Shown here one piece after another: positions 1-64,000 of a stretch of 64,000 bases of DNA. Source of the stretch: Actinophytocola algeriensis (GTDB lineage Bacteria; Actinomycetota; Actinomycetes; Mycobacteriales; Pseudonocardiaceae); contig NZ_JACHJQ010000002.1 of the NCBI RefSeq assembly GCF_014203735.1, positions 805,224 to 869,223 on the forward strand. Reading direction: 5' to 3'. Within the stretch, counting starts at the first letter, position 1, and every line of letters begins with the position of its first letter. Both the position numbers and the translations under genes were made by a program. The notes beneath the pieces were generated by a model. That model had not been told where the DNA came from. It saw only the letters and a list, made by a program, of their open reading frames with translations, and searched no databases.

Positions 1-1902
1 CTGCCCGACCAACGGCGGCGGCTGCGACGGCACCACCGGCGAGTTCTCGCCATCCACAACAGGAGGCCGCTGACTCGGCACCTCCGGCTGATTCGTACCG
101 TCCACCAGCGGCGGCTGCTGGGACGGTTCCTCCGGCTGATTCGTGCCACCCACCAGCGGCGGCTGCTGGCTCGGCACCTCCGGGTTCGTCGGGCCCACCG
201 CGGGTGGTTGCTGCTCGGGGGTCAGGTTCGTGTTCGAGCCTTCGACGACGGAGGGCTGGTGACTCGGGTCGACCTGCGGGCTCGTCTGGTCGACGACCGG
301 CGGTTGCTCCGATGGCACCTCCGGCTGGTTCGTGCCGTCGACCGGCGGGGGCTGCTGGGACGGCACCGTCTGCTGGTTCGAGCCGTCGGCCACCGGGGGC
401 TGGGGTTGCTGGTCCTGGTTGGAGATCGGGGGCGGGACCGTCGACGGGGTGGTAGCCGGTTGTTGCTGGTTCGACGTCGGCGGGTTGGGGCCCGCGATCG
501 TGTCGGTCGGGAACTGGTTCTGGCTGCCCTGGGGTGGGAACTGCTGCGAGTTCAGGCCGCGGGAGTTGTCCGGGTTGTTGACGAAGTCGTTGCCGGGCGG
601 GTTGTGCGCCGGGCCGCCCTGCTGGTTGCCGGTCGGGCCGGTTCCCTGGCCGTTGCCGAAGCCGTTTCCGTTGCCGTTGCCGAACCCGTTGCCGTTGCCG
701 TTGCTGCCACCGGGGCCGTTGCCGGAACCGTTGCCCGCGCCAGGACCCGGGCCGTTGCCGAAGCCGTTCCCGGCACCCGGACCGGAACCATTGCCGAAAC
801 CGTTCCCCGGCCCAAACCCGTTCCCAAGCCCGGGATCCGGCCCAGGACCATTCCCGGATCCAGGACCAGGGCCGTTCCCAGCCCCACCGGCACCATCCGG
901 CCCCCCACGCGCATCACCCGCCGGCGGACCACCAGGCGGACCCCCACCGGGCCCACCGCCCGGACCGCCACCGGGACCGGTGTTGACATCGAAGACAAAC
1001 TTCCCGATCCCATCACCGATGTTGCTACCCGTTGCCGACGCCGCGCCGGACGTCGCCGCGTACGGGTTCATCTCGAACTCGCCCTCGGTGGCGTACTTGT
1101 ACAGCGCCTCGGTGAGGGTCTCGTGGAAGGCTTCCGTGCCGATGTCGGTCAGGATCTCCGGGAGCTTCTTCTGCCAGTTGTTGCCCCAGAGCTTGCTGAA
1201 GTAGTTGTTCAGGAACTTGGTCAGGCCACTGGAAAGCGCCTTCCCGAGACCACTCATGAACGGGGCGAGCGCCGCGCCCATCGCACCGACGCCTGCCGCG
1301 TTCTTCGTCTTGTCGGTGTCCCAGTTGTTCCTCGTGCCCATCGCGAACTGGGTGGCCTGGGCCGCGGCGTCGATGAGCAGCTGGAAGGCGATGCCGAAGA
1401 CGGCGGCCTGCAGCAGCTGCAGCAACAGCCTGCCGAGCAGGCTGCGCAACAGAAAACGGACGATCGCCATGCGGGCCGCCAGCCAGGCCATGGAGGCGCC
1501 GCCGGTGAACGGGGACATGGCGATGGCGAGCGCGATCTCCGCCAGGAGCGCGATCAGCGAGTAGATGGAGACGAGCTTCATGTACTCGACGTCGAGCGCC
1601 AGCTTGAGCAGGTAGTCCGACAGGCTCTTGAACAGCTCCGCCGCGGCGTCGATGTAGTTGTCGCCCTCGATGAAGGGGGACACGCGGGCCGCGAAGGCGC
1701 GTTCCGCCTCGCCGGCGAACTCCGACCTGATGGCCTGGACGGCGGCGCGCAGGCCGGGGCCGAGCTGGCTCCCCAGCGCCTGCGCGCCCACCGCCCATTC
1801 CTGTGCCAGAGCGCGAAGGTGGTCCTCGTTGGCGTCCGGCCACTCCTCGCCGGTGAGCACCTGGAACAGCTTCGCCACTTCCGGGCTGACCATCATGGCC
1901 AT
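1..1902 (-). CDS. CpnT-like/WXG100-like large T7SS protein, N-terminal part (C-terminus beyond window)
   Basis: The reading frame is open from ATG 1902 (start MAMMVSPEV) to the left edge, so the protein is cut at about 634 residues. Residues 1-100 form a helical domain of the type seen at the N-terminus of actinobacterial CpnT-like polymorphic toxins. Hydrophobic helices follow at about 105-185. From about residue 300 the chain is Gly/Pro/Asn-rich, then a Gln/Pro-rich region holds tandem units of the type SQQPPLVDGTNQPEVP. Family knowledge: such proteins export a variable C-terminal toxin through ESX; here that end is not visible. The gene follows a small WXG100-like partner by 9 nt and a YbaB-like gene, the usual context for this family. 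The toxin role is inference. Confidence 0.7.
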   Translation of the reverse strand, partial: MAMMVSPEVAKLFQVLTGEEWPDANEDHLRALAQEWAVGAQALGSQLGPGLRAAVQAIRSEFAGEAERAFAARVSPFIEGDNYIDAAAELFKSLSDYLLKLALDVEYMKLVSIYSLIALLAEIALAIAMSPFTGGASMAWLAARMAIVRFLLRSLLGRLLLQLLQAAVFGIAFQLLIDAAAQATQFAMGTRNNWDTDKTKNAAGVGAMGAALAPFMSGLGKALSSGLTKFLNNYFSKLWGNNWQKKLPEILTDIGTEAFHETLTEALYKYATEGEFEMNPYAATSGAASATGSNIGDGIGKFVFDVNTGPGGGPGGGPGGGPPGGPPAGDARGGPDGAGGAGNGPGPGSGNGPGPDPGLGNGFGPGNGFGNGSGPGAGNGFGNGPGPGAGNGSGNGPGGSNGNGNGFGNGNGNGFGNGQGTGPTGNQQGGPAHNPPGNDFVNNPDNSRGLNSQQFPPQGSQNQFPTDTIAGPNPPTSNQQQPATTPSTVPPPISNQDQQPQPPVADGSNQQTVPSQQPPPVDGTNQPEVPSEQPPVVDQTSPQVDPSHQPSVVEGSNTNLTPEQQPPAVGPTNPEVPSQQPPLVGGTNQPEEPSQQPPLVDGTNQPEVPSQRPPVVDGENSPVVPSQPPPLVGQ

Positions 1903-1911
1903 GGGAACCGC

Positions 1912-2223
1912 CTACTGGTGCGGGGTGGCCGAGTCGGCGTCGCGGTCGGTTTGCTCGAAGTTCTTCGCCGCGTCGAGGGTCTTGGCCGAGTAGCTGCCGA
2001 CGACCTGCATGAGCAGCACCAGGAACTCCAGCGCCTTCTCCTCACCTGGCTTGTAGTTCGTGGTGAACTGCTCGCCCATCTCGCCGGTGCCGCCCGCGTT
2101 GCGGTAGGTGGACGTCGCCGACTGGAGCTTGCCGCCGATCTGGTTCGCGAGCGTCGACCACTGGGCGAGGTTGATCCCGCCCCGCGTCAGCGCGGCGACG
2201 TCGACATAGAGCCGGTCGCTCAT
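1912..2223 (-). CDS. Small WXG100-superfamily-like partner protein
   Basis: This is a 103-residue helical protein starting MSDRLYVDV. I chose ATG 2223 because it overlaps the stop of the upstream YbaB-like gene (ATGA), which suggests translational coupling; an upstream in-frame extension would only read through that gene. Its size, the central segment with WSTLANQIGG, and its place directly before the CpnT-like gene fit an ESX-type helical-hairpin partner. No strict WXG turn is seen: the only Trp is in AQWSTL. It probably forms a heterodimer with, or chaperones, the N-terminal domain of the next protein. That pairing is inferred from context. Confidence 0.65.
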   Translation of the reverse strand: MSDRLYVDVAALTRGGINLAQWSTLANQIGGKLQSATSTYRNAGGTGEMGEQFTTNYKPGEEKALEFLVLLMQVVGSYSAKTLDAAKNFEQTDRDADSATPHQ

Positions 2224-2615
2224 CGGGACCACTTCCCCACGTCCGCGATGGCGGTGTCGATCATGGACTCCAGGTCGGGACCCACCGACCGCAACTGCTC
2301 GAGGTCGACGCCGGCCGGGACGAGCCCCGCCATCAGCTCGCCGGTGGTCACCGCGGCCTGCCGCTGTGCGTCCGCGACCACCTCGACGATCTTCGCGCCG
2401 AGCTCCTTGGGCGCCATCTCGCGCCACCGCTTGCCGTTGAACGCCAGTTCCGTCAACCGGCCCTGACCGTCCACGGTGGCCTGGAGCATCCGGTCCTTGG
2501 ACGTCGCGGTCGCGGTGGCCTCGTGCATCTTCCCGAGTGCCGAGGCGATCTCACCCTGCTTGTCGCGCAGTTCGCGCATCGCCTCGGTCATCTCGTTCCC
2601 GAACGACGAGAACAT
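2220..2615 (-). CDS. YbaB/EbfC family protein
   Basis: This 131-residue protein starts MFSSFGNEM. An N-terminal amphipathic helix (MRELRDKQGEIASALGKMHEATATATSKD) precedes a segment with VDGQGRLTELAFNG, the pattern of YbaB/EbfC nucleoid-associated proteins. In actinomycetes, YbaB-like proteins are often found next to WXG100 and CpnT-like genes, as here, and may act as an ESX-associated folding or regulatory partner rather than as a global DNA-binding protein. Its stop overlaps the start of the next gene by 4 nt. It lies 9 nt after the large Asn/Gly-rich gene and is probably in the same transcript. Confidence 0.7.
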   Translation of the reverse strand: MFSSFGNEMTEAMRELRDKQGEIASALGKMHEATATATSKDRMLQATVDGQGRLTELAFNGKRWREMAPKELGAKIVEVVADAQRQAAVTTGELMAGLVPAGVDLEQLRSVGPDLESMIDTAIADVGKWSR

Positions 2616-2624
2616 GCCTGCCTC

Positions 2625-5465
2625 CTATCCGTTCGCCGTCTGCTCGGCCGACTGGTCCGCCTGCTTGTCCTGCTCGGCGGGCTTGCCGCGGGCAGGCGCG
2701 GAACTGACGTGGACGTGCGTCGGCGCGAGCGGCTCGTCCGCCGCGTACCGGTCGTCGTTGGGGAGCCCGATGATCCCGATGCCCGCGTCGTTGTCGGTGC
2801 CCCAGACCTTGTCGTCCTCCGACAACCAGGTCTGCCGTTCGCGTTCCTTGCTGTCGCCGTTGCCGGACATGGGCGGCATCATCGGCGGCGGCATCATCGG
2901 CATGCCACCCTGGCGGTTGGCGAACTCGCCGCCGAACTGCGAGTTGTTGTCCTTGAACGGCTGGTCCTGGCCGGACCAGTCGGACCAGCCCTCGCCACCG
3001 AAACCGCCGCCCGCGCCGCCACCCGCACCGCCGCCGGGGGCACCGCCACCACCGCCGAGACCGGAGAACTCGCCGCCTGGCGCACCGGAGCCACCGGCAC
3101 CGCCGCCGGGCAGGCCACCACCGAAGTCACCCGGGATACCGGCCCCGCCTGCCCCACCGCCGGGCAGGTTCGGCAGACCGCCGCCACCGCCGAAGTCGCC
3201 GGGGATGCCGGAGCCGCCCGGGCCGCCGCCGGGCAGGTTCGGCAGACCGTTGCCGCCGGACAGGTTGGTGAAGTCCCCGGTGTTGCCGTTGCCACCGGGG
3301 CCGTTCCCGAAGTCACCGCCGCCGGGCAGGTTCGTGAAGTCGCCCGTGTCGCCGTTGCCGCCGGGCAGGTCGAGGCCGCGGCCATCGGGGAGGTTGAAGT
3401 CACCCGTGTCGCCGTTCCCGCCTGGGTTGCCGAAGTCGTTGCCGCCCGGCAGGGTGAAGTCACCGGGGTTGCCGTTCCCACCTGGGTTGCCGAAGTCGTT
3501 GCCGCCCGGCAGGGTGAAGTCACCGGGGTTGCCGTTGCCTCCCGGGTTGCCGAAGTCGTTGCCACCGGGCAGGGTGAAGTCGCTCGTGCCGTTGCCGAAC
3601 GAGCCGAAGTCGTTCTGGCCGTTCGGCAGGTTCTCGCTGCCGGGCGGGAACTCCGAGTCGCCGACGACGAAGTCACGGATGTTCGGCGTGACCTGCCCGT
3701 CGGGGAAGTCGCCGGTGACCGGGTTGCCGTTGGCGTCGACGGGGTTGCCGTTGATGTCGACCGGGTTGCCGTTCGCGTCGACGAAGCCGCCGTTCCCGTT
3801 CGTGCGGAGGTTCGGGACATTGCTGGTGCCGTTGCCCTGGCCGCCGGGGAACACCGGCGGGATGACCGGTGGTGGCGTGGCGTTGCCCTCACCGCCGGGC
3901 GGCGTCAGCTGGTTCGGGGGCGGCGTCTGGTTGTTGCCTGCCAGGAAGTCGGTCGAGTTGCCGCCCGGGCCGTTGCCACCGGGGCCGTTCTGGTTGGTGA
4001 GCGCGTTGTTGCCGTCGCCGAACGGGTTGCTGTTGCCGTTCCCGAACGGGTTGTCGTTCCCGTTCCCCTCGCCGAACGGGTTGTTGTTCCCGTTCCCGAG
4101 AGCGTTGTTGTTCCCGTTGCCGAAGGGATTGCTGTTCCCGTCACCGAACGGGTTGTTGTTGCCATTGCCGAACGGGTTGTTGTTCCCGTTCCCGAACGGG
4201 TTGTTGTTGCCGTCGCCGAAGGGGTTGTTGTTCCCGTTCCCGAACGGGTTTCCGTTGCCGAAGGGGTTGTTGTTCCCGTTGCCGAACGGGTTGTTGCCAC
4301 CGCCGAACGGGTTGTTGTTGCCGCCGCCGGTGGGCGGTGGGGTCGGGGTGTCCAGGGCTTCGAGTGGCTCCTTGGTCCCGTCGTAGGTGGTCTGGAGCGC
4401 CGAGAGCAGCACCCTGGCCTGCTGGTCGAGCGGCTCCATCTTCTTCTTGACGTAGTCGGAGATCGCCCTGTTGACGGTGTCCCACGTCGCCTGGCTGTCC
4501 AGCGGACCGGTGATCACGGGGAACCCCTCGGGGAGTGCGCTCGGCGTGAACGTGGCCACGCCGTAGTCCGCGACCTTGTAGTCGATCCAGAAGAAGTGGT
4601 CCTCGATCGTGATCTGGAGCGTCGGCCGGGTGTTGGCGGCGGAGCTGTACTGGGAGACGGTCTCCCTGATGTACTGCTCGGCGCGCTCGCGGCTCTGCAT
4701 CGCGTAGTAGTCGAGGAGGTAGTTCGGGGTGCCGTGCGCCAGTCCCCTGCCGAGGATGTAGTTGTGCACGTTGTTGATCACGGCACCCATGGCGTAGTTC
4801 ACCGCGCCCGCCAACGTGTTGGCGTGCGCGTACCACAGGTCGGCCATGCCCTTGCCGAACGTCAGCAGCGCGTCCGCGGTGCGCTGCAGCCGCTCCGGCG
4901 TCTTCCGCTCGGTGACGATCTGCTCGTGCAGGTCGTTGATGGTGTAGGTGATCTTGTCGAGGTTCTGCTTGATCGCGTACGCGGCCTTGCCCTTGAAGGC
5001 CGAGTCGTCACTGGAGAGCTTGTTCACCCACTGCCGCAGCGTTTCGAGGTTCGTGGACAACCACAGCACGTACTTGTCGACCGCGGTCTTGGCGTCCCGC
5101 AGCTTGTCGACGTCCATGAGCGGCCCGAGCTTCGCGATCGCGAGGCTGGGCATCAGGTCGTTCATCTCCGACAACGCGGTGTCCCAGTTGTACGTCGCGG
5201 TCGTGTTCTTGCCGACGTTGATGTACCACTTGTCCCACGCGTGGTAGCTGTACGCCGTGCCACCGGACTGGCCGTCCGCCTGGGCCGACCCCGGGGCGGG
5301 ACTCGTGCCGACGTTGAGCCAGCCCTGGCCGGGCATCGCGCCTGCCTTCAGCAGTGCGTGCAGGTCGAACCCGTTGCCCGTGGTGCCGAACATGATCTGC
5401 TCGTACGTCGCCCTGGAATGGTCCGAACCGGTGAGCGGCGCAGGGGTACCAAGTGGATCGGTCAT
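2625..5465 (-). CDS. Large Asn/Gly/Pro-rich T7SS-associated protein
   Basis: About 946 residues. An in-frame GTG lies 3 nt before ATG 5465; ATG was chosen because it sits 7 nt after AGGAG. Residues 1-375 are helical and aromatic-rich, with a stretch LRQWVNKLSSDDSAFKGKAA resembling the Trp/Gly helix-turn of WXG/LXG secretion domains. Residues about 385-500 carry roughly a dozen copies of an octamer PFGNGNNN. Further on come 20-residue units of the type LPGGNDFGNPGGNGNPGDFT and Gly-rich spacers. The C-terminal 100 residues are again non-repetitive, with WGTDNDAGIGIIG. No signal peptide is visible. Its position between the WXG100 pair and the CpnT-like gene suggests an ESX substrate or cell-wall-spanning accessory. 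No enzymatic motif was recognised. Confidence 0.7.
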   Translation of the reverse strand: MTDPLGTPAPLTGSDHSRATYEQIMFGTTGNGFDLHALLKAGAMPGQGWLNVGTSPAPGSAQADGQSGGTAYSYHAWDKWYINVGKNTTATYNWDTALSEMNDLMPSLAIAKLGPLMDVDKLRDAKTAVDKYVLWLSTNLETLRQWVNKLSSDDSAFKGKAAYAIKQNLDKITYTINDLHEQIVTERKTPERLQRTADALLTFGKGMADLWYAHANTLAGAVNYAMGAVINNVHNYILGRGLAHGTPNYLLDYYAMQSRERAEQYIRETVSQYSSAANTRPTLQITIEDHFFWIDYKVADYGVATFTPSALPEGFPVITGPLDSQATWDTVNRAISDYVKKKMEPLDQQARVLLSALQTTYDGTKEPLEALDTPTPPPTGGGNNNPFGGGNNPFGNGNNNPFGNGNPFGNGNNNPFGDGNNNPFGNGNNNPFGNGNNNPFGDGNSNPFGNGNNNALGNGNNNPFGEGNGNDNPFGNGNSNPFGDGNNALTNQNGPGGNGPGGNSTDFLAGNNQTPPPNQLTPPGGEGNATPPPVIPPVFPGGQGNGTSNVPNLRTNGNGGFVDANGNPVDINGNPVDANGNPVTGDFPDGQVTPNIRDFVVGDSEFPPGSENLPNGQNDFGSFGNGTSDFTLPGGNDFGNPGGNGNPGDFTLPGGNDFGNPGGNGNPGDFTLPGGNDFGNPGGNGDTGDFNLPDGRGLDLPGGNGDTGDFTNLPGGGDFGNGPGGNGNTGDFTNLSGGNGLPNLPGGGPGGSGIPGDFGGGGGLPNLPGGGAGGAGIPGDFGGGLPGGGAGGSGAPGGEFSGLGGGGGAPGGGAGGGAGGGFGGEGWSDWSGQDQPFKDNNSQFGGEFANRQGGMPMMPPPMMPPMSGNGDSKERERQTWLSEDDKVWGTDNDAGIGIIGLPNDDRYAADEPLAPTHVHVSSAPARGKPAEQDKQADQSAEQTANG
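3415..3565. repeat. Three tandem 60-nt in-frame coding repeats
   Basis: Three near-identical units of 60 nt encode LPGGNDFGNPGGNGNPGDFT-type repeats in the minus-strand protein. The second and third copies differ only at a few third positions, which points to recent slippage or unequal crossover. Confidence 0.75.
4010..4330. repeat. 24-nt in-frame repeat array encoding PFGNGNNN
   Basis: About a dozen imperfect 24-nt units (core gttgttgttcccgttcccga on the plus strand) encode PFGNGNNN or PFGDGNNN. The codons are homogeneous, so the array is likely length-variable between strains. Confidence 0.8.
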
Positions 5466-5491
5466 CACTCATCTCCTGTGACGTCGCGAGC

Positions 5492-7852
5492 TCAGACAAC
5501 GCCGCCGGGCAGACCGCCGTTGTTGAAACCGGGGTAGTTGGTGGTGAACTTCGTCGCGTCGTACGCGGCGAGGTCGTCGGTCTCCTTGAACACTTCCTTC
5601 GCCAGCTGCAACGACTCGTGGAAGGTCTTGAGCGTCTTCTCCAGGCTCTTGGACTCGGTGTCGACCGAACCGCCGAAGTTCCCGCCGCGCGTGATCAGCT
5701 TGGTCGCGGGCTCCCAGGTCTGGTTGCTCGGCTGCAGCAGGAGTTCGGCGTCGAGGTAGGTGACGTCGTCGTGCGTCGCGTCGTCGAGGGTGTCGCGCAC
5801 CCCGCCGACCACGCTGGTCAGCTGCGTGTAGGACGCCTCGTCGAACTTGACGTTCGGGTCCGGGCCGACGTTGCCGTTCGCGGGCGGGAAGAGGCCGCCC
5901 GGTCCGCCGCCGGTGGTGGTGAACAGCGGGGTGTTGCCGTTCCCGTTGCCGTTGCCGTTCCCGTTGCCGTTCGTGTTGCCGTTGCCGGGTGTGATGACGT
6001 TGCCCGGCGTGCGGACGCCGGCCACCAAGGGCGGGGTCGCGGGATCGTTCTGGGCGGGCAGGCCCATCGTCGCGTTGTCCGGGTCGCCGTTCCCGTTTCC
6101 GTTTCCGTTGCCGTTCCCCTGGAAGCCGGGCGGGGGCACGGACTTGTAGAACGTCTGCGGCTGTTCGCCGCCGGTGCCCCCTGTGCCATCGCCGCCCGGG
6201 GACTGCTGGTCGCCGTTGCCCTGCCCATTGGTCGCCGGCGGGGGCACGTAGGCCGTCACCGGCGGTGTCACCGAGGTGGTGGGCGACAGCGCTGTCATCG
6301 GGACGGCCGGAGTTGCCGGGATCGCCGGGGTAGTGGGGGTTTGCGGCGTCAGGCGGGAGGACTCGGTCGCGGGGATCCGCTCGCCGAGTGGCTTGCCCTG
6401 CACGGCCATGCCCCGCTCGGTGGGGGTGGCCGGGGTGGTCGGCTTGGACAGGCTGGACAGCGGTGGCGCCATCGTCTCGCGCTCACCGGTGGCACCGGGG
6501 GTGGGCTTCTTGGCGTGGTCGTACGCGACGTTGGAGTCGGTGGGCGTCTGGCCCGGGGTTGCCGGTTTGCCTGCGCTGCCGCTCGGGACGTTCGCCGAGC
6601 TGTCGTGGTGCGAAGGACGGTCACCGTGGGGGCGGTCCGCGGGATCGTGCTCGCCCTTGCCGGGCTTGTCGTGCTTGCCGGGCTTGTCGTCGCAGTCGTC
6701 GTGGTGACCGGGCCGGTCGCCCTTGCCGTGCTCGCCAGGCTTGTCGTGCTTGTCCTCGGCGTCGTGGTGGCCGGGCTTGTCGCCGGGCTTGTCGTCACCG
6801 AGCCGATCGTCGCTGTCCTCGGCGTCGTCGTCGCCGGGCTTGCCATCGCCTGGTTTGTCGCCGCCTGGTTTGTCGCCGCCGCTGTCGTTGTCGTCGGCGG
6901 GGCAGTCGTCGGCGGCGTCCTCTTCGGACTCGTTGCCATCCGACTTGCCGTCGGCGGAGTCCTCGCCGTCCTCGGAGTCCTCGTCATCGGAGTCCTCGCC
7001 GTCGGACTTGCCGTCGGAGTCCTCGTCCGAGTCTTCGTCGTCTTCTTCGTCGTCGTCTTCGTCTTCGTCGTCCGTGTTCGTCGCGTCGCCTGGCTTGTGG
7101 TCGCCGGTCACGTTGTCGAGGCCCGGGTGCTCGTCGCCGCAGCAGGCGCAGCAGCAGTCGTCCGGCTTGTCGTCCGTGGGGACGGGCTCGGTGACCTCGC
7201 CGGGGCGGGTGCCGGCGTTGCCGTCGGGTGTCCCGGCGAGACGGTCGCTCACGTCCTCGCCGCGGTGGTGGTCGCTGTGGTCGTGGTCGTACCGGTGGTC
7301 ACTATGCGAGTCACCGTGCGAGTCACCGTGCGAGTCGCCGTGTGAGTCGCCGTGCGAGTCACTGTGCGAGTCGTGATCGTTGGCCAGGTGGCGCTTCCCG
7401 GGCTCGTCCGGATCGAACGGCCGGTACTCCTGTCCGTCGTGGCTCTTCCCGCAGCAGGTGCAGGGCGTGTCGTCGACGGGCAGGATGTGCACGTCGCCCT
7501 CGACCGGACGGGCGGGCTCCATCGGCACGAGGGGCTCGGCCACCCGTGCGGTCATCGCGGGCACCGCGGCGTGGGCCGCGATGAGCGGCTCGCCCGGTGT
7601 CGCGGGCAGCAGCTGGCCCTCGGTCAGCGCGACGGCAGGCGAGCCGAAACCCTCGGCGGGCATGTCGGCCGTGTAGACCTGTTCGTCACCGGTCAGTGAC
7701 CGTTCCGGTGAGTGGCCCGTCATGGGCGCGTGCGGCGACATCGGCATCCCCATGGGCGGAACCATCGGCAGCGTGCCACCCGAGCCCGATGCGGTCGCCT
7801 CGGCGACCTGCTTCTTCGCGGGCAGGATCTGCGCCGGATCCGTTTCCTCCAC
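5492..7852 (-). CDS. Acidic His/Asp-rich T7SS-associated protein with two CxCCGxxH motifs
   Basis: 786 residues, GTG start 7852 with AGGAGAG 4 nt upstream. Order: a Pro/Thr/Ala N-terminus; a cysteine motif CTCCGKSH at about 137-144; an HDSHGDSHGDSH tandem tract; a second cysteine motif CCACCGDEH; a very acidic Asp/Glu/Ser/Gly tract; a Pro/Thr-rich linker; GNGNGNG repeats; and a C-terminal helical domain of about 120 residues (KFDEASYTQLTSVV to the end). The two CxCCGxxH motifs plus the His/Asp tract look metal-binding; that is inference. The last domain has the length of a WXG100 unit, but its turn is WEP, not WXG. Its place next to the WXG100 pair suggests an ESX substrate. No known family was recognised. 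Confidence 0.7.
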   Translation of the reverse strand: MEETDPAQILPAKKQVAEATASGSGGTLPMVPPMGMPMSPHAPMTGHSPERSLTGDEQVYTADMPAEGFGSPAVALTEGQLLPATPGEPLIAAHAAVPAMTARVAEPLVPMEPARPVEGDVHILPVDDTPCTCCGKSHDGQEYRPFDPDEPGKRHLANDHDSHSDSHGDSHGDSHGDSHGDSHSDHRYDHDHSDHHRGEDVSDRLAGTPDGNAGTRPGEVTEPVPTDDKPDDCCCACCGDEHPGLDNVTGDHKPGDATNTDDEDEDDDEEDDEDSDEDSDGKSDGEDSDDEDSEDGEDSADGKSDGNESEEDAADDCPADDNDSGGDKPGGDKPGDGKPGDDDAEDSDDRLGDDKPGDKPGHHDAEDKHDKPGEHGKGDRPGHHDDCDDKPGKHDKPGKGEHDPADRPHGDRPSHHDSSANVPSGSAGKPATPGQTPTDSNVAYDHAKKPTPGATGERETMAPPLSSLSKPTTPATPTERGMAVQGKPLGERIPATESSRLTPQTPTTPAIPATPAVPMTALSPTTSVTPPVTAYVPPPATNGQGNGDQQSPGGDGTGGTGGEQPQTFYKSVPPPGFQGNGNGNGNGNGDPDNATMGLPAQNDPATPPLVAGVRTPGNVITPGNGNTNGNGNGNGNGNGNTPLFTTTGGGPGGLFPPANGNVGPDPNVKFDEASYTQLTSVVGGVRDTLDDATHDDVTYLDAELLLQPSNQTWEPATKLITRGGNFGGSVDTESKSLEKTLKTFHESLQLAKEVFKETDDLAAYDATKFTTNYPGFNNGGLPGGVV
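7310..7375. repeat. 12-nt tandem repeat (His/Asp/Ser coding)
   Basis: Five to six copies of a 12-nt unit, gagtcaccgtgc with small variations, encode the (HGDS)n tract on the minus strand. Confidence 0.75.
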
Positions 7853-7922
7853 CGAACTCTCCTTCCGATTCCACCGGCCCGGTCAGCGGGCCGTCATGGG
7901 GATACCGATGCAGCCGTGGGGG

Positions 7923-8213
7923 TCACTGGATGAAGATCTGCGCGCCCCGGTTGTCGCCCTGCTTGAAGATCTCGTGCACGTTGATCGACGAGACCGTGGT
8001 CGCGTTGATCTGCTGCACCATCTCCTGGTACGCGGCGTTCCACTTGGTCTGGTACTCGAGCCAGATCGGCTGGGCGCCACCCCAGGCGGCCGCGGGGATG
8101 TTGCGCAGTGCGGAGTTGAGGTCCTCGATGATGACACCGAGGTTGCCGACGGCCTTGTAGAGCTGTTCGTTGATCTCCAGGTAGCCGTTGTGGTTGACGT
8201 CGAACGCGGTCAT
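7923..8213 (-). CDS. WXG100 family protein (EsxA/EsxB-like)
   Basis: A 96-residue protein with two predicted helices joined by the turn AWGGAQ (WXG motif, about residues 43-48), which is diagnostic of WXG100 proteins. ATG 8213 has AAGGA upstream. No C-terminal YxxxD/E export motif is visible, so the partner or a larger substrate may supply it. It is immediately preceded by a second WXG100-length gene (41 nt gap), the usual heterodimer arrangement. It is expected to be exported by the adjacent EccBCD machinery. Confidence 0.9.
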   Translation of the reverse strand: MTAFDVNHNGYLEINEQLYKAVGNLGVIIEDLNSALRNIPAAAWGGAQPIWLEYQTKWNAAYQEMVQQINATTVSSINVHEIFKQGDNRGAQIFIQ

Positions 8214-8254
8214 GCTGGGTCCTTCCCGGAAGGTGAAGCGGACGGCGGCCGGTA

Positions 8255-8548
8255 CTACTTCGGCGCGCTGCTGGTCTCGGTCTCGACGTTGCGGTTGCTC
8301 TGCAGCAGGCCGCTGGCCTTGCCGTTCAGCTGCTCCAGCTCGGAGATGATCTTGGAGTAGTTCTGGTTCCAGTCGCTGAGCAGTCCGGCGAGCTTGACAC
8401 CGGAGGTCGAGTTGTTGACCGAGGGCAGTGCGCCCGCGAGGCTCATGACCGAGTTGTTCAGGTTCCGCATCTGGCCGATGCCGGTGTTGGTGGCGTTGAT
8501 GACCGACACCAGCATTCCGTCGTCGTAACCGTAGTTCGGGTTCGTCAC
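8255..8548 (-). CDS. WXG100-like protein, partner of the adjacent Esx protein
   Basis: 97 residues, GTG start 8548 with GGAGGAG upstream. It has two-helix composition, but the turn reads SDWNQN, so the Gly of WXG is replaced by Gln. A C-terminal tail rich in Glu/Thr/Ser follows. It sits 18 nt downstream of eccB and 41 nt upstream of the second WXG100 gene, consistent with an EsxA/EsxB pair. Confidence 0.85.
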   Translation of the reverse strand: MTNPNYGYDDGMLVSVINATNTGIGQMRNLNNSVMSLAGALPSVNNSTSGVKLAGLLSDWNQNYSKIISELEQLNGKASGLLQSNRNVETETSSAPK

Positions 8549-8566
8549 CGGATCTCCTCCTTGTTT

Positions 8567-9919
8567 CTATTCACTTGCGACTTGTTCGGGGATGTCGAGC
8601 ACGGGACCGGTCGGCAGCAGAGCGAGCAGCTCCGCCGGGACCAGCTCGGCCGCGTCCACCGAGAACCCGAGCGCCTCGGCTGCTTCGCCATCGGCCACGG
8701 GGAACTTCGCGCCCGCTTCGGTGATGAGGTAGACCCCGGCGCCCGGCACGCCCGGCGCGGGACGGGTGCGGGCGAGCATGCCCGCGCCGGGCGTGACCTC
8801 GACGAGGTCGGCGACCCGCCCGTCACGGGTGACGCCTGCCTGCGCGGTGTCCGGCGTGCCCGGCATGCCCGGCGCGGACACGAGCGTCGCCTGCTCGGAC
8901 TGCCACCGCACGCACGGCACCCGCTCGTCGGTGTCCACAGAGGCCGGTGGGCTGGCCGGGAGCTCGGTCTGCCACACCGGTGCGGGCAGCACGGTCTGGG
9001 TCGCGAGCTGTGCCGGGGTGATCGCGATCGCGGGCGGGGTCTGGTTCCCGGGGTCCGCGCCGAGCAGCGTCGCCACGGTGCGCGACACCGGGACCAGCCC
9101 GGCGGGCGCGACGACGAACGTCCTGTCCCCCACCGCGTCCGGCACCGTGACCAGCTGGCCGAGCACGGACGGCATGCCCGCGACGTCCGGACCGGGACCG
9201 CCGTGTGCCACCGGCGGCGAGCCGAGGTCGGGTCCCGACGGCAACGTGTTGAGCCACGCCGAGTCGACGGGCACCGCCGTCGCCGGGTCCATGCCGAGCG
9301 CGCGGGGCACCCAGTCACCGGTGACGCGCAGGCGGGTGCCCTGCCACGCCAGGTACAGCTCCTGGCCGACCCGTACGAGCACCGCGTGCTCGGCACCGAC
9401 CTCGGTCACGCCCGGCACGTCGCCGACGGTCACCGAGACCCCGGGGTCCTCATCGGACACACCGGCGCACACCATCCACGGCTTGCCGGAGACACCGACC
9501 GAGGGCAACGTGTCCGGGGCGCCCGGGATGCCGATCGGCGCGCCCTTGGGGAACTCCGCGAGGTCCTCGGCGCTGACCGACGCGACCGGCGGGTTGCCCT
9601 CCACGAGCAGTCGCGCCGACGCGTAGTTGAGCACCGGGCGCAGGCGGCCGTCGATGAGCAGGTAGCGGTTGCCGGAGTCCTCGTCCACGACGAGCGTGCC
9701 GGGCTCCTCCCGCCAGGAGTCGCTGCCCCGGCCGGAGAACAGGGCTACGATCAGGACGATCGCCATCACCACGATCGCGATGCCGATACCACCGGCCATG
9801 CCGACGGTGGTGCGGCGCAGTGGCCGGTCCGTCGCGTCGGGATCGGTGCGCAGCACCGCCGCGAGGATCCTGCCGACCACGAACGAGTGCGCCTCAACCT
9901 GCTCACGCCTGCCGTACAC
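8567..9919 (-). CDS. eccB: Type VII secretion protein EccB
   Basis: 450 residues, GTG 9919 with GGAGGG upstream. A cytosolic N-terminus (RREQVEAHSFVVGRILAAV, the usual EccB opening) precedes one transmembrane helix at about residues 41-65 and a long extracytoplasmic domain with repeated VxxExAExYLI-like segments. EccB is a core subunit of the ESX membrane complex with EccC, EccD and (in mycobacteria) EccE. The gene is 49 nt downstream of eccD and directly upstream of the WXG100 pair. Confidence 0.93.
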   Translation of the reverse strand: MYGRREQVEAHSFVVGRILAAVLRTDPDATDRPLRRTTVGMAGGIGIAIVVMAIVLIVALFSGRGSDSWREEPGTLVVDEDSGNRYLLIDGRLRPVLNYASARLLVEGNPPVASVSAEDLAEFPKGAPIGIPGAPDTLPSVGVSGKPWMVCAGVSDEDPGVSVTVGDVPGVTEVGAEHAVLVRVGQELYLAWQGTRLRVTGDWVPRALGMDPATAVPVDSAWLNTLPSGPDLGSPPVAHGGPGPDVAGMPSVLGQLVTVPDAVGDRTFVVAPAGLVPVSRTVATLLGADPGNQTPPAIAITPAQLATQTVLPAPVWQTELPASPPASVDTDERVPCVRWQSEQATLVSAPGMPGTPDTAQAGVTRDGRVADLVEVTPGAGMLARTRPAPGVPGAGVYLITEAGAKFPVADGEAAEALGFSVDAAELVPAELLALLPTGPVLDIPEQVASE

Positions 9920-9968
9920 GCTTGCCCTCCTTTCCCTTTCGGCACACGGTTGTCATGTCGGAAAAGGT

Positions 9969-11402
9969 TCACAGCCAGGTGGAGACGAGGCCGTAGAACC
10001 CGGTGACGGTGAGCGCGAGCGCCAGTACGGCGAGCGCGCAGAGCCAGTGCAGGATGTCGCCGAGACGACCCCAGCGCGGCACGAGCCGCCGCCCGGGCAG
10101 CACCTGCGCGCCTGCCACGGCGTTGCCCGCGAGGCCGAGGAGGCCGACGAGCACGCACACCTGGCCGAGCAGCGGCAGGTCCACGACCCAGCGCAGCAGG
10201 ATCGAGACGAGCACCGCGGCCGCCGGGACCATCGCGGAGAGCCGGTGCCAGATGCCCTGCATCTCCCGCGCCTGCAACAACAACAGGACGGCGACGACGA
10301 GACCGAGCGTCATCGTGTCCCACACCAGCTCGCTCGTGAGCACGAGCAACGCGCACGTGCCGATGGCGCCGAGGACGGCGAGGAACGAGGTGAGGTGCAC
10401 GTCGGCGAGCGCCGCGCGGTCGAGCACGTCCTTGCTGGGCAACGGGTCCAGCCCCTGCTGGAACTCCTCCGGTGTCGTCGGCACCGGCTCGGCGGCGAGC
10501 CCGGCGAGCCACGCCGCGAGCTGCGGCGCCGCCCTGGACACCGCGAGCACCAGCACCACGACGACGGCCGCGGTCGCCTGCGCGTCCAGCCCGATGAGCA
10601 TCCCGGTCATACACCCGATCGCGGCCAGCACCGCACCGGAGGTCACGGCGAGGAACCCCGGCTGCCCCACCCCGAGCGCCGCCCGCGCGACCGTGGCCGC
10701 CGCCGCGACGGCGACCACGGTGGCGAGCACACCCGCGCCGGTGAGCCACTCCCCTGCGGCGGCCGCACCGGCGGGCATCGCGAACCCGGCCACCCCCGCC
10801 GCGGCGACCCCGGTGGCGCCGAGCGTGATCGCCCCGCCGCGGTCGTCGAGCAGTCGCGCGAGGACGGTCCCGCCCCCGATCAACATGACCGCGACAGCAC
10901 ACGCGCTGATCGCGGTGGTCGTCCCGTCCGCGGCGAACACGGTGACCACGATCGCGAGCAACCCGCACAAGGCGGCGAGCCCGAGACACACCCGCCGGGT
11001 GATCACGGGCCGCCAGCTGTCGGTACGCGCGGACAGTCCGGTGTGGATCCCGTCGACGAGGTCGTCGAAGTCCGCGAGTGGCAGCTGGTCGTCGCGGGGC
11101 CGCAGGTGCAGCACGTCCCCGTCGTACAACCCGGCGGCGGCGATGCCGTGGTCCTCGTCCAGAGGTGCCTCACCGAGCCGCTGCAACACCCAGCCACCGT
11201 GCGCCAGCCCCGAGGTGGCGAGGGAGGGGTCGAGGTGCCCGAGCACGGTCGGCATGAGATCGGCGATCGGCACGTGGGCCGGTACGGCCAGTTCGACCCT
11301 CGACGTGGGGCCGCAGATCGTGAGCCTGCACATCTCGCCGGACCCGCCGGCCTGCGCGGTGGCCTGGGCTGTCGCAGGAGCGTTCTGGTTCATCGCCGCC
11401 AT
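9969..11402 (-). CDS. eccD: Type VII secretion integral membrane protein EccD
   Basis: 477 residues from ATG 11402 (ATG 11393 is also possible; a G-run lies just upstream). An N-terminal ubiquitin-like (YukD) domain at about 30-115 (CRLTICGPTSRVELAVPAHVP) is followed by about eleven hydrophobic helices. EccD forms the membrane barrel of the ESX channel. The frame extends further upstream, but that extension lacks coding character and would invade the divergent eccC promoter region. Confidence 0.92.
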   Translation of the reverse strand: MAAMNQNAPATAQATAQAGGSGEMCRLTICGPTSRVELAVPAHVPIADLMPTVLGHLDPSLATSGLAHGGWVLQRLGEAPLDEDHGIAAAGLYDGDVLHLRPRDDQLPLADFDDLVDGIHTGLSARTDSWRPVITRRVCLGLAALCGLLAIVVTVFAADGTTTAISACAVAVMLIGGGTVLARLLDDRGGAITLGATGVAAAGVAGFAMPAGAAAAGEWLTGAGVLATVVAVAAAATVARAALGVGQPGFLAVTSGAVLAAIGCMTGMLIGLDAQATAAVVVVLVLAVSRAAPQLAAWLAGLAAEPVPTTPEEFQQGLDPLPSKDVLDRAALADVHLTSFLAVLGAIGTCALLVLTSELVWDTMTLGLVVAVLLLLQAREMQGIWHRLSAMVPAAAVLVSILLRWVVDLPLLGQVCVLVGLLGLAGNAVAGAQVLPGRRLVPRWGRLGDILHWLCALAVLALALTVTGFYGLVSTWL

Positions 11403-11605
11403 ACCCCCCACACGGCACCCGTTCCGCCAGAGGTTCAGTCCCCTGGTGGCAGCCCGTTCCCAGGTTTCCGGCCCGGTTGTGAACGGTCCGGGCGGTCGTG
11501 CGCGCGTGGGTGAGTTCCGGGTGGCGTCCGAAGCGAGTGAACCCTCCGCGTGGGTTCGCGACGTGTACGTGGTGGACGGGCACCAGTAGCGAGGAGCGGA
11601 CCGCG
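11403..11605. promoter_or_regulatory. Divergent eccD/eccC intergenic region
   Basis: About 200 nt between two ESX genes transcribed apart must contain both promoters. GAGGAG (11591-11596) is the eccC ribosome-binding site, 9 nt before ATG. I could not assign clear -35/-10 boxes. Confidence 0.5.
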
Positions 11606-14600
11606 ATGACGACAACCCTGTTCCGCAGGCCGAGCCGGGAGCAGCCACCGGAGATGCCGAGCGGGGAGCTGTCGCTGCAGGAGCCTCCCGCCCTACCGGA
11701 GACCGTCGGCCGGGACTTCATGTCCGCGCTGATGATGTTGCCGATGATGCTCGGCAGCGGCGTGTTCATGCTGATCTACATCGCGCCCAACAACCCCGTG
11801 CTCGGGCTCGGCATGTTCGGGCTCATGGCGCTGATGGCGCTGATCATGTTCCTGGTCCAGCTGGCGCGTGGCGGCACCGAACGGCGCGGCCGGATGCGGG
11901 GCGAGCGGCGGGACTACCTGCGTTACCTCGGGCAGGTCCGCAAGCAGGTGCGGGCCGCCTCGACCCGGCAGCGGGAGTCGCTCGCGTGGCGGCACCCCGA
12001 TCCGAGCGGTCTGTGGTCCGTCGCGATGACCGGGCGGCTGTGGGAGCGGCGGGCCGCGCACGGGGACTTCGCCGAAGTGCGGGTCGGGACCGGGGCGCAG
12101 CGGCTCGCGGTGCGGATGAACCCGATGAACACCAAGCCGGTCTCCGACCTGGAACCGCTGTCCGCGCGGGCGTTGCGCCGGTTCATCAACGCGCACAGCA
12201 CGGTGCCCAACCTGCCGACGTCGCTGTTCCTGCGCGGGTTCGCGAAGGTGCGGTTCAGCGGCGACGGGGACGCGATCCGGGCGATGACCCGCGCGGTGCT
12301 CGCCCAGCTGGTCACGTTCCACTCGCCGGAGGACCTGCGGGTGGCGGTGTGCGCGGAGCCGGGACGGGTGCACCTGTGGGACTGGGTGAAGTGGCTGCCG
12401 CACGCCCAGCACCCCGTCGAGCAGGACGGCGCGGGCCAGGCCCGGTTGCTGGCCGACGGCGTGGACGCGCTCACCGAGCTGCTCGACGCGGAGCTCGGTG
12501 AGCGCGGCCGCTTCGAGGCCGCGTCCTCCCCCAGCGCCGAGGAGCCGTACGTCGTGATCGTGCTCGACGGGGTGGCGGTGCCGTCGGAGTCGCGGCTGGC
12601 GGGCACCGGCTACCGCAACTCCGTCGTACTGGACGTCTCCGGTGCGCTCACCAGCGCGGGCCGGACCACGCTGCGGCTGGACGTGGCCGGGGAACAGGTC
12701 GACATGCTGCGCACCGACCGCACAGGCCAGGAAGTCCGCACCAACCTGTGCACGCCGGACCTGATGAGCACGTCGAAGGCCGCGACGCTCGCGCGGATCA
12801 TCTCCCCGTACCGGCTGGGCGGCACCACCGACGTGGCCGAGCCCATGGTGGCGAACTTCGAGCTGCCGCAGCTCCTCGGCGTCACCGACGTCGACACGTG
12901 GGACCCGAGGACGCTCGCCCGCACCGGGCTGACCCGCGACCGGCTGCGGATCCCGTTGGGCATCACGGAGAACGGCGCGCCGATCGAGCTGGACATCAAG
13001 GAGTCCGCGCAGGGCGGCATGGGCCCGCACGGCCTGCTCATCGGCGCGACCGGCTCCGGCAAGTCGGAGCTGCTGCGCACGATGGTGCTCGGCATGGCGA
13101 TGACGCACTCGTCCGAGGTGCTGAACTTCGTGCTCGTCGACTTCAAGGGTGGCGCGACGTTCCTCGGCCTCGACCGGCTCCCGCACGTGTCCGCGGTGAT
13201 CACCAACCTGGCCGACGAGGCCACGCTGGTGACCAGGATGCAGGACGCGCTGCACGGTGAGATGGTGCGGCGCCAGGAGTTCCTGCGCGCGGCGGGCAAC
13301 TACAGCTCCCTGCTGGACTACGAGAAGGCGCGCCTGTCCGGCACCCCGCTGGACCCGCTGCCGACGCTGTTCGTGATCGTCGACGAGTTCTCCGAGCTGC
13401 TGGCGACCAACCCGGACTTCGGTGAGCTGTTCGTGATGATCGGCCGCCTCGGCCGGTCGCTGGGCGTGCACCTGCTGCTCGCCTCCCAGCGCATCGAGGA
13501 CGGCCGGATGCACAAGCTGGAGAGCCACCTCTCCTACCGCATCGGCCTGCGCACGTTCTCCGCGATGGAGAGCCGGTCGGTGATCGGTGTGCCGGACGCC
13601 TACCAGCTGCCGAGCGCGCCAGGCAACGGCTACCTGCGCAGCGACGTCGCGACCCTCATCCGGTTCAAGGCCGCGTACGTGTCCGGGCCGCACCGCCGCC
13701 GCACCCGCGAGCAGCGGCAGGAGGAGGTGCGGCGCCAGGTCGTCCCGTTCGGTGTCGGCAAGCTGCCGGTCACGATCACGTCGGCCCCGGCACCCGCGGC
13801 GCGTGTGCCGGAGGACGCCGAGACCGGCGACTCGGTGCTGTCGGTCGTGGTGGACAAGCTCGTCGGGCACGGCCCGCCGGCACACCAGGTGTGGCTGCCG
13901 CCGCTGGCCGACCCGCCGTCACTGGACCAGCTGCTGCCGCCGCTCGTGCCGGACCCCGTGCGCGGCCTGTCCGCGGCGGGCTGGCCGGGCTGCGGACGGC
14001 TGACCGTCCCGGTCGGTGTGGTGGACAAGCCGTTCGAGCAGAGCCGCGACCTGCACGTGGTCGACCTGGCGGGTCCCGGTGGGCACGTCGGCATCGCCGG
14101 TGGTCCCCAGTCCGGCAAGAGCAACCTGCTGCGCACCATGATCGCCGCCATCGCGCTCACCCACACCCCCGCGGAGACGCAGTTCTACTGCCTCGACTTC
14201 GGTGGCGGCACGCTCGCCGCGCTCGACGGGCTGCCGCACGTCAGCGGGGTCGCGGGCAGGCTGCAGGCCGAACGGGTCGCCCGCACGATCGCCGAGGTGC
14301 AGACGCTGCTCGCGGAGCGCGAGCAGGTCTTCGCCGAGCACGAGGTGGAGAGCATGGCCTCCTACCGGGAGCGGCGCGCGAAGGGCGAGTTCGCCGAGGA
14401 CCCGCACGGCGACGTGTTCCTCGTCGTGGACAACTGGGGCGCGCTGCGCTCGGAGTTCGAGCAGCACGACATGGCGCTGCGTGCGCTCGCGGGCCGCGGC
14501 CTCGCTTACGGCGTGCACCTGGTGCTCACCACGAACCGGTGGTCCGATGTGCACAGCCAGCTGCGCGACCAGCTCGGCACCCGCCTCGAGCTGCGGCTGG

Positions 14601-15556
14601 GCGACTCGATCGACTCGGTCATCAACATGCGCAAGGCGGCCGAGGTGCCGCAGATCCCCGGCCGGGGCATGACGTCGAACCAGATGCACTTCCTCGCCGG
14701 GGTGCCGCGCATCGACGGTGTCTCCGGCACCGTGGAGCTCTCCGAGGCCACCCGCGACCTCGCCGCGGCCGTCGCCGAGACGTGGTCCGGCCCAGGTGCG
14801 CCCGCGGTGCGGATGCTGCCCTCGGTGCTGCCGGCCGACGAGCTGCCCGCGCCGCTGCCGGGCCCGAAGGTGGCGCTGGGTGCCGGCGAGCTGGACCTGC
14901 AGCCGGTGTGGCACGACTTCGGCGACCGCCCACACCTCACGATCATCGGCGACAGCGGCAGCGGCAAGACCGCGGCGCTGCGCCTGATCACGAAGGCCAT
15001 CACCGCCGTGTTCACACCGGAGGAGGCGCAGATCCTGGTGGTCGACCCGCGACGCACGATCCTCGAGACCGTGCCGGACGCCTACCGGCGCGGCACCGCG
15101 GTGTCCGTGCCCGCCGCCGAGACGATGATCCGGGAGATCACCGCGGAGCTGCAGGAGCGGGTGCCCGGCACCGACATCACACCGGCGCAGCTGCGCAGGC
15201 GGGACTGGTGGAGCGGCCCGGAGATCTTCATCCTCGTCGACGACTACGACCTGCTGCTCGGTCCCGCGGGCGGTCCGTTCCAGTCCCTCGTGGAACTGGT
15301 ACCGCAGGCGGGTGACATCGGCCTGCACATGATCATGGCGCGGGCCGCGGCCGGGTCGAGCCGGTCGGCGATGGAGCCGGTGACGCGGCGACTGCAGGAG
15401 TCGAACACGCCCGAGCTGGCGCTGTCGATGCCGAGCACCGAGCTGCCGCTGCTCAACGGTGCGCGGGGCAGGCAGCTCCCACCGGGCCGCGCGGTGCTGG
15501 TCACCCGCCGGGACGGGGTCGGGCTGCAGATCGGGTGGACGGAGGAGCCGGCATGA
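11606..15556 (+). CDS. eccC: Type VII secretion ATPase EccC (three FtsK/SpoIIIE domains)
   Basis: 1316 residues as one uninterrupted EccCa-EccCb chain. Two transmembrane helices at about 35-80 and a DUF-type stalk domain precede three ATPase domains. Their P-loops are GATGSGKSE (about 480), GGPQSGKSN (about 832) and GDSGSGKTA (about 1115), each followed by a Walker B-like strand (for example FVIVDEF, FLVVDNW, FILVDDY). It drives substrate recognition and export; Esx C-termini bind the last ATPase domain in characterised systems. ATG 11606 follows GAGGAG. Its stop overlaps the mycP start (ATGA). Confidence 0.96.
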   Translation: MTTTLFRRPSREQPPEMPSGELSLQEPPALPETVGRDFMSALMMLPMMLGSGVFMLIYIAPNNPVLGLGMFGLMALMALIMFLVQLARGGTERRGRMRGERRDYLRYLGQVRKQVRAASTRQRESLAWRHPDPSGLWSVAMTGRLWERRAAHGDFAEVRVGTGAQRLAVRMNPMNTKPVSDLEPLSARALRRFINAHSTVPNLPTSLFLRGFAKVRFSGDGDAIRAMTRAVLAQLVTFHSPEDLRVAVCAEPGRVHLWDWVKWLPHAQHPVEQDGAGQARLLADGVDALTELLDAELGERGRFEAASSPSAEEPYVVIVLDGVAVPSESRLAGTGYRNSVVLDVSGALTSAGRTTLRLDVAGEQVDMLRTDRTGQEVRTNLCTPDLMSTSKAATLARIISPYRLGGTTDVAEPMVANFELPQLLGVTDVDTWDPRTLARTGLTRDRLRIPLGITENGAPIELDIKESAQGGMGPHGLLIGATGSGKSELLRTMVLGMAMTHSSEVLNFVLVDFKGGATFLGLDRLPHVSAVITNLADEATLVTRMQDALHGEMVRRQEFLRAAGNYSSLLDYEKARLSGTPLDPLPTLFVIVDEFSELLATNPDFGELFVMIGRLGRSLGVHLLLASQRIEDGRMHKLESHLSYRIGLRTFSAMESRSVIGVPDAYQLPSAPGNGYLRSDVATLIRFKAAYVSGPHRRRTREQRQEEVRRQVVPFGVGKLPVTITSAPAPAARVPEDAETGDSVLSVVVDKLVGHGPPAHQVWLPPLADPPSLDQLLPPLVPDPVRGLSAAGWPGCGRLTVPVGVVDKPFEQSRDLHVVDLAGPGGHVGIAGGPQSGKSNLLRTMIAAIALTHTPAETQFYCLDFGGGTLAALDGLPHVSGVAGRLQAERVARTIAEVQTLLAEREQVFAEHEVESMASYRERRAKGEFAEDPHGDVFLVVDNWGALRSEFEQHDMALRALAGRGLAYGVHLVLTTNRWSDVHSQLRDQLGTRLELRLGDSIDSVINMRKAAEVPQIPGRGMTSNQMHFLAGVPRIDGVSGTVELSEATRDLAAAVAETWSGPGAPAVRMLPSVLPADELPAPLPGPKVALGAGELDLQPVWHDFGDRPHLTIIGDSGSGKTAALRLITKAITAVFTPEEAQILVVDPRRTILETVPDAYRRGTAVSVPAAETMIREITAELQERVPGTDITPAQLRRRDWWSGPEIFILVDDYDLLLGPAGGPFQSLVELVPQAGDIGLHMIMARAAAGSSRSAMEPVTRRLQESNTPELALSMPSTELPLLNGARGRQLPPGRAVLVTRRDGVGLQIGWTEEPA

Positions 15557-16698
15557 GGATGGTCCTGATCGGTGCGATCCTGGGCGTGACGGCCGCGTTC
15601 ACCCCGGTGCTCCCCGCCGCGGCACAGCCACAGCCGCCGGTCGGCCAGTGCACGCCGCCGTCGGAGACCCCGATCACGCGCGAATCCTGGGCGCAGCAAC
15701 GGATGGACGCCGCACGGGCGTGGCCGCTGACGCGCGGTGACGTGATCGTCGGGGTCGTCGACACCGGCGTCAGCGCGTCGACACCGGCGCTCGCTGGGGC
15801 CGTGCTGCCCGGCACGGACCTCGTCGGCGGTCCTGGCGACGACGACTGCTTCGGCCGCGGCACGTTCATCGCGGCGCTGATCGCCGCGCGCGAGAGCGAC
15901 AACCCGGACGTCCCGTTCACCGGGATCGCGCCGGACGCGCGGATCTTCCCGGTCCGGGTCAGCGACGACCCGCCCAAGATCCAGGACCACGCCGGGCTCG
16001 CCCGCGCGATCGGCGACGGGATCAGGGCGTCGGTCGACGGCGGCGCCCGGGTGGTCGCGGTCGGTCTGGTGGCCACGCTGGACATGCCGGAGCTGCGGGC
16101 CGCGGTCGCGTACGCCGCCGAGCGGGACGTGCTGGTCATCGCGTCCGCGTCGGTGCCGAAACGGGGCCAGCTCGCCCTGCCCGCGCGCATCCCGGGGGTG
16201 ATCGCGGTGGCGCCGGTCGGGCCGCAGGGGCCGCTCACCTCGCCGATCTACGGCGCGGACCCGACACTCGCCGCACCGGCACAGGACCTGATCGGTGTCG
16301 CGCCGCGCGGCGCGGGGCACCGGATGGCGTCCGGCCCCGAGCTGGCGGTGGGGTACGTGGCCGGGACGGCCGCGCTGGTGCGCTCCTACTACCCCGCGAT
16401 GTCGGCACGCGAGGTCGCCGAGCGGCTGATGGGCACCGCCGACCACCCGTCGACCCCGTTGCCGAACAAGCTGATCGGGTACGGCGTGGTCGACCCGTTC
16501 TCGGCGGTCACGATCGTCCAGAACCTCGACACGGCACCGACCCCGGCGGCGGAGGACCTGACCGTCCCCAAGCCGCCGACACCGGACGAGGCACCCGCGA
16601 ACAAGGCGCTGTGGCTCGCGGGTGGTGTCACGGCGGCAGCGCTGCTGCTGGCGGGCCCCACGATCGCCGCGGCCGCACGTCGCCGCCGCGCCACCTGA
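15553..16698 (+). CDS. mycP: Mycosin-like subtilase MycP, catalytically degenerate
   Basis: 381 residues: signal peptide 1-24, subtilase fold, and a C-terminal transmembrane helix at about 355-375 followed by Arg residues, the standard MycP layout. The catalytic Asp is present (GVVDTGV, Asp70). The HGT motif reads FGRGT, with Arg102 in place of His (CGC). The GTSxAAP serine motif reads SGPELAVGYVAG, with Glu263 in place of Ser (GAG). The oxyanion Asn position is Val201. It is therefore predicted proteolytically dead. Published work on mycobacterial mycosins reports a structural role separable from protease activity, which would explain retention. The start overlaps the eccC stop, so the two are co-translated. 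Confidence 0.88.
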   Translation: MRMVLIGAILGVTAAFTPVLPAAAQPQPPVGQCTPPSETPITRESWAQQRMDAARAWPLTRGDVIVGVVDTGVSASTPALAGAVLPGTDLVGGPGDDDCFGRGTFIAALIAARESDNPDVPFTGIAPDARIFPVRVSDDPPKIQDHAGLARAIGDGIRASVDGGARVVAVGLVATLDMPELRAAVAYAAERDVLVIASASVPKRGQLALPARIPGVIAVAPVGPQGPLTSPIYGADPTLAAPAQDLIGVAPRGAGHRMASGPELAVGYVAGTAALVRSYYPAMSAREVAERLMGTADHPSTPLPNKLIGYGVVDPFSAVTIVQNLDTAPTPAAEDLTVPKPPTPDEAPANKALWLAGGVTAAALLLAGPTIAAAARRRRAT

Positions 16699-16803
16699 GC
16701 CCGGCCACAGCGCCTTCTCCGCAGAGGTCACGCTGGAGTCCCGCTCTTGCCGATGTACACAGTGGACCGTCTGCGCGGCGTCGCGCGGAACGTGCCGCGA
16801 CAG

Positions 16804-16820
16804 CAGCGGCGTCGCCGCTG
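16804..16820. terminator. Short GC hairpin after mycP
   Basis: CAGCGGCGTCGCCGCTG is a perfect 17-nt palindrome about 105 nt after the mycP stop. It could end the eccC-mycP transcript, but the stem is short and lacks a T-tract. Confidence 0.35.
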
Positions 16821-16931
16821 CACAACCGCTGAACGATCGCTGGAGTGGCACTGTTCGGCCGCTTGTGAGCGCGCCCGTACCCGTCGATGCTCGAAACGGA
16901 AGCGCTCTTTCGCCAGGAAACGGAGACGCCC

Positions 16932-17840
16932 GTGACAGGGTTAGCGACGGAACCGAAGCAGTCGACGCGCAACGGCAAGGCCGTGGCGTGGAGCGTGGTC
17001 GCGGGCATCCTGCTCGCCATCCTGTGGTCGTACGAGTTCGTCGACAGCGTGATCGGCGACAACGTGGCGAACACACTGCTCGGCCACGAGGCGAAGTCCA
17101 CCCCGATCGTCGGCACCGGCGCGGGGCTGCTGTTCGCGTTCGTCTCCGGTTTCGCGGGCACGTTCACCGCGTGCAACATCGCGATGGCGGCGTCTGTCGG
17201 GCCGATGAGCCAGGCCGGCCAGGGATCGCGCACCGACACGCTGCGTGCGCTGATCCGGCCCCTCGGCGCGTTCACCGCGGGCATGGTGACGGTGTCGGCC
17301 GTGTACGGCTTCGTCGGCGTCCTGCTCGGCGACTCGCTCCCCCAGCTGTCGACGGCGATGGTCGGCGAGATGCCGGTGCGGCTGATCCAGTCGTCGGTGG
17401 TGTTCGGGATCGTGGGACTGGCGTTCGTGTACCTCGGCCTGGCCGCACTGGGCGTGGTGCGGGACATCTTCGCCGACCGCCCGACCGCCCGCGTCGTCGT
17501 ACTCGGCGCGCTGGTGGGCGCGTTCCTGATCGGACGGCCGTACCCGATGTTCGTCAAGCTGTTCAACTGGGCCGCGGAGACCGGCAACCCCCTGTACGGC
17601 GCAGCGACGTTCGCCCTGCAGTCGCTCGGCAACATCGTGATCGTGACCGTGTTGTTCGCCCTGCTGATCCTCGGCACCCGGGGACGGTTCCTGACCTGGC
17701 TGGCAGGCAGCCCGCGCCGGATGAGCATGGTGAGCGGAACACTGCTGCTGGCACTGGGCGTGTTCACGGTCGTCTACTGGGACCTGCGCGTGCCGTCGAT
17801 CTTCGGCTTCGGGTGGTTCCCGGAGATGCCGTACAACTAG
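16932..17840 (+). CDS. Polytopic membrane protein, possibly CcdA/DsbD-like
   Basis: 302 residues from GTG 16932, with GGAG about 8 nt upstream; an in-frame ATG at 16887 lacks a ribosome-binding site. There are about seven to eight hydrophobic helices. The segment AGLLFAFVSGFAGTFTACN resembles the first helix of the CcdA/DsbD/LysE-type transporters, but the usual Pro-Cys is replaced and only one Cys is visible there, so thiol chemistry is doubtful. The stop codon TAG is the IS630 insertion point; the same TAG exists with or without the element, so the protein is not altered. Confidence 0.7.
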   Translation: MTGLATEPKQSTRNGKAVAWSVVAGILLAILWSYEFVDSVIGDNVANTLLGHEAKSTPIVGTGAGLLFAFVSGFAGTFTACNIAMAASVGPMSQAGQGSRTDTLRALIRPLGAFTAGMVTVSAVYGFVGVLLGDSLPQLSTAMVGEMPVRLIQSSVVFGIVGLAFVYLGLAALGVVRDIFADRPTARVVVLGALVGAFLIGRPYPMFVKLFNWAAETGNPLYGAATFALQSLGNIVIVTVLFALLILGTRGRFLTWLAGSPRRMSMVSGTLLLALGVFTVVYWDLRVPSIFGFGWFPEMPYN

Positions 17841-19035
17841 TGGTGCGTCAGGCAACCTTGGTTGGGTAATGGGTCCAGGTTCGGATGGGTGAGTCGGTGG
17901 CGAACGCGGTCTTGGGTTGGGCGCGGGCGTTGCGCCAGCGGATGTAGCCCTCGATCGCGGCGTTCTGTTCCTCGTGACTGCGGTGATCGGTGCCGTTGAG
18001 CGCGAAGTAGCGCAGGGCGGCGAACTCGGCCTCGATCCAGTTCAACCAGGAGCCGTAGGTCGGCAGGAACACCAACTCGACCTGGTGGTCGGCGCACCAG
18101 GTGCAGACCTTGGGGTGGCGGTGCGGGGAGAAGTTGTCGCAGACGACATACAACTTGTCTTCAGGCCAGCGGGTGCGCAGGATCTTGAGCAGGTCAAGGA
18201 ACTCGCGGTGGCGTTTGCGGTCCCGGATTCGGTAGAAGATCTTCCCGGTCGCCAGGTCCAGCGCGGCGAGCATGTGCATCACTCCGCCGTGGCGGTTGTA
18301 GGTCGCCCGCTGGCGCGCCGGCTTGGTGACCGGGCGCCAGGCTTTCCCTTTGCGGGGCTGGAGGTTCAACGGCCCGAACTCGTCCACGCAGACCACACGC
18401 CCGTCAGCGGGTGGGTGGTCGTAGAGGTCGAGGACACGGTGCATCTTCGCGATGAAGTCCGGATCCGTGGAGGCCTTCCAGGTCGTGGTGGTCTGCCACG
18501 AAACACCACCAGCGTGCAGGATCCGCCGCAGTGTCTCCCGGCTGATCGCCGCGACCGTGCCCCGGCCGATCAGATGCTCACGCAGCTTGGCCAGCGACCA
18601 CGTGGAGAACGCGGTGATGCCCCAGTCGGCGGGGGACGTCCTGGCGATCAGGCAGATCCGTTCCCGGATCTGCTCACCGATCACCTTCGGGCGTCCCCCG
18701 CTCCATTTTGGGTCCAGCGCGTCGAACCCCCGCTCGTTGAACGCGTGGATCACATCCCGCACATACTCGGCGCTGACCTGCAGCAACGAGGTGATGTCCC
18801 GAACCGTCTGACCTTGGCCGGACATCATGACGACGATCGCCCGCCGCAACCGGACCGGATCCTTGCTGGTTCTGGTCACACGCTGCAGCTTGCGGCCTTC
18901 CTCCATCGACAGTGCCCGGACGAACACCTCGGGTCGACGAGCCACAACCACCTCCCGCACTCGATCTGCAGGAGACAGCCTGACTCACCACCACCAAGAT
19001 CAATTACCGGGTCAACCTACTGAGACGAGCCACTA
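17838..19035. mobile_element. IS630-family insertion sequence (about 1.19 kb) with TA target duplication
   Basis: The element occupies about 17840-19033 between two TA dinucleotides (17838-17839 and 19034-19035). The ends form imperfect inverted repeats sharing the blocks GTGG, CGTC, GGTTG and GGTAAT. Removing it restores ACAACTAGTTGT, a 12-nt palindrome centred on CTAG, which matches the known preference of IS630 for CTAG with TA duplication. It holds one intact transposase gene. Confidence 0.88.
17848..18945 (-). CDS. IS630-family DDE transposase
   Basis: About 365 residues from GTG 18945, placed 5 nt after GGGAGG (GTG 18960 is an alternative giving 370). An N-terminal helix-turn-helix region (QTVRDITSLLQVSAEYVRDVIHAF) is followed by the RNase H-like DDE domain, with catalytic acidic residues in VCVDEFGPL, VVCDNFSPHRHPK and GSWLNWIEAEFAAL (the last Glu). 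The frame is intact from start to stop, so the element could be mobile. Confidence 0.95.
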   Translation of the reverse strand: MARRPEVFVRALSMEEGRKLQRVTRTSKDPVRLRRAIVVMMSGQGQTVRDITSLLQVSAEYVRDVIHAFNERGFDALDPKWSGGRPKVIGEQIRERICLIARTSPADWGITAFSTWSLAKLREHLIGRGTVAAISRETLRRILHAGGVSWQTTTTWKASTDPDFIAKMHRVLDLYDHPPADGRVVCVDEFGPLNLQPRKGKAWRPVTKPARQRATYNRHGGVMHMLAALDLATGKIFYRIRDRKRHREFLDLLKILRTRWPEDKLYVVCDNFSPHRHPKVCTWCADHQVELVFLPTYGSWLNWIEAEFAALRYFALNGTDHRSHEEQNAAIEGYIRWRNARAQPKTAFATDSPIRTWTHYPTKVA

Positions 19036-19094
19036 GTTGTCGCGGGTGGCCGGTTCCGGTGGGCCGGGTGTTCCGCGTGCCCGGCGAGTGGAGT

Positions 19095-19147
19095 GCCGTG
19101 AAAGGCGCGTTGTTGTCGTTGAGTGCCGTCAACGCGCCTTTCACGGC
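19095..19147. terminator. Perfect 18-bp stem-loop, probable bidirectional terminator or REP-like element
   Basis: GCCGTGAAAGGCGCGTTG (19095-19112) is exactly complementary to 19130-19147, with a 17-nt loop. A partial third copy (AAACGCGCCTTTCA, 19164-19177) runs into the stop codon of the next gene. It sits between convergent genes, as expected for a terminator, but the repeat structure also fits an interspersed palindromic element. Confidence 0.65.
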
Positions 19148-19174
19148 CTTGGGTGGTGCCGGTAAACGCGCCTT

Positions 19175-19858
19175 TCAGGGCCCCGCCGGAACCTCGTCGT
19201 CGTACGCGTCGTGCCAGTTCCACCACTCGTACGGCGGGGTCTGCGGATAGCCCTCCGGTGAGTCCTCCCACGACTCCTGCCGGCCAAGAGCCGTGATGTC
19301 CAAATAGGACCACGTGCTGCCCATCGCCTCGTCGCCGCGGTTGTTCACGTAGTACGTGCGGTAAACGCGGTCGTCGTCGTGGATGAAGGCGTTGGTGCCG
19401 TGGTATTCGGCGCATCCGAAGTCCGCGTCGAAGTCGTCCAGGAGGGTGTACCACGGCATCGTCCAGCCCATCCGGGCCTTCACCCGCTCGATGTCGGCCT
19501 GCGGCGCACGCGACGCGAACACGAGCGTGGTGTCCCGGGTGTTCAGGTGCCGGACGTCGGCGACCTGGTCGGCCACCAGTGAGCAGCCCTCGCACGCGTG
19601 GTCGGGCCAGCCGTGGACACCGGGCTCCAGGAACGCGCGGTACACGATCAGCTGCCGCCGCCCCGCGAACAGGCCCGGCAGGTCCACCCGGCCGGACGGG
19701 CCTTCGAACGCGTACTCCTTCTCCACCGCCACCCACGGCATGCGCCGCCGCTCGGCGGCCAGCGCGTCACGGGCCCGGGTGAACTCCTTCTCCTTGACCA
19801 GCATGCGTTCCCACTCGGCCTGCCACTCCTTCTCCTGGACCACCGGAGGCGTCTTCAT
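19175..19858 (-). CDS. DUF899 family (thioredoxin-fold-like) protein
   Basis: 227 residues starting MKTPPVVQEKEWQ. The repeated EKEFTRARDALAAERRRMPWVAVEKEYAFEG opening and the later RQLIVYRAF, ACEGCSLVADQV and FIHDDDRVYRTYYV segments are characteristic of DUF899 proteins, often annotated as predicted dithiol-disulfide isomerases. Only CEGC is left as a Cys pair. The start overlaps the stop of the upstream SRPBCC gene (ATGA), and it is the last gene of an ArsR-controlled operon. Confidence 0.88.
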   Translation of the reverse strand: MKTPPVVQEKEWQAEWERMLVKEKEFTRARDALAAERRRMPWVAVEKEYAFEGPSGRVDLPGLFAGRRQLIVYRAFLEPGVHGWPDHACEGCSLVADQVADVRHLNTRDTTLVFASRAPQADIERVKARMGWTMPWYTLLDDFDADFGCAEYHGTNAFIHDDDRVYRTYYVNNRGDEAMGSTWSYLDITALGRQESWEDSPEGYPQTPPYEWWNWHDAYDDEVPAGP

Positions 19859-20325
19859 CGGGTCACCGCCTTCTCCGGCACCTGGTGTCCGCCGTTCGCG
19901 TTCGGACGCCCGGTGCCGGTGGTGATCAGCTCCGGCAGGCTCGTCCGGACGTAGAAGCCCCAGGCGTTGACGCAGACGTCGTAGCACTCGTACTCCGACA
20001 CCAGGCCGTGGTGGGTGAAGCGGACCTCGGTGCCGCCCTCGGTGTCCGCGATCTCGAAGGTGACCGTGGTGCCGATCCACTCCGTCTTGTCCGTGGTGAA
20101 GGCGAAGTGATTGTCCAGGATCAGCCACTCCACCTTCCGGTCCGGCACGACCTCGGTCACCCGGACCTTGCAGCGGTGCAGGTCCTGCATGTGGTAGTCG
20201 AACTCGTCGCCGGCGGCCGCGGTGCCGCCCTCGACCTCCTCCGACCACCACCCGCGCACGTTCGTGATCGCGGCGAAGGCCTCGGCGGGGGTCCGGTCGA
20301 CGGTGAACGTCGTCGTGAAGCTCAT
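19855..20325 (-). CDS. SRPBCC/AHSA1-type protein
   Basis: 156 residues starting MSFTTTFTVDRTPAEAF. It has the SRPBCC (START/Bet v1) fold signature: an N-terminal beta strand, then ITNVRGWWSE, and a C-terminal helix with NAWGFYVRTSLPELI. Such proteins bind small hydrophobic ligands and are typically paired with ArsR regulators, as here. It overlaps DUF899 by 4 nt and lies 3 nt after the ArsR stop. Confidence 0.85.
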   Translation of the reverse strand: MSFTTTFTVDRTPAEAFAAITNVRGWWSEEVEGGTAAAGDEFDYHMQDLHRCKVRVTEVVPDRKVEWLILDNHFAFTTDKTEWIGTTVTFEIADTEGGTEVRFTHHGLVSEYECYDVCVNAWGFYVRTSLPELITTGTGRPNANGGHQVPEKAVTR

Positions 20326-20328
20326 GGT

Positions 20329-20658
20329 TCATCCCTCCAGGTGTTTGCGTAGTGCGTCGAAGTGGCCGTCCCAGTCACGGGCCAGCGCGGCCAGGTACTG
20401 CTGCGCCACCTGCATCGGCGCGGAGTGGAGCCGGTAGCGCACGCGGCGGCGCTCCCCCGGCTCGGCCGTGACCAGGCCGGTCTCGGTCAGCAGGTTGAGG
20501 TGTTTGGCGATCGCCTGTCGTGTGATCGGCAGGCGTGTCGCGAGGTCGGTGGCCGTCGCCGGGCCGCCCGACGCCAGCGCGGACAGGATGGTCCGCCGGG
20601 TCGGGTCGGCCAGCGCGACGAACACCTGCTCGGCGACCGCCTCCATGTCCGACGGCAC
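20329..20658 (-). CDS. ArsR-family winged-helix repressor
   Basis: 109 residues from GTG 20658, 2 nt after the previous stop (ATG 20646 is possible). ALADPTRRTILSALASGGPATATDLATRLPITRQAIAKHLNLL is a standard ArsR DNA-recognition region. No metal-binding Cys cluster is seen, so it belongs to the ArsR group paired with SRPBCC genes rather than the metal sensors. It probably binds the two inverted repeats in the operon promoter at 21109-21149. Confidence 0.92.
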   Translation of the reverse strand: MPSDMEAVAEQVFVALADPTRRTILSALASGGPATATDLATRLPITRQAIAKHLNLLTETGLVTAEPGERRRVRYRLHSAPMQVAQQYLAALARDWDGHFDALRKHLEG

Positions 20659-20660
20659 GG

Positions 20661-21092
20661 TCAGGCTGCGTCGAGGTAGGCGATCAGCTCGTCCAGCTCG
20701 TTCTTCCAGCCATCGGTGTTGCCGTCGAAAGCCGCGCGGTGCGCGTCGTCGGGCAGCTGCGAGAACCCGCTCTCGACCACGGTCAGCCGGGTGCCCGCCC
20801 CGGCGGGTTTCAGCGTGAACTCGACGTACGTGCGACGCGGGTCGGCCTCGGGCAGGCCGTAGATGTGCCAGGTGAACCCGAACACCTCCGGCTCCTCGAC
20901 CCGCTCGACCCGCATGCTGGCGGTGTCACCGCTGTCCCAGGCCATCGTCGCCGCGCCACCCGGCCGCAGGTCGATGGTCGCCTTGTTGCCGAACCACGCG
21001 CCGAGCCCCTCTGCCGTGGTCAGCGCGGCCCACACCTTCTCGCGCGGCTGCTTCAGCTCGACCACGCGCTCGATCCGATCCGGGAACCCCAT
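20661..21092 (-). CDS. SRPBCC/AHSA1-type protein, first gene of ArsR operon
   Basis: 143 residues from ATG 21092. The ATG three bases upstream lies only 1 nt from AGGAGG, so the second Met is the better start. RIERVVELKQPREKVWAALTTAEGLGAWFG and the FTLKPAGAGTRLTVVESGF strands are typical of the AHSA1 (Aha1-like) group. It is the first gene of an operon running to 19175. Confidence 0.87.
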   Translation of the reverse strand: MGFPDRIERVVELKQPREKVWAALTTAEGLGAWFGNKATIDLRPGGAATMAWDSGDTASMRVERVEEPEVFGFTWHIYGLPEADPRRTYVEFTLKPAGAGTRLTVVESGFSQLPDDAHRAAFDGNTDGWKNELDELIAYLDAA

Positions 21093-21108
21093 CATGCCTC
21101 CTCATGTA

Positions 21109-21155
21109 GCAACCCAACGGTTGCCACACTATTGCAACCGTTCGGTTGCGTCAAG
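21109..21155 (-). promoter_or_regulatory. Promoter with double ArsR-type operator
   Basis: Two identical inverted repeats GCAACC-N4-GGTTGC lie at 21109-21124 and 21134-21149, 25 bp apart. On the minus strand, TTGACG and TAGTGT with a 17-nt spacer form a promoter. One operator fills the spacer and the other lies just after the -10 box, an ideal repressor arrangement for the ArsR gene of this operon. Confidence 0.8.
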
Positions 21156-21175
21156 CGGGGAGGCCCAGGACGGGG

Positions 21176-22489
<1,314 letters not shown>

Positions 22490-22551
22490 CGTTCCCTCCC
22501 CGTTGGTACCGGCGCGTACCAAAGCGTACGCCGACCGGCGGGGAGGGAACG
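22490..22551 (-). promoter_or_regulatory. Hairpin sequestering the P450 ribosome-binding site, enclosing a palindrome
   Basis: CGTTCCCTCCCCG (22490-22502) is perfectly complementary to 22539-22551. In the P450 mRNA the 3' arm is CGGGGAGGGAACG, immediately before ATG, so the Shine-Dalgarno sequence is paired with an upstream anti-SD. The loop holds an inverted repeat TTGGTAC-N6-GTACCAA (22503-22522), which could be a DNA operator. The whole structure also starts 11 nt after the upstream gene's stop and could act as its terminator. Confidence 0.6.
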
Positions 22552-22561
22552 ACCCGCGACG

Positions 22562-23698
22562 TCAGCTCCAGATGGCCCGCGCCCACTCCGGGTGGTCGAC
22601 GAACGGGTTGCGGTTGTGCTGGAAGCGGTCGTAGATCACCTGGTTGCGGCGCTGCTCGAACGCGTCCGGCGGGTCCTGGGCGTGCCACGCGAGCAGCACC
22701 GACAGCCTCCCCATGTACGGCGCGGAGCCGTTGGCCACCGAGTTGTTCATCTCCAGGTCCGCGAAGCCGTCGGTGCCCTCGTAGCGAACCGCCATGTAGA
22801 AGATCATCCTGGCCACGTCGCCCTTGACGGCGTTGCGGGGTTCGAACGAGTCGGCGTCGGTGTAGCTGCCAGGGGCCTCGCTGACGGCCGAGCCGCCGTT
22901 GTCGAAGTCCTTGTTGCCGCGGGCGCTGTTGACCGACACGTCCTCGGGCCGCAGGTGGTGCACATCCGTGCCGGGGCCGGTCGCGGTGCCGAAGTCGCCG
23001 TGGGACTTGGCCCAGACGTGTTCACGGTTCCAGTCGTTCGCGTCGCCGCCGTTGGTGGTCTTCGACTGCGAGCGGCCCGAGTACAGCAGGATCACGTTGT
23101 TCGCGTTCGCCGGGTCCTGGTCGGTGGCCTTCAGCGCGTCCCACACCTGGTCGTAGCTGAGCCTCGCGCCGGTGCTGATGATGTCGTGCAGTTCGGCCTT
23201 CAACGCCGGGCCGGTGAGGCCGAGCGCCGACCGGTAGTAGTCGTCGTCGTCCGGTGGCGGGGTGGTGCCGCCCGCGGGCGCGAACGCGGTCGGGGACTTG
23301 AGGCCGGGGTGGGAGAAGTACGCCGAGAGCGACCCGGTGACGTCGAGCCGGTCGCCCATCAGGTCCGGATTGGACATCAGGCCGTAGTCCGCGCGGAACC
23401 CGCTCGACACCTGCACGTAGATCATCCGTGCCGTGCTGGTCTCGCCCGGCGCGTCCGCGAGCGCGATGGCGTAGTCGGACGGGAACGCCGACGTGACAAC
23501 GGTGTTGGTGGCGGTCGGCTGGCCGACCACGTACCCCCGAACGGTCGCCGACGCACCGGCCTGCTGGCCGATCGCCTGTGCGACGGTGAGTGGTGTGGCG
23601 GCGGCCGCCCCGGACGGAACCTGTAGTACGGCCAAGGCCAGCGCGGCGCCCACCACGGACGCGAGCAGCGGCCATCGCCTCATGCGAGCGATGTGCAC
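22562..23698 (-). CDS. Secreted bacterial endonuclease I family nuclease with N-terminal OB-like domain
   Basis: About 378 residues from GTG 23698 (AAGGGA 8 nt upstream; ATG 23683 is an alternative). A signal peptide (MRRWPLLASVVGAALALAV, cleavage after GAAAA) is followed by an OB-like domain (TVAQAIGQQAGASATVRGYVVG), a Pro/Asp linker PPPDDDD, and the endonuclease I domain. The catalytic signature is DWNREHVWAKSHGDFG, then DVHHLRPEDVSVNSARGNKDF. It is likely an extracellular DNase/RNase used in nutrient scavenging. Confidence 0.92.
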   Translation of the reverse strand: MHIARMRRWPLLASVVGAALALAVLQVPSGAAAATPLTVAQAIGQQAGASATVRGYVVGQPTATNTVVTSAFPSDYAIALADAPGETSTARMIYVQVSSGFRADYGLMSNPDLMGDRLDVTGSLSAYFSHPGLKSPTAFAPAGGTTPPPDDDDYYRSALGLTGPALKAELHDIISTGARLSYDQVWDALKATDQDPANANNVILLYSGRSQSKTTNGGDANDWNREHVWAKSHGDFGTATGPGTDVHHLRPEDVSVNSARGNKDFDNGGSAVSEAPGSYTDADSFEPRNAVKGDVARMIFYMAVRYEGTDGFADLEMNNSVANGSAPYMGRLSVLLAWHAQDPPDAFEQRRNQVIYDRFQHNRNPFVDHPEWARAIWS

Positions 23699-23833
23699 GA
23701 GTGGTGTCCCTTCCCCGACTTCGTTGGAAGAGTCGCACGAAAATTTCCACCAAGAAGCGCCCGAATGGAGCAGTTCACCGCGGGTTTCATGCGTTGGAAT
23801 CGTTGGGAGCACTGAAAGAGAGGTCGGGGGACC

Positions 23834-26122
23834 ATGCCCGTAGCCCGGATAGCCGCGTGCGTCGCGGCACTTGTCCTTGCGTTCGTCGTACCGGCGACCG
23901 CCCCGGCCCCGGCGGCCACCGCCGCTCCGGCCGGCATCGACCAGCGCACGCTCGGTGGCCGCTACACCGGGTCGAACGTGACGTTCCGCGTGTACTCGGC
24001 GGCCGCCACCCGGATGCGGGTCGACGTGTTCGCCGCCGCCACCGGCGCACCGGCGGTGACCTACCCGCTGACGGCGGACGCCGACCACGTCTGGTCGGTG
24101 ACGGTGAGCGTGGCCGCGCTGCAGGCGGTCGGCGTGACCGGCACCGTGTACTACGGGTACCGCGCGTGGGGCCCGAACTGGCCGTACACCGCGTCGTGGA
24201 CGCCAGGGTCGCCTGCCGGGTTCGTGTCCGATGTGGACGCCTCGGGCAACCGGTTCAACCCCAACAAGCTCCTCCTCGACCCGTACGCGCGCGAGATCAG
24301 CCACGACCCGCTCACCCCGGCGAACCCGGACGGCGCCCGCTACGGCACCGGCCCGGCCAACCGCACCACCGACACCGGGCCCACCGCGCCGAAGGGCATC
24401 GTGCTGGCCATGGACAGCACCGGCACCGGCACGAAACCGGTCCGCGCGCTCAAGGACGACGTGGTGTACGAGGTGAACGTGCGCGGCCTGACCCGCAACG
24501 ACCCTTCGGTGCCGGCGGCGTACCGCGGCACCTACCGGGGCGCGGGCATGAAGGCGCAGCAGCTGCGCACGCTGGGCGTGACGGCGGTCGAGTTCCTCCC
24601 GTTGCAGGAGACGCAGAACGACACGAACGACGTCGACCCGACCGGCACGGCGGGCGACAACTACTGGGGCTACATGACGGTGAACTACTTCGCGCCGGAC
24701 CGCCGGTACGCGGCCGACCGCTCCCCCGGCGGCCCGACGAAGGAGTTCAAGGCCATGGTCGCGGCGTTCCACGCGGCCGGTGTCAAGGTGCTCGTGGACG
24801 TGGTCTACAACCACACCGCGGAGGGCGGCCCGTGGAGCGACACGGACACGAGCACCTATTCGGTGTACTCGTGGCGGGGCCTGGACAACCCGACGTACTA
24901 CTCGCTGACCGCGGACCGGCAGCGCCCGTGGGACAACACGGGTGTGGGCGGCAACTACAACACGGCGAACCCGGCGGCCCAGGACCTGATCGTCGACTCG
25001 GTGGCGTACTGGAAGAACACGCTTGGCGTGGACGGCTTCCGGTTCGACCTCGCGTCGGTGCTGGGCAACACGTGCCAGCACGGCTGCTTCTCCTACCACA
25101 AGACGAGTTCGTCCACCGCACTGAACCGGTTGACGACGGAGATGCCGCCCCGCCCGGCGGCCGGTGGGTCCGGAGTGGACTGGATAGCCGAACCGTGGGC
25201 GATCGGCGACGGCACGTACCAGGTGGGCAACTTCCCGGCGGGCTGGGCGGAGTGGAACGGCAGCTACCGGGACTCGCTACGCCGGGACCAGAACAAGATG
25301 GGCGTCTCGCCGATCACGCCAGGGGAACTGGCGACCAGGTTCGCAGGCTCGTCCGACCTGTACGACGACGACGGCCGCAAGCCCTACCACTCGGTGAACT
25401 TCATGGTCGCCCACGACGGTTTCACGCTGGCGGACCTGTACGCGTGCAACGGGAAGAACAACAACCAGCCGTGGCCGTACGGCCCGTCGGACGGCGGCAG
25501 CGACAACAACGACTCGTGGGACCAGGGCGGCTCGGCGGCGGCACAACGCAAGGCGGCACGCAACGGCCTGGCGTTCCTGGCCCTGTCGGCAGGCACCCCG
25601 ATGCTCACGGGCGGCGACGAGTACCTGCGCCGGCTCAACTGCAACAACAACCCGTACAACCTGGACTCGTCCGCGAACTGGCTGGACTGGTCGCCGACCG
25701 CGGAGCAGACGACGTTCCACATGTTCACGCAACGCATGCTCGCGTTCCGGGCAGCACACCCAGCCCTGCGCCCGGCCACGTTCTACACGTCCAGCCAGCT
25801 CCAGTGGCTGACCCCGGCGGGCACCACCCCGGACGCGGCGTACTGGAACAACGCGGCCAACCACGCACTGGCGTGGAAGCTCAACGGTGCCGCCCTCGGC
25901 GACCCGGCAGCGGCACTCTACGTCGCGTACAACGGCTGGTCAGGCGATGTCACGTTCACGCTGCCCGCACCACCGGCCGGCACCACGTGGCACCGCGTCA
26001 CGGACACGTCGACGTGGGCGGAAGGCCCGGACCAGGTGCGGCTGCCGGGCACGGAGGAACCACTGGACGGCACGCCGTACCTGCTGAGAGAGCGCGCGGT
26101 ACTGGTGCTGACAGCGAAATGA
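23834..26122 (+). CDS. Secreted isoamylase/glycogen-debranching enzyme (GH13)
   Basis: 762 residues with signal peptide 1-33 (ALVLAFVVPATAPAPAATAAP), an N-terminal isoamylase domain (CBM48-like, about 45-160), the GH13 barrel and a C-terminal beta domain. Catalytic residues: nucleophile Asp405 in DGFRFDL, acid/base Glu453 in IAEPWAIG, stabiliser Asp528 in VAHDGFT. The length and DGFRFDLAS match secreted Pseudomonas-type isoamylase, which cuts alpha-1,6 branches of glycogen and amylopectin. ATG 23834 follows GGGGGA. Confidence 0.93.
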   Translation: MPVARIAACVAALVLAFVVPATAPAPAATAAPAGIDQRTLGGRYTGSNVTFRVYSAAATRMRVDVFAAATGAPAVTYPLTADADHVWSVTVSVAALQAVGVTGTVYYGYRAWGPNWPYTASWTPGSPAGFVSDVDASGNRFNPNKLLLDPYAREISHDPLTPANPDGARYGTGPANRTTDTGPTAPKGIVLAMDSTGTGTKPVRALKDDVVYEVNVRGLTRNDPSVPAAYRGTYRGAGMKAQQLRTLGVTAVEFLPLQETQNDTNDVDPTGTAGDNYWGYMTVNYFAPDRRYAADRSPGGPTKEFKAMVAAFHAAGVKVLVDVVYNHTAEGGPWSDTDTSTYSVYSWRGLDNPTYYSLTADRQRPWDNTGVGGNYNTANPAAQDLIVDSVAYWKNTLGVDGFRFDLASVLGNTCQHGCFSYHKTSSSTALNRLTTEMPPRPAAGGSGVDWIAEPWAIGDGTYQVGNFPAGWAEWNGSYRDSLRRDQNKMGVSPITPGELATRFAGSSDLYDDDGRKPYHSVNFMVAHDGFTLADLYACNGKNNNQPWPYGPSDGGSDNNDSWDQGGSAAAQRKAARNGLAFLALSAGTPMLTGGDEYLRRLNCNNNPYNLDSSANWLDWSPTAEQTTFHMFTQRMLAFRAAHPALRPATFYTSSQLQWLTPAGTTPDAAYWNNAANHALAWKLNGAALGDPAAALYVAYNGWSGDVTFTLPAPPAGTTWHRVTDTSTWAEGPDQVRLPGTEEPLDGTPYLLRERAVLVLTAK

Positions 26123-26231
26123 CCGAGACCGCGACGAGTGTCGAGCGTCGAGCCGAACCCGGTGCGCCGTGAAGCCGCGCGAACCGCGAACGCCCGGGGG
26201 CGTAAGCCCCACACCACACCCGAGGCTGCCT

Positions 26232-26316
26232 GCCATCCCAGAGACCCTGCCCCTCCGGCGAGGAGCCGCCGGAGGCAAACACCAGCAAGCAACCGGAGGC
26301 AAACACCAGCGAGGGC
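26232..26316. repeat. Dispersed intergenic repeat plus tandem pair of 18-mers
   Basis: GCCATCCCAGAGACC followed by TGCCCCTCCGGCGAGGAG (26232-26266) recurs almost exactly, inverted, at 50486-50520. Next to it CCGGAGGCAAACACCAGC occurs twice with a 22-nt period (about 26270 and 26292). The region lies after the isoamylase stop. Confidence 0.6.
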
Positions 26317-26332
26317 CACGACCACTATTTGC

Positions 26333-26360
26333 GAACACCAGTGTTCACAGATGCTACGGT
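26333..26360 (+). promoter_or_regulatory. TetR-type operator and -10 box of the SDR operon
   Basis: GAACAC-CA-GTGTTC (26333-26346) is an inverted repeat just upstream of TACGGT (26355-26360), which lies 7 nt before ATG 26368. This spacing suggests a leaderless transcript repressed by the TetR protein encoded third in the operon. Confidence 0.65.
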
Positions 26361-26367
26361 GAGCGCC

Positions 26368-27216
26368 ATGAGGCGCAGGACGACACTGGCCGGCCGCCGA
26401 GTACTGGTGACAGGCGCAGCACGGGGCATCGGCGCGGCGCTGGCCCGCCGCCTGCACGAGAAGGGCGCCCAGGTAGCCCTTCTGGGACTGGAACCCGCGG
26501 CACTGGCCGCGGTGGCACACGACTGCGCCGCCCCCTGGCAGGAGTGCGACGTGCGGAACCGCACCGCGGTCACCGAAGCCGTGGACGGCCTGGCGGAGAA
26601 GCTGGGCGGCCTCGACATCGTGGTGGCCAACGCGGGCATAGCCAAGCAGTGGTCCGTACTGCACGGCGACCCAGCGGTCCTGGAGACCACCCTCCAGGTC
26701 AACACGCTCGGTGTGTGCCACACCATCCAGGCGGCGGCCCGTCACGTGGCCCATCCCAACGGCTACATCCTCACCGTCTCCTCACTGGCGGCAGCCGTGC
26801 ACCTCCCCCTCCTCGGCGCCTACAGCGCATCGAAAGCAGCCGTGGAAGCGCTGGGCGACACCACCAGGCTCGAACTCGGCCCGACCGGCGCCAAGGCAGG
26901 CGTCGCCTACTTCGCCGAGCTGGCGACCGACATGACGACACGGGGCTTCGACACGAAAGCCGCGGCGGCGTTCTTCGGCACCCGCGGCACCCTCAGCCGG
27001 GTCACCCCGCTCGACGTGGCGATCGACGCGCTCGAACGTGGCATCCGCCGGCGAGCCGCGCGGATCTGCTCCCCGCGGTGGGCCGCACCGGTGCTGCTGG
27101 CCCGCATGCCGGTCCAACGCGCCATCGCGCTGCGCGCGCGAGGACCCCGCATGCGGGAAGCACTGGCGATCGCGGTGAAGGAAGACGTTCCGTTCACCAC
27201 CGAGCAGCCGGAATGA
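26368..27216 (+). CDS. Short-chain dehydrogenase/reductase
   Basis: 282 residues. The Rossmann motif TGAARGIG (about 15-22), VVANAG, catalytic Ser in TVSSLA and YSASK (Tyr/Lys) are all intact, so it is a functional NAD(P)-dependent classical SDR. The C-terminus is extended and basic (RRRAARICSPRW). ATG 26368 was chosen over ATG 26329 because the latter would lie inside the operator. The stop overlaps the next start (ATGA). Confidence 0.92.
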   Translation: MRRRTTLAGRRVLVTGAARGIGAALARRLHEKGAQVALLGLEPAALAAVAHDCAAPWQECDVRNRTAVTEAVDGLAEKLGGLDIVVANAGIAKQWSVLHGDPAVLETTLQVNTLGVCHTIQAAARHVAHPNGYILTVSSLAAAVHLPLLGAYSASKAAVEALGDTTRLELGPTGAKAGVAYFAELATDMTTRGFDTKAAAAFFGTRGTLSRVTPLDVAIDALERGIRRRAARICSPRWAAPVLLARMPVQRAIALRARGPRMREALAIAVKEDVPFTTEQPE

Positions 27217-27737
27217 GGATCGCGCCCGGTAGCCGGCGCCAGCTGGGCTGGTTCGGCTGGGTCTTCACACGGCTGGCAGGACGGAAGACCCGCACCGCAC
27301 CCCCCGCGCTGTTCACCGTCCTCGGCAGGCACCGCAGGCTGTTCCGCCGGTGGCTGGTGTTCGCGTCGGCGCTCATGCCGGGCGGCCGACTCCCCCGCAG
27401 GGACACCGAGTTGGTCATCCTGCGCGTGGCGACACTGAGAGAAAGCGCGTACGAGCTGCGGCAGCACCTCCGGATCGGCCGCGCCGCCGGCCTGACCGCC
27501 GACGAGATCGACCGGGTGCAGGACCTCGGCGGCCGGTGGCAGGGCCGCGACCGGGTGCTGCTCGCGGCCGTCGACCAGCTGGTCCGCGACCGCGACCTGG
27601 ACGACGCGGGCTGGCAGGCACTGCGCGCCGAACTGTCCGAAGTGGAGTGCCTGGAGTTCTGCCTGCTCGTCACCCACTACGACCTGCTCGCCACGGTGCT
27701 CGGCACGCTGCGCATCCCACCGGACGAGCCGCGGTGA
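27213..27737 (+). CDS. Carboxymuconolactone decarboxylase (CMD/AhpD-like) family protein
   Basis: 174 residues starting MRIAPGSRRQLG. PRRDTELVILRVATLRESAYELRQHLRIGRAAGLTADEI is the CMD-family helix pair with the conserved Glu and His. The AhpD CxxC is absent, so a peroxidase role is unlikely; it is closer to the gamma-CMD type. It overlaps both neighbours by 4 nt (ATGA and GTGA), so SDR-CMD-TetR is one translationally coupled operon. Confidence 0.87.
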   Translation: MRIAPGSRRQLGWFGWVFTRLAGRKTRTAPPALFTVLGRHRRLFRRWLVFASALMPGGRLPRRDTELVILRVATLRESAYELRQHLRIGRAAGLTADEIDRVQDLGGRWQGRDRVLLAAVDQLVRDRDLDDAGWQALRAELSEVECLEFCLLVTHYDLLATVLGTLRIPPDEPR

Positions 27738-28363
27738 GCCACACACCACTGCCGCGCGGCCGCCACGGGCTGAGTCGCGACGAGGTCCGCGACTCCCAGC
27801 GTGCCCGGCTGCTGCTCGGGATGGCGGAGTCGGTCGCGGCGAACGGCTACCCGCGCACCACGGTCGCACACGTCCTGAAGCGGGCGCGGGTCTCCCGCGA
27901 GTCCTTCTACCAGCACTTCTCCGACAAGGAGGACTGCTTCCTCGCCGTGCTCGACGAGTCCGCCGAGCTGCTGGCCCGCACGCTCGCCACGGGCGCCGCC
28001 ACCTCGGCCGAACCAGCGCTGCCCCGGCTGGAACACGTGCTCACCACCTACTTCACGACATTGTCCGAGCAGGTGCCGTTCGCGCGGGTGTTCTTCGTCG
28101 AGTCGTACGCGGCGGGGATTCCGGCACAGCGCAAGCGGGTCGAGGTGCAGGAGCGGTTCGTCGACCTGATGGTCGCCGCGTTCGCGGACTCGCCGGAGTG
28201 GCGCGCGCTGCCCGACGCGCGGTTCGCGTGCCGCATCGTGGTCGGCGGGATCAGCTCGCTGGTGTCCTCGGCGTTGATCAAGGGTGAGCCGGAGCGGCTG
28301 CGGGAGGCCGCGCCGCGCGTCGCCGACCTGCTCCGGCACCTCGTCGCGCCCCGCCCGGATTAG
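27734..28363 (+). CDS. TetR-family transcriptional regulator
   Basis: 209 residues from GTG 27734, overlapping the previous stop. LLLGMAESVAANGYPRTTVAHVLKRARVSRESFYQHFSDKEDCFLAVLDE is a clear TetR helix-turn-helix. The C-terminal ligand domain is variable. It is the third gene of its own operon and is the likely binder of the palindrome at 26333-26346. Confidence 0.92.
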   Translation: MSHTPLPRGRHGLSRDEVRDSQRARLLLGMAESVAANGYPRTTVAHVLKRARVSRESFYQHFSDKEDCFLAVLDESAELLARTLATGAATSAEPALPRLEHVLTTYFTTLSEQVPFARVFFVESYAAGIPAQRKRVEVQERFVDLMVAAFADSPEWRALPDARFACRIVVGGISSLVSSALIKGEPERLREAAPRVADLLRHLVAPRPD

Positions 28364-28373
28364 GCCACATCGG

Positions 28374-28400
28374 GTTTAGGACAGGCGGCCACCGGGGTAA
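28374..28400 (+). promoter_or_regulatory. Sigma-B/sigma-F-type promoter
   Basis: GTTTAG (28374-28379), 15-nt spacer, GGGTAA (28395-28400). This matches the GTTT...GGGTA consensus of actinobacterial SigB/SigF stress sigma factors. It stands 54 nt before an RsbW-type anti-sigma factor gene, so feedback control of that sigma factor is likely. Confidence 0.7.
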
Positions 28401-28453
28401 ATACCGAGCATGCACGACCGTCTCGAGTAGTCCAGCGGTGAAGGAGCGTGGCC

Positions 28454-28921
28454 ATGTCGATGCAACCGCGGGACGTCGGAGACAGTGATCCCCACCAACC
28501 CGGGCTCACGTGTGACCTGGCGGCCACGCCGATCCGCCGTATCCGGCAACTCGTCCGCGAGCTGCTCGACGACCACCTCGGCGTCCTGCGCGACGACGCG
28601 GTCCTCGTGGCGGACGAACTGGTCAGCAACGCCATCCAGCACGGTCAGGGCCCGAGGAGCTGCCGGCTGACGTTGATCGACAACGGGCGGGGGCTGCTCG
28701 CCGAGGTCACCGACGCGGGACCGGGCACACCGCACATGCGCACTCCGGACAACAACGGCGGCCGCGGGCTCGTGCTGGTGAACCGACTGGCGAACAGCTG
28801 GGGCGTGCGCTGGTGCCAGGGGCGCAAGACGGTATGGGCCGAGCTGGTCAGCGACGCCACAAAGCACAACGGGCGCGCGCCGCACCTCGCCATCGCGCCG
28901 GAATGGACCGGCCAGGAGTGA
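28454..28921 (+). CDS. RsbW-like anti-sigma factor / ATP-binding kinase
   Basis: 155 residues from ATG 28454, 7 nt after GGAG (GTG 28448 is too close to it). GHKL ATPase motifs: N-box ADELVSNAIQHG, G1 VTDAGPGTPHM, G2 GGRGLVLVNRL. Such proteins bind a sigma factor and phosphorylate the partner STAS protein. The STAS gene follows with a 4-nt overlap, forming a partner-switch pair. No sigma gene lies next to it. Confidence 0.88.
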   Translation: MSMQPRDVGDSDPHQPGLTCDLAATPIRRIRQLVRELLDDHLGVLRDDAVLVADELVSNAIQHGQGPRSCRLTLIDNGRGLLAEVTDAGPGTPHMRTPDNNGGRGLVLVNRLANSWGVRWCQGRKTVWAELVSDATKHNGRAPHLAIAPEWTGQE

Positions 28922-29304
28922 TCCGCCCCGCGAACGACCGGCCGCGAGCCTCGAGACTGAGCGTCGACACCCGTGAGGTCGACGGCGCGGTGGTCGTCGA
29001 GGTCACGGGTGAGGTGGACCTCGACACGGCTCCTCGGCTGCGGGAGGCGATCGCCGTCGCACTGGCCGAGACCGCGGGCGGCCGCTGCGTCCTCGACCTG
29101 ACCACCGTCGGCCACTTGGACTCCGCGGGTCTCACCGCGCTCGTCGACGCCACGCGCGAGGCAGCGGCGCAGCAGGCACGGCTGCGCATCGTCGTGGACG
29201 CCAACCGGCCCGTCATCCGGCCCATCGAGATCACCGGGCTGAACCAGGTGCTGCACCTGTACGAGTCGGTCGACGAGGCGCTGGACGAGTCCGCGACGAG
29301 CTGA
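28918..29304 (+). CDS. STAS-domain anti-anti-sigma factor (RsbV-like)
   Basis: 128 residues from GTG 28918, overlapping the previous stop (ATG 28903 would give 133). It has a STAS fold with EVTGEVDLDTAPRLREAI and the phosphorylation loop TVGHLDSAGLTALV, with Ser69 the likely target of the upstream kinase. In the dephosphorylated state it would sequester the anti-sigma factor and release the stress sigma factor. Confidence 0.88.
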   Translation: MIRPANDRPRASRLSVDTREVDGAVVVEVTGEVDLDTAPRLREAIAVALAETAGGRCVLDLTTVGHLDSAGLTALVDATREAAAQQARLRIVVDANRPVIRPIEITGLNQVLHLYESVDEALDESATS

Positions 29305-29338
29305 CCACCCCGGCCACGACCAGCGCCCGGCCCACCGG

Positions 29339-30199
29339 TCAACCGCAGTGCTCGTAGGGACTCGTGTAGGTCTTCGAGCCGACGGAGCCGCCCCACCGGA
29401 CGCACTTCGCGGCCGCCACGCGGGACACCGGGCCCGCGTAGTAGCCGAAGTTGCCGGAGTCGGTGGCCTTCGCGGCGCCCTTGACCCGCAGGTGTGCCGA
29501 GACCGGGGACGGCTTGCCGAGCGACGTCGACTTCAGCGTCACCACGCAGTTGCGCTTGTTGCCCGCGTTGTACAGCAGGTACACCTTCCCGGCGGTGCCC
29601 AGCGCGTGGGAGTCGATCACCGAGTAGCCGGAGCCGCAGACTTCCCTGGCCGTGTACGGGTTCCCGCCGCCGCCACCGCAGTTGTTCCTGCTCGTGAAGC
29701 TCGTGTGGCCGGGGTAGGGCACGGCGCGGCCGTTCAGCACGACCCTGCGCGCCACCCCGTTCAGGATCTGCTCGTAGTGCAGGTGCGGTCCGCTGACACC
29801 GCCGGTCGCGCCCGCCTTGCCGATCTGCTTGCCCCGCGCCACTTTCTGCCCGACCGAGACCTGCTGGCGCGACAGGTGGGCGTACCGCGTGCGGTAGCCA
29901 CCGCCGTGGTTGATCTCGATCCAGCGCCCGTAGCTGTCCGCGCCCTCGTTGTCCACCCTGGACACGGTGCCCGCCGCGGACGCGAGCACGGGCATCCCGG
30001 TGATGCCGGACTTCTGGAAGTCGACGGAGTTGGGCGGGTTGTGCCCGCTGAACGTCGCGGCGGTCACCGTGGTGCCGCAGGTGAACGGCACCTGAAAGTT
30101 CGGTGCCGCGGCGGCGGCCGGCGCCGCGACCACCACCAGCGCCGCGGCGGGCACGGCCGCCGTGAACAGCCGGACAGCCGTCCGCACTCGCTGTCGCAT
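29339..30199 (-). CDS. Secreted M23-family metallopeptidase
   Basis: 286 residues from ATG 30199 (GGGAGGA 5 nt upstream). The signal peptide is 1-37 (ALVVVAAPAAAAAP). The LytM domain at about 40-155 has HNPPNSVDF (His/Asp metal ligands), GRWIEINHGGGYRTRYAHL and GPHLHYE (HxH). A Cys-containing C-terminal domain of about 110 residues may bind the wall. It likely cuts peptidoglycan cross-bridges. It is convergent with the STAS gene; the 34-nt gap holds a weak GC inverted repeat. Confidence 0.92.
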   Translation of the reverse strand: MRQRVRTAVRLFTAAVPAAALVVVAAPAAAAAPNFQVPFTCGTTVTAATFSGHNPPNSVDFQKSGITGMPVLASAAGTVSRVDNEGADSYGRWIEINHGGGYRTRYAHLSRQQVSVGQKVARGKQIGKAGATGGVSGPHLHYEQILNGVARRVVLNGRAVPYPGHTSFTSRNNCGGGGGNPYTAREVCGSGYSVIDSHALGTAGKVYLLYNAGNKRNCVVTLKSTSLGKPSPVSAHLRVKGAAKATDSGNFGYYAGPVSRVAAAKCVRWGGSVGSKTYTSPYEHCG

Positions 30200-30501
30200 G
30201 TGGATCCTCCCTGCAGGGTCGGGGGTTCGGGCACACTGTGACAACAGGCGGTCACCATGTCACGGGAATGACCCACTCCGCGGGAAGATCACGCCACCCC
30301 GAGTAGCGGCTTCCTCCATTCGGCCCACGCGTGAGCACGACCACGTGGCCAACTGTCCACTCGGCACTCGTTCGACAGAATGATCACGTATTCACCCGAT
30401 AGTGTTGCGTGCTACATCAATGACGGGTAGAAATTTCCCCACCCCACCAAACCCTGCCGATGTCGTCGTATCCGCACTCGTCGCCCCCGAGGGGAGCACC
30501 G

Positions 30502-32625
30502 TTGAGCCTCGCGCGGAAGTTGGCGCTCCTGGTCGCGGTGCCGCTGATCGCCGTCGTGGGCTTCGCCGCGCTGGCGCTGTCGACCAGCGTCGGGCAGGCC
30601 GTGGACAGCGGCAGGCTCGCCGACGAGGTGTCGCTCGGGCGGACCGCGGGAGCGCTGACGCGGGACCTCCACCGGGAGCGGCTCGCGTCGCTCGCGATGC
30701 TGCAGAACCCGCCGACCGACGACCAGCGGGCCGAGTTCCGCCGGCTGGCAGGCGAAACCGACGCGCACGCCGCCGAGTACCGCACGCGGCGCGCCGCGCT
30801 GTCGGTCGTGCCGGACCACTTCGCCGACGTGCTCGGGCGGATCGACACCGCCCTCGCCGACCTGCCGGGACTCCGGGAGCAGGTGCTGTCCGGCGAGCAC
30901 GCCAACCTGTCCGCCATCACCTTCCGGTACCGGATCACCGCGGCCGACCTCGCGACGCTGCGCGAACGGGTGTCGGCCGGCGCGCCCGCCGAGCTGACCG
31001 GTGACCTGCGTGCCGCGGCGCAGCTGTCGCGCATCACCGAGTACATCGGCCTCCAGGAGATCGCGGTGCTGCGCGCCGCCGCCGACCCCTACCTGTCCCC
31101 CGCCATGAACGACGAGGTGCGGGCCGCGCGCGCTGGTGTCGTCGACGCCGCCTACGCGTTCAGCCAGGGCGCGCCCGCCGCGTGGCGCGACTGGTACGAC
31201 CGGGCGCGGGTCGGTGAGGACGCCACGGCGGTCCAGGTGCTGGACGACGGCGTCGCCCGCACCCAGCCCGGCCAGAAGGTCGTGCTCGACGCCGCGGCGT
31301 GGACCGCCGCCATGAACGCGCACCTCGACCGGCTCGGCGCGGTCGAACAGCGGGTGGACGACGCGGTGGTCGCCTCGGTCGAGGCCCACCGGGACGGCCA
31401 GGTCCTGCGCACCCTGATCCAGGCGGCCATCGTCGTCGCCACGCTCGCCGCGGCGGTCGCCCTCGCGATCTGGCTCGGCACCCCCATGATCCGCGGTCTG
31501 CGCGGGCTGCGGAGCGCGGCGCACACCGCGGCCTACGAGAGCCTGCCCATCGCCGTCTTCGCGCTGCGCGGGCGGAACGCGCTCGGGAACGCGACCCCCA
31601 AGGAGTACGCGGACGCGCACGGCGACGCGGTCGCGGTCCGCGGCACGGACGAGATCGCCCAGGTCGGCAAGGCGTTCAACGAGCTGAACCACTCGGCGAT
31701 CCACCTCGCCGCGCAGCAGGCGGCGCTGCGCGACCAGATGGACTCGATGTTCGTCGCGCTGGCCAGGCGCGCGGAGCGGCTGACGTCCGCGCTGATCGCG
31801 CAGGTCGACCTGACCGAACGCGGTGAGCAGGACCCGGACCGGCTCGCGGCGCTGTTCACGCTGGACCACCTCGCGACGCGGATGCGCCGCACCAACAACA
31901 GCCTGTTGATCCTCGGCGGCGAAGGCTCGGCGCGGGTGCGCAAGGAGCCGATGACCTGCCACGACCTGCTCGGCGCCGCGGTCTCGCAGATCGCCCGGTA
32001 CCAGCAGGTCGACCTGCACAGCGAGGTGGACCAGCAGAACCTCGACCGGGTGGTCGCCTCGGAGATGACCGACCACCTCGCGCACCTGTTCGCCGAGCTG
32101 ATCGACAACGCCACCGCGTTCTCGTCGCCGAACTCACGGGTGACGGTCGTCGCGGCACCGGCGGGCGACGGCGTGGTCGTCACCGTGACGGACAAGGGCC
32201 TCGGCTTCGCCCCCGACGCGCTCGCCGCGGCGCGGGCCAGTCTGGCGGACCCGGACCAGAATCCCGGGGCGGTGCGCGCGATGGGCCTGGCGGTCGTCGG
32301 CCGCATCGCCTCCTGGTACGGCATCGACATCGAGATCCGTTCGGAACCGAAGCAGGGCACCGTGGTCAAGGTCGGTCTGCCGCCGAGGGTGTTCACCCGC
32401 CGCGCGGACTTCGACTGGTTCCACGGCCAGGCCAAGGCGACCGCACCGAGCACGATCGCCACCACGCCCGCCAAGCCGGAGCAGGCACCGGCCGCCGGTG
32501 CGGACCAACGGGACTCGGCGAAGATCTCCGGGGTCATGACCGCGTTCGCCAGGGGCATCGGCGCCCACCGCAGTGCGAACGGCAAACCGGACCGGCCGGC
32601 CCCAGATCTCGTGGAGAAGAGTTGA
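30502..32625 (+). CDS. NIT-domain sensor histidine kinase (CvnA-like)
   Basis: About 707 residues from TTG 30502, 5 nt after GGGGAG; an in-frame ATG 30460 has no ribosome-binding site. TM1 is at 5-28. An extracellular all-helical nitrate/nitrite-sensing-type domain (about 35-300) is followed by TM2, a HAMP-like linker, a dimerisation region with FTLDHLATRMRRTNNSLLILGG, and an ATPase domain with N-box HLFAELIDNATAFSSPNS and G1 TDKGLGFAP. Family knowledge: this type starts conservon operons (histidine kinase, roadblock, DUF742, GTPase). Its stop overlaps the roadblock start. Confidence 0.9.
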   Translation: MSLARKLALLVAVPLIAVVGFAALALSTSVGQAVDSGRLADEVSLGRTAGALTRDLHRERLASLAMLQNPPTDDQRAEFRRLAGETDAHAAEYRTRRAALSVVPDHFADVLGRIDTALADLPGLREQVLSGEHANLSAITFRYRITAADLATLRERVSAGAPAELTGDLRAAAQLSRITEYIGLQEIAVLRAAADPYLSPAMNDEVRAARAGVVDAAYAFSQGAPAAWRDWYDRARVGEDATAVQVLDDGVARTQPGQKVVLDAAAWTAAMNAHLDRLGAVEQRVDDAVVASVEAHRDGQVLRTLIQAAIVVATLAAAVALAIWLGTPMIRGLRGLRSAAHTAAYESLPIAVFALRGRNALGNATPKEYADAHGDAVAVRGTDEIAQVGKAFNELNHSAIHLAAQQAALRDQMDSMFVALARRAERLTSALIAQVDLTERGEQDPDRLAALFTLDHLATRMRRTNNSLLILGGEGSARVRKEPMTCHDLLGAAVSQIARYQQVDLHSEVDQQNLDRVVASEMTDHLAHLFAELIDNATAFSSPNSRVTVVAAPAGDGVVVTVTDKGLGFAPDALAAARASLADPDQNPGAVRAMGLAVVGRIASWYGIDIEIRSEPKQGTVVKVGLPPRVFTRRADFDWFHGQAKATAPSTIATTPAKPEQAPAAGADQRDSAKISGVMTAFARGIGAHRSANGKPDRPAPDLVEKS

Positions 32626-33047
32626 CCAGGGAACTGTCCAACATCGACTGGCTGCTGAACGACTTCGCCGACCGGGTCACCGGTGTGACCCACGCGGTCG
32701 GCGTGTCGGCCGACGGCCTGCTTGTCGCGGCGACCCGCTCGCTGGCGGGTGGCGGCGCGGAACAACTCGCGGCGATCGCGTCCGGCCTGGTGAGCCTGCT
32801 GTCCGGGGCGTCACGCATCCTGTCGGCACAACCGGTGGCGAGCAACCTCACGGAGATGAACGGCGCGTTCATGTTCTCCATGGCCGTCAGCGACGGCGCG
32901 TCGCTGCTGGTGGTCGCGGACCACACGTGCGACATCGGCCAGGTGTCCTACGAGATGGCCGAGCTGATCAACAAGGTGGGCCCGGCGCTGACCCCCGCCG
33001 CCCGCAGCCGCAACGTCGCGCGTGCTGCGGAGGGGACGCCGTCGTGA
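32622..33047 (+). CDS. Roadblock/LC7-domain protein (CvnB-like)
   Basis: 141 residues from TTG 32622, which overlaps the kinase stop (TTGA). It opens ELSNIDWLLNDFADRVTGVTHAVGVSADGLLVAAT, the typical roadblock/MglB fold that regulates small GTPases. In canonical conservons a DUF742 protein and a Ras-like GTPase follow; here neither does, so its partner is elsewhere or is replaced by the lipoprotein gene. Confidence 0.92.
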   Translation: MTRELSNIDWLLNDFADRVTGVTHAVGVSADGLLVAATRSLAGGGAEQLAAIASGLVSLLSGASRILSAQPVASNLTEMNGAFMFSMAVSDGASLLVVADHTCDIGQVSYEMAELINKVGPALTPAARSRNVARAAEGTPS

Positions 33048-33109
33048 GCGCGCCTGCGCACGAACCACGGGCACAGTGGCCGGCCGGCGCCGGCGAGGAG
33101 CGGCCATGA
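33044..33109 (+). CDS. Micro-ORF bridging roadblock and lipoprotein genes
   Basis: A 21-codon frame from GTG 33044 to TGA 33109. It overlaps the roadblock stop (GTGA) and the lipoprotein start (ATGA) by 4 nt each. It encodes VSAPAHEPRAQWPAGAGEER plus Pro. It stands exactly where conservon operons carry the DUF742 gene. It may be a remnant of that gene's 5' end or a translation-coupling leader. No family can be assigned. Confidence 0.45.
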   Translation: MSAPAHEPRAQWPAGAGEERP

Positions 33110-34260
33110 AGCGGGCCGTCGCCGCGTGCGCCGCGGTGGCGCTGCTGGCGACCGGGTGCACGGCCGAGGATGGGCCGCCGCCCATCCGCATCGGACTGCT
33201 CACCGCGCTGACCGGCACCCAGCAGGCACCGGGATCCGATATCCGCCAGGGGTTCCTGCTCTACCTGGAGACACACGGCAACACGCTCGGCGGCCGCGAG
33301 GTCGAACTGTTCACCGAGGACGAGGGCGAGAACGCGACGACGTCCGCACCGGCGGCCGAGCGGCTGGTCCAGCGCAGCGAGGTCGACGTGCTGGCCGGCA
33401 CCATCTCCAGCGGCGCGTCCGGGGGCGTCGCCGAGGTCGCGACCCGCGAACGGATCCCGTTCGTCGGCGCCAACGGCCGTCCCAAGATCGACGACACGAC
33501 CTGGGTGTGGCACACCAGCTTCCTCACCGAGGACTTCGGCGCGTCGCTGGGCCGGTACATGGCGGAGGAGATCGACGGCCCGGTGTACGTGATGGGCCAG
33601 GACTTCGTCGGTGCGTACGAAGGTATGCGCGGGTTCCTCCGCGCCTTCCGCGAGTCGGGCGGGGTGCTGGCCAACCCCGGTGGCGAACCCACGCTCACCC
33701 CGATGTCGACCGCTGACTACCGGCCGGTCCTGGACGGCATCGCGGCCACCGGTGCGAAGGCCGTGTACGGGTGGTACGTCGCCAAGCAGGGCGTCGACTT
33801 CCTCAAGCAGTACCCCACGTCCGGCGCGGCGGCGCTCCCGCTGTACGGCAGCGGCGCCACGGAGGGCACCAAGGCCCTGCCCGCGATCGGCGACGCCGCG
33901 ATCGGCGTGCGGTCGGCGTTCCACTACGCGCCGAACCTGGACAACCCGGCGAACCGCGCGTTCGTGTCGGCGTGGGACGCGAAGTACCCGGGCGTCGTGC
34001 CGTCCGGGCTGGCGGTGTCGGCCTACGACGCGGGCGCGGTGCTCGACCGCGCCATCGCCGCCGCGGGCCCCGACGGCGGCCCCGGGGAGATCAACAAGGC
34101 GATCGAGGAGCTCGGCAAGATCGACAGCCCCCGCGGCGAGTGGGAGTTCGGCCCGAAGACCCACACGCCGGTCCAGAAGTGGTACCTGCGGGAGGTCCGC
34201 CGGGACGGCCGGTCGCTGTCGAACGCGGTGATCCAGGATCTCGTGACGCTGGGCAGCTGA
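33106..34260 (+). CDS. ABC-type branched-chain-like substrate-binding lipoprotein
   Basis: 384 residues from ATG 33106 with GAGGAG upstream. The lipoprotein signal ends LLATGC, so it is anchored after Cys at about 17. The mature part has the type I periplasmic-binding fold of the Leu/Ile/Val or urea group (IRIGLLTALTGTQQAPGSDIRQGFLLYLE, VAGTISSGASGG-like loop, VYGWYVAKQGVDFLKQ). No permease or ATPase genes follow. Co-transcription with the NIT kinase suggests a ligand-presenting co-sensor rather than a transporter; that role is inference. Confidence 0.88.
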   Translation: MKRAVAACAAVALLATGCTAEDGPPPIRIGLLTALTGTQQAPGSDIRQGFLLYLETHGNTLGGREVELFTEDEGENATTSAPAAERLVQRSEVDVLAGTISSGASGGVAEVATRERIPFVGANGRPKIDDTTWVWHTSFLTEDFGASLGRYMAEEIDGPVYVMGQDFVGAYEGMRGFLRAFRESGGVLANPGGEPTLTPMSTADYRPVLDGIAATGAKAVYGWYVAKQGVDFLKQYPTSGAAALPLYGSGATEGTKALPAIGDAAIGVRSAFHYAPNLDNPANRAFVSAWDAKYPGVVPSGLAVSAYDAGAVLDRAIAAAGPDGGPGEINKAIEELGKIDSPRGEWEFGPKTHTPVQKWYLREVRRDGRSLSNAVIQDLVTLGS

Positions 34261-34331
34261 GTCGGCGGACAACATCCGTCGGAACAGCACGTCCGGGCAC
34301 AGCCAAAAGATCTTCGGAAAGTTCTCACGGG

Positions 34332-34359
34332 TGTCGATCCCCCGCGTCCGCCGTTCGAC
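34332..34359 (+). promoter_or_regulatory. ECF42-type promoter
   Basis: TGTCGA (34332-34337) and CGAC (34356-34359) are separated by 18 nt, about 50 nt before the DGPF gene. As recalled from published work, ECF42 sigma factors recognise TGTCGA at -35 and CGA/TC at -10. The sigma gene lies second in this operon, so autoregulation is likely. Confidence 0.65.
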
Positions 34360-34410
34360 CCAGGGGTGAGAGGGTCCGGACGGACCCGGACGCGGCAGGG
34401 AGAACGAACC

Positions 34411-34830
34411 ATGAGGTACATGCTGATCTGGCGGGCGACCGACGAGGCCTTCGCACAGATGGGGAACGTCGACTTCGACGAGATGATCGCGACCGTCGGC
34501 AGGTACAACCAGGAGATGATCCGGGCGGGCGTGCTGATCGCCTCCGAGGGGCTGGACTCGGCCGAGGAGGGCGTGGTCGTCGACTACTCGTCCGAGCCGC
34601 CGGTGGTCACCGACGGTCCGTACGGCGAGACCAAGGAGCTGTTCGGCGGGTTCCTCATCCTGAACGTGGCCTCGAAGGAGGAGGCGGTCGAGTGGGCCAA
34701 GCGGTCACCGATCAGCGGCCCCGGGTTCAAGGCCGAGATCCGCCGCGTGACCCACATCGACGAGTTCCCGCAGGACAACGAGTGGATCCGCAAGGAGCGG
34801 GAGTGGCGCGAGGCCACCGGCCAGCTCTGA
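34411..34830 (+). CDS. YCII-related DGPF-domain protein
   Basis: 139 residues from ATG 34411 (AGGGAG upstream). The signature TDGPYGETKELFGGFLILNV is the DGPF motif of the YCII-related family. It is the known genomic partner of ECF42 sigma factors and lies 15 nt before the sigma gene. The biochemical function is not established. Confidence 0.92.
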   Translation: MRYMLIWRATDEAFAQMGNVDFDEMIATVGRYNQEMIRAGVLIASEGLDSAEEGVVVDYSSEPPVVTDGPYGETKELFGGFLILNVASKEEAVEWAKRSPISGPGFKAEIRRVTHIDEFPQDNEWIRKEREWREATGQL

Positions 34831-34845
34831 GCGAGGAGCACGACC

Positions 34846-36117
34846 ATGGCCGACCCCACGGGCCGCAAGGCCGTCGCCGCCGTCTGGCGGATCGAGTCCG
34901 CGCGGATCGTCGGTGCGCTCGCGCGCTACACCGGTGACTTCGCGCTCGCCGAGGACCTGGCACAGGAAGCACTCGCGGAGGCACTCGTGAACTGGCCGCG
35001 CGACGGGGTGCCGCACAACCCGGCGGGGTGGCTGCTGACCGTCGGCAGGCGGCGCGCGATCGACGCGTTCCGCCGCCGGTCCGCCCTCGACGAGAGGTAC
35101 GCCGCCTTCGCCCGCGACCTGGGTGAAGGCGGCACCTACTCGGGGAATGCGCAGGACAGCGGCGACGAGCCGTGGGATCCGGACCAGATCGACGACGACG
35201 TGCTCGCGCTGATGTTCGTCTCCTGCCACCCCGTGCTGTCGCGGGAGGCGCGGGTGGCGCTCACGCTGCGGGTGGTCGGCGGCCTCACGAGCGACGAGAT
35301 CGCCAGGGCGTTCCTCGTCCCGACCGCCACCGTGCAGGCCCGCATCACCCGCGCGAAGAAGACGCTCGGCGCGGCCAGGGTGCCGTTCGCGGTGCCGACG
35401 GGCCAGGAGCGGACCGAGCGGCTGGGGTCGGTGCTCAGCGCGATCTACGTGATCTTCACGGAGGGCTCGTCGGCCAGCTCGGGTGACGACCTGATCCGGT
35501 TCGACCTCGCGGGCGAGGCACAGCGCCTCGCCCGCGTGCTCGCCCGGCTGGTGCCGGACGAACCGGAGGTCCACGGCCTGCTGGCGTTGCTCGAGCTGAC
35601 CGCGGCGCGCTTCCCCGCCCGCACCGGTCCCGACGGGGAGCCGGTGCTGCTGGAACACCAGGACCGCGACCGCTGGGACCGGGCCGCGATCCGCCGCGGC
35701 CGCGCCGCCCTGGCCCGCGCGGAGAAGGCGGGCCGCGGTCTGGGCGCCTACGGGCTGCAGGCGGCGATCGCCGAGTGCCACGCCGTGGCGGCGTCCGTCG
35801 AGGACACGGTCTGGGAGCGGGTCGTGCTGCTCTACGAGGCGCTGGGCAGGCTGGCGCCGTCGCCGGTGGTCGATCTCAACCGCGCGGTGGCGGTCTCCAT
35901 GGCCAAGGGCCCGGCGGCGGCGCTGACCATCGTGGACGAGCTGGCGGCGGCGGGTTCGCTCGCGAACTCGCACCTGCTGCCGACCGTCCGCGGCGAACTG
36001 CTCACCCGCATGGGCCGCGCCGCGCAGGCACGCGCCGAGTTCGAGGACGCCATCCGCTTGTGTGGCAACGAACGCGAGCGCACGGTGCTGGTGCGCAAGC
36101 TCGCCGGCTTGGACTGA
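34846..36117 (+). CDS. ECF-family sigma factor, ECF42 group
   Basis: 423 residues. Sigma-2 region (RIVGALARYTGDFALAEDLAQEALAEAL, GWLLTVGRRRAIDAFRRR) and sigma-4 region (LTLRVVGGLTSDEIARAFLVPTATVQARITRAKK) are followed by a C-terminal extension of about 200 residues with TPR-like helices (GLLALLELTAAR, VDLNRAVAVSMAKGPAAAL). This long extension and the DGPF neighbour are diagnostic of ECF42; no anti-sigma gene is present, as is usual for the group. Confidence 0.93.
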   Translation: MADPTGRKAVAAVWRIESARIVGALARYTGDFALAEDLAQEALAEALVNWPRDGVPHNPAGWLLTVGRRRAIDAFRRRSALDERYAAFARDLGEGGTYSGNAQDSGDEPWDPDQIDDDVLALMFVSCHPVLSREARVALTLRVVGGLTSDEIARAFLVPTATVQARITRAKKTLGAARVPFAVPTGQERTERLGSVLSAIYVIFTEGSSASSGDDLIRFDLAGEAQRLARVLARLVPDEPEVHGLLALLELTAARFPARTGPDGEPVLLEHQDRDRWDRAAIRRGRAALARAEKAGRGLGAYGLQAAIAECHAVAASVEDTVWERVVLLYEALGRLAPSPVVDLNRAVAVSMAKGPAAALTIVDELAAAGSLANSHLLPTVRGELLTRMGRAAQARAEFEDAIRLCGNERERTVLVRKLAGLD

Positions 36118-36176
36118 CGCGTCGCGTTCCGCGTGCGCCGCCGGTCCGTGCGCTGCCCACCGGTGCGGGAACGCGC

Positions 36177-36397
36177 CTACGCGCCACCACCGGGTTTGTC
36201 GAGCCAGGCCGTGGTCGCGCCGTCGGACCTCGCGGTGCCGGACACCGGAAACCCATGTCGCGCAGGTGTTCCTCGGCACCGCGGTCGGTGGTGCCGCCGA
36301 GGTAGTGGCTCACCAGCAGGCGGCCGGGTGCGAGGTCGACGCCGTACGGCTCGATCGCCGGGCCCCGTTCCGCGGCCCACTCCCGTGCCGGCTCCAT
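36177..36397 (-). pseudogene. Possible small frameshifted coding remnant
   Basis: On the minus strand a coding-like frame from about ATG 36397 reads MEPAREWAAERG, then VDLAPGRLLVSHYLGGTT, and EEHLRDMGF. It then continues sensibly only in another frame as PVSGTARSDGATTAWLDKPG before TAG at 36177. Adding one base near GGGTTTCC (about 36252) joins them into about 73 residues. No family was recognised and no good ribosome-binding site is visible. Confidence 0.35.
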
Positions 36398-36520
36398 CAG
36401 CAAACCGTTGGCGCAGCGGTGGCGGTCACGTTCGGCCTTCCGGTGCGGAGGTCGCGACGGAACAACCCGGCGAGCCACCCCGCGGTGAACCTTTCGTCCC
36501 GCTGTGGACGTGCACGGGAC

Positions 36521-37042
36521 GTGAGGCCACACATCGATCCCGAGGTCGTCGGGGAAGCCGCGCTCATCGTGCGGACCGACTACTCCGACGACGCGACCTG
36601 GCAGGACGTCATCGCGATGCTCGACGCCGAGCACCCGCTCGGCTTCCGGCCGGACAACCACGTCGTCGACGACCCCGCCTGGGCGGGTGCGACCGCCGAC
36701 GAGGTGCTGGCCACCGCCCCGGCCGAGAACGGCGTCGTGTTCCTCGCCGACGCGGTGACCATGCGGTCGCCGCACCCGCTGCTGGCCGTGAACACGGTGA
36801 CCCGCGACCTGTGCGAGGACGACTACGAGTTCGACTACGAGATGAGCCACGGCCGCGAGTTCCGCGTCCTGCCCGCCGGGGTCGCGGACGTGGCCGTCAA
36901 CCTGCTGATCGCGAACACCGACTTCCCGGACTTCGCCGCCACCGCGGCCGCCGACCCCGACGGCTGCTACCGCGGCGTGGCCGCCCACCCGAAGGGCCAG
37001 GTGGCACTGGCCGCACTGCGCGACTTCCTCCGCGGCGGGTAG
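36521..37042 (+). CDS. DUF6924-like hypothetical protein
   Basis: About 173 residues from GTG 36521; GTG 36485 is an in-frame alternative and neither has a strong ribosome-binding site. AALIVRTDYSDDATWQDVIAML, VDDPAWAGATADEVLA and VNLLIANTDFPDFAATAAADPDGCYRG resemble a small actinobacterial family that I recall as DUF6924. No catalytic motif is obvious; it is probably cytosolic. Confidence 0.7.
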   Translation: MRPHIDPEVVGEAALIVRTDYSDDATWQDVIAMLDAEHPLGFRPDNHVVDDPAWAGATADEVLATAPAENGVVFLADAVTMRSPHPLLAVNTVTRDLCEDDYEFDYEMSHGREFRVLPAGVADVAVNLLIANTDFPDFAATAAADPDGCYRGVAAHPKGQVALAALRDFLRGG

Positions 37043-37116
37043 GTGTCCCGGGTTCGTCTCCTGGTGGTCGTCCTCGTCCACACAGTGCGCACGGCCTGCC
37101 GCCGAGCGGGTGGGGC

Positions 37117-37392
37117 TCAGCCGAGCACGTCCACCCAGCCACCCGAGCGCCAGTAGACACCGTCCGCACGGCTGAGGAGCCCTTCGTCGACGAGGTGGCG
37201 GCGCACCGCGACGTGGTCGGTCTCGCCGCCCGCGCACCACGCGCGGAGCACGACGTCGACCTCCTTCTCCGGGAACCGGCGTCCCGGCTCGAACGACAGC
37301 GCGAGGTGCGCCAGCACAACCCGCCGCTTCGACTGACGTGCGGGCAGGCGCAGCAGCCGCCCGTCGGACACGAACCCACGCAAACCGTCCAC
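37117..37392 (-). CDS. DUF2087-domain protein
   Basis: About 91 residues from GTG 37392 (weak AAGG upstream). GRLLRLPARQSKRRVVLAHLALSFEPGRRFPEKEVDVVL, DHVAVRRHLVDEGLLSRADGVYWRSGGW is the DUF2087 winged-helix-like domain. In many relatives this domain is fused to an ArsR-type helix-turn-helix; here it stands alone. It is divergent from the VanX operon and may regulate it through the repeats at 37444-37490; that is inference. Confidence 0.75.
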   Translation of the reverse strand: MDGLRGFVSDGRLLRLPARQSKRRVVLAHLALSFEPGRRFPEKEVDVVLRAWCAGGETDHVAVRRHLVDEGLLSRADGVYWRSGGWVDVLG

Positions 37393-37443
37393 CCGGGAAC
37401 CTTGGCCGCGGGCGGGACCTGCTCGCAACCGAAAATCCGGTTC

Positions 37444-37541
37444 TCGGCCGATCGGCCATTCGCGGCGCGGCGGAATCGGCCGTTCGGCCAGTCGGCCGGT
37501 CCTTCCGGACGACTCGGCGGCGGGGGCCGCGTTCCTAGCAT
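37444..37541 (+). promoter_or_regulatory. Operator pair and leaderless promoter of the VanX operon
   Basis: TCGGCCGATCGGCCA (37444-37458) and TCGGCCGTTCGGCCA (37476-37490) are near-identical palindromic 15-mers 32 bp apart. A third TCGGCC follows at 37492. TAGCAT (37536-37541) lies 7 nt before ATG 37549. This is consistent with a regulated leaderless transcript. Confidence 0.55.
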
Positions 37542-37548
37542 CGGCGGC

Positions 37549-38160
37549 ATGACGATCTTGCTGTCCGATCCCGTCGTCCACGCGATCCGCGTGCGTGACA
37601 ACGGCGACCCGCTGGTGGCCCTGCCCTTCGCGCCCGGCGTGCTCGTGCGGGCCGGCCTCGCCGACCGGTTGACCGGTGCGCGTGCGGCGCTGCCCGCAGG
37701 CCTGGACCTGCGGGTCATCGAGGGCCACCGGAGCCGCACCGACCAGCGCGCCATCATCGACGAGTACTCGGCGCGGCTCCGGGTGCTGCACCCGCTGGCG
37801 GACGAGGTCGAACTGACCCGGCTGTACAGCCGCTTCGTCGCGCCGGTCGCGGTCGCGCCGCACGTCGCGGGCGCGGCGGTCGACCTGACGCTGGTCGACG
37901 ACGCGGGCGCCGAGCTGTGGATGGGGACGCCGGTCGACGCCACCCCGGAAGAGAGCGACGGCGCGTGCTTATTCGGCGCCGACGTGGATCCGGCCGCCCG
38001 TCGCAACAGGACGGTCCTCGCGCAGGTGCTCACCGGCGCCGGTCTCGTCAACTACCCCACCGAGTGGTGGCACTGGTCCTACGGCGACCGGTACTGGGCG
38101 CTCATGACGGGCGCCGACCACGCCGTGTACGGGCCCGTCGAGGACACGGTGCCGGCATGA
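37549..38160 (+). CDS. VanX-like D-alanyl-D-alanine dipeptidase
   Basis: 203 residues, the normal VanX length. Zinc ligands are all present: His105 and Asp112 in PHVAGAAVDL, and Glu172...His175 in EWWHW. The Arg of the substrate site is in VIEGHRSRTDQ. There is no signal peptide, so it acts in the cytosol on D-Ala-D-Ala. It is the first gene of an operon with a racemase, a ligase and an acyltransferase, all with 4-nt overlaps. Confidence 0.93.
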   Translation: MTILLSDPVVHAIRVRDNGDPLVALPFAPGVLVRAGLADRLTGARAALPAGLDLRVIEGHRSRTDQRAIIDEYSARLRVLHPLADEVELTRLYSRFVAPVAVAPHVAGAAVDLTLVDDAGAELWMGTPVDATPEESDGACLFGADVDPAARRNRTVLAQVLTGAGLVNYPTEWWHWSYGDRYWALMTGADHAVYGPVEDTVPA

Positions 38161-39272
38161 CCGCGGTCGCCACCCGGGTCCGCACACCGACGCTGGAGAT
38201 CGACCTGTCGGCGGTCGCCGCCAACACACGCCGGTTCGTCCGGGCGACGGCGTCCTCGTCGGCCGAGGTGATGGCGGTGGTGAAGGCGGACGGGTTCGGG
38301 CACGGGCTCGCCGACGTGGCCAGGACCGCGGTCGACAGCGGCGCGACGTGGCTCGGCGTCACGTCGGTCGCCGAGGGTGTCGCGGTCCGCGAGTCCGGTG
38401 TGGACGTGCCGGTGCTGAGCTGGCTGAACCCGGTGGACGTGGACGTCGAGACGGCTGCGCGCCACCGGATCGACCTGGCGGTGCCGGGCGTGCGCCACCT
38501 GGCGGCGATCGCCGCGGCCGGTGCCGGGGCGCGGGTGCACCTGCAGCTGGACACGGGCATGGCCCGCGACGGCGCGGCCGAGGACGAGTGGCGGGCGCTG
38601 ATGCGCGCGGCCCGGCGGGCGGAGGCCGCCGGGGACGTGACGGTCGTCGGCGTGATGGGGCACCTGGCGATGGCCGGGGAATCCGGGCACCCGGCCAACA
38701 AACAGGGACTGCTGGCACTGCTCAACGGGGTGGAGCTGGCCGAGCAGGCCGGGTTGCGCCCGGTGGTCCGGCACCTGGCCGCGACCGCCGCCACGCTGAC
38801 CGACCCGGCCACGCACCTGGACGTGGTGCGGGTCGGCGCCGGGCTGGTGGGGATCGACCCGTCGGGCACCACCCGGCTGTGCACCGCGCTGCGGCTGACC
38901 GCGCCGGTGGTGCAGGTGCGGCGGGTGGCGGCCGGAGTGGGCGTCGGGTACGGGCACACGCACGTGACCGACCGCGCCACCACCCTCGCGCTGCTGCCCA
39001 TCGGGTACGCCGACGGGCTCCCCCGCGTCGCGTCGGGCCGGGCGCACGTGCTGGTGGCGGGGCTGCGGCGGCCTGTGGTCGGGGTGATCTCGATGGACCA
39101 GACGGTGGTGGACCTGGGTGACCACGTGGTCGAGCCGGGAGCGGAGGCGGTGGTGTTCGGGCCGGGGGACGACGGCGAACCGACGGTCGCCGACTGGGCG
39201 AGGTGGGCGGGGACCATCCCGCACGAGATCGTGACCGGCATCGGTCACCGGGTGGAACGGAGTGTGCGGTGA
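38157..39272 (+). CDS. PLP-dependent alanine (or serine) racemase
   Basis: 371 residues from ATG 38157, overlapping the VanX stop. PLP lysine Lys43 is in VVKADGFGHG and the second-base Tyr265 in GVGYGHTHVT. Two departures from textbook alanine racemase are visible: Phe47 where the usual motif has Tyr (AYGHG), and His356 in TIPHEIVTG where the usual motif is YEI. The latter position is Asn in VanT serine racemases. Specificity for Ala or Ser is therefore uncertain. Confidence 0.9.
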   Translation: MTAVATRVRTPTLEIDLSAVAANTRRFVRATASSSAEVMAVVKADGFGHGLADVARTAVDSGATWLGVTSVAEGVAVRESGVDVPVLSWLNPVDVDVETAARHRIDLAVPGVRHLAAIAAAGAGARVHLQLDTGMARDGAAEDEWRALMRAARRAEAAGDVTVVGVMGHLAMAGESGHPANKQGLLALLNGVELAEQAGLRPVVRHLAATAATLTDPATHLDVVRVGAGLVGIDPSGTTRLCTALRLTAPVVQVRRVAAGVGVGYGHTHVTDRATTLALLPIGYADGLPRVASGRAHVLVAGLRRPVVGVISMDQTVVDLGDHVVEPGAEAVVFGPGDDGEPTVADWARWAGTIPHEIVTGIGHRVERSVR

Positions 39273-40225
39273 GCGGGCGTACGAGGGTGGCCGTGGTGGG
39301 CGGCGGGCAGAACTGCGAGCACGACGTGTCCCTGGCCTCGGCGGCGTCGGTGCGGGCGGCGCTCGACCCAGCCGTCTACGAGCCGGTGGCGCTGACGATC
39401 GGCCGCGACGGGCGCTGGCTCGACGGCGACGAGCCGCTCGGGCTCTCCCCCGCGATGAGCCTCGCGGCCGCGCTCCAGGTCCTCGCCACGTGCGACGTGG
39501 TCCTGCCGCTGGTGCACGGGCCACGCGGCGAGGACGGGGCACTCGCCGCGCTGTGCGACCTCGCGGGCCTCCCGTACGTGGGGTCGCCGCTGCGGGCGGG
39601 TGCGCTCGCGATGGACAAGCACGCGACCAAGCTGGTGGCCGAGTCCGCCGGGGTGCGCACCGCACGGGGCAGGCTCGTCACCTCGGCCGCCGGGGTGGTG
39701 TTCGACGGGCCGGTGGTGGTGAAGCCGGTCGCCGCCGGGTCGAGTTTCGGGGTGGCGCTGGTGGAGCGCGAGGAGGACCTCGGGGACGCGCTGCTGGCGG
39801 CGCTCGAACTGGACGACCGGGTGCTGGTGGAGGAGGTCGTGGCAGGCCGGGAGATCGACGTGGCCGTGCTCGACGAGCCGGGCGGTGGGCACCGCACCGG
39901 GCCGCCGCTGGAGATCGTCGTCGGCGGCGGGCTGTTCGACACCACGACCAAGTACGACGGCAGCGCCACGTTCGTGATCCCGGCCCGCCTCACCGACACC
40001 GAGACCAAGGCGCTGACCGACGCGGCGCTGCGCGTGTACGAGGCACTCGGCTGCCGGGGCCTCGCGCGGGTCGACTTCTTCCTCACCGCGGACGGGCCGG
40101 TGCTCAACGAGGTCAACACGATGCCGGGGATGACGGCCGCGTCGCAGGTGCCGAAGATGTTCGCCGCCGACGGGCTCACCTATCCGGAGCTGCTGGACCT
40201 GCTCGTGCTGGCGGCGCGCCGGTGA
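39269..40225 (+). CDS. D-alanine--D-alanine (or D-Ser) ligase
   Basis: 318 residues from GTG 39269, overlapping the racemase stop. It has an ATP-grasp fold: VAVVGGGQNCEHDVSLASAASV at the N-terminus, VVVKPVAAGSSFGVALV, and C-terminal FFLTADGPVLNEVNTMPGMT. The omega-loop region reads GGLFDTTTKYDGSATFVIPA, with the KY of D-Ala-D-Ala or D-Ala-D-Ser ligases rather than the His of VanA-type depsipeptide ligases. It probably supplies dipeptide for a peptidoglycan precursor. Confidence 0.93.
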   Translation: MSGRTRVAVVGGGQNCEHDVSLASAASVRAALDPAVYEPVALTIGRDGRWLDGDEPLGLSPAMSLAAALQVLATCDVVLPLVHGPRGEDGALAALCDLAGLPYVGSPLRAGALAMDKHATKLVAESAGVRTARGRLVTSAAGVVFDGPVVVKPVAAGSSFGVALVEREEDLGDALLAALELDDRVLVEEVVAGREIDVAVLDEPGGGHRTGPPLEIVVGGGLFDTTTKYDGSATFVIPARLTDTETKALTDAALRVYEALGCRGLARVDFFLTADGPVLNEVNTMPGMTAASQVPKMFAADGLTYPELLDLLVLAARR

Positions 40226-41220
40226 GTGTCCCGAGTGGACGGATCGCGGGCCTGGACGTGGTGCGGGGCATCGCGATCCTGCTCGTGGTGTCGCGGCACG
40301 CGGTCCCCGACGTGTTCGGGGGCGCGGGTGTCGTGGGCGTGGTCATGTTCTTCACGCTCAGCGGGTACCTGATCACCGGGGTGCTGGCCACGGAGCTGAC
40401 GAGGACCGGCCGCGTCGACTTCCGGCGGTTCTACCTGCGCCGGGCCCGGCGGCTGCTGCCTGCGCTGGTGGCGCTGGTCGTCGTGTTCGCGGGCGTGACG
40501 CTGGTGTTCGACCCGCTCGGCGACCGCGACCGGCTGCCCGCGACGGTCGCCGTGCTGCTGACGTTCACCGGCAACCTGCCGGTCGCCGACACGAGCGCGG
40601 CCGCGTTCCACTCGTGGACCCTCGCCACCGAGGAGCAGTTCTACCTGCTGTGGCCCGCGTTGCTGGCGTTCGCGTGGGTCCGCGGCCGGGTCGGTGCCGC
40701 GCTCGTGGCCACCTCGGTCGCCGCGCTGGCGGCGTGCGTCGCGGTGCTGGTGTGGCTGTGGCCCCACGCCGACAACGCCTACGTGCTGCCCACGTCGTGG
40801 TTCGTGTGCTTCGTGATCGGCGCGGCGACCCGGCTGCGCGGCGACGCGGCCCGCGTGCCGACCGCGCTGGTGCCGCTGATGCTCGCCGCGCTGGTGGCGC
40901 TGTCGGTCGTGCCGCTGCGCGGCCACGCGCTGACTTACCTGGTCGCGGGCCCGGCCGTCGCGTGCTTCACGGCGGTGCTGCTGCTGGCGTGGTCGCGGTG
41001 GCGGGAGCCGGGCAACGGGATCGCCCGCGCGCTGGCGGCGCTGGGTGTCGTGTCGTACGGGGCCTACCTGTGGAACTACCCGCTGACGCTGTGGCTGCGC
41101 CCGGACCTCGGCGCGGTCGCGGGCCCGCTCGCCGCGGGGCTGACGATCGTGGCCGCAGCCCTGTCCTGGCGGTTCGTCGAGGAGCCGGTCATGCGCAGGG
41201 CGCGTACGCGGTCACCGTGA
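40222..41220 (+). CDS. Acyltransferase family 3 membrane protein
   Basis: 332 residues from GTG 40222, overlapping the ligase stop. RIAGLDVVRGIAILLVVSRHAVP is the AT3 opening with the catalytic-type His; about nine to ten membrane helices follow, with SWTLATEEQFYLLWP and VSYGAYLWNYPLTLWL. It would O-acylate an envelope glycan. The same domain is fused to the racemase in VanT of VanC/VanG operons; here the two are separate genes in one operon. Confidence 0.9.
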   Translation: MSVPSGRIAGLDVVRGIAILLVVSRHAVPDVFGGAGVVGVVMFFTLSGYLITGVLATELTRTGRVDFRRFYLRRARRLLPALVALVVVFAGVTLVFDPLGDRDRLPATVAVLLTFTGNLPVADTSAAAFHSWTLATEEQFYLLWPALLAFAWVRGRVGAALVATSVAALAACVAVLVWLWPHADNAYVLPTSWFVCFVIGAATRLRGDAARVPTALVPLMLAALVALSVVPLRGHALTYLVAGPAVACFTAVLLLAWSRWREPGNGIARALAALGVVSYGAYLWNYPLTLWLRPDLGAVAGPLAAGLTIVAAALSWRFVEEPVMRRARTRSP

Positions 41221-42096
41221 CGTGCCGCCGGTCTGCTCGTGGATCCAGTCGGCCACCACGTCGACCCGCGCGACGATCTCCAGCCCCGGCTGCGGGCACG
41301 GCGGCCCGGTGTTGACGACGGCCACCAGCGTGCCGGTGCGGTCGTCGTCGGAGACGAAGAACGGCGCGCCCGAGTCCTCGGGGCACGGGGTGTTCTCCAC
41401 GGTCCGCTCCCCCACCGACGCGGTCTCCAGGGTGGTCGACCCGATGCTCGAGACCGTGAACCGCCCGCGTTTGAGGAAGGTCGACGGGCCGGGCACGGTC
41501 GCGGACAGCGAGCCCCAGCCCGCGAACCGCAGCGGTGCGCCGACCGGGGGCGGTGCCCCGGCGACGGTCAGCGGCTCGACGCCGGTGACGGGAGCGCTGA
41601 GCTTCACCACGGCGAAGTCGTTGACGGGTGACTGCCGGACGTCCACGACCCGCGCGACGTGACCGCCGGGGTCGGTGTCCTTCAGCTTCCCGATGGTCAC
41701 CGTCATCGTGTACGGCGGCGGCCCGCCGATCCGCCTGTCGTCCAGGTCGTGGAAGCAGTGCCCGGCGGTGGCCACCCACAGGGGCGCGATCAGCGCACCG
41801 CTGCACGCGCCGCTGCGCACCCCGCCACCCGGCACGGGGATGTCCTGCGAAGTCAGCTTCGCGTTGAAGGGCAGCACCGGGCTGGGCGCCGGTGGCGGTG
41901 GGGTGGTCTTGGCCTGCGCGGTGGTGGGTGGGGCGGGCACACCGACGGTCGTGGCCGCCCTGCCCGGCACCGGCAGCCCCGCGGCACGCAGCTCACCAGC
42001 GCCGACGTAGGCGAACGTGACCCCGGCACCCACGACGACACCGACCGCCAGCGCCGCCAGCCGTCCTCCCGATCTGGTCCTCACACACTGGATCAC
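41212..42096 (-). CDS. Membrane-anchored trypsin-like serine protease (S1)
   Basis: About 294 residues from GTG 42096 (GTG 42084 is equally plausible; no clear ribosome-binding site). An N-terminal hydrophobic anchor (LAALAVGVVVGAGVTFAYVG) and a Pro/Thr-rich linker precede the chymotrypsin fold. Triad: His in ATAGHCF, Asp in VNDFAVVKL, Ser in CPEDSGAPFF. EDSGAP replaces the usual GDSGGP but keeps the Ser. It overlaps the acyltransferase 3' end by 9 nt (convergent). Confidence 0.88.
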   Translation of the reverse strand: MIQCVRTRSGGRLAALAVGVVVGAGVTFAYVGAGELRAAGLPVPGRAATTVGVPAPPTTAQAKTTPPPPAPSPVLPFNAKLTSQDIPVPGGGVRSGACSGALIAPLWVATAGHCFHDLDDRRIGGPPPYTMTVTIGKLKDTDPGGHVARVVDVRQSPVNDFAVVKLSAPVTGVEPLTVAGAPPPVGAPLRFAGWGSLSATVPGPSTFLKRGRFTVSSIGSTTLETASVGERTVENTPCPEDSGAPFFVSDDDRTGTLVAVVNTGPPCPQPGLEIVARVDVVADWIHEQTGGTSR

Positions 42097-42236
42097 GGAT
42101 GCGAGAGCGAAACGGTTGCGGATCTGCACAGTTCGGTCACGGAAAAGTGTCACCCTCGATTGCGATATACGTACGTTGCGCGATGTTTCGCGGCTCCCGC
42201 CGAGGCACGCTGAGCCGGCATGCTCGGAGGTTGACA

Positions 42237-42485
42237 ATGGATGACAGAACCCTCCACGCGCTGGCCTTGGTCGCGGCCGGTGACGTGGAGTTCCACACCG
42301 GTGCGTGGGGTGGTCCGGCAGGCTATCGCTGGCGTGGCGTGGCAGGCGGCGGACCGATCCCGTGGCACGGAGTACTCGAGCGACTGGAGGCGAAGCACCT
42401 GATAGCGGTGGAACCGCGGCTCGGCCCACTGGAGCGGCGGGTACACGTGACACCGGACGGCGTCGCGCTGCTGGCGGCGAGCTGA
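42237..42485 (+). CDS. Small hypothetical winged-helix-like protein
   Basis: 82 residues from ATG 42237 with GGAGG 6 nt upstream. GVLERLEAKHLIAVEPRLGPLERRVHVTPDGVALL has the look of a winged-helix C-terminal half. The rest is Gly/Trp-rich. No family was recognised. It is followed by a strong terminator. Confidence 0.75.
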   Translation: MDDRTLHALALVAAGDVEFHTGAWGGPAGYRWRGVAGGGPIPWHGVLERLEAKHLIAVEPRLGPLERRVHVTPDGVALLAAS

Positions 42486-42491
42486 CCCTCC

Positions 42492-42520
42492 CGGGCCCGG
42501 CGGAACCCCCGCCGGGCCCG
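42492..42520. terminator. Bidirectional terminator
   Basis: CGGGCCCGGCGG (42492-42503) pairs perfectly with 42509-42520 across a 5-nt loop AACCC. It fills the gap between two convergent genes. Confidence 0.8.
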
Positions 42521-42521
42521 C

Positions 42522-43427
42522 TCACGCGTCACGAGCGGCGGCGCGCAGCGCGTCGGCGAGGCGGGCGGCCGGTTCGGTCAGTGGGCTGGGCAGCCGGGCG
42601 AGCATCAGGCGGCGCTGTTCTTCCGGCCCGCCGTGGACCGGGAGGACACGCACCCCGGCCGGGACGACCGAGGTGAGCGAGGCGGGCACCGTGGTGATGC
42701 CGCAGCCCGCCGCCACGAGGTTCAGCTTGGCCAGCCAGTCGCGCGCGGTGTGCGCGACCTCGGGCCGTTCGTCCAGGCCGGGCCACACGCCCATCCCCAG
42801 GTTGTCGCCCGTGCCCGCGATCCAGCGCTGCCCGTGCAGGTCGGCGACGTCGACGACGTCCCCGCGCGCGAGCGGGTGCGTCGCGGGCACGGCCACGCAC
42901 AGGCCGCGCTCGGTGAGGGTCAGCAGGTGCAGGGGCGGGGTCTCGGCGTCGGGTGGCCGGAACGGCGGCGCCGACGCCAGGAGCGCGAGGTCCAGCGTGC
43001 CCGCGCGCAGCGCGCGCACCAGCGCGGGGGTGCTGCCCTCGCGGGTGATCACCGTGATGGCCGGGTGCGTGCGGCGCAGCGCGGCCAGCGCCCTCGGCAC
43101 CAGCCCGGCACCCGCGCTCGCGAACCAGCCGAGCCGCACCGTGCCGTGCCCGTCTGGCAGGCCGGCGAGCTCCCGCGCGGCCGCGTCGACCTGGTCGACC
43201 ACGGCGGCGGCGCGGCGCACCACGACGTGGCCGGCCGGGGTCAGCCGCACGCCGTCGTGCCGCCGCTCCAGCAGCCGGGTGCCCGCCGCCCGTTCGAGCG
43301 CCGCGACCTGCCGCGAGACCGCGGACTGCGTGTACCCGAGCGCGGCCGCCGCCGCGGTCAGCGTGCCGCGCTCGGCCACCTCCCGGAACACCCGCAGCGC
43401 GGTCAGCGAGGCATCGGTGAAGGCCAT
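42522..43427 (-). CDS. LysR-family transcriptional regulator
   Basis: 301 residues. N-terminal helix-turn-helix (LRVFREVAERGTLTAAAAALGYTQSAVSRQVAALERAAGTRLLER) is followed by a LysR substrate-binding domain. It is divergent from the SDR gene at 43499 with a 71-nt gap, so it likely controls that gene and itself. Confidence 0.95.
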   Translation of the reverse strand: MAFTDASLTALRVFREVAERGTLTAAAAALGYTQSAVSRQVAALERAAGTRLLERRHDGVRLTPAGHVVVRRAAAVVDQVDAAARELAGLPDGHGTVRLGWFASAGAGLVPRALAALRRTHPAITVITREGSTPALVRALRAGTLDLALLASAPPFRPPDAETPPLHLLTLTERGLCVAVPATHPLARGDVVDVADLHGQRWIAGTGDNLGMGVWPGLDERPEVAHTARDWLAKLNLVAAGCGITTVPASLTSVVPAGVRVLPVHGGPEEQRRLMLARLPSPLTEPAARLADALRAAARDA

Positions 43428-43485
43428 GACATCCAGGAATACCAGGCGTGCGAATCTCGCGCTTCCCGCATGGCCGGTCCGCTCC

Positions 43486-43491
43486 TAGCGT
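43486..43491 (+). promoter_or_regulatory. Leaderless -10 box of the SDR gene
   Basis: TAGCGT lies 7 nt before ATG 43499, the same geometry as upstream of 37549 and 26368. The LysR site should lie just upstream in 43428-43485; no clear T-N11-A palindrome was picked out. Confidence 0.45.
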
Positions 43492-43498
43492 CGGTGGC

Positions 43499-44368
43499 AT
43501 GACAACTCCGAGAGTCGCACTGGTCACCGGGGCCACCCAGGGGCTGGGCCTGGCGCTGGTCGAAGGGCTCGCCCACCGCATGGCGCCCCACGACACCGTC
43601 TACCTCACCGGGCGCGACCTGACCCGCGTCACCGAGGCCGTCGACGCCGTGCCCGGCGGCGGCGCGCAGGTCCGCGGCGAACTGCTCGACGTGGCCGACC
43701 CCCACGCGGCGGCCCGCCTCGCACGACAGCTGCGGGACCGGCACGGCGGTGTCGACATCGTGTTCGGCAACGCCGTGATGCGGGTCGGGCCGGACGACGA
43801 CCCGCGCGCGGTCATCGAGCAGTACACCGAGGTGAACAACTTCGGCACCACGCGGCTGCTGCGGGCGTTCGCGCCGCTGGTGCGGGACGGCGGACGGCTC
43901 ATCGTCGTGGCCAGTTCGCTCGGCACGCTGCACCAGCTCGCCCCAGTGCTGCACCGCCGGTTCGACGGCCTGCCGTCACTGGACGAGGTGGACCGGCAGG
44001 TCGCGGCCTGGCGCGACGCGGTCAAGGACGGCAGCGCCCGTGCGGGCGCGTGGCCCGGCTTCGTCAACATCCCGTCGAAGATCGCCCAGGTCGCCGCCGT
44101 GCGGACGCTGGCGTCACAGCGGCGCGAGCGGGATGCCGAGCGCGGCGTCCTCGTCGCGGCTGCCTGCCCGGGGATGCTGAACACCCCGACTTCCGCGCTG
44201 TGGTGGGACGTCAGCGCCGCGGCCAGTCCCGCAGAGGGCGCGGTCGCGTTGCTGGACCTGGCCTTCGACCCGGCCAGGCCCGGCCAGTACGGCGAACTGG
44301 TCCGTCACGGGGAGGTCGTGCCCTGGTCGTCGCTCGCCTTTTCCGCGGGGCCGGTCCACGCGACCTGA
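43499..44368 (+). CDS. Carbonyl-reductase-like SDR lacking the catalytic Tyr
   Basis: 289 residues. The cofactor motif TGATQGLG is at about 11-18 and the catalytic Ser is in VVASSLG. In the YxxxK position the sequence is WPGFVNIPSK: Asn190 stands where Tyr is expected and Lys194 is kept (codon AAC versus TAC). NNAG is altered to FGNAV. It may be inactive as a reductase or may bind NAD(P) as a sensor. Its last 64 nt overlap the convergent gene that ends at 44305. Confidence 0.88.
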   Translation: MTTPRVALVTGATQGLGLALVEGLAHRMAPHDTVYLTGRDLTRVTEAVDAVPGGGAQVRGELLDVADPHAAARLARQLRDRHGGVDIVFGNAVMRVGPDDDPRAVIEQYTEVNNFGTTRLLRAFAPLVRDGGRLIVVASSLGTLHQLAPVLHRRFDGLPSLDEVDRQVAAWRDAVKDGSARAGAWPGFVNIPSKIAQVAAVRTLASQRRERDAERGVLVAAACPGMLNTPTSALWWDVSAAASPAEGAVALLDLAFDPARPGQYGELVRHGEVVPWSSLAFSAGPVHAT

Positions 44369-46062
44369 ACGAGCCGCCTGCCCGACAGGCGGTCGAGCGC
44401 GACGGCCCGCCCCGGCATCAGCGCCGACGGCCAGACCTCGCCCAGCAGCGGGCCTTCGCGCAGATCGCCGTTGCCGACGAGGCCGGGCGTCGACACGTCC
44501 CGCAGCGCCTCGACCACAGTGTCCCCGGCCGCCGCACCCTCGGTGCTCCTGACCAGCACGAGGTGCAGGCCGACGTCCTTCGCCTGCGGCACGAACTCGC
44601 GCAGCGGTTCGAGGAGGTCCTCCCCTCGGTGCCGCGTCAGCTCGTGGTCGTCGACGACGATGAACAGGTCGGGGCCCTTCCACCACGTGCGGTTCTTCAG
44701 CTGTTCGGCCGTCACGTGCGGGCCGGGAAGCCGTTTCCTGAGCGAGTTGCGGACATCGACGAGCATGTCCTTCAGCTGCTCGGCCCGCACCGCGTACGCG
44801 AGGAGGTGCTTGGTGTCGAGGTAGCCGCGCAGACCGCGCCGGAAGTCGACGAGCAGGATGACGGCTTCCTTGTCGGTGTAGCGGTCGACGATCCCGCGCA
44901 GGATGGTGCGCACGAGGGTGGTCTTGCCGGACTTCGGCCCCATGAACGCCACGAAGTGGGGGTCGACGGCGAAGTCCAGCCCCGCGGTCCCCCCGTCGCT
45001 GACGCCGATGGGCACGAGCTTCTCGCGGGACGCGGCGATGTCGGCGTAGGCCACGTGCGTCGGCAGCGAGGTCAGCGCCTTCACCGTGTCCGGCGGGAGT
45101 TCCGCGAACGGCACGGCGTCGAACACGGCCTCGTCGAAGCCCGCGGTCGCGGCGAACGTCGCGCCGTCGAACCGCGGCCCGCCCGCGAACCGCGCGGCGG
45201 TGAAGACGGCGTCCGCGCTGAACATCGCCGACTCGAACACCGCCGGTCCGTCGAACCGCGTGGCGCCGAAGCCGGCCGCGCCGGTGAACGTGGCCGCCTC
45301 GAACGTGACGTCCCCGGCGAAGACCGTGCGGGCGAACCGCGCGTCGTCGACGAAGGTCGCGGCCCGGAAGGTCGCCGACCGGACCCGGCAGTTCGCCAGG
45401 TCGAACCCGAGGAGGCTCGCCCCGGACAGGTCGAGGTCGATGTCCGGCCAGAAGGCCCGGTCCTCCCGCAGGTGCGTGGCGAGGATCGCGCCCGCGGCTT
45501 CGCGGACCCGCTGCTGCGGCTGCCGCGCCGTGTCCACATCGGCCGCCGCGTCGGTGAACATGCGCAGGTACGCGCAGAGGACGTTCACGATGGTCTGGCG
45601 CTGGTCCACATTGCCCTGCCCGAGCCGTTCCAGCGCGTACAGCCCGCCGAGCTGGACCGGGAGCTTGTCGGACCCGAGCTGGTCGACGGCCCTGGTGTAC
45701 AGCTCGGTCACGCGGCGCTCGGTGGCGTTGAGGCGGACGTCCTCGGCCACGCGTTCCTGGAGCTCGTGTGTCCTGGTGACCGCGAGCTGGTCGAGGTCCT
45801 TCTGTTTCAGGGCGATCTCGGCGGTCCGCTGCCTGCGGGCGGCAAGTAGCAACGCCACCGCACCACCGGTGCCGATCACGATCGTGCCCGCGGTCCTGAT
45901 CGCCTCGAGCTGGTTGCGCTGCTGCGCGTCCCCGCCCCCGAACGCCAGCAACAACCACACCGCCACCGCGACGCCCACCACCACGACCACGCCGGTGGCC
46001 GCCCAGATCATCCTGATGGACAGGACTTTGTAGTGCGGTGTGTCTCCCCCGTCGGTCACCAT
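44305..46062 (-). CDS. Membrane pentapeptide-repeat protein fused to an EccC-type FtsK/SpoIIIE ATPase domain
   Basis: 585 residues. Two transmembrane helices (about 18-42 and 60-78) precede a helical region with RRVTELYTRAVDQLGSDK, common in actinobacterial pentapeptide-repeat proteins. Pentapeptide repeats run from about 208 to 320 (ATFRAATFVDDARFARTVFAG). The last 220 residues match the third ATPase domain of the EccC in this window: P-loop GPKSGKTT (about 374), TAEQLKNRTWWKGPDLFIVVDDHEL against EccC [25 protein letters not shown], then EFVPQAKDVGLHLVLVRS. I know of no described protein with this architecture. A role in binding or steering type VII substrates is inference. Confidence 0.88.
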   Translation of the reverse strand: MVTDGGDTPHYKVLSIRMIWAATGVVVVVGVAVAVWLLLAFGGGDAQQRNQLEAIRTAGTIVIGTGGAVALLLAARRQRTAEIALKQKDLDQLAVTRTHELQERVAEDVRLNATERRVTELYTRAVDQLGSDKLPVQLGGLYALERLGQGNVDQRQTIVNVLCAYLRMFTDAAADVDTARQPQQRVREAAGAILATHLREDRAFWPDIDLDLSGASLLGFDLANCRVRSATFRAATFVDDARFARTVFAGDVTFEAATFTGAAGFGATRFDGPAVFESAMFSADAVFTAARFAGGPRFDGATFAATAGFDEAVFDAVPFAELPPDTVKALTSLPTHVAYADIAASREKLVPIGVSDGGTAGLDFAVDPHFVAFMGPKSGKTTLVRTILRGIVDRYTDKEAVILLVDFRRGLRGYLDTKHLLAYAVRAEQLKDMLVDVRNSLRKRLPGPHVTAEQLKNRTWWKGPDLFIVVDDHELTRHRGEDLLEPLREFVPQAKDVGLHLVLVRSTEGAAAGDTVVEALRDVSTPGLVGNGDLREGPLLGEVWPSALMPGRAVALDRLSGRRLVQVAWTGPAEKASDDQGTTSP

Positions 46063-46078
46063 GCCGATGAGACTAGAG

Positions 46079-46113
46079 CCCTGCCCGCGACGCCGGTGAC
46101 GTCGCGGGCAGGG
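46079..46113. terminator. Perfect 13-bp terminator hairpin
   Basis: CCCTGCCCGCGAC (46079-46091) pairs with 46101-46113 across a 9-nt loop. It lies 8 nt after the stop of the minus-strand gene ending at 46122 and separates it from the next gene. Confidence 0.8.
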
Positions 46114-46121
46114 GGTGCGCG

Positions 46122-48344
46122 TCAGAAGCAGGCGCAGCTGCCGTCGCCCGGTTCGCTGCCGTAGCCGCCGGCGTCGGTGTCGCCGCCGTAACCGCCGGTA
46201 TCCGTGTCGCTGCCGGTGTCGGTCGAGCCGCTGTAGCCCGCGTTGCCTTCCGGGCCGTCGCCGACGTCGGTGCTGGACGGGTCGGTGTCGTTCTGGTTCG
46301 GCGTCGAGTCGGCGGAGCCGCTGAGGCCATCGCCGTCGGCGTCGCCGTAGCCACCGGAGTCCGAAGTGGACGAATCAGATCCGGTGCCGGAGTCACCGCC
46401 GTAGCCGGAGTCGGCGCCGGTGTCCGAGCCGGAGTAGCCTCCGGAATCAGCGGCCGAGTCAGCGCCGGAGTAGCCGCCCGCGCCGGAGCCGGAGTCGGCC
46501 CCGGCATCCGAGCCGGAGTAGCCGCCCGAATCAGCGCCGGAGTCCGAACCAAGGCCCGAGTCGGAACCGACACCGGAGTCCGAGCTACCGACACCGGAGT
46601 CCGAGCTGGAGTCGGAGCCGGAGCCCGAGTCAGAGCCGAGGCCGGAGTCCGCGGCGGAGCTGGAATCCGTTGCGGAGCTGGAGTCCGTGGCCGAGTCCGA
46701 ACCGGAGTCGCTGCCGCCGTAGCCCTCCCCGCCCTCCGGGCCGTCACCGATGTCGCTGCTCGACGGATCCGTGTCGTTCTGGTTCGGCGTCGCGTCCGCC
46801 GAACCGGTCAGGCCATCGCCGTCCGCGTCGGCGCCGCCGTCGCTACCCGGCCCGGCGTAGCCCTCCCCGCCCTCCGGACCGTCACCGATGTCGCTGCTCG
46901 ACGGATCCGTGTCGTTCTGGTTCGGCGTCGCGTCCGCCGAACCGATCAGGCCGTCGGCGTCCGGGTCGGGGCCCGCGTAGCCTTCGCCGCCCTCCGGGCC
47001 GTCACCGATGTCCGAGCTTGCCGGATCCGTGTCGTTCTGGTTCCACGTGGCGTCGTCGCGGTCGGGGATGCCGTCCTCGTCGTGGTCGGCGTTCTGGTCG
47101 TCGCTCGCGGGCGGGCTCGTGGGCTCCGGGGTGTCGACGCGGTCGCTCGGGTAGCCCTTGCCGCCCTCCGGGCCATCGCCGACGTCCGGGCTCGACGGAT
47201 CGGTGTCGTTCTGGTTCCAGGTGCGGTCTTCGGCGTCGGGGATGCCGTCGTGGTCGCGGTCCGGCAGGGCGGCGCGGCGCGCGGCCTCCGCCGCGTCCGC
47301 GCGTTGCCGCGCCCGCTCCTGTGCCTCCCGGTACTGGGACTCCTGGCGGTTCTGCGCCCGCCACGCGTCCTGCTGCTCCTTCGCGGCGCGCTGCTGCTCG
47401 GCCCAGCTCTCCTTGGCTCGGTCGACCTCCTCCGGCGTGGGCAGCGGCTGGGGCGCCGGGCGGATCTCCTTGTCGATGCTGATCCCGCCGCTCCAGTCGA
47501 ACCAGTCGAACCAGTCCGACCAGCCGCCCGGCTCCTTCTGCTGCCGCGGCTTCTCCTCGGTCTTCGGCGCAGGCCCCTTCACCTCCGGTGTCGGGCGCTC
47601 CTCTGTCGGGTCGACCGGCGTGGTGGTGTCGATCGTGGCGCCGCCGGGCAGTTGGGTGGACGTGCTGAAGCCGTCCGGCAGGCCGACGTCCACCGTGCCG
47701 TCGGCGTTACGGGTGACCGTCACGTCCATCTCGTAGCTGGTGCCGTCCGGTGTGGTGACCGTGCCCTTCGCTTTGTAGCTGCCCGTCACCTCCCCCTCCG
47801 GCGACAGGTTGAGCGACAGCGTCGACGAGAACTCACCATTCTCGCCCAGGTCGATCTTCACGGTGCCGTTGGCGTTGATGCCGTCCGGTTTCGGCGCGAT
47901 GCCGGTGAACTGCGGACCGCTCGGCTTCCCGACCCGCACCCCGCCGCTGACGTACCAGCTGCCGCTGTACGGGTCGTACGCGATCGTGCCGGTGACCGAC
48001 ACGCCCTTCCTGACCGGCACCCCACCGGAGATGCCGATCCCGTCCGGTGCGGGCGACGCCTCCCAGAAGCTGGCGCCGCGGGCCTTCATCTCGGTCACTA
48101 CTTCCTGCTGCCGCAGGGAGTCCTCGCCCGCCACGCGGGCGAGCTCGTTGCTCAGCTCCTGGTCGGTCATGGTGCGGACATCGGTGGCCGGCGCGGGCCG
48201 CGCGTCCTCTGTGGACGTCGTACCGACGGGCTCCGGGTCGGCCGCCGCGACCCCCGCGGACAGTCCCATACCGACGGTCGTGATGGCCGCACCGAACAAC
48301 ATTCTCTTGGTCACCCCGAGTGGGTGACCTGATTTCTTCGCCAT
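46122..48344 (-). CDS. Secreted protein with Ca-binding-type (thrombospondin-3-like) and Ser-Asp repeats
   Basis: 740 residues from ATG 48344 (GAGAGGGA upstream). Signal peptide 1-35 ends GVAAADP. Residues about 50-250 form a beta-rich domain (VSVTGTIAYDPYSGSWYVSGGVRV). A coiled-coil stretch rich in Gln/Arg/Ala follows at about 310-350. The rest has five units DxDxDGIPDxxDxTWNQNDTDPSSxDxGDGPEGG, typical acidic Ca loops, and a long SD/SG-rich tract. It ends GDGSCACF. It probably is a wall-exposed or released Ca-stabilised protein; no sortase motif is seen. Confidence 0.78.
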   Translation of the reverse strand: MAKKSGHPLGVTKRMLFGAAITTVGMGLSAGVAAADPEPVGTTSTEDARPAPATDVRTMTDQELSNELARVAGEDSLRQQEVVTEMKARGASFWEASPAPDGIGISGGVPVRKGVSVTGTIAYDPYSGSWYVSGGVRVGKPSGPQFTGIAPKPDGINANGTVKIDLGENGEFSSTLSLNLSPEGEVTGSYKAKGTVTTPDGTSYEMDVTVTRNADGTVDVGLPDGFSTSTQLPGGATIDTTTPVDPTEERPTPEVKGPAPKTEEKPRQQKEPGGWSDWFDWFDWSGGISIDKEIRPAPQPLPTPEEVDRAKESWAEQQRAAKEQQDAWRAQNRQESQYREAQERARQRADAAEAARRAALPDRDHDGIPDAEDRTWNQNDTDPSSPDVGDGPEGGKGYPSDRVDTPEPTSPPASDDQNADHDEDGIPDRDDATWNQNDTDPASSDIGDGPEGGEGYAGPDPDADGLIGSADATPNQNDTDPSSSDIGDGPEGGEGYAGPGSDGGADADGDGLTGSADATPNQNDTDPSSSDIGDGPEGGEGYGGSDSGSDSATDSSSATDSSSAADSGLGSDSGSGSDSSSDSGVGSSDSGVGSDSGLGSDSGADSGGYSGSDAGADSGSGAGGYSGADSAADSGGYSGSDTGADSGYGGDSGTGSDSSTSDSGGYGDADGDGLSGSADSTPNQNDTDPSSTDVGDGPEGNAGYSGSTDTGSDTDTGGYGGDTDAGGYGSEPGDGSCACF
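46250..47220. repeat. Five dispersed copies of an NQNDTDPSS..GDGPEGG coding repeat
   Basis: Copies start near 46250, 46740, 46870, 46990 and 47170. The segment gacggatccgtgtcgttctg recurs verbatim in several copies, showing recent duplication. Confidence 0.8.
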
Positions 48345-48543
48345 GGATCCCTCTCCGTTTCCCCGAAGACGTGAGGTGAAAAAGGTGGGACCACGCTATC
48401 GGTGCCGGAGAAATTTATCGCGTCGACCGTGACCGATCGGCGTATTCCGTTAGCCCGAACGTCTCGCGCCGATCGGCTGGAATGTCACGAAATTCACGGA
48501 AGCACACGCGGAAGACCCAATATACGCCTTTTCATCCGCGAAT

Positions 48544-48728
48544 TCAGCCCGCGATCGTCGCGAAAGCGGCCTGCCCGGTGCCAGGCGCGAGCGCGACCAC
48601 CGCGGGCTGCGGCCCGCCGATGTCCCACGGCGCCACCTCGAACGGCACGTCGCTGCCGGAGAGCAGCGACCGCCCCTCGTAGAGACACCGTCGACGTCGA
48701 CCTCGTCGAGCCGGAAATTCCGCGCCAT
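48544..48728 (-). pseudogene. Small frameshifted gene (about 61 codons)
   Basis: ATG 48728 follows GAGGGGGG at 5 nt and reads MARNFRLDEVDVDGVS. The frame then loses sense near 48681, while the +1 frame continues YEGRSLLSGSDVPFEVAPWD and ends AGTGQAAFATIAG-like at TGA 48544. Both halves look coding, and one added base would make about a 61-residue protein. It is either a true one-base deletion or a sequencing error. No family was recognised. Confidence 0.5.
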
Positions 48729-48919
48729 CGTGACCCCCCTCAAATCAACAGGTGATGAATATCAGGCTCGCGCCCGGTGACGGTGTCAACACGGCCGGTG
48801 GCGGACGGCATGTCTTCTGCATGGTGGCCCGGACTACGGCTGATTAGCCCCTTTGGCCGTACCGGAAAGCGCTCTCATGAGTCACGGTGGAATTTCCCTG
48901 CGATTTGCGAGGTACCACC
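48729..48919 (+). promoter_or_regulatory. Upstream region of GH76 gene with LacI-like site
   Basis: GGAAAGCGCTCTC (about 48864-48876) lies about 45 nt before the GH76 start and resembles LacI-family carbohydrate operators centred on AGCGCT. No other feature was seen in the stretch. Confidence 0.4.
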
Positions 48920-50401
48920 GTGCGCGCATCTTCCTGGTACATCCCTGTCCTGGTCACGGCGGCGACGCTGCTGCTCGCCAGACCCGTCGCGGCACAACCC
49001 ACGACCAGCCCACCAACCCCGGCCGCCGCACCGGTGGCGGCGGCGGTGATCTGCAACCTGCACTGCGACGCCCGCGACCCGGCCGCCGCGACCGGCGACC
49101 GGACCTCCGTGTCGGCCGGGGTGTCCGGCCGGACGCTGGTGCTCCACCTGTCCGACGGCGACGCCATGGGCTGGGCCGCGATCAACCAGGTCCGGCCAGG
49201 CGACGAGGTGTGGCTCGACCGGTCGTTCGACGGCGGGTCCTCCTGGGCGGACGGCAGCCGCCTCGGGCTGACCGCGGCGCCCGGCGGCGTCGGCGGCTGG
49301 CGGACCCTCATGTACAACAACGACGACTGGGCGAAGCTCGGGGTCGGTGCGCTGCGTGCGTGCGGCCGCGCCGTCGACACCGGTGCCGTCGCGTGCACCG
49401 AGTGGGCCAGGACGAAGTGGAACGCCGCGAACCGCACCGAGGCGGCGGCGACCGCCATGATGGCGCTGTACGACAACGGCGCGGGCAACTTCCGCGGCGG
49501 CGGCTGGTGGGGCAGCGCGGTCGCGCTGTCCGCGGTGATCCGCAACATCGAGGTCACACGCATGCCGAGCTACCGGTACGCGATCTCGACGACCTACGAC
49601 CGGAACGTCGGCGCCGGCCGGGGCCAGTTCCGCAACGAGTTCTCCGACGACACCGGCTGGTGGGCGATGGCGTGGCTCGATGCCTACGACCTCACCGGTG
49701 ACCGGCGGTACCTGGACACGGCACGGATCGCGGCCGACCACATGCACACGTTCTGGACCGGCGCGTGCGGCGGCGGCATCAGGTGGCGCGAGGGCGGCAC
49801 GTACAAGGCGGCGATCTCCAACAGCCTGTACATCCAGGTGAACGCGACGCTCGCGGGCCGGACCGGCAACGCGACCTACCGCACCCGCGCGACGACCGGC
49901 TGGTCGTGGTTCGCGGGCACCGGGCTCATCGGCGGCGACGGGCTGGTGCGCGACGGGCTCGACGAGTCGAACTGCGCGCCGGGCGGCACGGTGTTCTCCT
50001 ACAACCAGGGCGTGCTGATGTCCGGGCTCACCGAGCTGACCGCGCTGACCGGCAACGCGTCCCACCGCGACCGCGCCCGGCAGGTAGCCGACGCGACCAC
50101 CCGCCCCGGCTCGGCGCTCACCGACAGCGGCGGCATCCTGCACGACCCGCCGGAGGGCTGGGACGACTGCTTCAAGGACGGTGCGTACTTCAAGGCCGGC
50201 CTCATGCGCGGACTGTCCGAACTGGACGCGGCGCTGTCCGGCCACCCGTACGCCACCTACCTCGACCGGCAGGGCGACACCGCGTTCTCCCGTTCCCGCA
50301 ACGCCTTCGACCAGTACTCGTTGTCGTGGTCGGCGTGGACGAAACCGTCCGGACCGGGCTGCCAGGCGAGCGCGCTCGCGCTGATGAACGCGACGCATTG
50401 A
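48920..50401 (+). CDS. Secreted glycoside hydrolase family 76 (alpha-1,6-mannanase-like)
   Basis: 493 residues from GTG 48920, 8 nt after GAGG. The signal peptide ends ARPVAAQP. A short beta domain (about 45-130) precedes the (alpha/alpha)6 domain, with catalytic pair in EFSDDTGWWAMAWLDAYDLTGD and WTGACGGGIRW. GH76 enzymes cut alpha-1,6-mannan of fungal or actinobacterial glycans. It is likely part of saprophytic polysaccharide use. Confidence 0.92.
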   Translation: MRASSWYIPVLVTAATLLLARPVAAQPTTSPPTPAAAPVAAAVICNLHCDARDPAAATGDRTSVSAGVSGRTLVLHLSDGDAMGWAAINQVRPGDEVWLDRSFDGGSSWADGSRLGLTAAPGGVGGWRTLMYNNDDWAKLGVGALRACGRAVDTGAVACTEWARTKWNAANRTEAAATAMMALYDNGAGNFRGGGWWGSAVALSAVIRNIEVTRMPSYRYAISTTYDRNVGAGRGQFRNEFSDDTGWWAMAWLDAYDLTGDRRYLDTARIAADHMHTFWTGACGGGIRWREGGTYKAAISNSLYIQVNATLAGRTGNATYRTRATTGWSWFAGTGLIGGDGLVRDGLDESNCAPGGTVFSYNQGVLMSGLTELTALTGNASHRDRARQVADATTRPGSALTDSGGILHDPPEGWDDCFKDGAYFKAGLMRGLSELDAALSGHPYATYLDRQGDTAFSRSRNAFDQYSLSWSAWTKPSGPGCQASALALMNATH

Positions 50402-50793
50402 GGTGGTCCCGTCGGGCGGGGGCGTCTTGTTGGGGCGTCCTGGCGGGCGGGCCTCCGCCCGTCGGGGGTTGTCCTCGCCGGACGGGCCTCCTCGCCGGAG
50501 GGGCAGGTCTCTGGGATGGCTTCTCGGTTTGCAGTTCTTCTTGCGTTGGGTGCGGGGCTGCCTGCCAGGGAGCCCCTTGTGGGCGGCTTTCGCCCGCGAG
50601 GGGCCCTTCGTTGTGCCCGGTGCGATGAAGGACCCCTCCGTTGCGCTCAACGTGATGAAGGACCCCTTCATGGCATTGGGCCACGTCCCGGAAGCGTCTT
50701 CAGGACATCGGCGATTGCGCTCTCGCGGGCATTGTGCTGCCGACATGCGTGGGCCGGGGGCGTCGCTGCCCCCGGCCCGGTGTGCGGCCCGGA
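50402..50793. repeat. Intergenic region with dispersed repeats and GAAGGnCCC(C)TTC elements
   Basis: About 390 nt without a supported gene. 50486-50520 is the inverted copy of 26232-26266. GATGAAGGACCCC occurs twice (about 50624 and 50652); the second forms the palindrome GAAGGACCCCTTC, and GGGGCCCTTC lies nearby at about 50602. GGGCGG-CTTT-CGCCC forms a small hairpin at about 50581. These look like interspersed palindromic elements. Confidence 0.55.
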
Positions 50794-51459
50794 TCAGGAA
50801 GGGGCCACGGCTCGCCCGGTCTGCGGCGAGATCATGCCTGCGCACAGGTTCTTGCCTGCGAGCGTCTGCGCTATGCGCGGGATCGCCGCGCGTGTGTTCG
50901 CCGGCCAGTCGTGCATGAGGATGATCTGGCCGTTCGTGAGCCGTGCGTTGGCGGCCACGATCGCGTCGACGCTCGCGTTGTTCCAGTCCTGCGAGTCGAC
51001 GTCCCAGATGATCTGGCGCAGGCCGTAGCGGGACGCGATCGACTGCACGGTCGAGTTCGTCTCGCCGTACGGCGGGCGGAACAACCTCGGTGTGCCGCCA
51101 CCCGCGTTGGCGATGGCCTGCTGCGTGCGGGAGATCTCGGACTCGATCTGCGCCGCGCCCAGCTGGGTCAGGTGCGGGTGGGTGTAGCTGTGGTTGGCGA
51201 CCCACATGCCGGCGCTGACCTGGGCCGCGACCTGGCCCGGGTTGGCGGCGGCGTACTGGCCCTGGTTGAACATCGTGGCCCGCAACCCGTTCTGCCGCAA
51301 CGCGTTCAGCAGTGCCGGGGTGTTGCCGGACGGACCGTCGTCGAACGTGAGCCCGACATAGCCGTTGCAGGCGGCGGCCTGCGCCGGGGCGGTGACCCCG
51401 AGGCCCGTCACGACCATCGCCGCGGCGGCCAGTGCGGTGAGGACCGTGCGCACGCTCAC
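50794..51459 (-). CDS. Secreted polysaccharide deacetylase (CE4), probable acetylxylan esterase
   Basis: 221 residues from GTG 51459, overlapping the xylanase stop (GTGA). The signal peptide ends TAPAQAAA. NodB motifs: [10 protein letters not shown] (motif 1), HSYTHPHL (motif 2, zinc His), RPPYGET (motif 3), DVDSQDW (motif 4) and LMHDW (motif 5). Co-translation with a GH11 xylanase resembles the Streptomyces lividans xlnB-axeA pair, so xylan deacetylation is the best guess; chitin or peptidoglycan remain possible. Confidence 0.92.
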
Positions 51460-52151
51460 CTCACCGTGATGTTGGAGCTGCCACTGCTCTGGTATCCCTC
51501 GGTCGCGAGCACCATGTAGTAGTTGAAGCTGCCGAGCTGCATGCCGGCGCGCGACCACGCGTCGAAGTGGTTGCCGGTGGTGATCGACCCGCCGGTGCGC
51601 TTCTGCTGCCGGACACTCCAGTACTGCGGGAAGGTCTTGGTGCCTTCGACGGACGGGGCGTTGTACCGCATCGTGCGGTAGATGTCGTACGTGCCGCCGT
51701 CAGTGGTGACCGTGCCCTTGTACTCCCCGGTGGGCCGGTAGGTGCCCCAGTTGTCGACGATGTAGTACTCGACGAGCGGGTTGGACGTCCACCCGTAGAG
51801 GGTCAGGTAGGAGTTGCCGGACGGGTTGAAACTCCCGGAGTAGTTCACGGTCCGCCGCGAGCCGTTGCTCCACCCCTTGCCACCGACGAAGTTCCCGACG
51901 TTGCTCCACCGCATGCTGTAGTTGCCGCCGGAACCCATTTCCATGCAGGCCGAGCCGCCACCGTCGGTCCAGAACGTGTAGTAGTAGCCACCGTTGTTGC
52001 CGGTCTGGCTGTTGCACACGGCGGCGACACCGACATCGTTCGCCGCGGTGGCGGTCGTGGCCCCTGGCAGGACCGCCATGACCAGCGCGACGCACGCGCT
52101 GCCCACGAGCACCCTGATCCGTCTGCGATTCCCCGACTGAACGAAACGCAT
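51456..52151 (-). CDS. Secreted endo-1,4-beta-xylanase (GH11)
   Basis: 231 residues from ATG 52151 (GGAGGAAG upstream). The signal peptide ends GATTATA. The single GH11 jelly-roll has nucleophile Glu128 in [12 protein letters not shown], acid/base Glu218 in [12 protein letters not shown], and the thumb [20 protein letters not shown]. No carbohydrate-binding module is present. It cuts internal xylan bonds; the coupled esterase would remove acetyl groups. Confidence 0.95.
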
Positions 52152-52557
52152 TCTTCCTCCTCGTCGTTGAGGCTGCCCGGGGCAGGGCGAAGACACGCAC
52201 GCCGGCGACGCACAGCGACGACGCACAACAGCGGGATTGCCGGCCGCTTACGACCGGAGAGCAGGTCTCCCGACCCCGGATCGACACCGGCACTGGGCCC
52301 TGTCGACACGAGCAGTGTTGGCCTGACTCCGCCGCGTTGTCAACAAGTTTCGCCAATGTTTCGGAAACACATTCACGATCAAGAAATACGTGCCGATTGA
52401 TTTTACCTGTTCAACGAGCTGAATCCATCCGAGACCTGGGGAATGCCGTCGGAAGTTGCGATGTGACCGCCGCTCGACAATTCCTGTGCAGCGAAACTTA
52501 CGCAAAACTTCCGACGCGCCGGGACCGGTCCTCGGTCCTGGTGGTTCACTTCCCGGA
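52152..52557 (-). promoter_or_regulatory. Xylanase upstream region with GTTTC repeats
   Basis: TTGACA lies at 52344-52339 on the minus strand. Upstream of it are GTTTCG at 52348 and the palindrome GTTTC-G-GAAAC at 52359-52369, one helical turn apart. These are candidate operators for a xylan-responsive repressor. The rest of the stretch shows no gene. Confidence 0.45.
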
Positions 52558-52647
52558 ATGGGACTGTTCCGGAAGAACAGACGACCGAGGCCGTTCGACG
52601 GAACGCTGGTGGTCGGCGGTGTCCGCCGCCCGGTCCGGGACGACTGA
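52558..52647 (+). CDS. Possible micro-ORF 1
   Basis: 29 codons from ATG 52558 (MGLFRKNRRPRPFDGTLVVG...), with a weak ribosome-binding site. Its stop overlaps the start of a second micro-ORF by one base. Codon use looks coding, but no family was recognised. Confidence 0.3.
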   Translation: MGLFRKNRRPRPFDGTLVVGGVRRPVRDD

Positions 52648-52724
52648 TGAACATGACGACGTGTGTCTCCCGCGGCGGCACGGAAGCGGCCTGGATCTAC
52701 GACCCGGCGCGCGACCCCCGCTGA
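52647..52724 (+). CDS. Possible micro-ORF 2
   Basis: 25 codons from ATG 52647 (MNMTTCVSRGGTEAAWIYDP...), overlapping the stop of micro-ORF 1 by one base (TGATG). GGGACG lies upstream. It ends 18 nt before the convergent ROK gene. The function is unknown. Confidence 0.3.
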   Translation: MNMTTCVSRGGTEAAWIYDPARDPR

Positions 52725-52742
52725 GGCGGACCGCCCGCGTGG

Positions 52743-53906
52743 TCAGGTCGCGAGGCGCTGCCGCCACACCCGGTCCAGCGCCATGCGCAGCGCGCCGGTC
52801 AGCACGGTGTGCTCGGCGAGGTCGGACAGCTCGAGGGCGGGCGGGGTGAGGGTGAGGTCCTCGAGGTGGCGGCGGATGGCGTCGAGGAGGACCGCGCCCG
52901 CCCGTGCGACGCCACCGCTGATGACGATCGCGTGCGGGGACAGGACGAGCACCGAGGGCGCGACCGCCTCGGCGAAGGTCCGCGCGACCCGGTCGACCAC
53001 GTCGAGCGCCGCCGGATCGCCGTCGGCGGCCGCCGCGAACACCTCAGCCGCGTCGGCCGCGGTGTCCAGCCGGGCGCCTCCGGCCGCACGTGCCAGCGCG
53101 GTGATCGCCTCGGCGCCGATCGTGCGCTCGAGCGGTCCACGGCCGTCGTCGTCGCGCGGGTTGTGGCCGGGCGGGCGGATGAAGCCGATCTCGCCCGCCT
53201 CCCCAGCACCCCGGTGCAGGCGGCCGTCGATGACCACCCCGGCGCCGAGCCGTTCGCCCCACTGGACGGCGAGCAGCGTGCCGTCCCGCCCGTGCGCGAC
53301 GGCCAGCGCGGCCAGGTTGGCGTCGTTCTCCACCCCGACCGCGCACCGGAACCGCGCACGCAGGTGGTCGACCAGGTCGATCGACGACCAGCCCGGGATG
53401 CTCGGCGCGAACAGGACCCGGCCCTTCTCGCCGTCGACGATGCCGGGCGTGCCGATCGCCACCATCGCCACGCGTCCGGCGGTCACGTCCGCCGCGGCCA
53501 GCGCCTCCTCGGTGACCGCGTCGATCACCGCCAGCAGGTGCGTGGTGCCCTTGCGGCGCACGGGTTTCCTGGTGACGGCCAGCTGCTCGCCCGCGAGGTC
53601 GGCGACGCCGGCGGTGACGGTGTGCGGGCCGACGTCGAGGCCGAGCACCGGCGCGGCGCGGCCGTTCAGCGACACCCGCACCGCGGGCCGCCCGCCGAGG
53701 CTCGACGGCTCGGCGGCGTGCTGCTGGAGCCACCCGGAGTCCAGCAGCTCCTCGACCGCCTGCGTGACGGTCGGCCGGGTGAGGCCGGTCAGCTCGACCA
53801 GCTCGGTCAGCCGCACCGGGCCGTCCGCGTCGCGCACGGCGGCCAGCACCGCCGCGGTGTTGATGCGCCGCAACACCCGGGTGCCCTGCGGATGCCGTTC
53901 GGCCAC
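52743..53906 (-). CDS. ROK-family transcriptional regulator
   Basis: About 387 residues from GTG 53906, 6 nt after AAGGGA. N-terminal winged helix (VLAAVRDADGPVRLTELVELTGLTRPTVTQAVEELL) precedes a ROK sugar-kinase-like domain (VLGLDVGPHTVTAGVADL). The usual zinc motif CxCGxxGC is not found; that stretch reads GHNPRDDDGRGPLE, so it is likely a zinc-free regulator. It is divergent from the GH89 gene and probably represses it until an amino-sugar binds. Confidence 0.9.
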   Translation of the reverse strand: MAERHPQGTRVLRRINTAAVLAAVRDADGPVRLTELVELTGLTRPTVTQAVEELLDSGWLQQHAAEPSSLGGRPAVRVSLNGRAAPVLGLDVGPHTVTAGVADLAGEQLAVTRKPVRRKGTTHLLAVIDAVTEEALAAADVTAGRVAMVAIGTPGIVDGEKGRVLFAPSIPGWSSIDLVDHLRARFRCAVGVENDANLAALAVAHGRDGTLLAVQWGERLGAGVVIDGRLHRGAGEAGEIGFIRPPGHNPRDDDGRGPLERTIGAEAITALARAAGGARLDTAADAAEVFAAAADGDPAALDVVDRVARTFAEAVAPSVLVLSPHAIVISGGVARAGAVLLDAIRRHLEDLTLTPPALELSDLAEHTVLTGALRMALDRVWRQRLAT

Positions 53907-53958
53907 CGGCACTCCCTTGACTGCTGTGGATCGTCCTGCGACCATCTTACGCAAGAAT

Positions 53959-53968
53959 CTTTATAAAG
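53959..53968. promoter_or_regulatory. AT-rich palindrome, candidate ROK operator
   Basis: CTTTATAAAG is a perfect 10-nt palindrome in an otherwise GC-rich intergenic gap (53907-54001), followed by CTTTCATAA. It is a suitable site for the divergent ROK regulator or an AT-rich -10 region. Confidence 0.45.
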
Positions 53969-54001
53969 CACCTTTCATAACCTCGCCGGAGGTGGTCCGC
54001 G

Positions 54002-57000
54002 GTGTCATGGCGAAGCTGGCGGGGACTGGGTGTGGTCCTCGCGCTCCTGAGTGGACTGGTCGTCGCGGCATCGGCCGCGGCCGCACCGGACGCGTTCGAC
54101 AGCGGACCCGCCCGGGACGCGCTGGTCCGGCTGATCGGCCCCGCGCGGGCGCACCAGGTCACGCTGCGCGCCGTCGACCGCGGCGACGGCCAGGACCGGT
54201 TCACCGTGTCCGCGGCACGCGGCAAGGTCGTGATCGCCGGGACCACGCCCGCGGTGCAGCTGACCGGGTTCGGCTACTACCTGCGCGAGGTCGCGCACGC
54301 CGACATCGCCATCAACGGCTCGCAGACCGACCTGCCACCCCGGCTCCCGTTGCCGAGGGCGACGATCGAGCGGGACTCCTCGGTCGACCACCGGTTCGCA
54401 CTCAACGACACCAACGAGGGCTACGCCGGCGCCTACCTGAGCTGGCCGGAATGGCAGCGGCGGATCGACGTGCTCGCACTGCACGGCATCAACGAGGTGC
54501 TGGTGTACGAGGGCCAGGAAGCCGTGTACCAGCGGACGTTCACGAACTTCGGCTACTCGGCGCAGGACATGCGCGAGTGGATCCCCCAGCCCGCGCACCA
54601 GGCGTGGTGGCTGCTGCAGAACATGTGCTGCACCGGCAGCCCCATCTCCCAGCAGCTCATCGACCAGCGCGCCCGGCTCGGTCGCAAGATGACCGACCGG
54701 CTGCGCTCACTCGGCATGACCCCCGTGCTGCCCGGCTACTTCGGGACCGTGCCGACGGACTTCGAGGACCGCAACCCCGCCGCGCACACCGTCCCGCAGG
54801 GCACGTGGAACCGCCTGGAGCGGCCCGACTGGCTCGACCCGACCGACCCGGTGTTCGCGGACGTCGCCGCGACGTTCTACCGCGTGCAGACCGAACTGTT
54901 CGGCCCCAGCACGATGTACAAGATGGACCTGCTGCACGAGGGCGGCAAGGCAGGCGACGTGGACGTGCCCGACGCGTCCAGGGCGGTGCAGAAGGCACTC
55001 GACACCGCACACCCTGGTGCACTGTGGACGATCCTCGGCTGGCAGCGCAACCCGCTGCCCGCGACGCTCCAGGCGATCGACCGGTCGAAGATGTTCGTCG
55101 TCGACGGCATCACCGAGAAGCCGAACATCACCGATCGCGACAAGGACTTCTTCGGTGCCGAGTACGCGTTCGGCACGATCTGGAACTTCGGCGGGCACAC
55201 CAACTTCGGCGCCGGGCTCACCGTGTGGAACGAGAAGTTCCACGCGTGGCAGGAGAAACCGGGCACGCGGATGAACGGCATCGCGCTCATGCCGGAAGCC
55301 ATCGACAACAACCCGGCCGCGGTGGCGTTCTTCGCCGACATGCCGTGGCAGGACGGGGCCGTCGACGTGGACCGGTGGTTCGCCGACTACGCGACCGCGC
55401 GGTACGGCGCCGCCGACCCGCACGCGACCGCGGCGTGGCAGACCATCGCGAACACCGCCTACAGCTGGCCTGCCGGGGCGGACACCGTGCACGTGACCGG
55501 GTTGTTCTCCGACCAGCCCGGCCTCGGCAACACCGGGACGAAGCTGCAGTACGACATCGCGACGTTCGACACGGCGCTCGGCGAGCTGCTCCAGGTGGAC
55601 CCGGCGCTGCGCCGCAACGGCGCGTACCGGTACGACCTCGTCGACGTCGCACGGCAGGTGCTCGCCAACCACAGCCGCGTCGAGCTGCCGAGGATCAGGG
55701 CGGCGTACGCGGCGGGTGACGAGGACCTGTTCGCGCACCTGACCGGCCGCTGGCTGGACCGGATCGCGCTGATGGACCGGCTGCTCGGCACGAACGAGCA
55801 CTTCCTGCTCGGCACCTGGCAGCAGGAGGCTCGCGGGCAGGCCGCGGACAGCGGTGAGATGGCCGTGCTGGACTACGACCTGAAGTCGCTGATCACGTTG
55901 TGGGCCACCGGAACGGACCTGCAGGACTACGCTCGCCGCGAGTTCAACGGGCTCGTCGGCGACTACTACGCCCACCGCTGGCGGCTGTACTTCGACAGCC
56001 TCGCCGAGGCGTTGCGGACCGGCGGTCAGCCCGCGCCCATCGACTGGCTCGCCGTCGCCGAGGACTGGGCGCACGCCGGTACGCGCTACCCGGCGACGCC
56101 GCGCGGCGACGCGTACGCGGAGGCGAGCACGGTGGCGGCGCTGCCGTCGGGTGAGCTGGCGGTCGGCGTCGACCACAAGGGTGTCGCACCGGGCGGCACC
56201 GCGAAGGTCACCGCCACGTTCACCAACACCAACCAGCTGCGTGCCTCCGGTGGGCTGACCGTCGAGCCGGCCGTCCCGGACGGCTATCGCGCCACCGCGA
56301 CCACACCGACGTCCACGGACTCGGTCGCCGCTGGCGGGACGTTCGCGGTCACGTGGGACGTCACGGTCCCGGCGGACGCGGCGGCCGGGAGCGTCGACGC
56401 GGTCACCGCGACCGCGACGTGGGACAGCGAGACCACCTCGGCGGGCACCACGCTGCTGGTCGGCGGTGCCGTCGGCGAGCCGTACCGGACAGCGGCCCAC
56501 ACCGACGCCGTGTTCGCCGAGCACGGCGACGAGATCGGCATCGCCGCCGGCGGCGACGACATGTGGCGCGACAGCAACGAGTACGCGGCGGTGTACCGGG
56601 AGGACGTGCTCGCCGACGACGAGGCGGTCGCGACGCGCGTGACCCGCCAGGACGGCGCGTCGCCGTACACCCGGTCCGGTCTGGTCGCCGGGAACGACCT
56701 GTCCGCGCGGGAACCGGGCGGCTTCGCGACCATCGCGGTCACGCCGGACCACGGTTGCATGTTCAGCTGGGACTCCGACGCCGACGGCGAGCTCGACAGG
56801 TACACCGAGGTCGGCGGGTTCGCACCGGAGGTGCACGTGCGGCTCGCCAGGACCGGCGCGCGCCTCACCGGCTCCTGCAGCAGCGACGGGGTCGGCTGGG
56901 CCGTGGTCGGTACCGGCACCGTGCCGGACGCGGCGGCGGCGAGCGACGTCGGCATGTTCGTCAGCGCGGTCAACCGGCACACCGGCCAGGAGGCCGTCGC

Positions 57001-57472
57001 GACGTTCGCGGGCGGCATCACCGACACGCCGTCCACCGCCCGCGACGGCTCCGGCGACACGCTGCGCAGCGTCGGCAGGCCGGTCACGGCGCTGAACTAC
57101 GAGAACGGCAGGCCACCGACCGCCGCGAACGACGGCAGCCGCGCCAACAACCCGTACTGGGGCGGCCCGCTCACGCTCGGCAGCACGTGGTGGCAGGTCG
57201 ACCTCGGCGCCGTGCACGACGTGTCGCGGGTCAACGTCCGCAACTACGTCGACGGCACGCGGTACTACACCTACCGGCTCGAAGGCAGCGCCGACGGCAC
57301 CCACTGGTACACCCTCGGCGGGCGGAGCGGGCCGAGTCCCGCCACGGACGCGGGCGACACCGCGAACACCGAGGCGCGGGCCAGGTACGTGCGCGTGGTC
57401 GGCCTCGGCAACACGGCGAACGGCACGTTCCACCTCACGGAGGTGAGCGTGTACGGCACGCCCGTGCCGTGA
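54002..57472 (+). CDS. Secreted alpha-N-acetylglucosaminidase (GH89, NAGLU-like) with carbohydrate-binding domains
   Basis: 1156 residues from GTG 54002 (GGAGG 9 nt upstream). The signal peptide ends ASAAAAP. The NAGLU N-terminal domain (30-120) and barrel (MYKMDLLHEGGKAGDV, FVVDGITEKPN, GTIWNFGGHTNFGAG) are followed by an alpha-helical domain to about 710. Then come a beta-sandwich of the alpha-galactosidase NEW3 type (ELAVGVDHKGVAPGGTAKVTATF), a LamG/DUF1349-like domain and a C-terminal F5/8 discoidin domain (WWQVDLGAVHDVSRVNVRNY). It releases terminal alpha-GlcNAc from glycans. Confidence 0.93.
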   Translation: MSWRSWRGLGVVLALLSGLVVAASAAAAPDAFDSGPARDALVRLIGPARAHQVTLRAVDRGDGQDRFTVSAARGKVVIAGTTPAVQLTGFGYYLREVAHADIAINGSQTDLPPRLPLPRATIERDSSVDHRFALNDTNEGYAGAYLSWPEWQRRIDVLALHGINEVLVYEGQEAVYQRTFTNFGYSAQDMREWIPQPAHQAWWLLQNMCCTGSPISQQLIDQRARLGRKMTDRLRSLGMTPVLPGYFGTVPTDFEDRNPAAHTVPQGTWNRLERPDWLDPTDPVFADVAATFYRVQTELFGPSTMYKMDLLHEGGKAGDVDVPDASRAVQKALDTAHPGALWTILGWQRNPLPATLQAIDRSKMFVVDGITEKPNITDRDKDFFGAEYAFGTIWNFGGHTNFGAGLTVWNEKFHAWQEKPGTRMNGIALMPEAIDNNPAAVAFFADMPWQDGAVDVDRWFADYATARYGAADPHATAAWQTIANTAYSWPAGADTVHVTGLFSDQPGLGNTGTKLQYDIATFDTALGELLQVDPALRRNGAYRYDLVDVARQVLANHSRVELPRIRAAYAAGDEDLFAHLTGRWLDRIALMDRLLGTNEHFLLGTWQQEARGQAADSGEMAVLDYDLKSLITLWATGTDLQDYARREFNGLVGDYYAHRWRLYFDSLAEALRTGGQPAPIDWLAVAEDWAHAGTRYPATPRGDAYAEASTVAALPSGELAVGVDHKGVAPGGTAKVTATFTNTNQLRASGGLTVEPAVPDGYRATATTPTSTDSVAAGGTFAVTWDVTVPADAAAGSVDAVTATATWDSETTSAGTTLLVGGAVGEPYRTAAHTDAVFAEHGDEIGIAAGGDDMWRDSNEYAAVYREDVLADDEAVATRVTRQDGASPYTRSGLVAGNDLSAREPGGFATIAVTPDHGCMFSWDSDADGELDRYTEVGGFAPEVHVRLARTGARLTGSCSSDGVGWAVVGTGTVPDAAAASDVGMFVSAVNRHTGQEAVATFAGGITDTPSTARDGSGDTLRSVGRPVTALNYENGRPPTAANDGSRANNPYWGGPLTLGSTWWQVDLGAVHDVSRVNVRNYVDGTRYYTYRLEGSADGTHWYTLGGRSGPSPATDAGDTANTEARARYVRVVGLGNTANGTFHLTEVSVYGTPVP

Positions 57473-57507
57473 CCGGCGAAACCCATCGACGGCCCACTGC
57501 GCGCCGG

Positions 57508-57513
57508 TAGCCT
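57508..57513 (+). promoter_or_regulatory. Leaderless -10 box of the ligase gene
   Basis: TAGCCT lies 8 nt before GTG 57522 with no ribosome-binding site between, consistent with a leaderless transcript. Confidence 0.5.
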
Positions 57514-57521
57514 GGTGCGCT

Positions 57522-59513
57522 GTGAACGCTCGGGAACGCATCCAGGAACTCGCCGGCCAGATCACGTCGCTGCGTGACGCGTACTACCGCGGCTCGCCGC
57601 GCGTGGCGGACGCCGAGTACGACGCCATCGAGGACGAGCTGCGGGCGCTGATCGAGGCGAACCCGGAGCTGACCCCCGACCCCAACCCGCTCGACCAGGT
57701 CGGGGCGCCCTCGGTGCTGCACGCGCCGGTGCGGCACTCGCGGCCGATGCTGTCGCTGGAGAAGGCGAACCGGCCCGAGCAGGTCGCGGCGTTCTTCGAC
57801 CGGTTCCCCGGCCAGCCGGTGGTGGTCATGCCGAAGCTGGACGGGTTGTCGCTGGCGCTGATCTACGAGGACGGGCGGCTGGCGCGCGCGGTCACCCGGG
57901 GGGACGGGACGACGGGCGAGGACGTCACGGTCCTGATCCGGGCGCTGGGCGACGGGATCCCGGAGCGGGTGGACGTGCCGGGCCGGGTCGAGGTGCGGGG
58001 CGAGGCGGTGATGCTGCGGTCCACGTTCGCGGCCTACAACGCCGCGCACCCGGACCGCCCGCTGATCAACCCGCGCGGCGGCGCCGCGGGCACACTGCGT
58101 GCGAAGGACCCGGCCACGGTCGCCGGGCGGCGCCTGCGGTTCTTCGCCTTCGACCTGGACACCACCAGCGGCGGCGCGGAGACCGACCTGGAAGACGCGT
58201 TGCGCACGCTCGGCTTCACCGTCGCCGACATGCGGCACTGCGCCGACGCGGACGCGGCGCAGGCGGTGATCGGGACCATCGAGGTACAGCGCGCCGAGCT
58301 GGACTACGACCTGGACGGTGCCGTGCTGCGGCTGGCCGACCGCGACGCCTACGCGGCCGCGGGCACCCGGTCCAGCTCCCCCCGCGGTGCGCTGGCGTAC
58401 AAGTTCGCCGCCGAGGAGAAGACGACCGTGCTGTCCGATGTGGTCTGGGACGTCGGCAAGACCGGGAAGATCGCCCCGGTCGCGCACCTGGAGCCGGTGT
58501 TCGTCGGCGGGTCGACGGTCACGAAGGCGACGCTCGCGAACCAGGAGGTCATCCGCGCGCGCGGCATCCGGATCGGGGACACCGTGCTGGTGCGCCGCGC
58601 GGGCGACGTGATCCCGTACGTCGCCGGGGTGCTCGACGAGTCCCAGCGCACCGGTGCCGAGCGGGAGATCGTGCCGCCCACTGAGTGCCCGTCGTGCGGA
58701 CAGCAACTCATCGAGCAGGGCAACAGCCGCGAGCTGTTCTGCACCAACGTCTCCTGCCCCGGCCAGACCGCGCGGCGGCTGTCGCACTGGGCGTCCCGCG
58801 CGGCAGCGGACATCGAGGCCGTCGGTCCGGTGTGGATCGAACGGCTCGCCGAGCACGGCATCCTCGAACAGCCGTCGGACTTCTACGCGCTGACCAAGGA
58901 ACAGCTGCTGGAGTTCGACCGCATCGGCGAGGTCTCGGCGGCCAGGATGATCGAGTCGATCGACACGAGCCGCCGGGTCGGGCTGCGCAGGGCGCTGATC
59001 GGCCTCGCGATCCCGATGGCGTCCGAGGGCACCGCGGCCCGCCTGTGCCGCGCGGGTTTCGGCTCGCTGGAGGAGATCGCCGACGCAGGCGAGGAGCGGC
59101 TCGTGGCCGTGGAGGACATCGGCCCGAAGGTCGCGGCCTCCCTCGTCGAGCACCTCACCCGCCTGCGCCCGGAACTGGCGCGCCTCCGCGAACTCGGTGT
59201 GTCCCTCGACGTCCGCGACGAGGACCTCCCGCCGGTCGTCGCGTCGGACGCGCCGCTGGCGGGCAAGACGGTGGTCATCACCGGTTCGATCAGCGACCCC
59301 CGCTCCGGTGAGAAGGTCCCCCGCCCCACCTTCCAGCGCCTGTGCGAGAAGGCGGGCGCGACCCCGGCGTCGTCGGTGTCGGCGAGCACAGACTTCCTCA
59401 TCACCGGCGCCGACGTCGGCGCGAGCAAGCTCACCAAGGCCGAGAAGCTCGGCGTCGAGGTCGTCGACCAGGGCGAGATCTGGCGGCTGCTCATCGCCGC
59501 GGGCCTCGTCTGA
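57522..59513 (+). CDS. ligA: NAD+-dependent DNA ligase
   Basis: 663 residues from GTG 57522. The Ia domain (AYYRGSPRVADAEYDAIEDEL), adenylation domain with Lys105 in KLDGLSL, OB fold, zinc finger (CPSCGQQL...CTNVSCPG), helix-hairpin-helix repeats and BRCT (GKTVVITGSI) are in the normal order. The NPRNAAAGSLRQ motif reads NPRGGAAGTLRA, so it diverges from housekeeping LigA and could be a second paralogue. It would seal nicks using NAD+. Confidence 0.92.
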   Translation: MNARERIQELAGQITSLRDAYYRGSPRVADAEYDAIEDELRALIEANPELTPDPNPLDQVGAPSVLHAPVRHSRPMLSLEKANRPEQVAAFFDRFPGQPVVVMPKLDGLSLALIYEDGRLARAVTRGDGTTGEDVTVLIRALGDGIPERVDVPGRVEVRGEAVMLRSTFAAYNAAHPDRPLINPRGGAAGTLRAKDPATVAGRRLRFFAFDLDTTSGGAETDLEDALRTLGFTVADMRHCADADAAQAVIGTIEVQRAELDYDLDGAVLRLADRDAYAAAGTRSSSPRGALAYKFAAEEKTTVLSDVVWDVGKTGKIAPVAHLEPVFVGGSTVTKATLANQEVIRARGIRIGDTVLVRRAGDVIPYVAGVLDESQRTGAEREIVPPTECPSCGQQLIEQGNSRELFCTNVSCPGQTARRLSHWASRAAADIEAVGPVWIERLAEHGILEQPSDFYALTKEQLLEFDRIGEVSAARMIESIDTSRRVGLRRALIGLAIPMASEGTAARLCRAGFGSLEEIADAGEERLVAVEDIGPKVAASLVEHLTRLRPELARLRELGVSLDVRDEDLPPVVASDAPLAGKTVVITGSISDPRSGEKVPRPTFQRLCEKAGATPASSVSASTDFLITGADVGASKLTKAEKLGVEVVDQGEIWRLLIAAGLV

Positions 59514-59529
59514 GCACCCGGTGCGCCGC

Positions 59530-59562
59530 CGGCATGTGCTGCCCCCTCGACAGCACATGCCG
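59530..59562. terminator. Perfect 12-bp terminator after ligase gene
   Basis: CGGCATGTGCTG (59530-59541) pairs with 59551-59562 across loop CCCCCTCGA, 17 nt after the ligase stop. No T-tract, as is common in these genomes. Confidence 0.8.
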
Positions 59563-59708
59563 ACACCGCGAGCGCCGCTGACGCGGGCTGTCGGGTGAAC
59601 GCCTGACAACACGGGCAGCACCCAGTGCAGGAGGCTGTGCCACGGGAGTCAGGATGCCGGCATGGCTTTCAGCGGGCTTTCATGCCGGGGAAAGCAGGGG
59701 GTGGCCGA

Positions 59709-62672
59709 GTGGAGTTCCGGGTTCTGGGGCCGGTCGCGGTCGGCGTCGGCGGTCGTGTGCAGGTGGTCACCGGCAAGCTGCAGCGGACGCTGCTCGGGGT
59801 GCTGCTCGTGCGCGCGAACCAGCCGGTGCCGGTGGACGCGCTGACCGACGTGCTGTGGGGTGGCGAGCCGGACCCGCGTGTCGCGCAGAAACTCCAGCTG
59901 CACGTCCACCGCGTGCGCTCGTTGCTCGACGACCCGGACCGCCTGTCGTTCGGCCCCGCCGGCTACCGGCTGCTGGCCGCTCCCGACGAGATCGACGCCG
60001 AGCAGTTCGGTGCGCTCGCCGACGCGGCGGCCGGCCTCGAGCCGCAGCGGGCGGTCAAGTCGCTGCGTGCCGCGCTGGCGCTGTGGCGTGGCACGCCGTT
60101 CGCCGACGTCGACGTGCCCGCGCTGGCGGACTGGTCGCGGCAGCTCACCGAACGCCGCCTCACCGCGTTCGAGGCGCTGTACCAGGCGGAGCTGGCGTGC
60201 GGCCTGCACGAGGCCGTCATCGGCGAGCTCACCGACCTGGTCGGGCAGCACCCGTTGCGGGAACGGCTGCACAGCCTGCTGATGACCGCGCTGTACCGGG
60301 CGGGCCGCCAGTCCGACGCGCTCGACGTCTACCGGCGGGCGCGCGACACCCTCGTGGCCGAGCTGGGACTGGAGCCCGGTCCGGAGCTGCGTGAGCTGCA
60401 CCAGCGCGTGCTGGTCGGCGGCCTCCCCGAACCGGCGCCGGTCGTGCGCCGGGACGTCCCGGCGCAGCTCCCCGCGGAGGTGCGCGGCTTCACCGGCCGC
60501 GACGCGGAACTGGCGGAGCTGGACCGCATGCTGTCCATCGAGCCGCCGATGGTGATCGCGGCGGTGGTGGGCACCGCGGGTGTCGGCAAGACGGCGCTCG
60601 CCGTGCACTGGGCGCACCGGATGCGTGAGCGCTTCCCCGACGGTCAGCTGTACGTGGACCTGCGTGGGTACGGCCCGGACGAGCCGGTGCCCGCCGCCGA
60701 CGCGCTCGCCGGGTTCCTGCGCGCGCTCGGCCTCGACGGCGCCGCGATCCCCGAAGACCTCGGCGAACGCGCGGCACGGTTCCGCTCGCTCGTCGACCGC
60801 AAACGGGTACTGGTGCTGCTGGACAACGCCCGCACCGTCGACCAGGTCCGCCCGCTGCTGCCCGGCAGCACGGCCGGGTTCACGCTCGTGACCAGCCGCG
60901 ACTCGCTCGCCGGGCTGGTGGCGCGGGAGGGCGCGCACCGCGTCGGGCTCGACCGGCTGCCCGCCGCCGACGCGGTGGGCCTGCTGCGCGAGCTGCTCGG
61001 CGTGCGTGCCGCCATCGAACCGGAGGCCGTGGGCACGCTGGTCGAGCGGTGCGCGCGGCTGCCGCTGGCACTGCGGATCGCGGCCGAGCTCGTGCGCGCG
61101 CGGCCGGGCCGCGCCATCGCCGATCTGGCCGCGGAACTCGCGGGCAGGCAGGACACGCTGGACCTGCTGGACGTGGACGGCGACCCGCACACCGCGGTGC
61201 GTGCGGTGTTCTCCTGGTCCTACCGGCAGCTCGAACCGGCCGCGGCCTGCGTCTTCCGGCTGCTCGGCGTGCACCCCGGCCACGACGTGGCCGAGGACGC
61301 GGTGGCCGCGATGGCCGGGAAGGAACCGAGGGAGGTGCGGCGCGTGCTCGACGCGCTGGTGCGCGCCAACCTCGTCGACCTCACGCCCGCCGGGCGGTAC
61401 CAGCCGCACGACCTGCTGCGGTTCTACGCCGCGGAGCTGGCTGCCGGCGCCGGTGACGTGGACGAGCCGCTGACCCGGCTGTTCGACCACTACCTCGCGA
61501 CAGCGTGCGCCGCGATGGACGTCATCGCCCCGCACGAGGCGGACCGCAGACCGAAGACCACCGGTGGCCGCACGTTCGACTCGTACGAGGCGGCGATCCG
61601 CTGGCTGGACGCCGAACGCGCCAACCTCCTCGCGGTCACCCAGCACGCCGACGACCGCTACATCTGCGCCATGTCGGACGCCCTGTGGCGCTACCTGGGC
61701 ATCCGCGGGCTCCATGACGACGCGTTCGTGTTGCACACCCGTGCGCTGCGCGCTTCCCAAGCCCTCGGCGACGCCACCGCGGAGGCCAACGCGCGCCGGA
61801 CCTTCGCGAGCGCGACCTACCGCGCGGGCCACGTGTCACACGCCCTCGAACACCTGGAGCGAGCACGGGACCTGTACCAGCGGGTCGGCAACCGGTCCCT
61901 GGAAGCGGCCGCGTGGAACAACATCGGCATCATGCACTGGCAACGAAGCGACCTGTCCAAGGCGGCGGACTGCTTCCGGCACGCGCGCACCATCTACGCG
62001 GAGTCCGGTGAGGACCGCATGCGAGCGCCTGCCGTGAACAACCTCGCGCACGTCCTGGGCATCCTCGGCCGCCACGACGAGGCCCACGGACTGTACGAGC
62101 TGGGCCTGACGATCGCGCAGGACAACGGCGACCGGACCGGCGAGACGAAGGCGCTCAACGGCCTGGCCCGGATCGAGTTGGAGAAGGCTCACCACAGGCA
62201 GGCGCTGAACCGCGCCGCCGCCGCGCTGAGGATCGCACGGGACACCGGGTATCGCATCTACGAGGGCATCGCCCTACGCCTCCTCGGTGCGGCGCACCGT
62301 GGGCTCGGAGAGTTCGAGACCGCCAGGCGCCACCTCGAGGACGCGTTGCGGATCACCCGCGCGGTGGGTGAGACCGACGACCTCATGGCGACGCTGACCG
62401 AACAGGCGGCTCTGTACGCCGCTACGGGGCACCCTGACGAGGCGCTCCTGTTGTACCGCGAGGTGCTGGCCATCGAGAACGGTCACCGCGACGAGTACGC
62501 GCACGCGCTGGCGGGTGCGGGCGACGTCCACGCGGCCCGGGACGAACACGACCTGGCCCGCGAGCACTGGGAGCGGGCGGTGACGGTCTACCGCGAGATG
62601 GGCACGCCGCACGCCGACGCCATCGCGGCGAAGCTGCTCACAGCGCCGCGTCGTTCAGCTCCGCCAACGTGA
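59709..62672 (+). CDS. AfsR/SARP-family regulator with NB-ARC and TPR domains
   Basis: 987 residues from GTG 59709, the start that matches VEFRVLGPVAV of SARP proteins (an extension to 59625 is not needed). Trans_reg-type winged helix 1-90, bacterial transcriptional activator domain (about 95-240), NB-ARC with P-loop VVGTAGVGKTAL (about 295) and VLVLLDNAR, then TPR repeats from about 690 to the end. Such proteins activate secondary metabolism genes. No biosynthetic cluster is visible in the window. Its 3' end overlaps the convergent response regulator by 35 nt. Confidence 0.93.
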   Translation: MEFRVLGPVAVGVGGRVQVVTGKLQRTLLGVLLVRANQPVPVDALTDVLWGGEPDPRVAQKLQLHVHRVRSLLDDPDRLSFGPAGYRLLAAPDEIDAEQFGALADAAAGLEPQRAVKSLRAALALWRGTPFADVDVPALADWSRQLTERRLTAFEALYQAELACGLHEAVIGELTDLVGQHPLRERLHSLLMTALYRAGRQSDALDVYRRARDTLVAELGLEPGPELRELHQRVLVGGLPEPAPVVRRDVPAQLPAEVRGFTGRDAELAELDRMLSIEPPMVIAAVVGTAGVGKTALAVHWAHRMRERFPDGQLYVDLRGYGPDEPVPAADALAGFLRALGLDGAAIPEDLGERAARFRSLVDRKRVLVLLDNARTVDQVRPLLPGSTAGFTLVTSRDSLAGLVAREGAHRVGLDRLPAADAVGLLRELLGVRAAIEPEAVGTLVERCARLPLALRIAAELVRARPGRAIADLAAELAGRQDTLDLLDVDGDPHTAVRAVFSWSYRQLEPAAACVFRLLGVHPGHDVAEDAVAAMAGKEPREVRRVLDALVRANLVDLTPAGRYQPHDLLRFYAAELAAGAGDVDEPLTRLFDHYLATACAAMDVIAPHEADRRPKTTGGRTFDSYEAAIRWLDAERANLLAVTQHADDRYICAMSDALWRYLGIRGLHDDAFVLHTRALRASQALGDATAEANARRTFASATYRAGHVSHALEHLERARDLYQRVGNRSLEAAAWNNIGIMHWQRSDLSKAADCFRHARTIYAESGEDRMRAPAVNNLAHVLGILGRHDEAHGLYELGLTIAQDNGDRTGETKALNGLARIELEKAHHRQALNRAAAALRIARDTGYRIYEGIALRLLGAAHRGLGEFETARRHLEDALRITRAVGETDDLMATLTEQAALYAATGHPDEALLLYREVLAIENGHRDEYAHALAGAGDVHAARDEHDLAREHWERAVTVYREMGTPHADAIAAKLLTAPRRSAPPT

Positions 62673-63309
62673 TCACGCCGTCGTCGAGCGCTCTCGTGAC
62701 GAGGTCGCTCTTGGTGCGCGCGGCCCGGCCCGCGTTCGCGTACTTCACCCGCACCCGCGCGATGTGCGTGTCGACGGTCTTCACCGTGATGTGGAGCTTC
62801 GCGGCGACGAGTTCCTTGGAGGACGCGGCGAACCACGCGCGCAGCACCTCCGCCTCGCGTGGCGAGAGGCGCGGCCGGTCCGGCGTGTCGTCGGCGGCGA
62901 GCGCACCGGACAGCGACGGGGCGGTGTACGCGAGGCCTTCCGCTGCCGCCCTGATGGCGGACACGAGGTGGTCCGGCCCTTCGCGTTTGGTCAGGTACGC
63001 GAGCGCGCCGAGGTCGATGCACTTGATGGCGGTGGCGTCGTCGGCGTGCTGCGAGTACACGACGACGCGGCGGCCGACGTCGACCAGGCGCCGCAGCTCG
63101 CCGAAGTCCGGGTTCCTCGGCACCAGTTCCAGGTCGAAGATCACCACGTCGGCCTCGGCGCCGGGCCCGGTCCACACGTCCACGAGCCGCTCCCCCGCGT
63201 CGATGAGCCTGATCGGCGGGTCCGCCTGCTCGCACCAGTACCGCACGCCCGCCGCGATCGCCGCGTGGTCGTCCACGATCACGGCCGTGATCAGTTCGCC
63301 GGCTGCCAT
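62638..63309 (-). CDS. NarL/LuxR-type response regulator
   Basis: 223 residues from ATG 63309 (GGAGG 4 nt upstream). Receiver domain with phospho-Asp59 (DVVIFDLELVP) and an acidic pair in VDDH; LuxR helix-turn-helix LSPREAEVLRAWFAASSKELVAAKLHITVKTVDTHIARVRVKY. It overlaps the sensor gene by 19 nt, so they form one unit. Confidence 0.92.
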   Translation of the reverse strand: MAAGELITAVIVDDHAAIAAGVRYWCEQADPPIRLIDAGERLVDVWTGPGAEADVVIFDLELVPRNPDFGELRRLVDVGRRVVVYSQHADDATAIKCIDLGALAYLTKREGPDHLVSAIRAAAEGLAYTAPSLSGALAADDTPDRPRLSPREAEVLRAWFAASSKELVAAKLHITVKTVDTHIARVRVKYANAGRAARTKSDLVTRALDDGVITLAELNDAAL

Positions 63310-64000
63310 TGGGCCTCCATCCAGACCGTCCCGTCGCTGCCGAAGGTCTCGACCCGCACGTCCGGTGTCACGGGTGGTGCCACGGTGAGCTCGCCGCAGT
63401 CCGCGACCACGTTGACCGACACCTCGCCACCACTGCCGACCACGGTGACCCGCGCCCACGACCCCGCCGTCGCGAGCGCGGTGAGCGCGGCGTCGGTGAG
63501 GTCGCGCCGCACGGCGACCGGTGGCACGGGCCAGTGCCCGCGCGCGTCCAGCTCGACCTCGACACCCTTGCGGTCGGCGATGTCCGCGCAGTGCCGCAGC
63601 TCGTGCAGCAGCGGGTTCTCCACGGTGTCCGACTCGGCGAACAGCCGCCGCATCCTGGCCGCCTCGATGGCGCACCCGCGCCGCACCGCCGGGTCGTCCG
63701 GGGTGAGCGAGCCGTCGGCCAGGCCTTCCAGCAGCGGCACGGTCGTGCCTGCCAGCTCGGAGAAGCGCTGTGCGCGGCGGCGGTGCGCGGCGACCGCGAC
63801 GGCCTCCGCGGTGCGCACGCGTTCCAGCTCTCTCGTCGCCGCGGCGGCCTCCGTGCCGATCCGTCCCAGCACCGCCGCCACCACGGCAACGCACAACGGC
63901 AGCCCGAACACGGTCACCGACCCGGTCGCGAACCGCGCCAGCGTGCTCCGGCTCACCTCGTGGAACAGCAACAGGTTGGCGAGCGCGAGCAGCTCGTGCG
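63291..64000 (-). CDS. Sensor histidine kinase-like protein, partial (N-terminus beyond window)
   Basis: The frame is open to the right edge; about 236 C-terminal residues are visible. A membrane helix (VTVFGLPLCVAVVAAVLG) precedes a helical linker and an ATPase-like domain ending WMEAQWQPAN. The ATPase region lacks a clear N-box (LTDAALTALATAG where ELLxNAxxH is expected) and has DCGELTV in place of DxGxG, so ATP binding may be lost. It pairs with the downstream response regulator. Confidence 0.75.
   Translation of the reverse strand, partial: HELLALANLLLFHEVSRSTLARFATGSVTVFGLPLCVAVVAAVLGRIGTEAAAATRELERVRTAEAVAVAAHRRRAQRFSELAGTTVPLLEGLADGSLTPDDPAVRRGCAIEAARMRRLFAESDTVENPLLHELRHCADIADRKGVEVELDARGHWPVPPVAVRRDLTDAALTALATAGSWARVTVVGSGGEVSVNVVADCGELTVAPPVTPDVRVETFGSDGTVWMEAQWQPAN

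Follow-up and report, generated by a model that had tools for sequence, protein, structure and literature searches.

The genome of Actinophytocola algeriensis encodes a two-helix pentapeptide-repeat membrane protein that ends in the third ATPase domain (D3) of EccC, the motor ATPase of the T7SSa, and this protein is a real, rare joining of two known families. Its architecture and the identity of its D3 are clear, and the matches behind them far exceed chance. The sequences of five copies indicate that the fusion protein probably arose once and is under selection, and they also make a tie to ESX-4 plausible. What might such a protein do? Our tentative proposal, to which we give somewhat less than an even chance, is that it is a membrane-tethered, motor-less mimic of the EccC4 D3, born of one fusion event, that tunes, and most likely restrains, ESX-4 secretion.

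Architecture of the fusion protein

The stretch of DNA analysed, hereafter the window, is 64,000 nucleotides long, and the parts of the fusion gene are listed in Table 1. The encoded protein is 58–65% identical to copies in four other genomes. It matches the Pfam family Pentapeptide_3 (PF13576) at E 2.2e-13, with 50.6 bits against a cut-off of 27, and this score above the cut-off, together with the repeat strands of an AlphaFold2 model, identifies it as a pentapeptide-repeat protein. The model places helices at residues 16–41, 46–63 and 66–129 and short strands at about 209–316, after which comes an alpha/beta domain; the repeat stretch of about 106 residues corresponds, by arithmetic, to about 21 repeats. 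The two membrane helices and roughly 20 repeats described in an earlier, sequence-only reading are thus borne out by the model helices, the repeat count and the Pentapeptide_3 match. The RRQR motif that follows the two hydrophobic helices suggests, by the positive-inside rule and without a prediction tool, that both ends of the protein lie in the cytosol.

Table 1. Features of the pentapeptide–EccC D3 fusion gene, in window coordinates
Feature	Position	Strand	Remarks
Fusion gene (P0001)	44305..46062	minus	585 aa, ATG start, open reading frame without internal stop
Membrane part, residues about 16–75	45838..46017	minus	Two hydrophobic helices, then RRQR; from sequence and model helices
Helical linker, residues 76–200	45463..45837	minus	Common to standalone pentapeptide proteins; motif VTELYTRAVDQLGSDKLPVQLGGLYALERL
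Pentapeptide-repeat solenoid, residues 209–317	45112..45438	minus	About 21 repeats; PF13576 and model strands
EccC third ATPase domain (D3), residues 323–572	44347..45096	minus
P-loop, residues 374–382	44917..44943	minus	MGPKSGKTT
Putative signal-pocket strand/helix and proposed inter-subunit protrusion, residues 421–466	44665..44802	minus	Mapped by alignment from EccCb1–EsxB (PMC6954902, available part)
Walker B, residues 466–472	44647..44667	minus	LFIVVDD; DD invariant in 5 fusions and 44 EccC D3s
Position of the GGAxR loop of EccC D3, residues 506–515	44518..44547	minus	Basic residue absent in 5/5 fusions

The membrane helices, helical linker and repeats are common to the fusion and to standalone two-helix pentapeptide membrane proteins of the Actinomycetota (PF13576 family), whose tail is replaced by D3 in the fusion. 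Over residues 1–212, three fusions are 41–67% identical to 40 sampled relatives, one of which is the contig C5 chimera described below. No further domain was recognised by eye, without a family search, in the C-terminal sequence of 11 standalone relatives, and a BLAST of 43 loci found EccC beside pentapeptide relatives only in the C5 chimera. The standalone relative nearest to the three fusion N-termini (L068; 62–67% over residues 1–212) is plasmid-borne, on pPmurDSM45305 of Prauserella muralis.

The C-terminal domain and its closest EccC

The nearest known proteins are EccC and EccCb (TIGR03924, TIGR03925), and especially the D3 of ESX-4-type EccC. BLASTP aligns the fusion protein with the EccC encoded in the window (11498-15556) at 36% identity over 210 columns (E 2e-32), and phmmer against the PDB retrieves the EccC of T. 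curvata (4nh0) at E 2e-59, with query residues 296–569 as the best stretch. The NCBIfam EccCb model TIGR03925 matches at E 2.1e-61 over its C-terminal half only (positions 285–564 of 564); the score of 207.9 bits lies under the full-length cut-off of 346.55, as a lone D3 would lead one to expect. TIGR03924 gives no match at E up to 1. In other words, the DUF and ATPase domains 1 and 2 (D1 and D2) of EccC are missing from the fusion by NCBIfam, and the pentapeptide solenoid stands in their place; the fusion also differs from EccC in having membrane helices from another family, in lacking the basic residue of the GGAxR loop and in lying outside an ESX locus.

Is the domain perhaps an unrelated ATPase? 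The Pfam FtsK model PF01580 scores 15.6 against a cut-off of 24 bits in the window fusion and exceeds the cut-off in two of three other fusions tested, and a PADLOC defence-family search returned only mad8 (E 3e-10), which covers residues 362–506 of the ATPase core and not the whole protein. A grouping with FtsK or HerA was ruled out, the domain being nearer to EccC by sequence and fold, and in a tree built without FtsK or HerA rows the fusion D3 falls among the EccC D3s, apart from EccC D2. NCBIfam, phmmer, fold and tree thus agree on a third FtsK/SpoIIIE-like ATPase domain of EccC type. The earlier claim that the protein ends in the last EccC ATPase domain therefore holds, and of the two aligned strings quoted for it, one is present in the fusion protein and the other in the window EccC.

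That reading had aligned the domain with the window EccC; the match is real, but the closest EccC of the same genome lies elsewhere, on contig C11, with 55% identity to the fusion D3 as against 37% for an EccC on contig C3 and 36% for the window EccC. The C11 EccC adjoins genes for EccD, EspG, an S8 mycosin and two WXG100 proteins (L060, 1737-2045 and 2103-2390), as well as for ribosomal S9 and a GlmM-like member of the phosphoglucomutase family, and from this synteny, which is that of ESX-4, we take the locus to be ESX-4. Across the five fusions, D3 identity is 33–38% to the window EccC and 41–59% to 23 ESX-4-type EccCs, a set that was picked by similarity and tree position, is not one supported clade and had its neighbour genes checked at the C11 locus of the window genome only. 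On these identities the window ESX locus was rejected as the source of D3, and the suggested link between the fusion and that locus is not supported. Where the fusions meet the EccC D3s, the tree singles out no EccC as their sister, so that the probable descent from an ESX-4-type EccC is read from identity and path length.

The ESX genes recognised in the window lie at about 2.2–16.7 kb, some 28 kb from the fusion gene. The locus spans 2220-18960 and holds YbaB-like, LXG-like (below cut-off), EccB, EccD, EccC and S8 mycosin genes, and at 17848-18960 a DDE_3 transposase gene, presumably IS630-like. Two small proteins at 7923-8548, put forward earlier as WXG100 proteins and partners for an interaction test, match neither Pfam WXG100 nor any NCBIfam family, although one has a WGG motif by eye; they are not the best first partners, since the ESX-4-type EccC on C11 resembles the fusion D3 more closely than the window EccC does.

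Distribution and genomic surroundings

Full-length fusions were found in five of 390 family genomes (profile of five fusions, E up to 1e-110): the window genome and four of 80 Amycolatopsis genomes. The search across the family proposed in the sequence-only reading thus shows that the architecture is not widespread, and full-length EccC genes, including an ESX-4-like one, are present in all five carriers. The remaining five genomes of the genus Actinophytocola yielded no full-length fusion; one of them, G003, has a single D3 fragment of ambiguous class at a contig edge. Beyond the window genome's copy, no full-length fusion appeared in 397 order genomes (queried with two fusions) or in 394 class genomes, both of which are samples that may lack other carriers. 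The family, order and class searches scored the best three candidates per genome and the Amycolatopsis search the best 16, so that weaker fusions could be missed. None of 198 matches to two short peptide patterns on viral contigs encodes a relative of the fusion. Plasmid origin was considered and set aside: at E up to 1e-20, partial matches to the protein occur in 46 plasmid records, none of which covers 80% of it. A Tsukamurella plasmid match was set aside as a candidate for another orphan D3, being placed within about 3 kb of its record's end, and genes that cross the start of a record are unlisted. The available portions of PMC6954902, PMC7159879, PMC9436818, PMC11154593, PMC11217815, PMC12419801 and PMC4900558 contain no description of a pentapeptide–EccC D3 fusion.

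The fusion gene does not lie in an ESX locus with eccB, eccD and mycP. In the window it shares 64 bases with the end of a short-chain dehydrogenase gene and is preceded, 59 bases upstream on the same strand, by a gene for a secreted repeat protein (46122-48344, minus; 740 aa), which has a signal-peptide-like start and, by eye, repeated Asp-rich, calcium-binding-like units, and which matched nothing in Pfam (E up to 0.01). The region is variable, since four of five congeners lack a match to the dehydrogenase at E up to 1e-40. The neighbours of the G282, G642, G643 and G663 copies differ from the window's; the G663 copy, for example, overlaps a MurJ-family gene by 11 bases. A recurring operon partner was sought by BLAST of heuristic gene calls and none emerged between the window and the four carrier regions, nor was any ESX gene recognised near these four copies from the starts of the neighbours' sequences, one neighbour having been family-searched. 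This absence of a recurring neighbour and of a recognised ESX gene beside the other copies counts against a mimic of the EccC4 D3, as does the absence of the protein from most family genomes. Three Amycolatopsis fusions (L074, L075, L076) lie near a gene that we take to be rlmN-like, a common neighbour that reads as shared ancestry; the fusions are 73–78% identical and the rlmN-like genes 95.7–97.0%, hinting at fast adaptive or relaxed evolution.

Origin and selection

In a tree of 49 D3 rows, with four EccC D2s as outgroup, the five fusion D3s form one clade (support 99/99); so do the five fusion N-termini in a tree of 45 rows (99/97). The deep order is alike in both trees, G282 first, then G000, then G642, G643 and G663 with unsupported inner order, and the two parts have therefore probably stayed together since a single fusion. 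Although G282 is an Amycolatopsis, it branches outside a group (99/91 and 99/92) made up of the window copy (G000) and the remaining Amycolatopsis copies, a pattern that hints at transfer between genera or at old duplication and loss.

Ratios of dN/dS were obtained by Nei–Gojobori counting with our own script, some of them being rough because dS is high (up to 2.07); they lie below 1 in all 30 pairwise comparisons (10 pairs for each part), at 0.11–0.30 for the N-terminal part, 0.27–0.59 for the repeats and 0.29–0.48 for D3, and at 0.10–0.73 for the EccC4 D3 of the carrier genomes. The fusion D3 has a much higher dN than the EccC4 D3 for G643/G642 (0.163 vs 0.022) and a slightly raised one for two further pairs (0.178 vs 0.131; 0.189 vs 0.134), and the two are close between genera, for G000/G643 (0.305 vs 0.292). 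The faster change may reflect loosened constraint, which would speak against a mimic of the ESX-4 domain.

The window genome has a second chimera. On its contig C5 (L131, 9569-11466), a pentapeptide membrane protein runs into EccC D1, matching TIGR03924 positions 407–673 at E 2.8e-110. The reading frame shifts near the junction, so the gene is either broken or affected by a sequencing error; VDDF stands in its Walker B in place of the VDEF of two full-length EccCs compared, and its N-terminus falls in another clade than the five fusion N-termini. At E up to 1e-100, the 390 family genomes yielded no further pentapeptide–D1 fusion; apart from the two C5 pieces, the D1 matches listed all lie in EccC-length frames. 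With this independent D1 chimera beside the D3 fusion, EccC domains have been captured by the pentapeptide scaffold family at least twice. A broader idea, that actinomycetes repeatedly detach single EccC ATPase domains (D3 and, independently, D1) onto pentapeptide membrane scaffolds as motor-less decoys that control T7SS, we regard as doubtful.

Could the fusion be gene debris, a chance joining with little function in slow decay? Its rare and patchy occurrence, the broken frame of the D1 chimera and D3 dN/dS values that are not low would fit, but the gene is intact in five genomes of two genera with dN/dS below 1 in both halves, and the letters of the nucleotide site are kept although 46 of 101 EccC4-invariant sites are altered in at least one fusion. 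We consider such decay improbable.

Residues kept and lost in D3

The available part of PMC6954902, on mycobacterial ATPase3 domains, describes binding of the EsxB tail to ATPase3 of EccCb1, gives the EccCb1 residues that hold the tail and ATP, and proposes a protrusion for hexamer contact, which covers part of stretch 421–473 of the fusion. With the pocket and ATP residues transferred to the fusions by alignment, SGKT, DD and DxR/K are kept in all five; at the position of the first Walker A Gly, the fusions carry M or L and the 23 ESX-4-type EccCs carry A, M or S. Three groupings of sites, all chosen post hoc from the alignment so that P is indicative only, reach P 0.03–0.04: six of eight pocket-lining residues are invariant among the fusions vs 86 of 224 background sites (P 0.038); the five pocket sites invariant in the 23 ESX-4-type EccCs are all kept in every fusion, vs 50 of the 96 remaining invariant sites (P 0.044); and stretch 421–473 retains 21 of 29 invariant sites vs 34 of 72 elsewhere (P 0.027). 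A fourth post hoc grouping, the pocket set plus two contact residues, is not significantly above background (6/10 invariant; P 0.14, again indicative), which counts against the mimic. The basic residue of GGAxR is Arg in 42 of 44 EccC D3s; each of the five fusions has A, G or E there, in a loop with an indel where the exact register is uncertain; as to an arginine finger, the word arginine is absent from the available text of PMC6954902. On modest statistics, this pattern agrees with a domain that binds cargo or the ring but does not act as a motor.

An ESX-independent switch is another way to read these residues: D3 would be a nucleotide-binding module that alters assembly of the pentapeptide membrane scaffold, with Esx proteins uninvolved. 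The kept SGKT, DxR/K and DD, the fast divergence of D3 in some pairs and the lack of recognised ESX genes nearby all favour it, but neither the five EccC4-invariant pocket sites nor the 11 of 15 invariant sites kept at 445–464, in the proposed inter-subunit protrusion, have an obvious use in a bare nucleotide switch, and an ESX-4-like EccC is present in every carrier, though many non-carriers have one too. We judge this switch somewhat unlikely, though a serious contender.

Proposed function

Taken together, the kept nucleotide letters, pocket and protrusion and the missing D1, D2 and GGAxR residue agree with a binding module and not a motor, and with the membrane tether these traits lead us to favour an EccC4 D3 mimic that restrains secretion. 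The D3 of an ESX-4-type EccC would have been fused once onto a common actinobacterial two-helix pentapeptide membrane protein; held in the cytosol, it would bind ATP, and its pocket, judging by the conserved residues, would recognise the C-terminal signal of Esx cargo. Without D1, D2 and the GGAxR basic residue the protein presumably cannot drive transport; it would instead hold cargo or dock on the EccC4 D3 ring, and ESX-4 secretion would thereby be tuned, most likely downwards.

A close parallel is the T7SSb of S. aureus, where, in the available parts of PMC9436818 and PMC5994694, EssC variants with swapped D3 present the domain as a portable cargo-selectivity module; there D3 remains inside a complete EssC motor, whereas the D3 of the fusion is motor-less. 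EssC without D3 is dominant-negative according to the available text of PMC9436818, which by analogy makes interference by partial EccC-like proteins plausible, and no more. The same text discusses D3 as a cargo-recruiting or cargo-selectivity domain and reports that isolated EssC D2 binds cargo too, so D3 is not the sole possible cargo site. Might the fusion act positively, gathering ESX-4 cargo at the membrane for EccC4 or adding the signal specificity of its D3 to the ring? Such an adaptor would draw on the same conservation data as the mimic, on this discussion of D3 in EssC and on a modelled layout, two membrane helices and then a cytosolic D3, that resembles EccC; set against it, most family genomes (all but the 5 of 390) do without the protein, and a recurring cargo gene beside the fusion was not found in the carrier regions. 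We think an adaptor quite unlikely.

Outlook

Judging by their sequences, a few soil bacteria possess a membrane protein with a motor-less, putatively substrate-recognising D3 tail that may catch cargo or disturb the T7SS motor. The C-terminal EccC ATPase is thought to read the Esx export signal, and within EccC this role is hard to separate from the motor; a natural membrane-anchored D3 outside the motor, present in several species, would offer a convenient means of splitting signal recognition from transport. If the fusion does bind cargo or the ring of EccC, it would represent a new form of T7SS regulation, exerted from outside the system's own locus.
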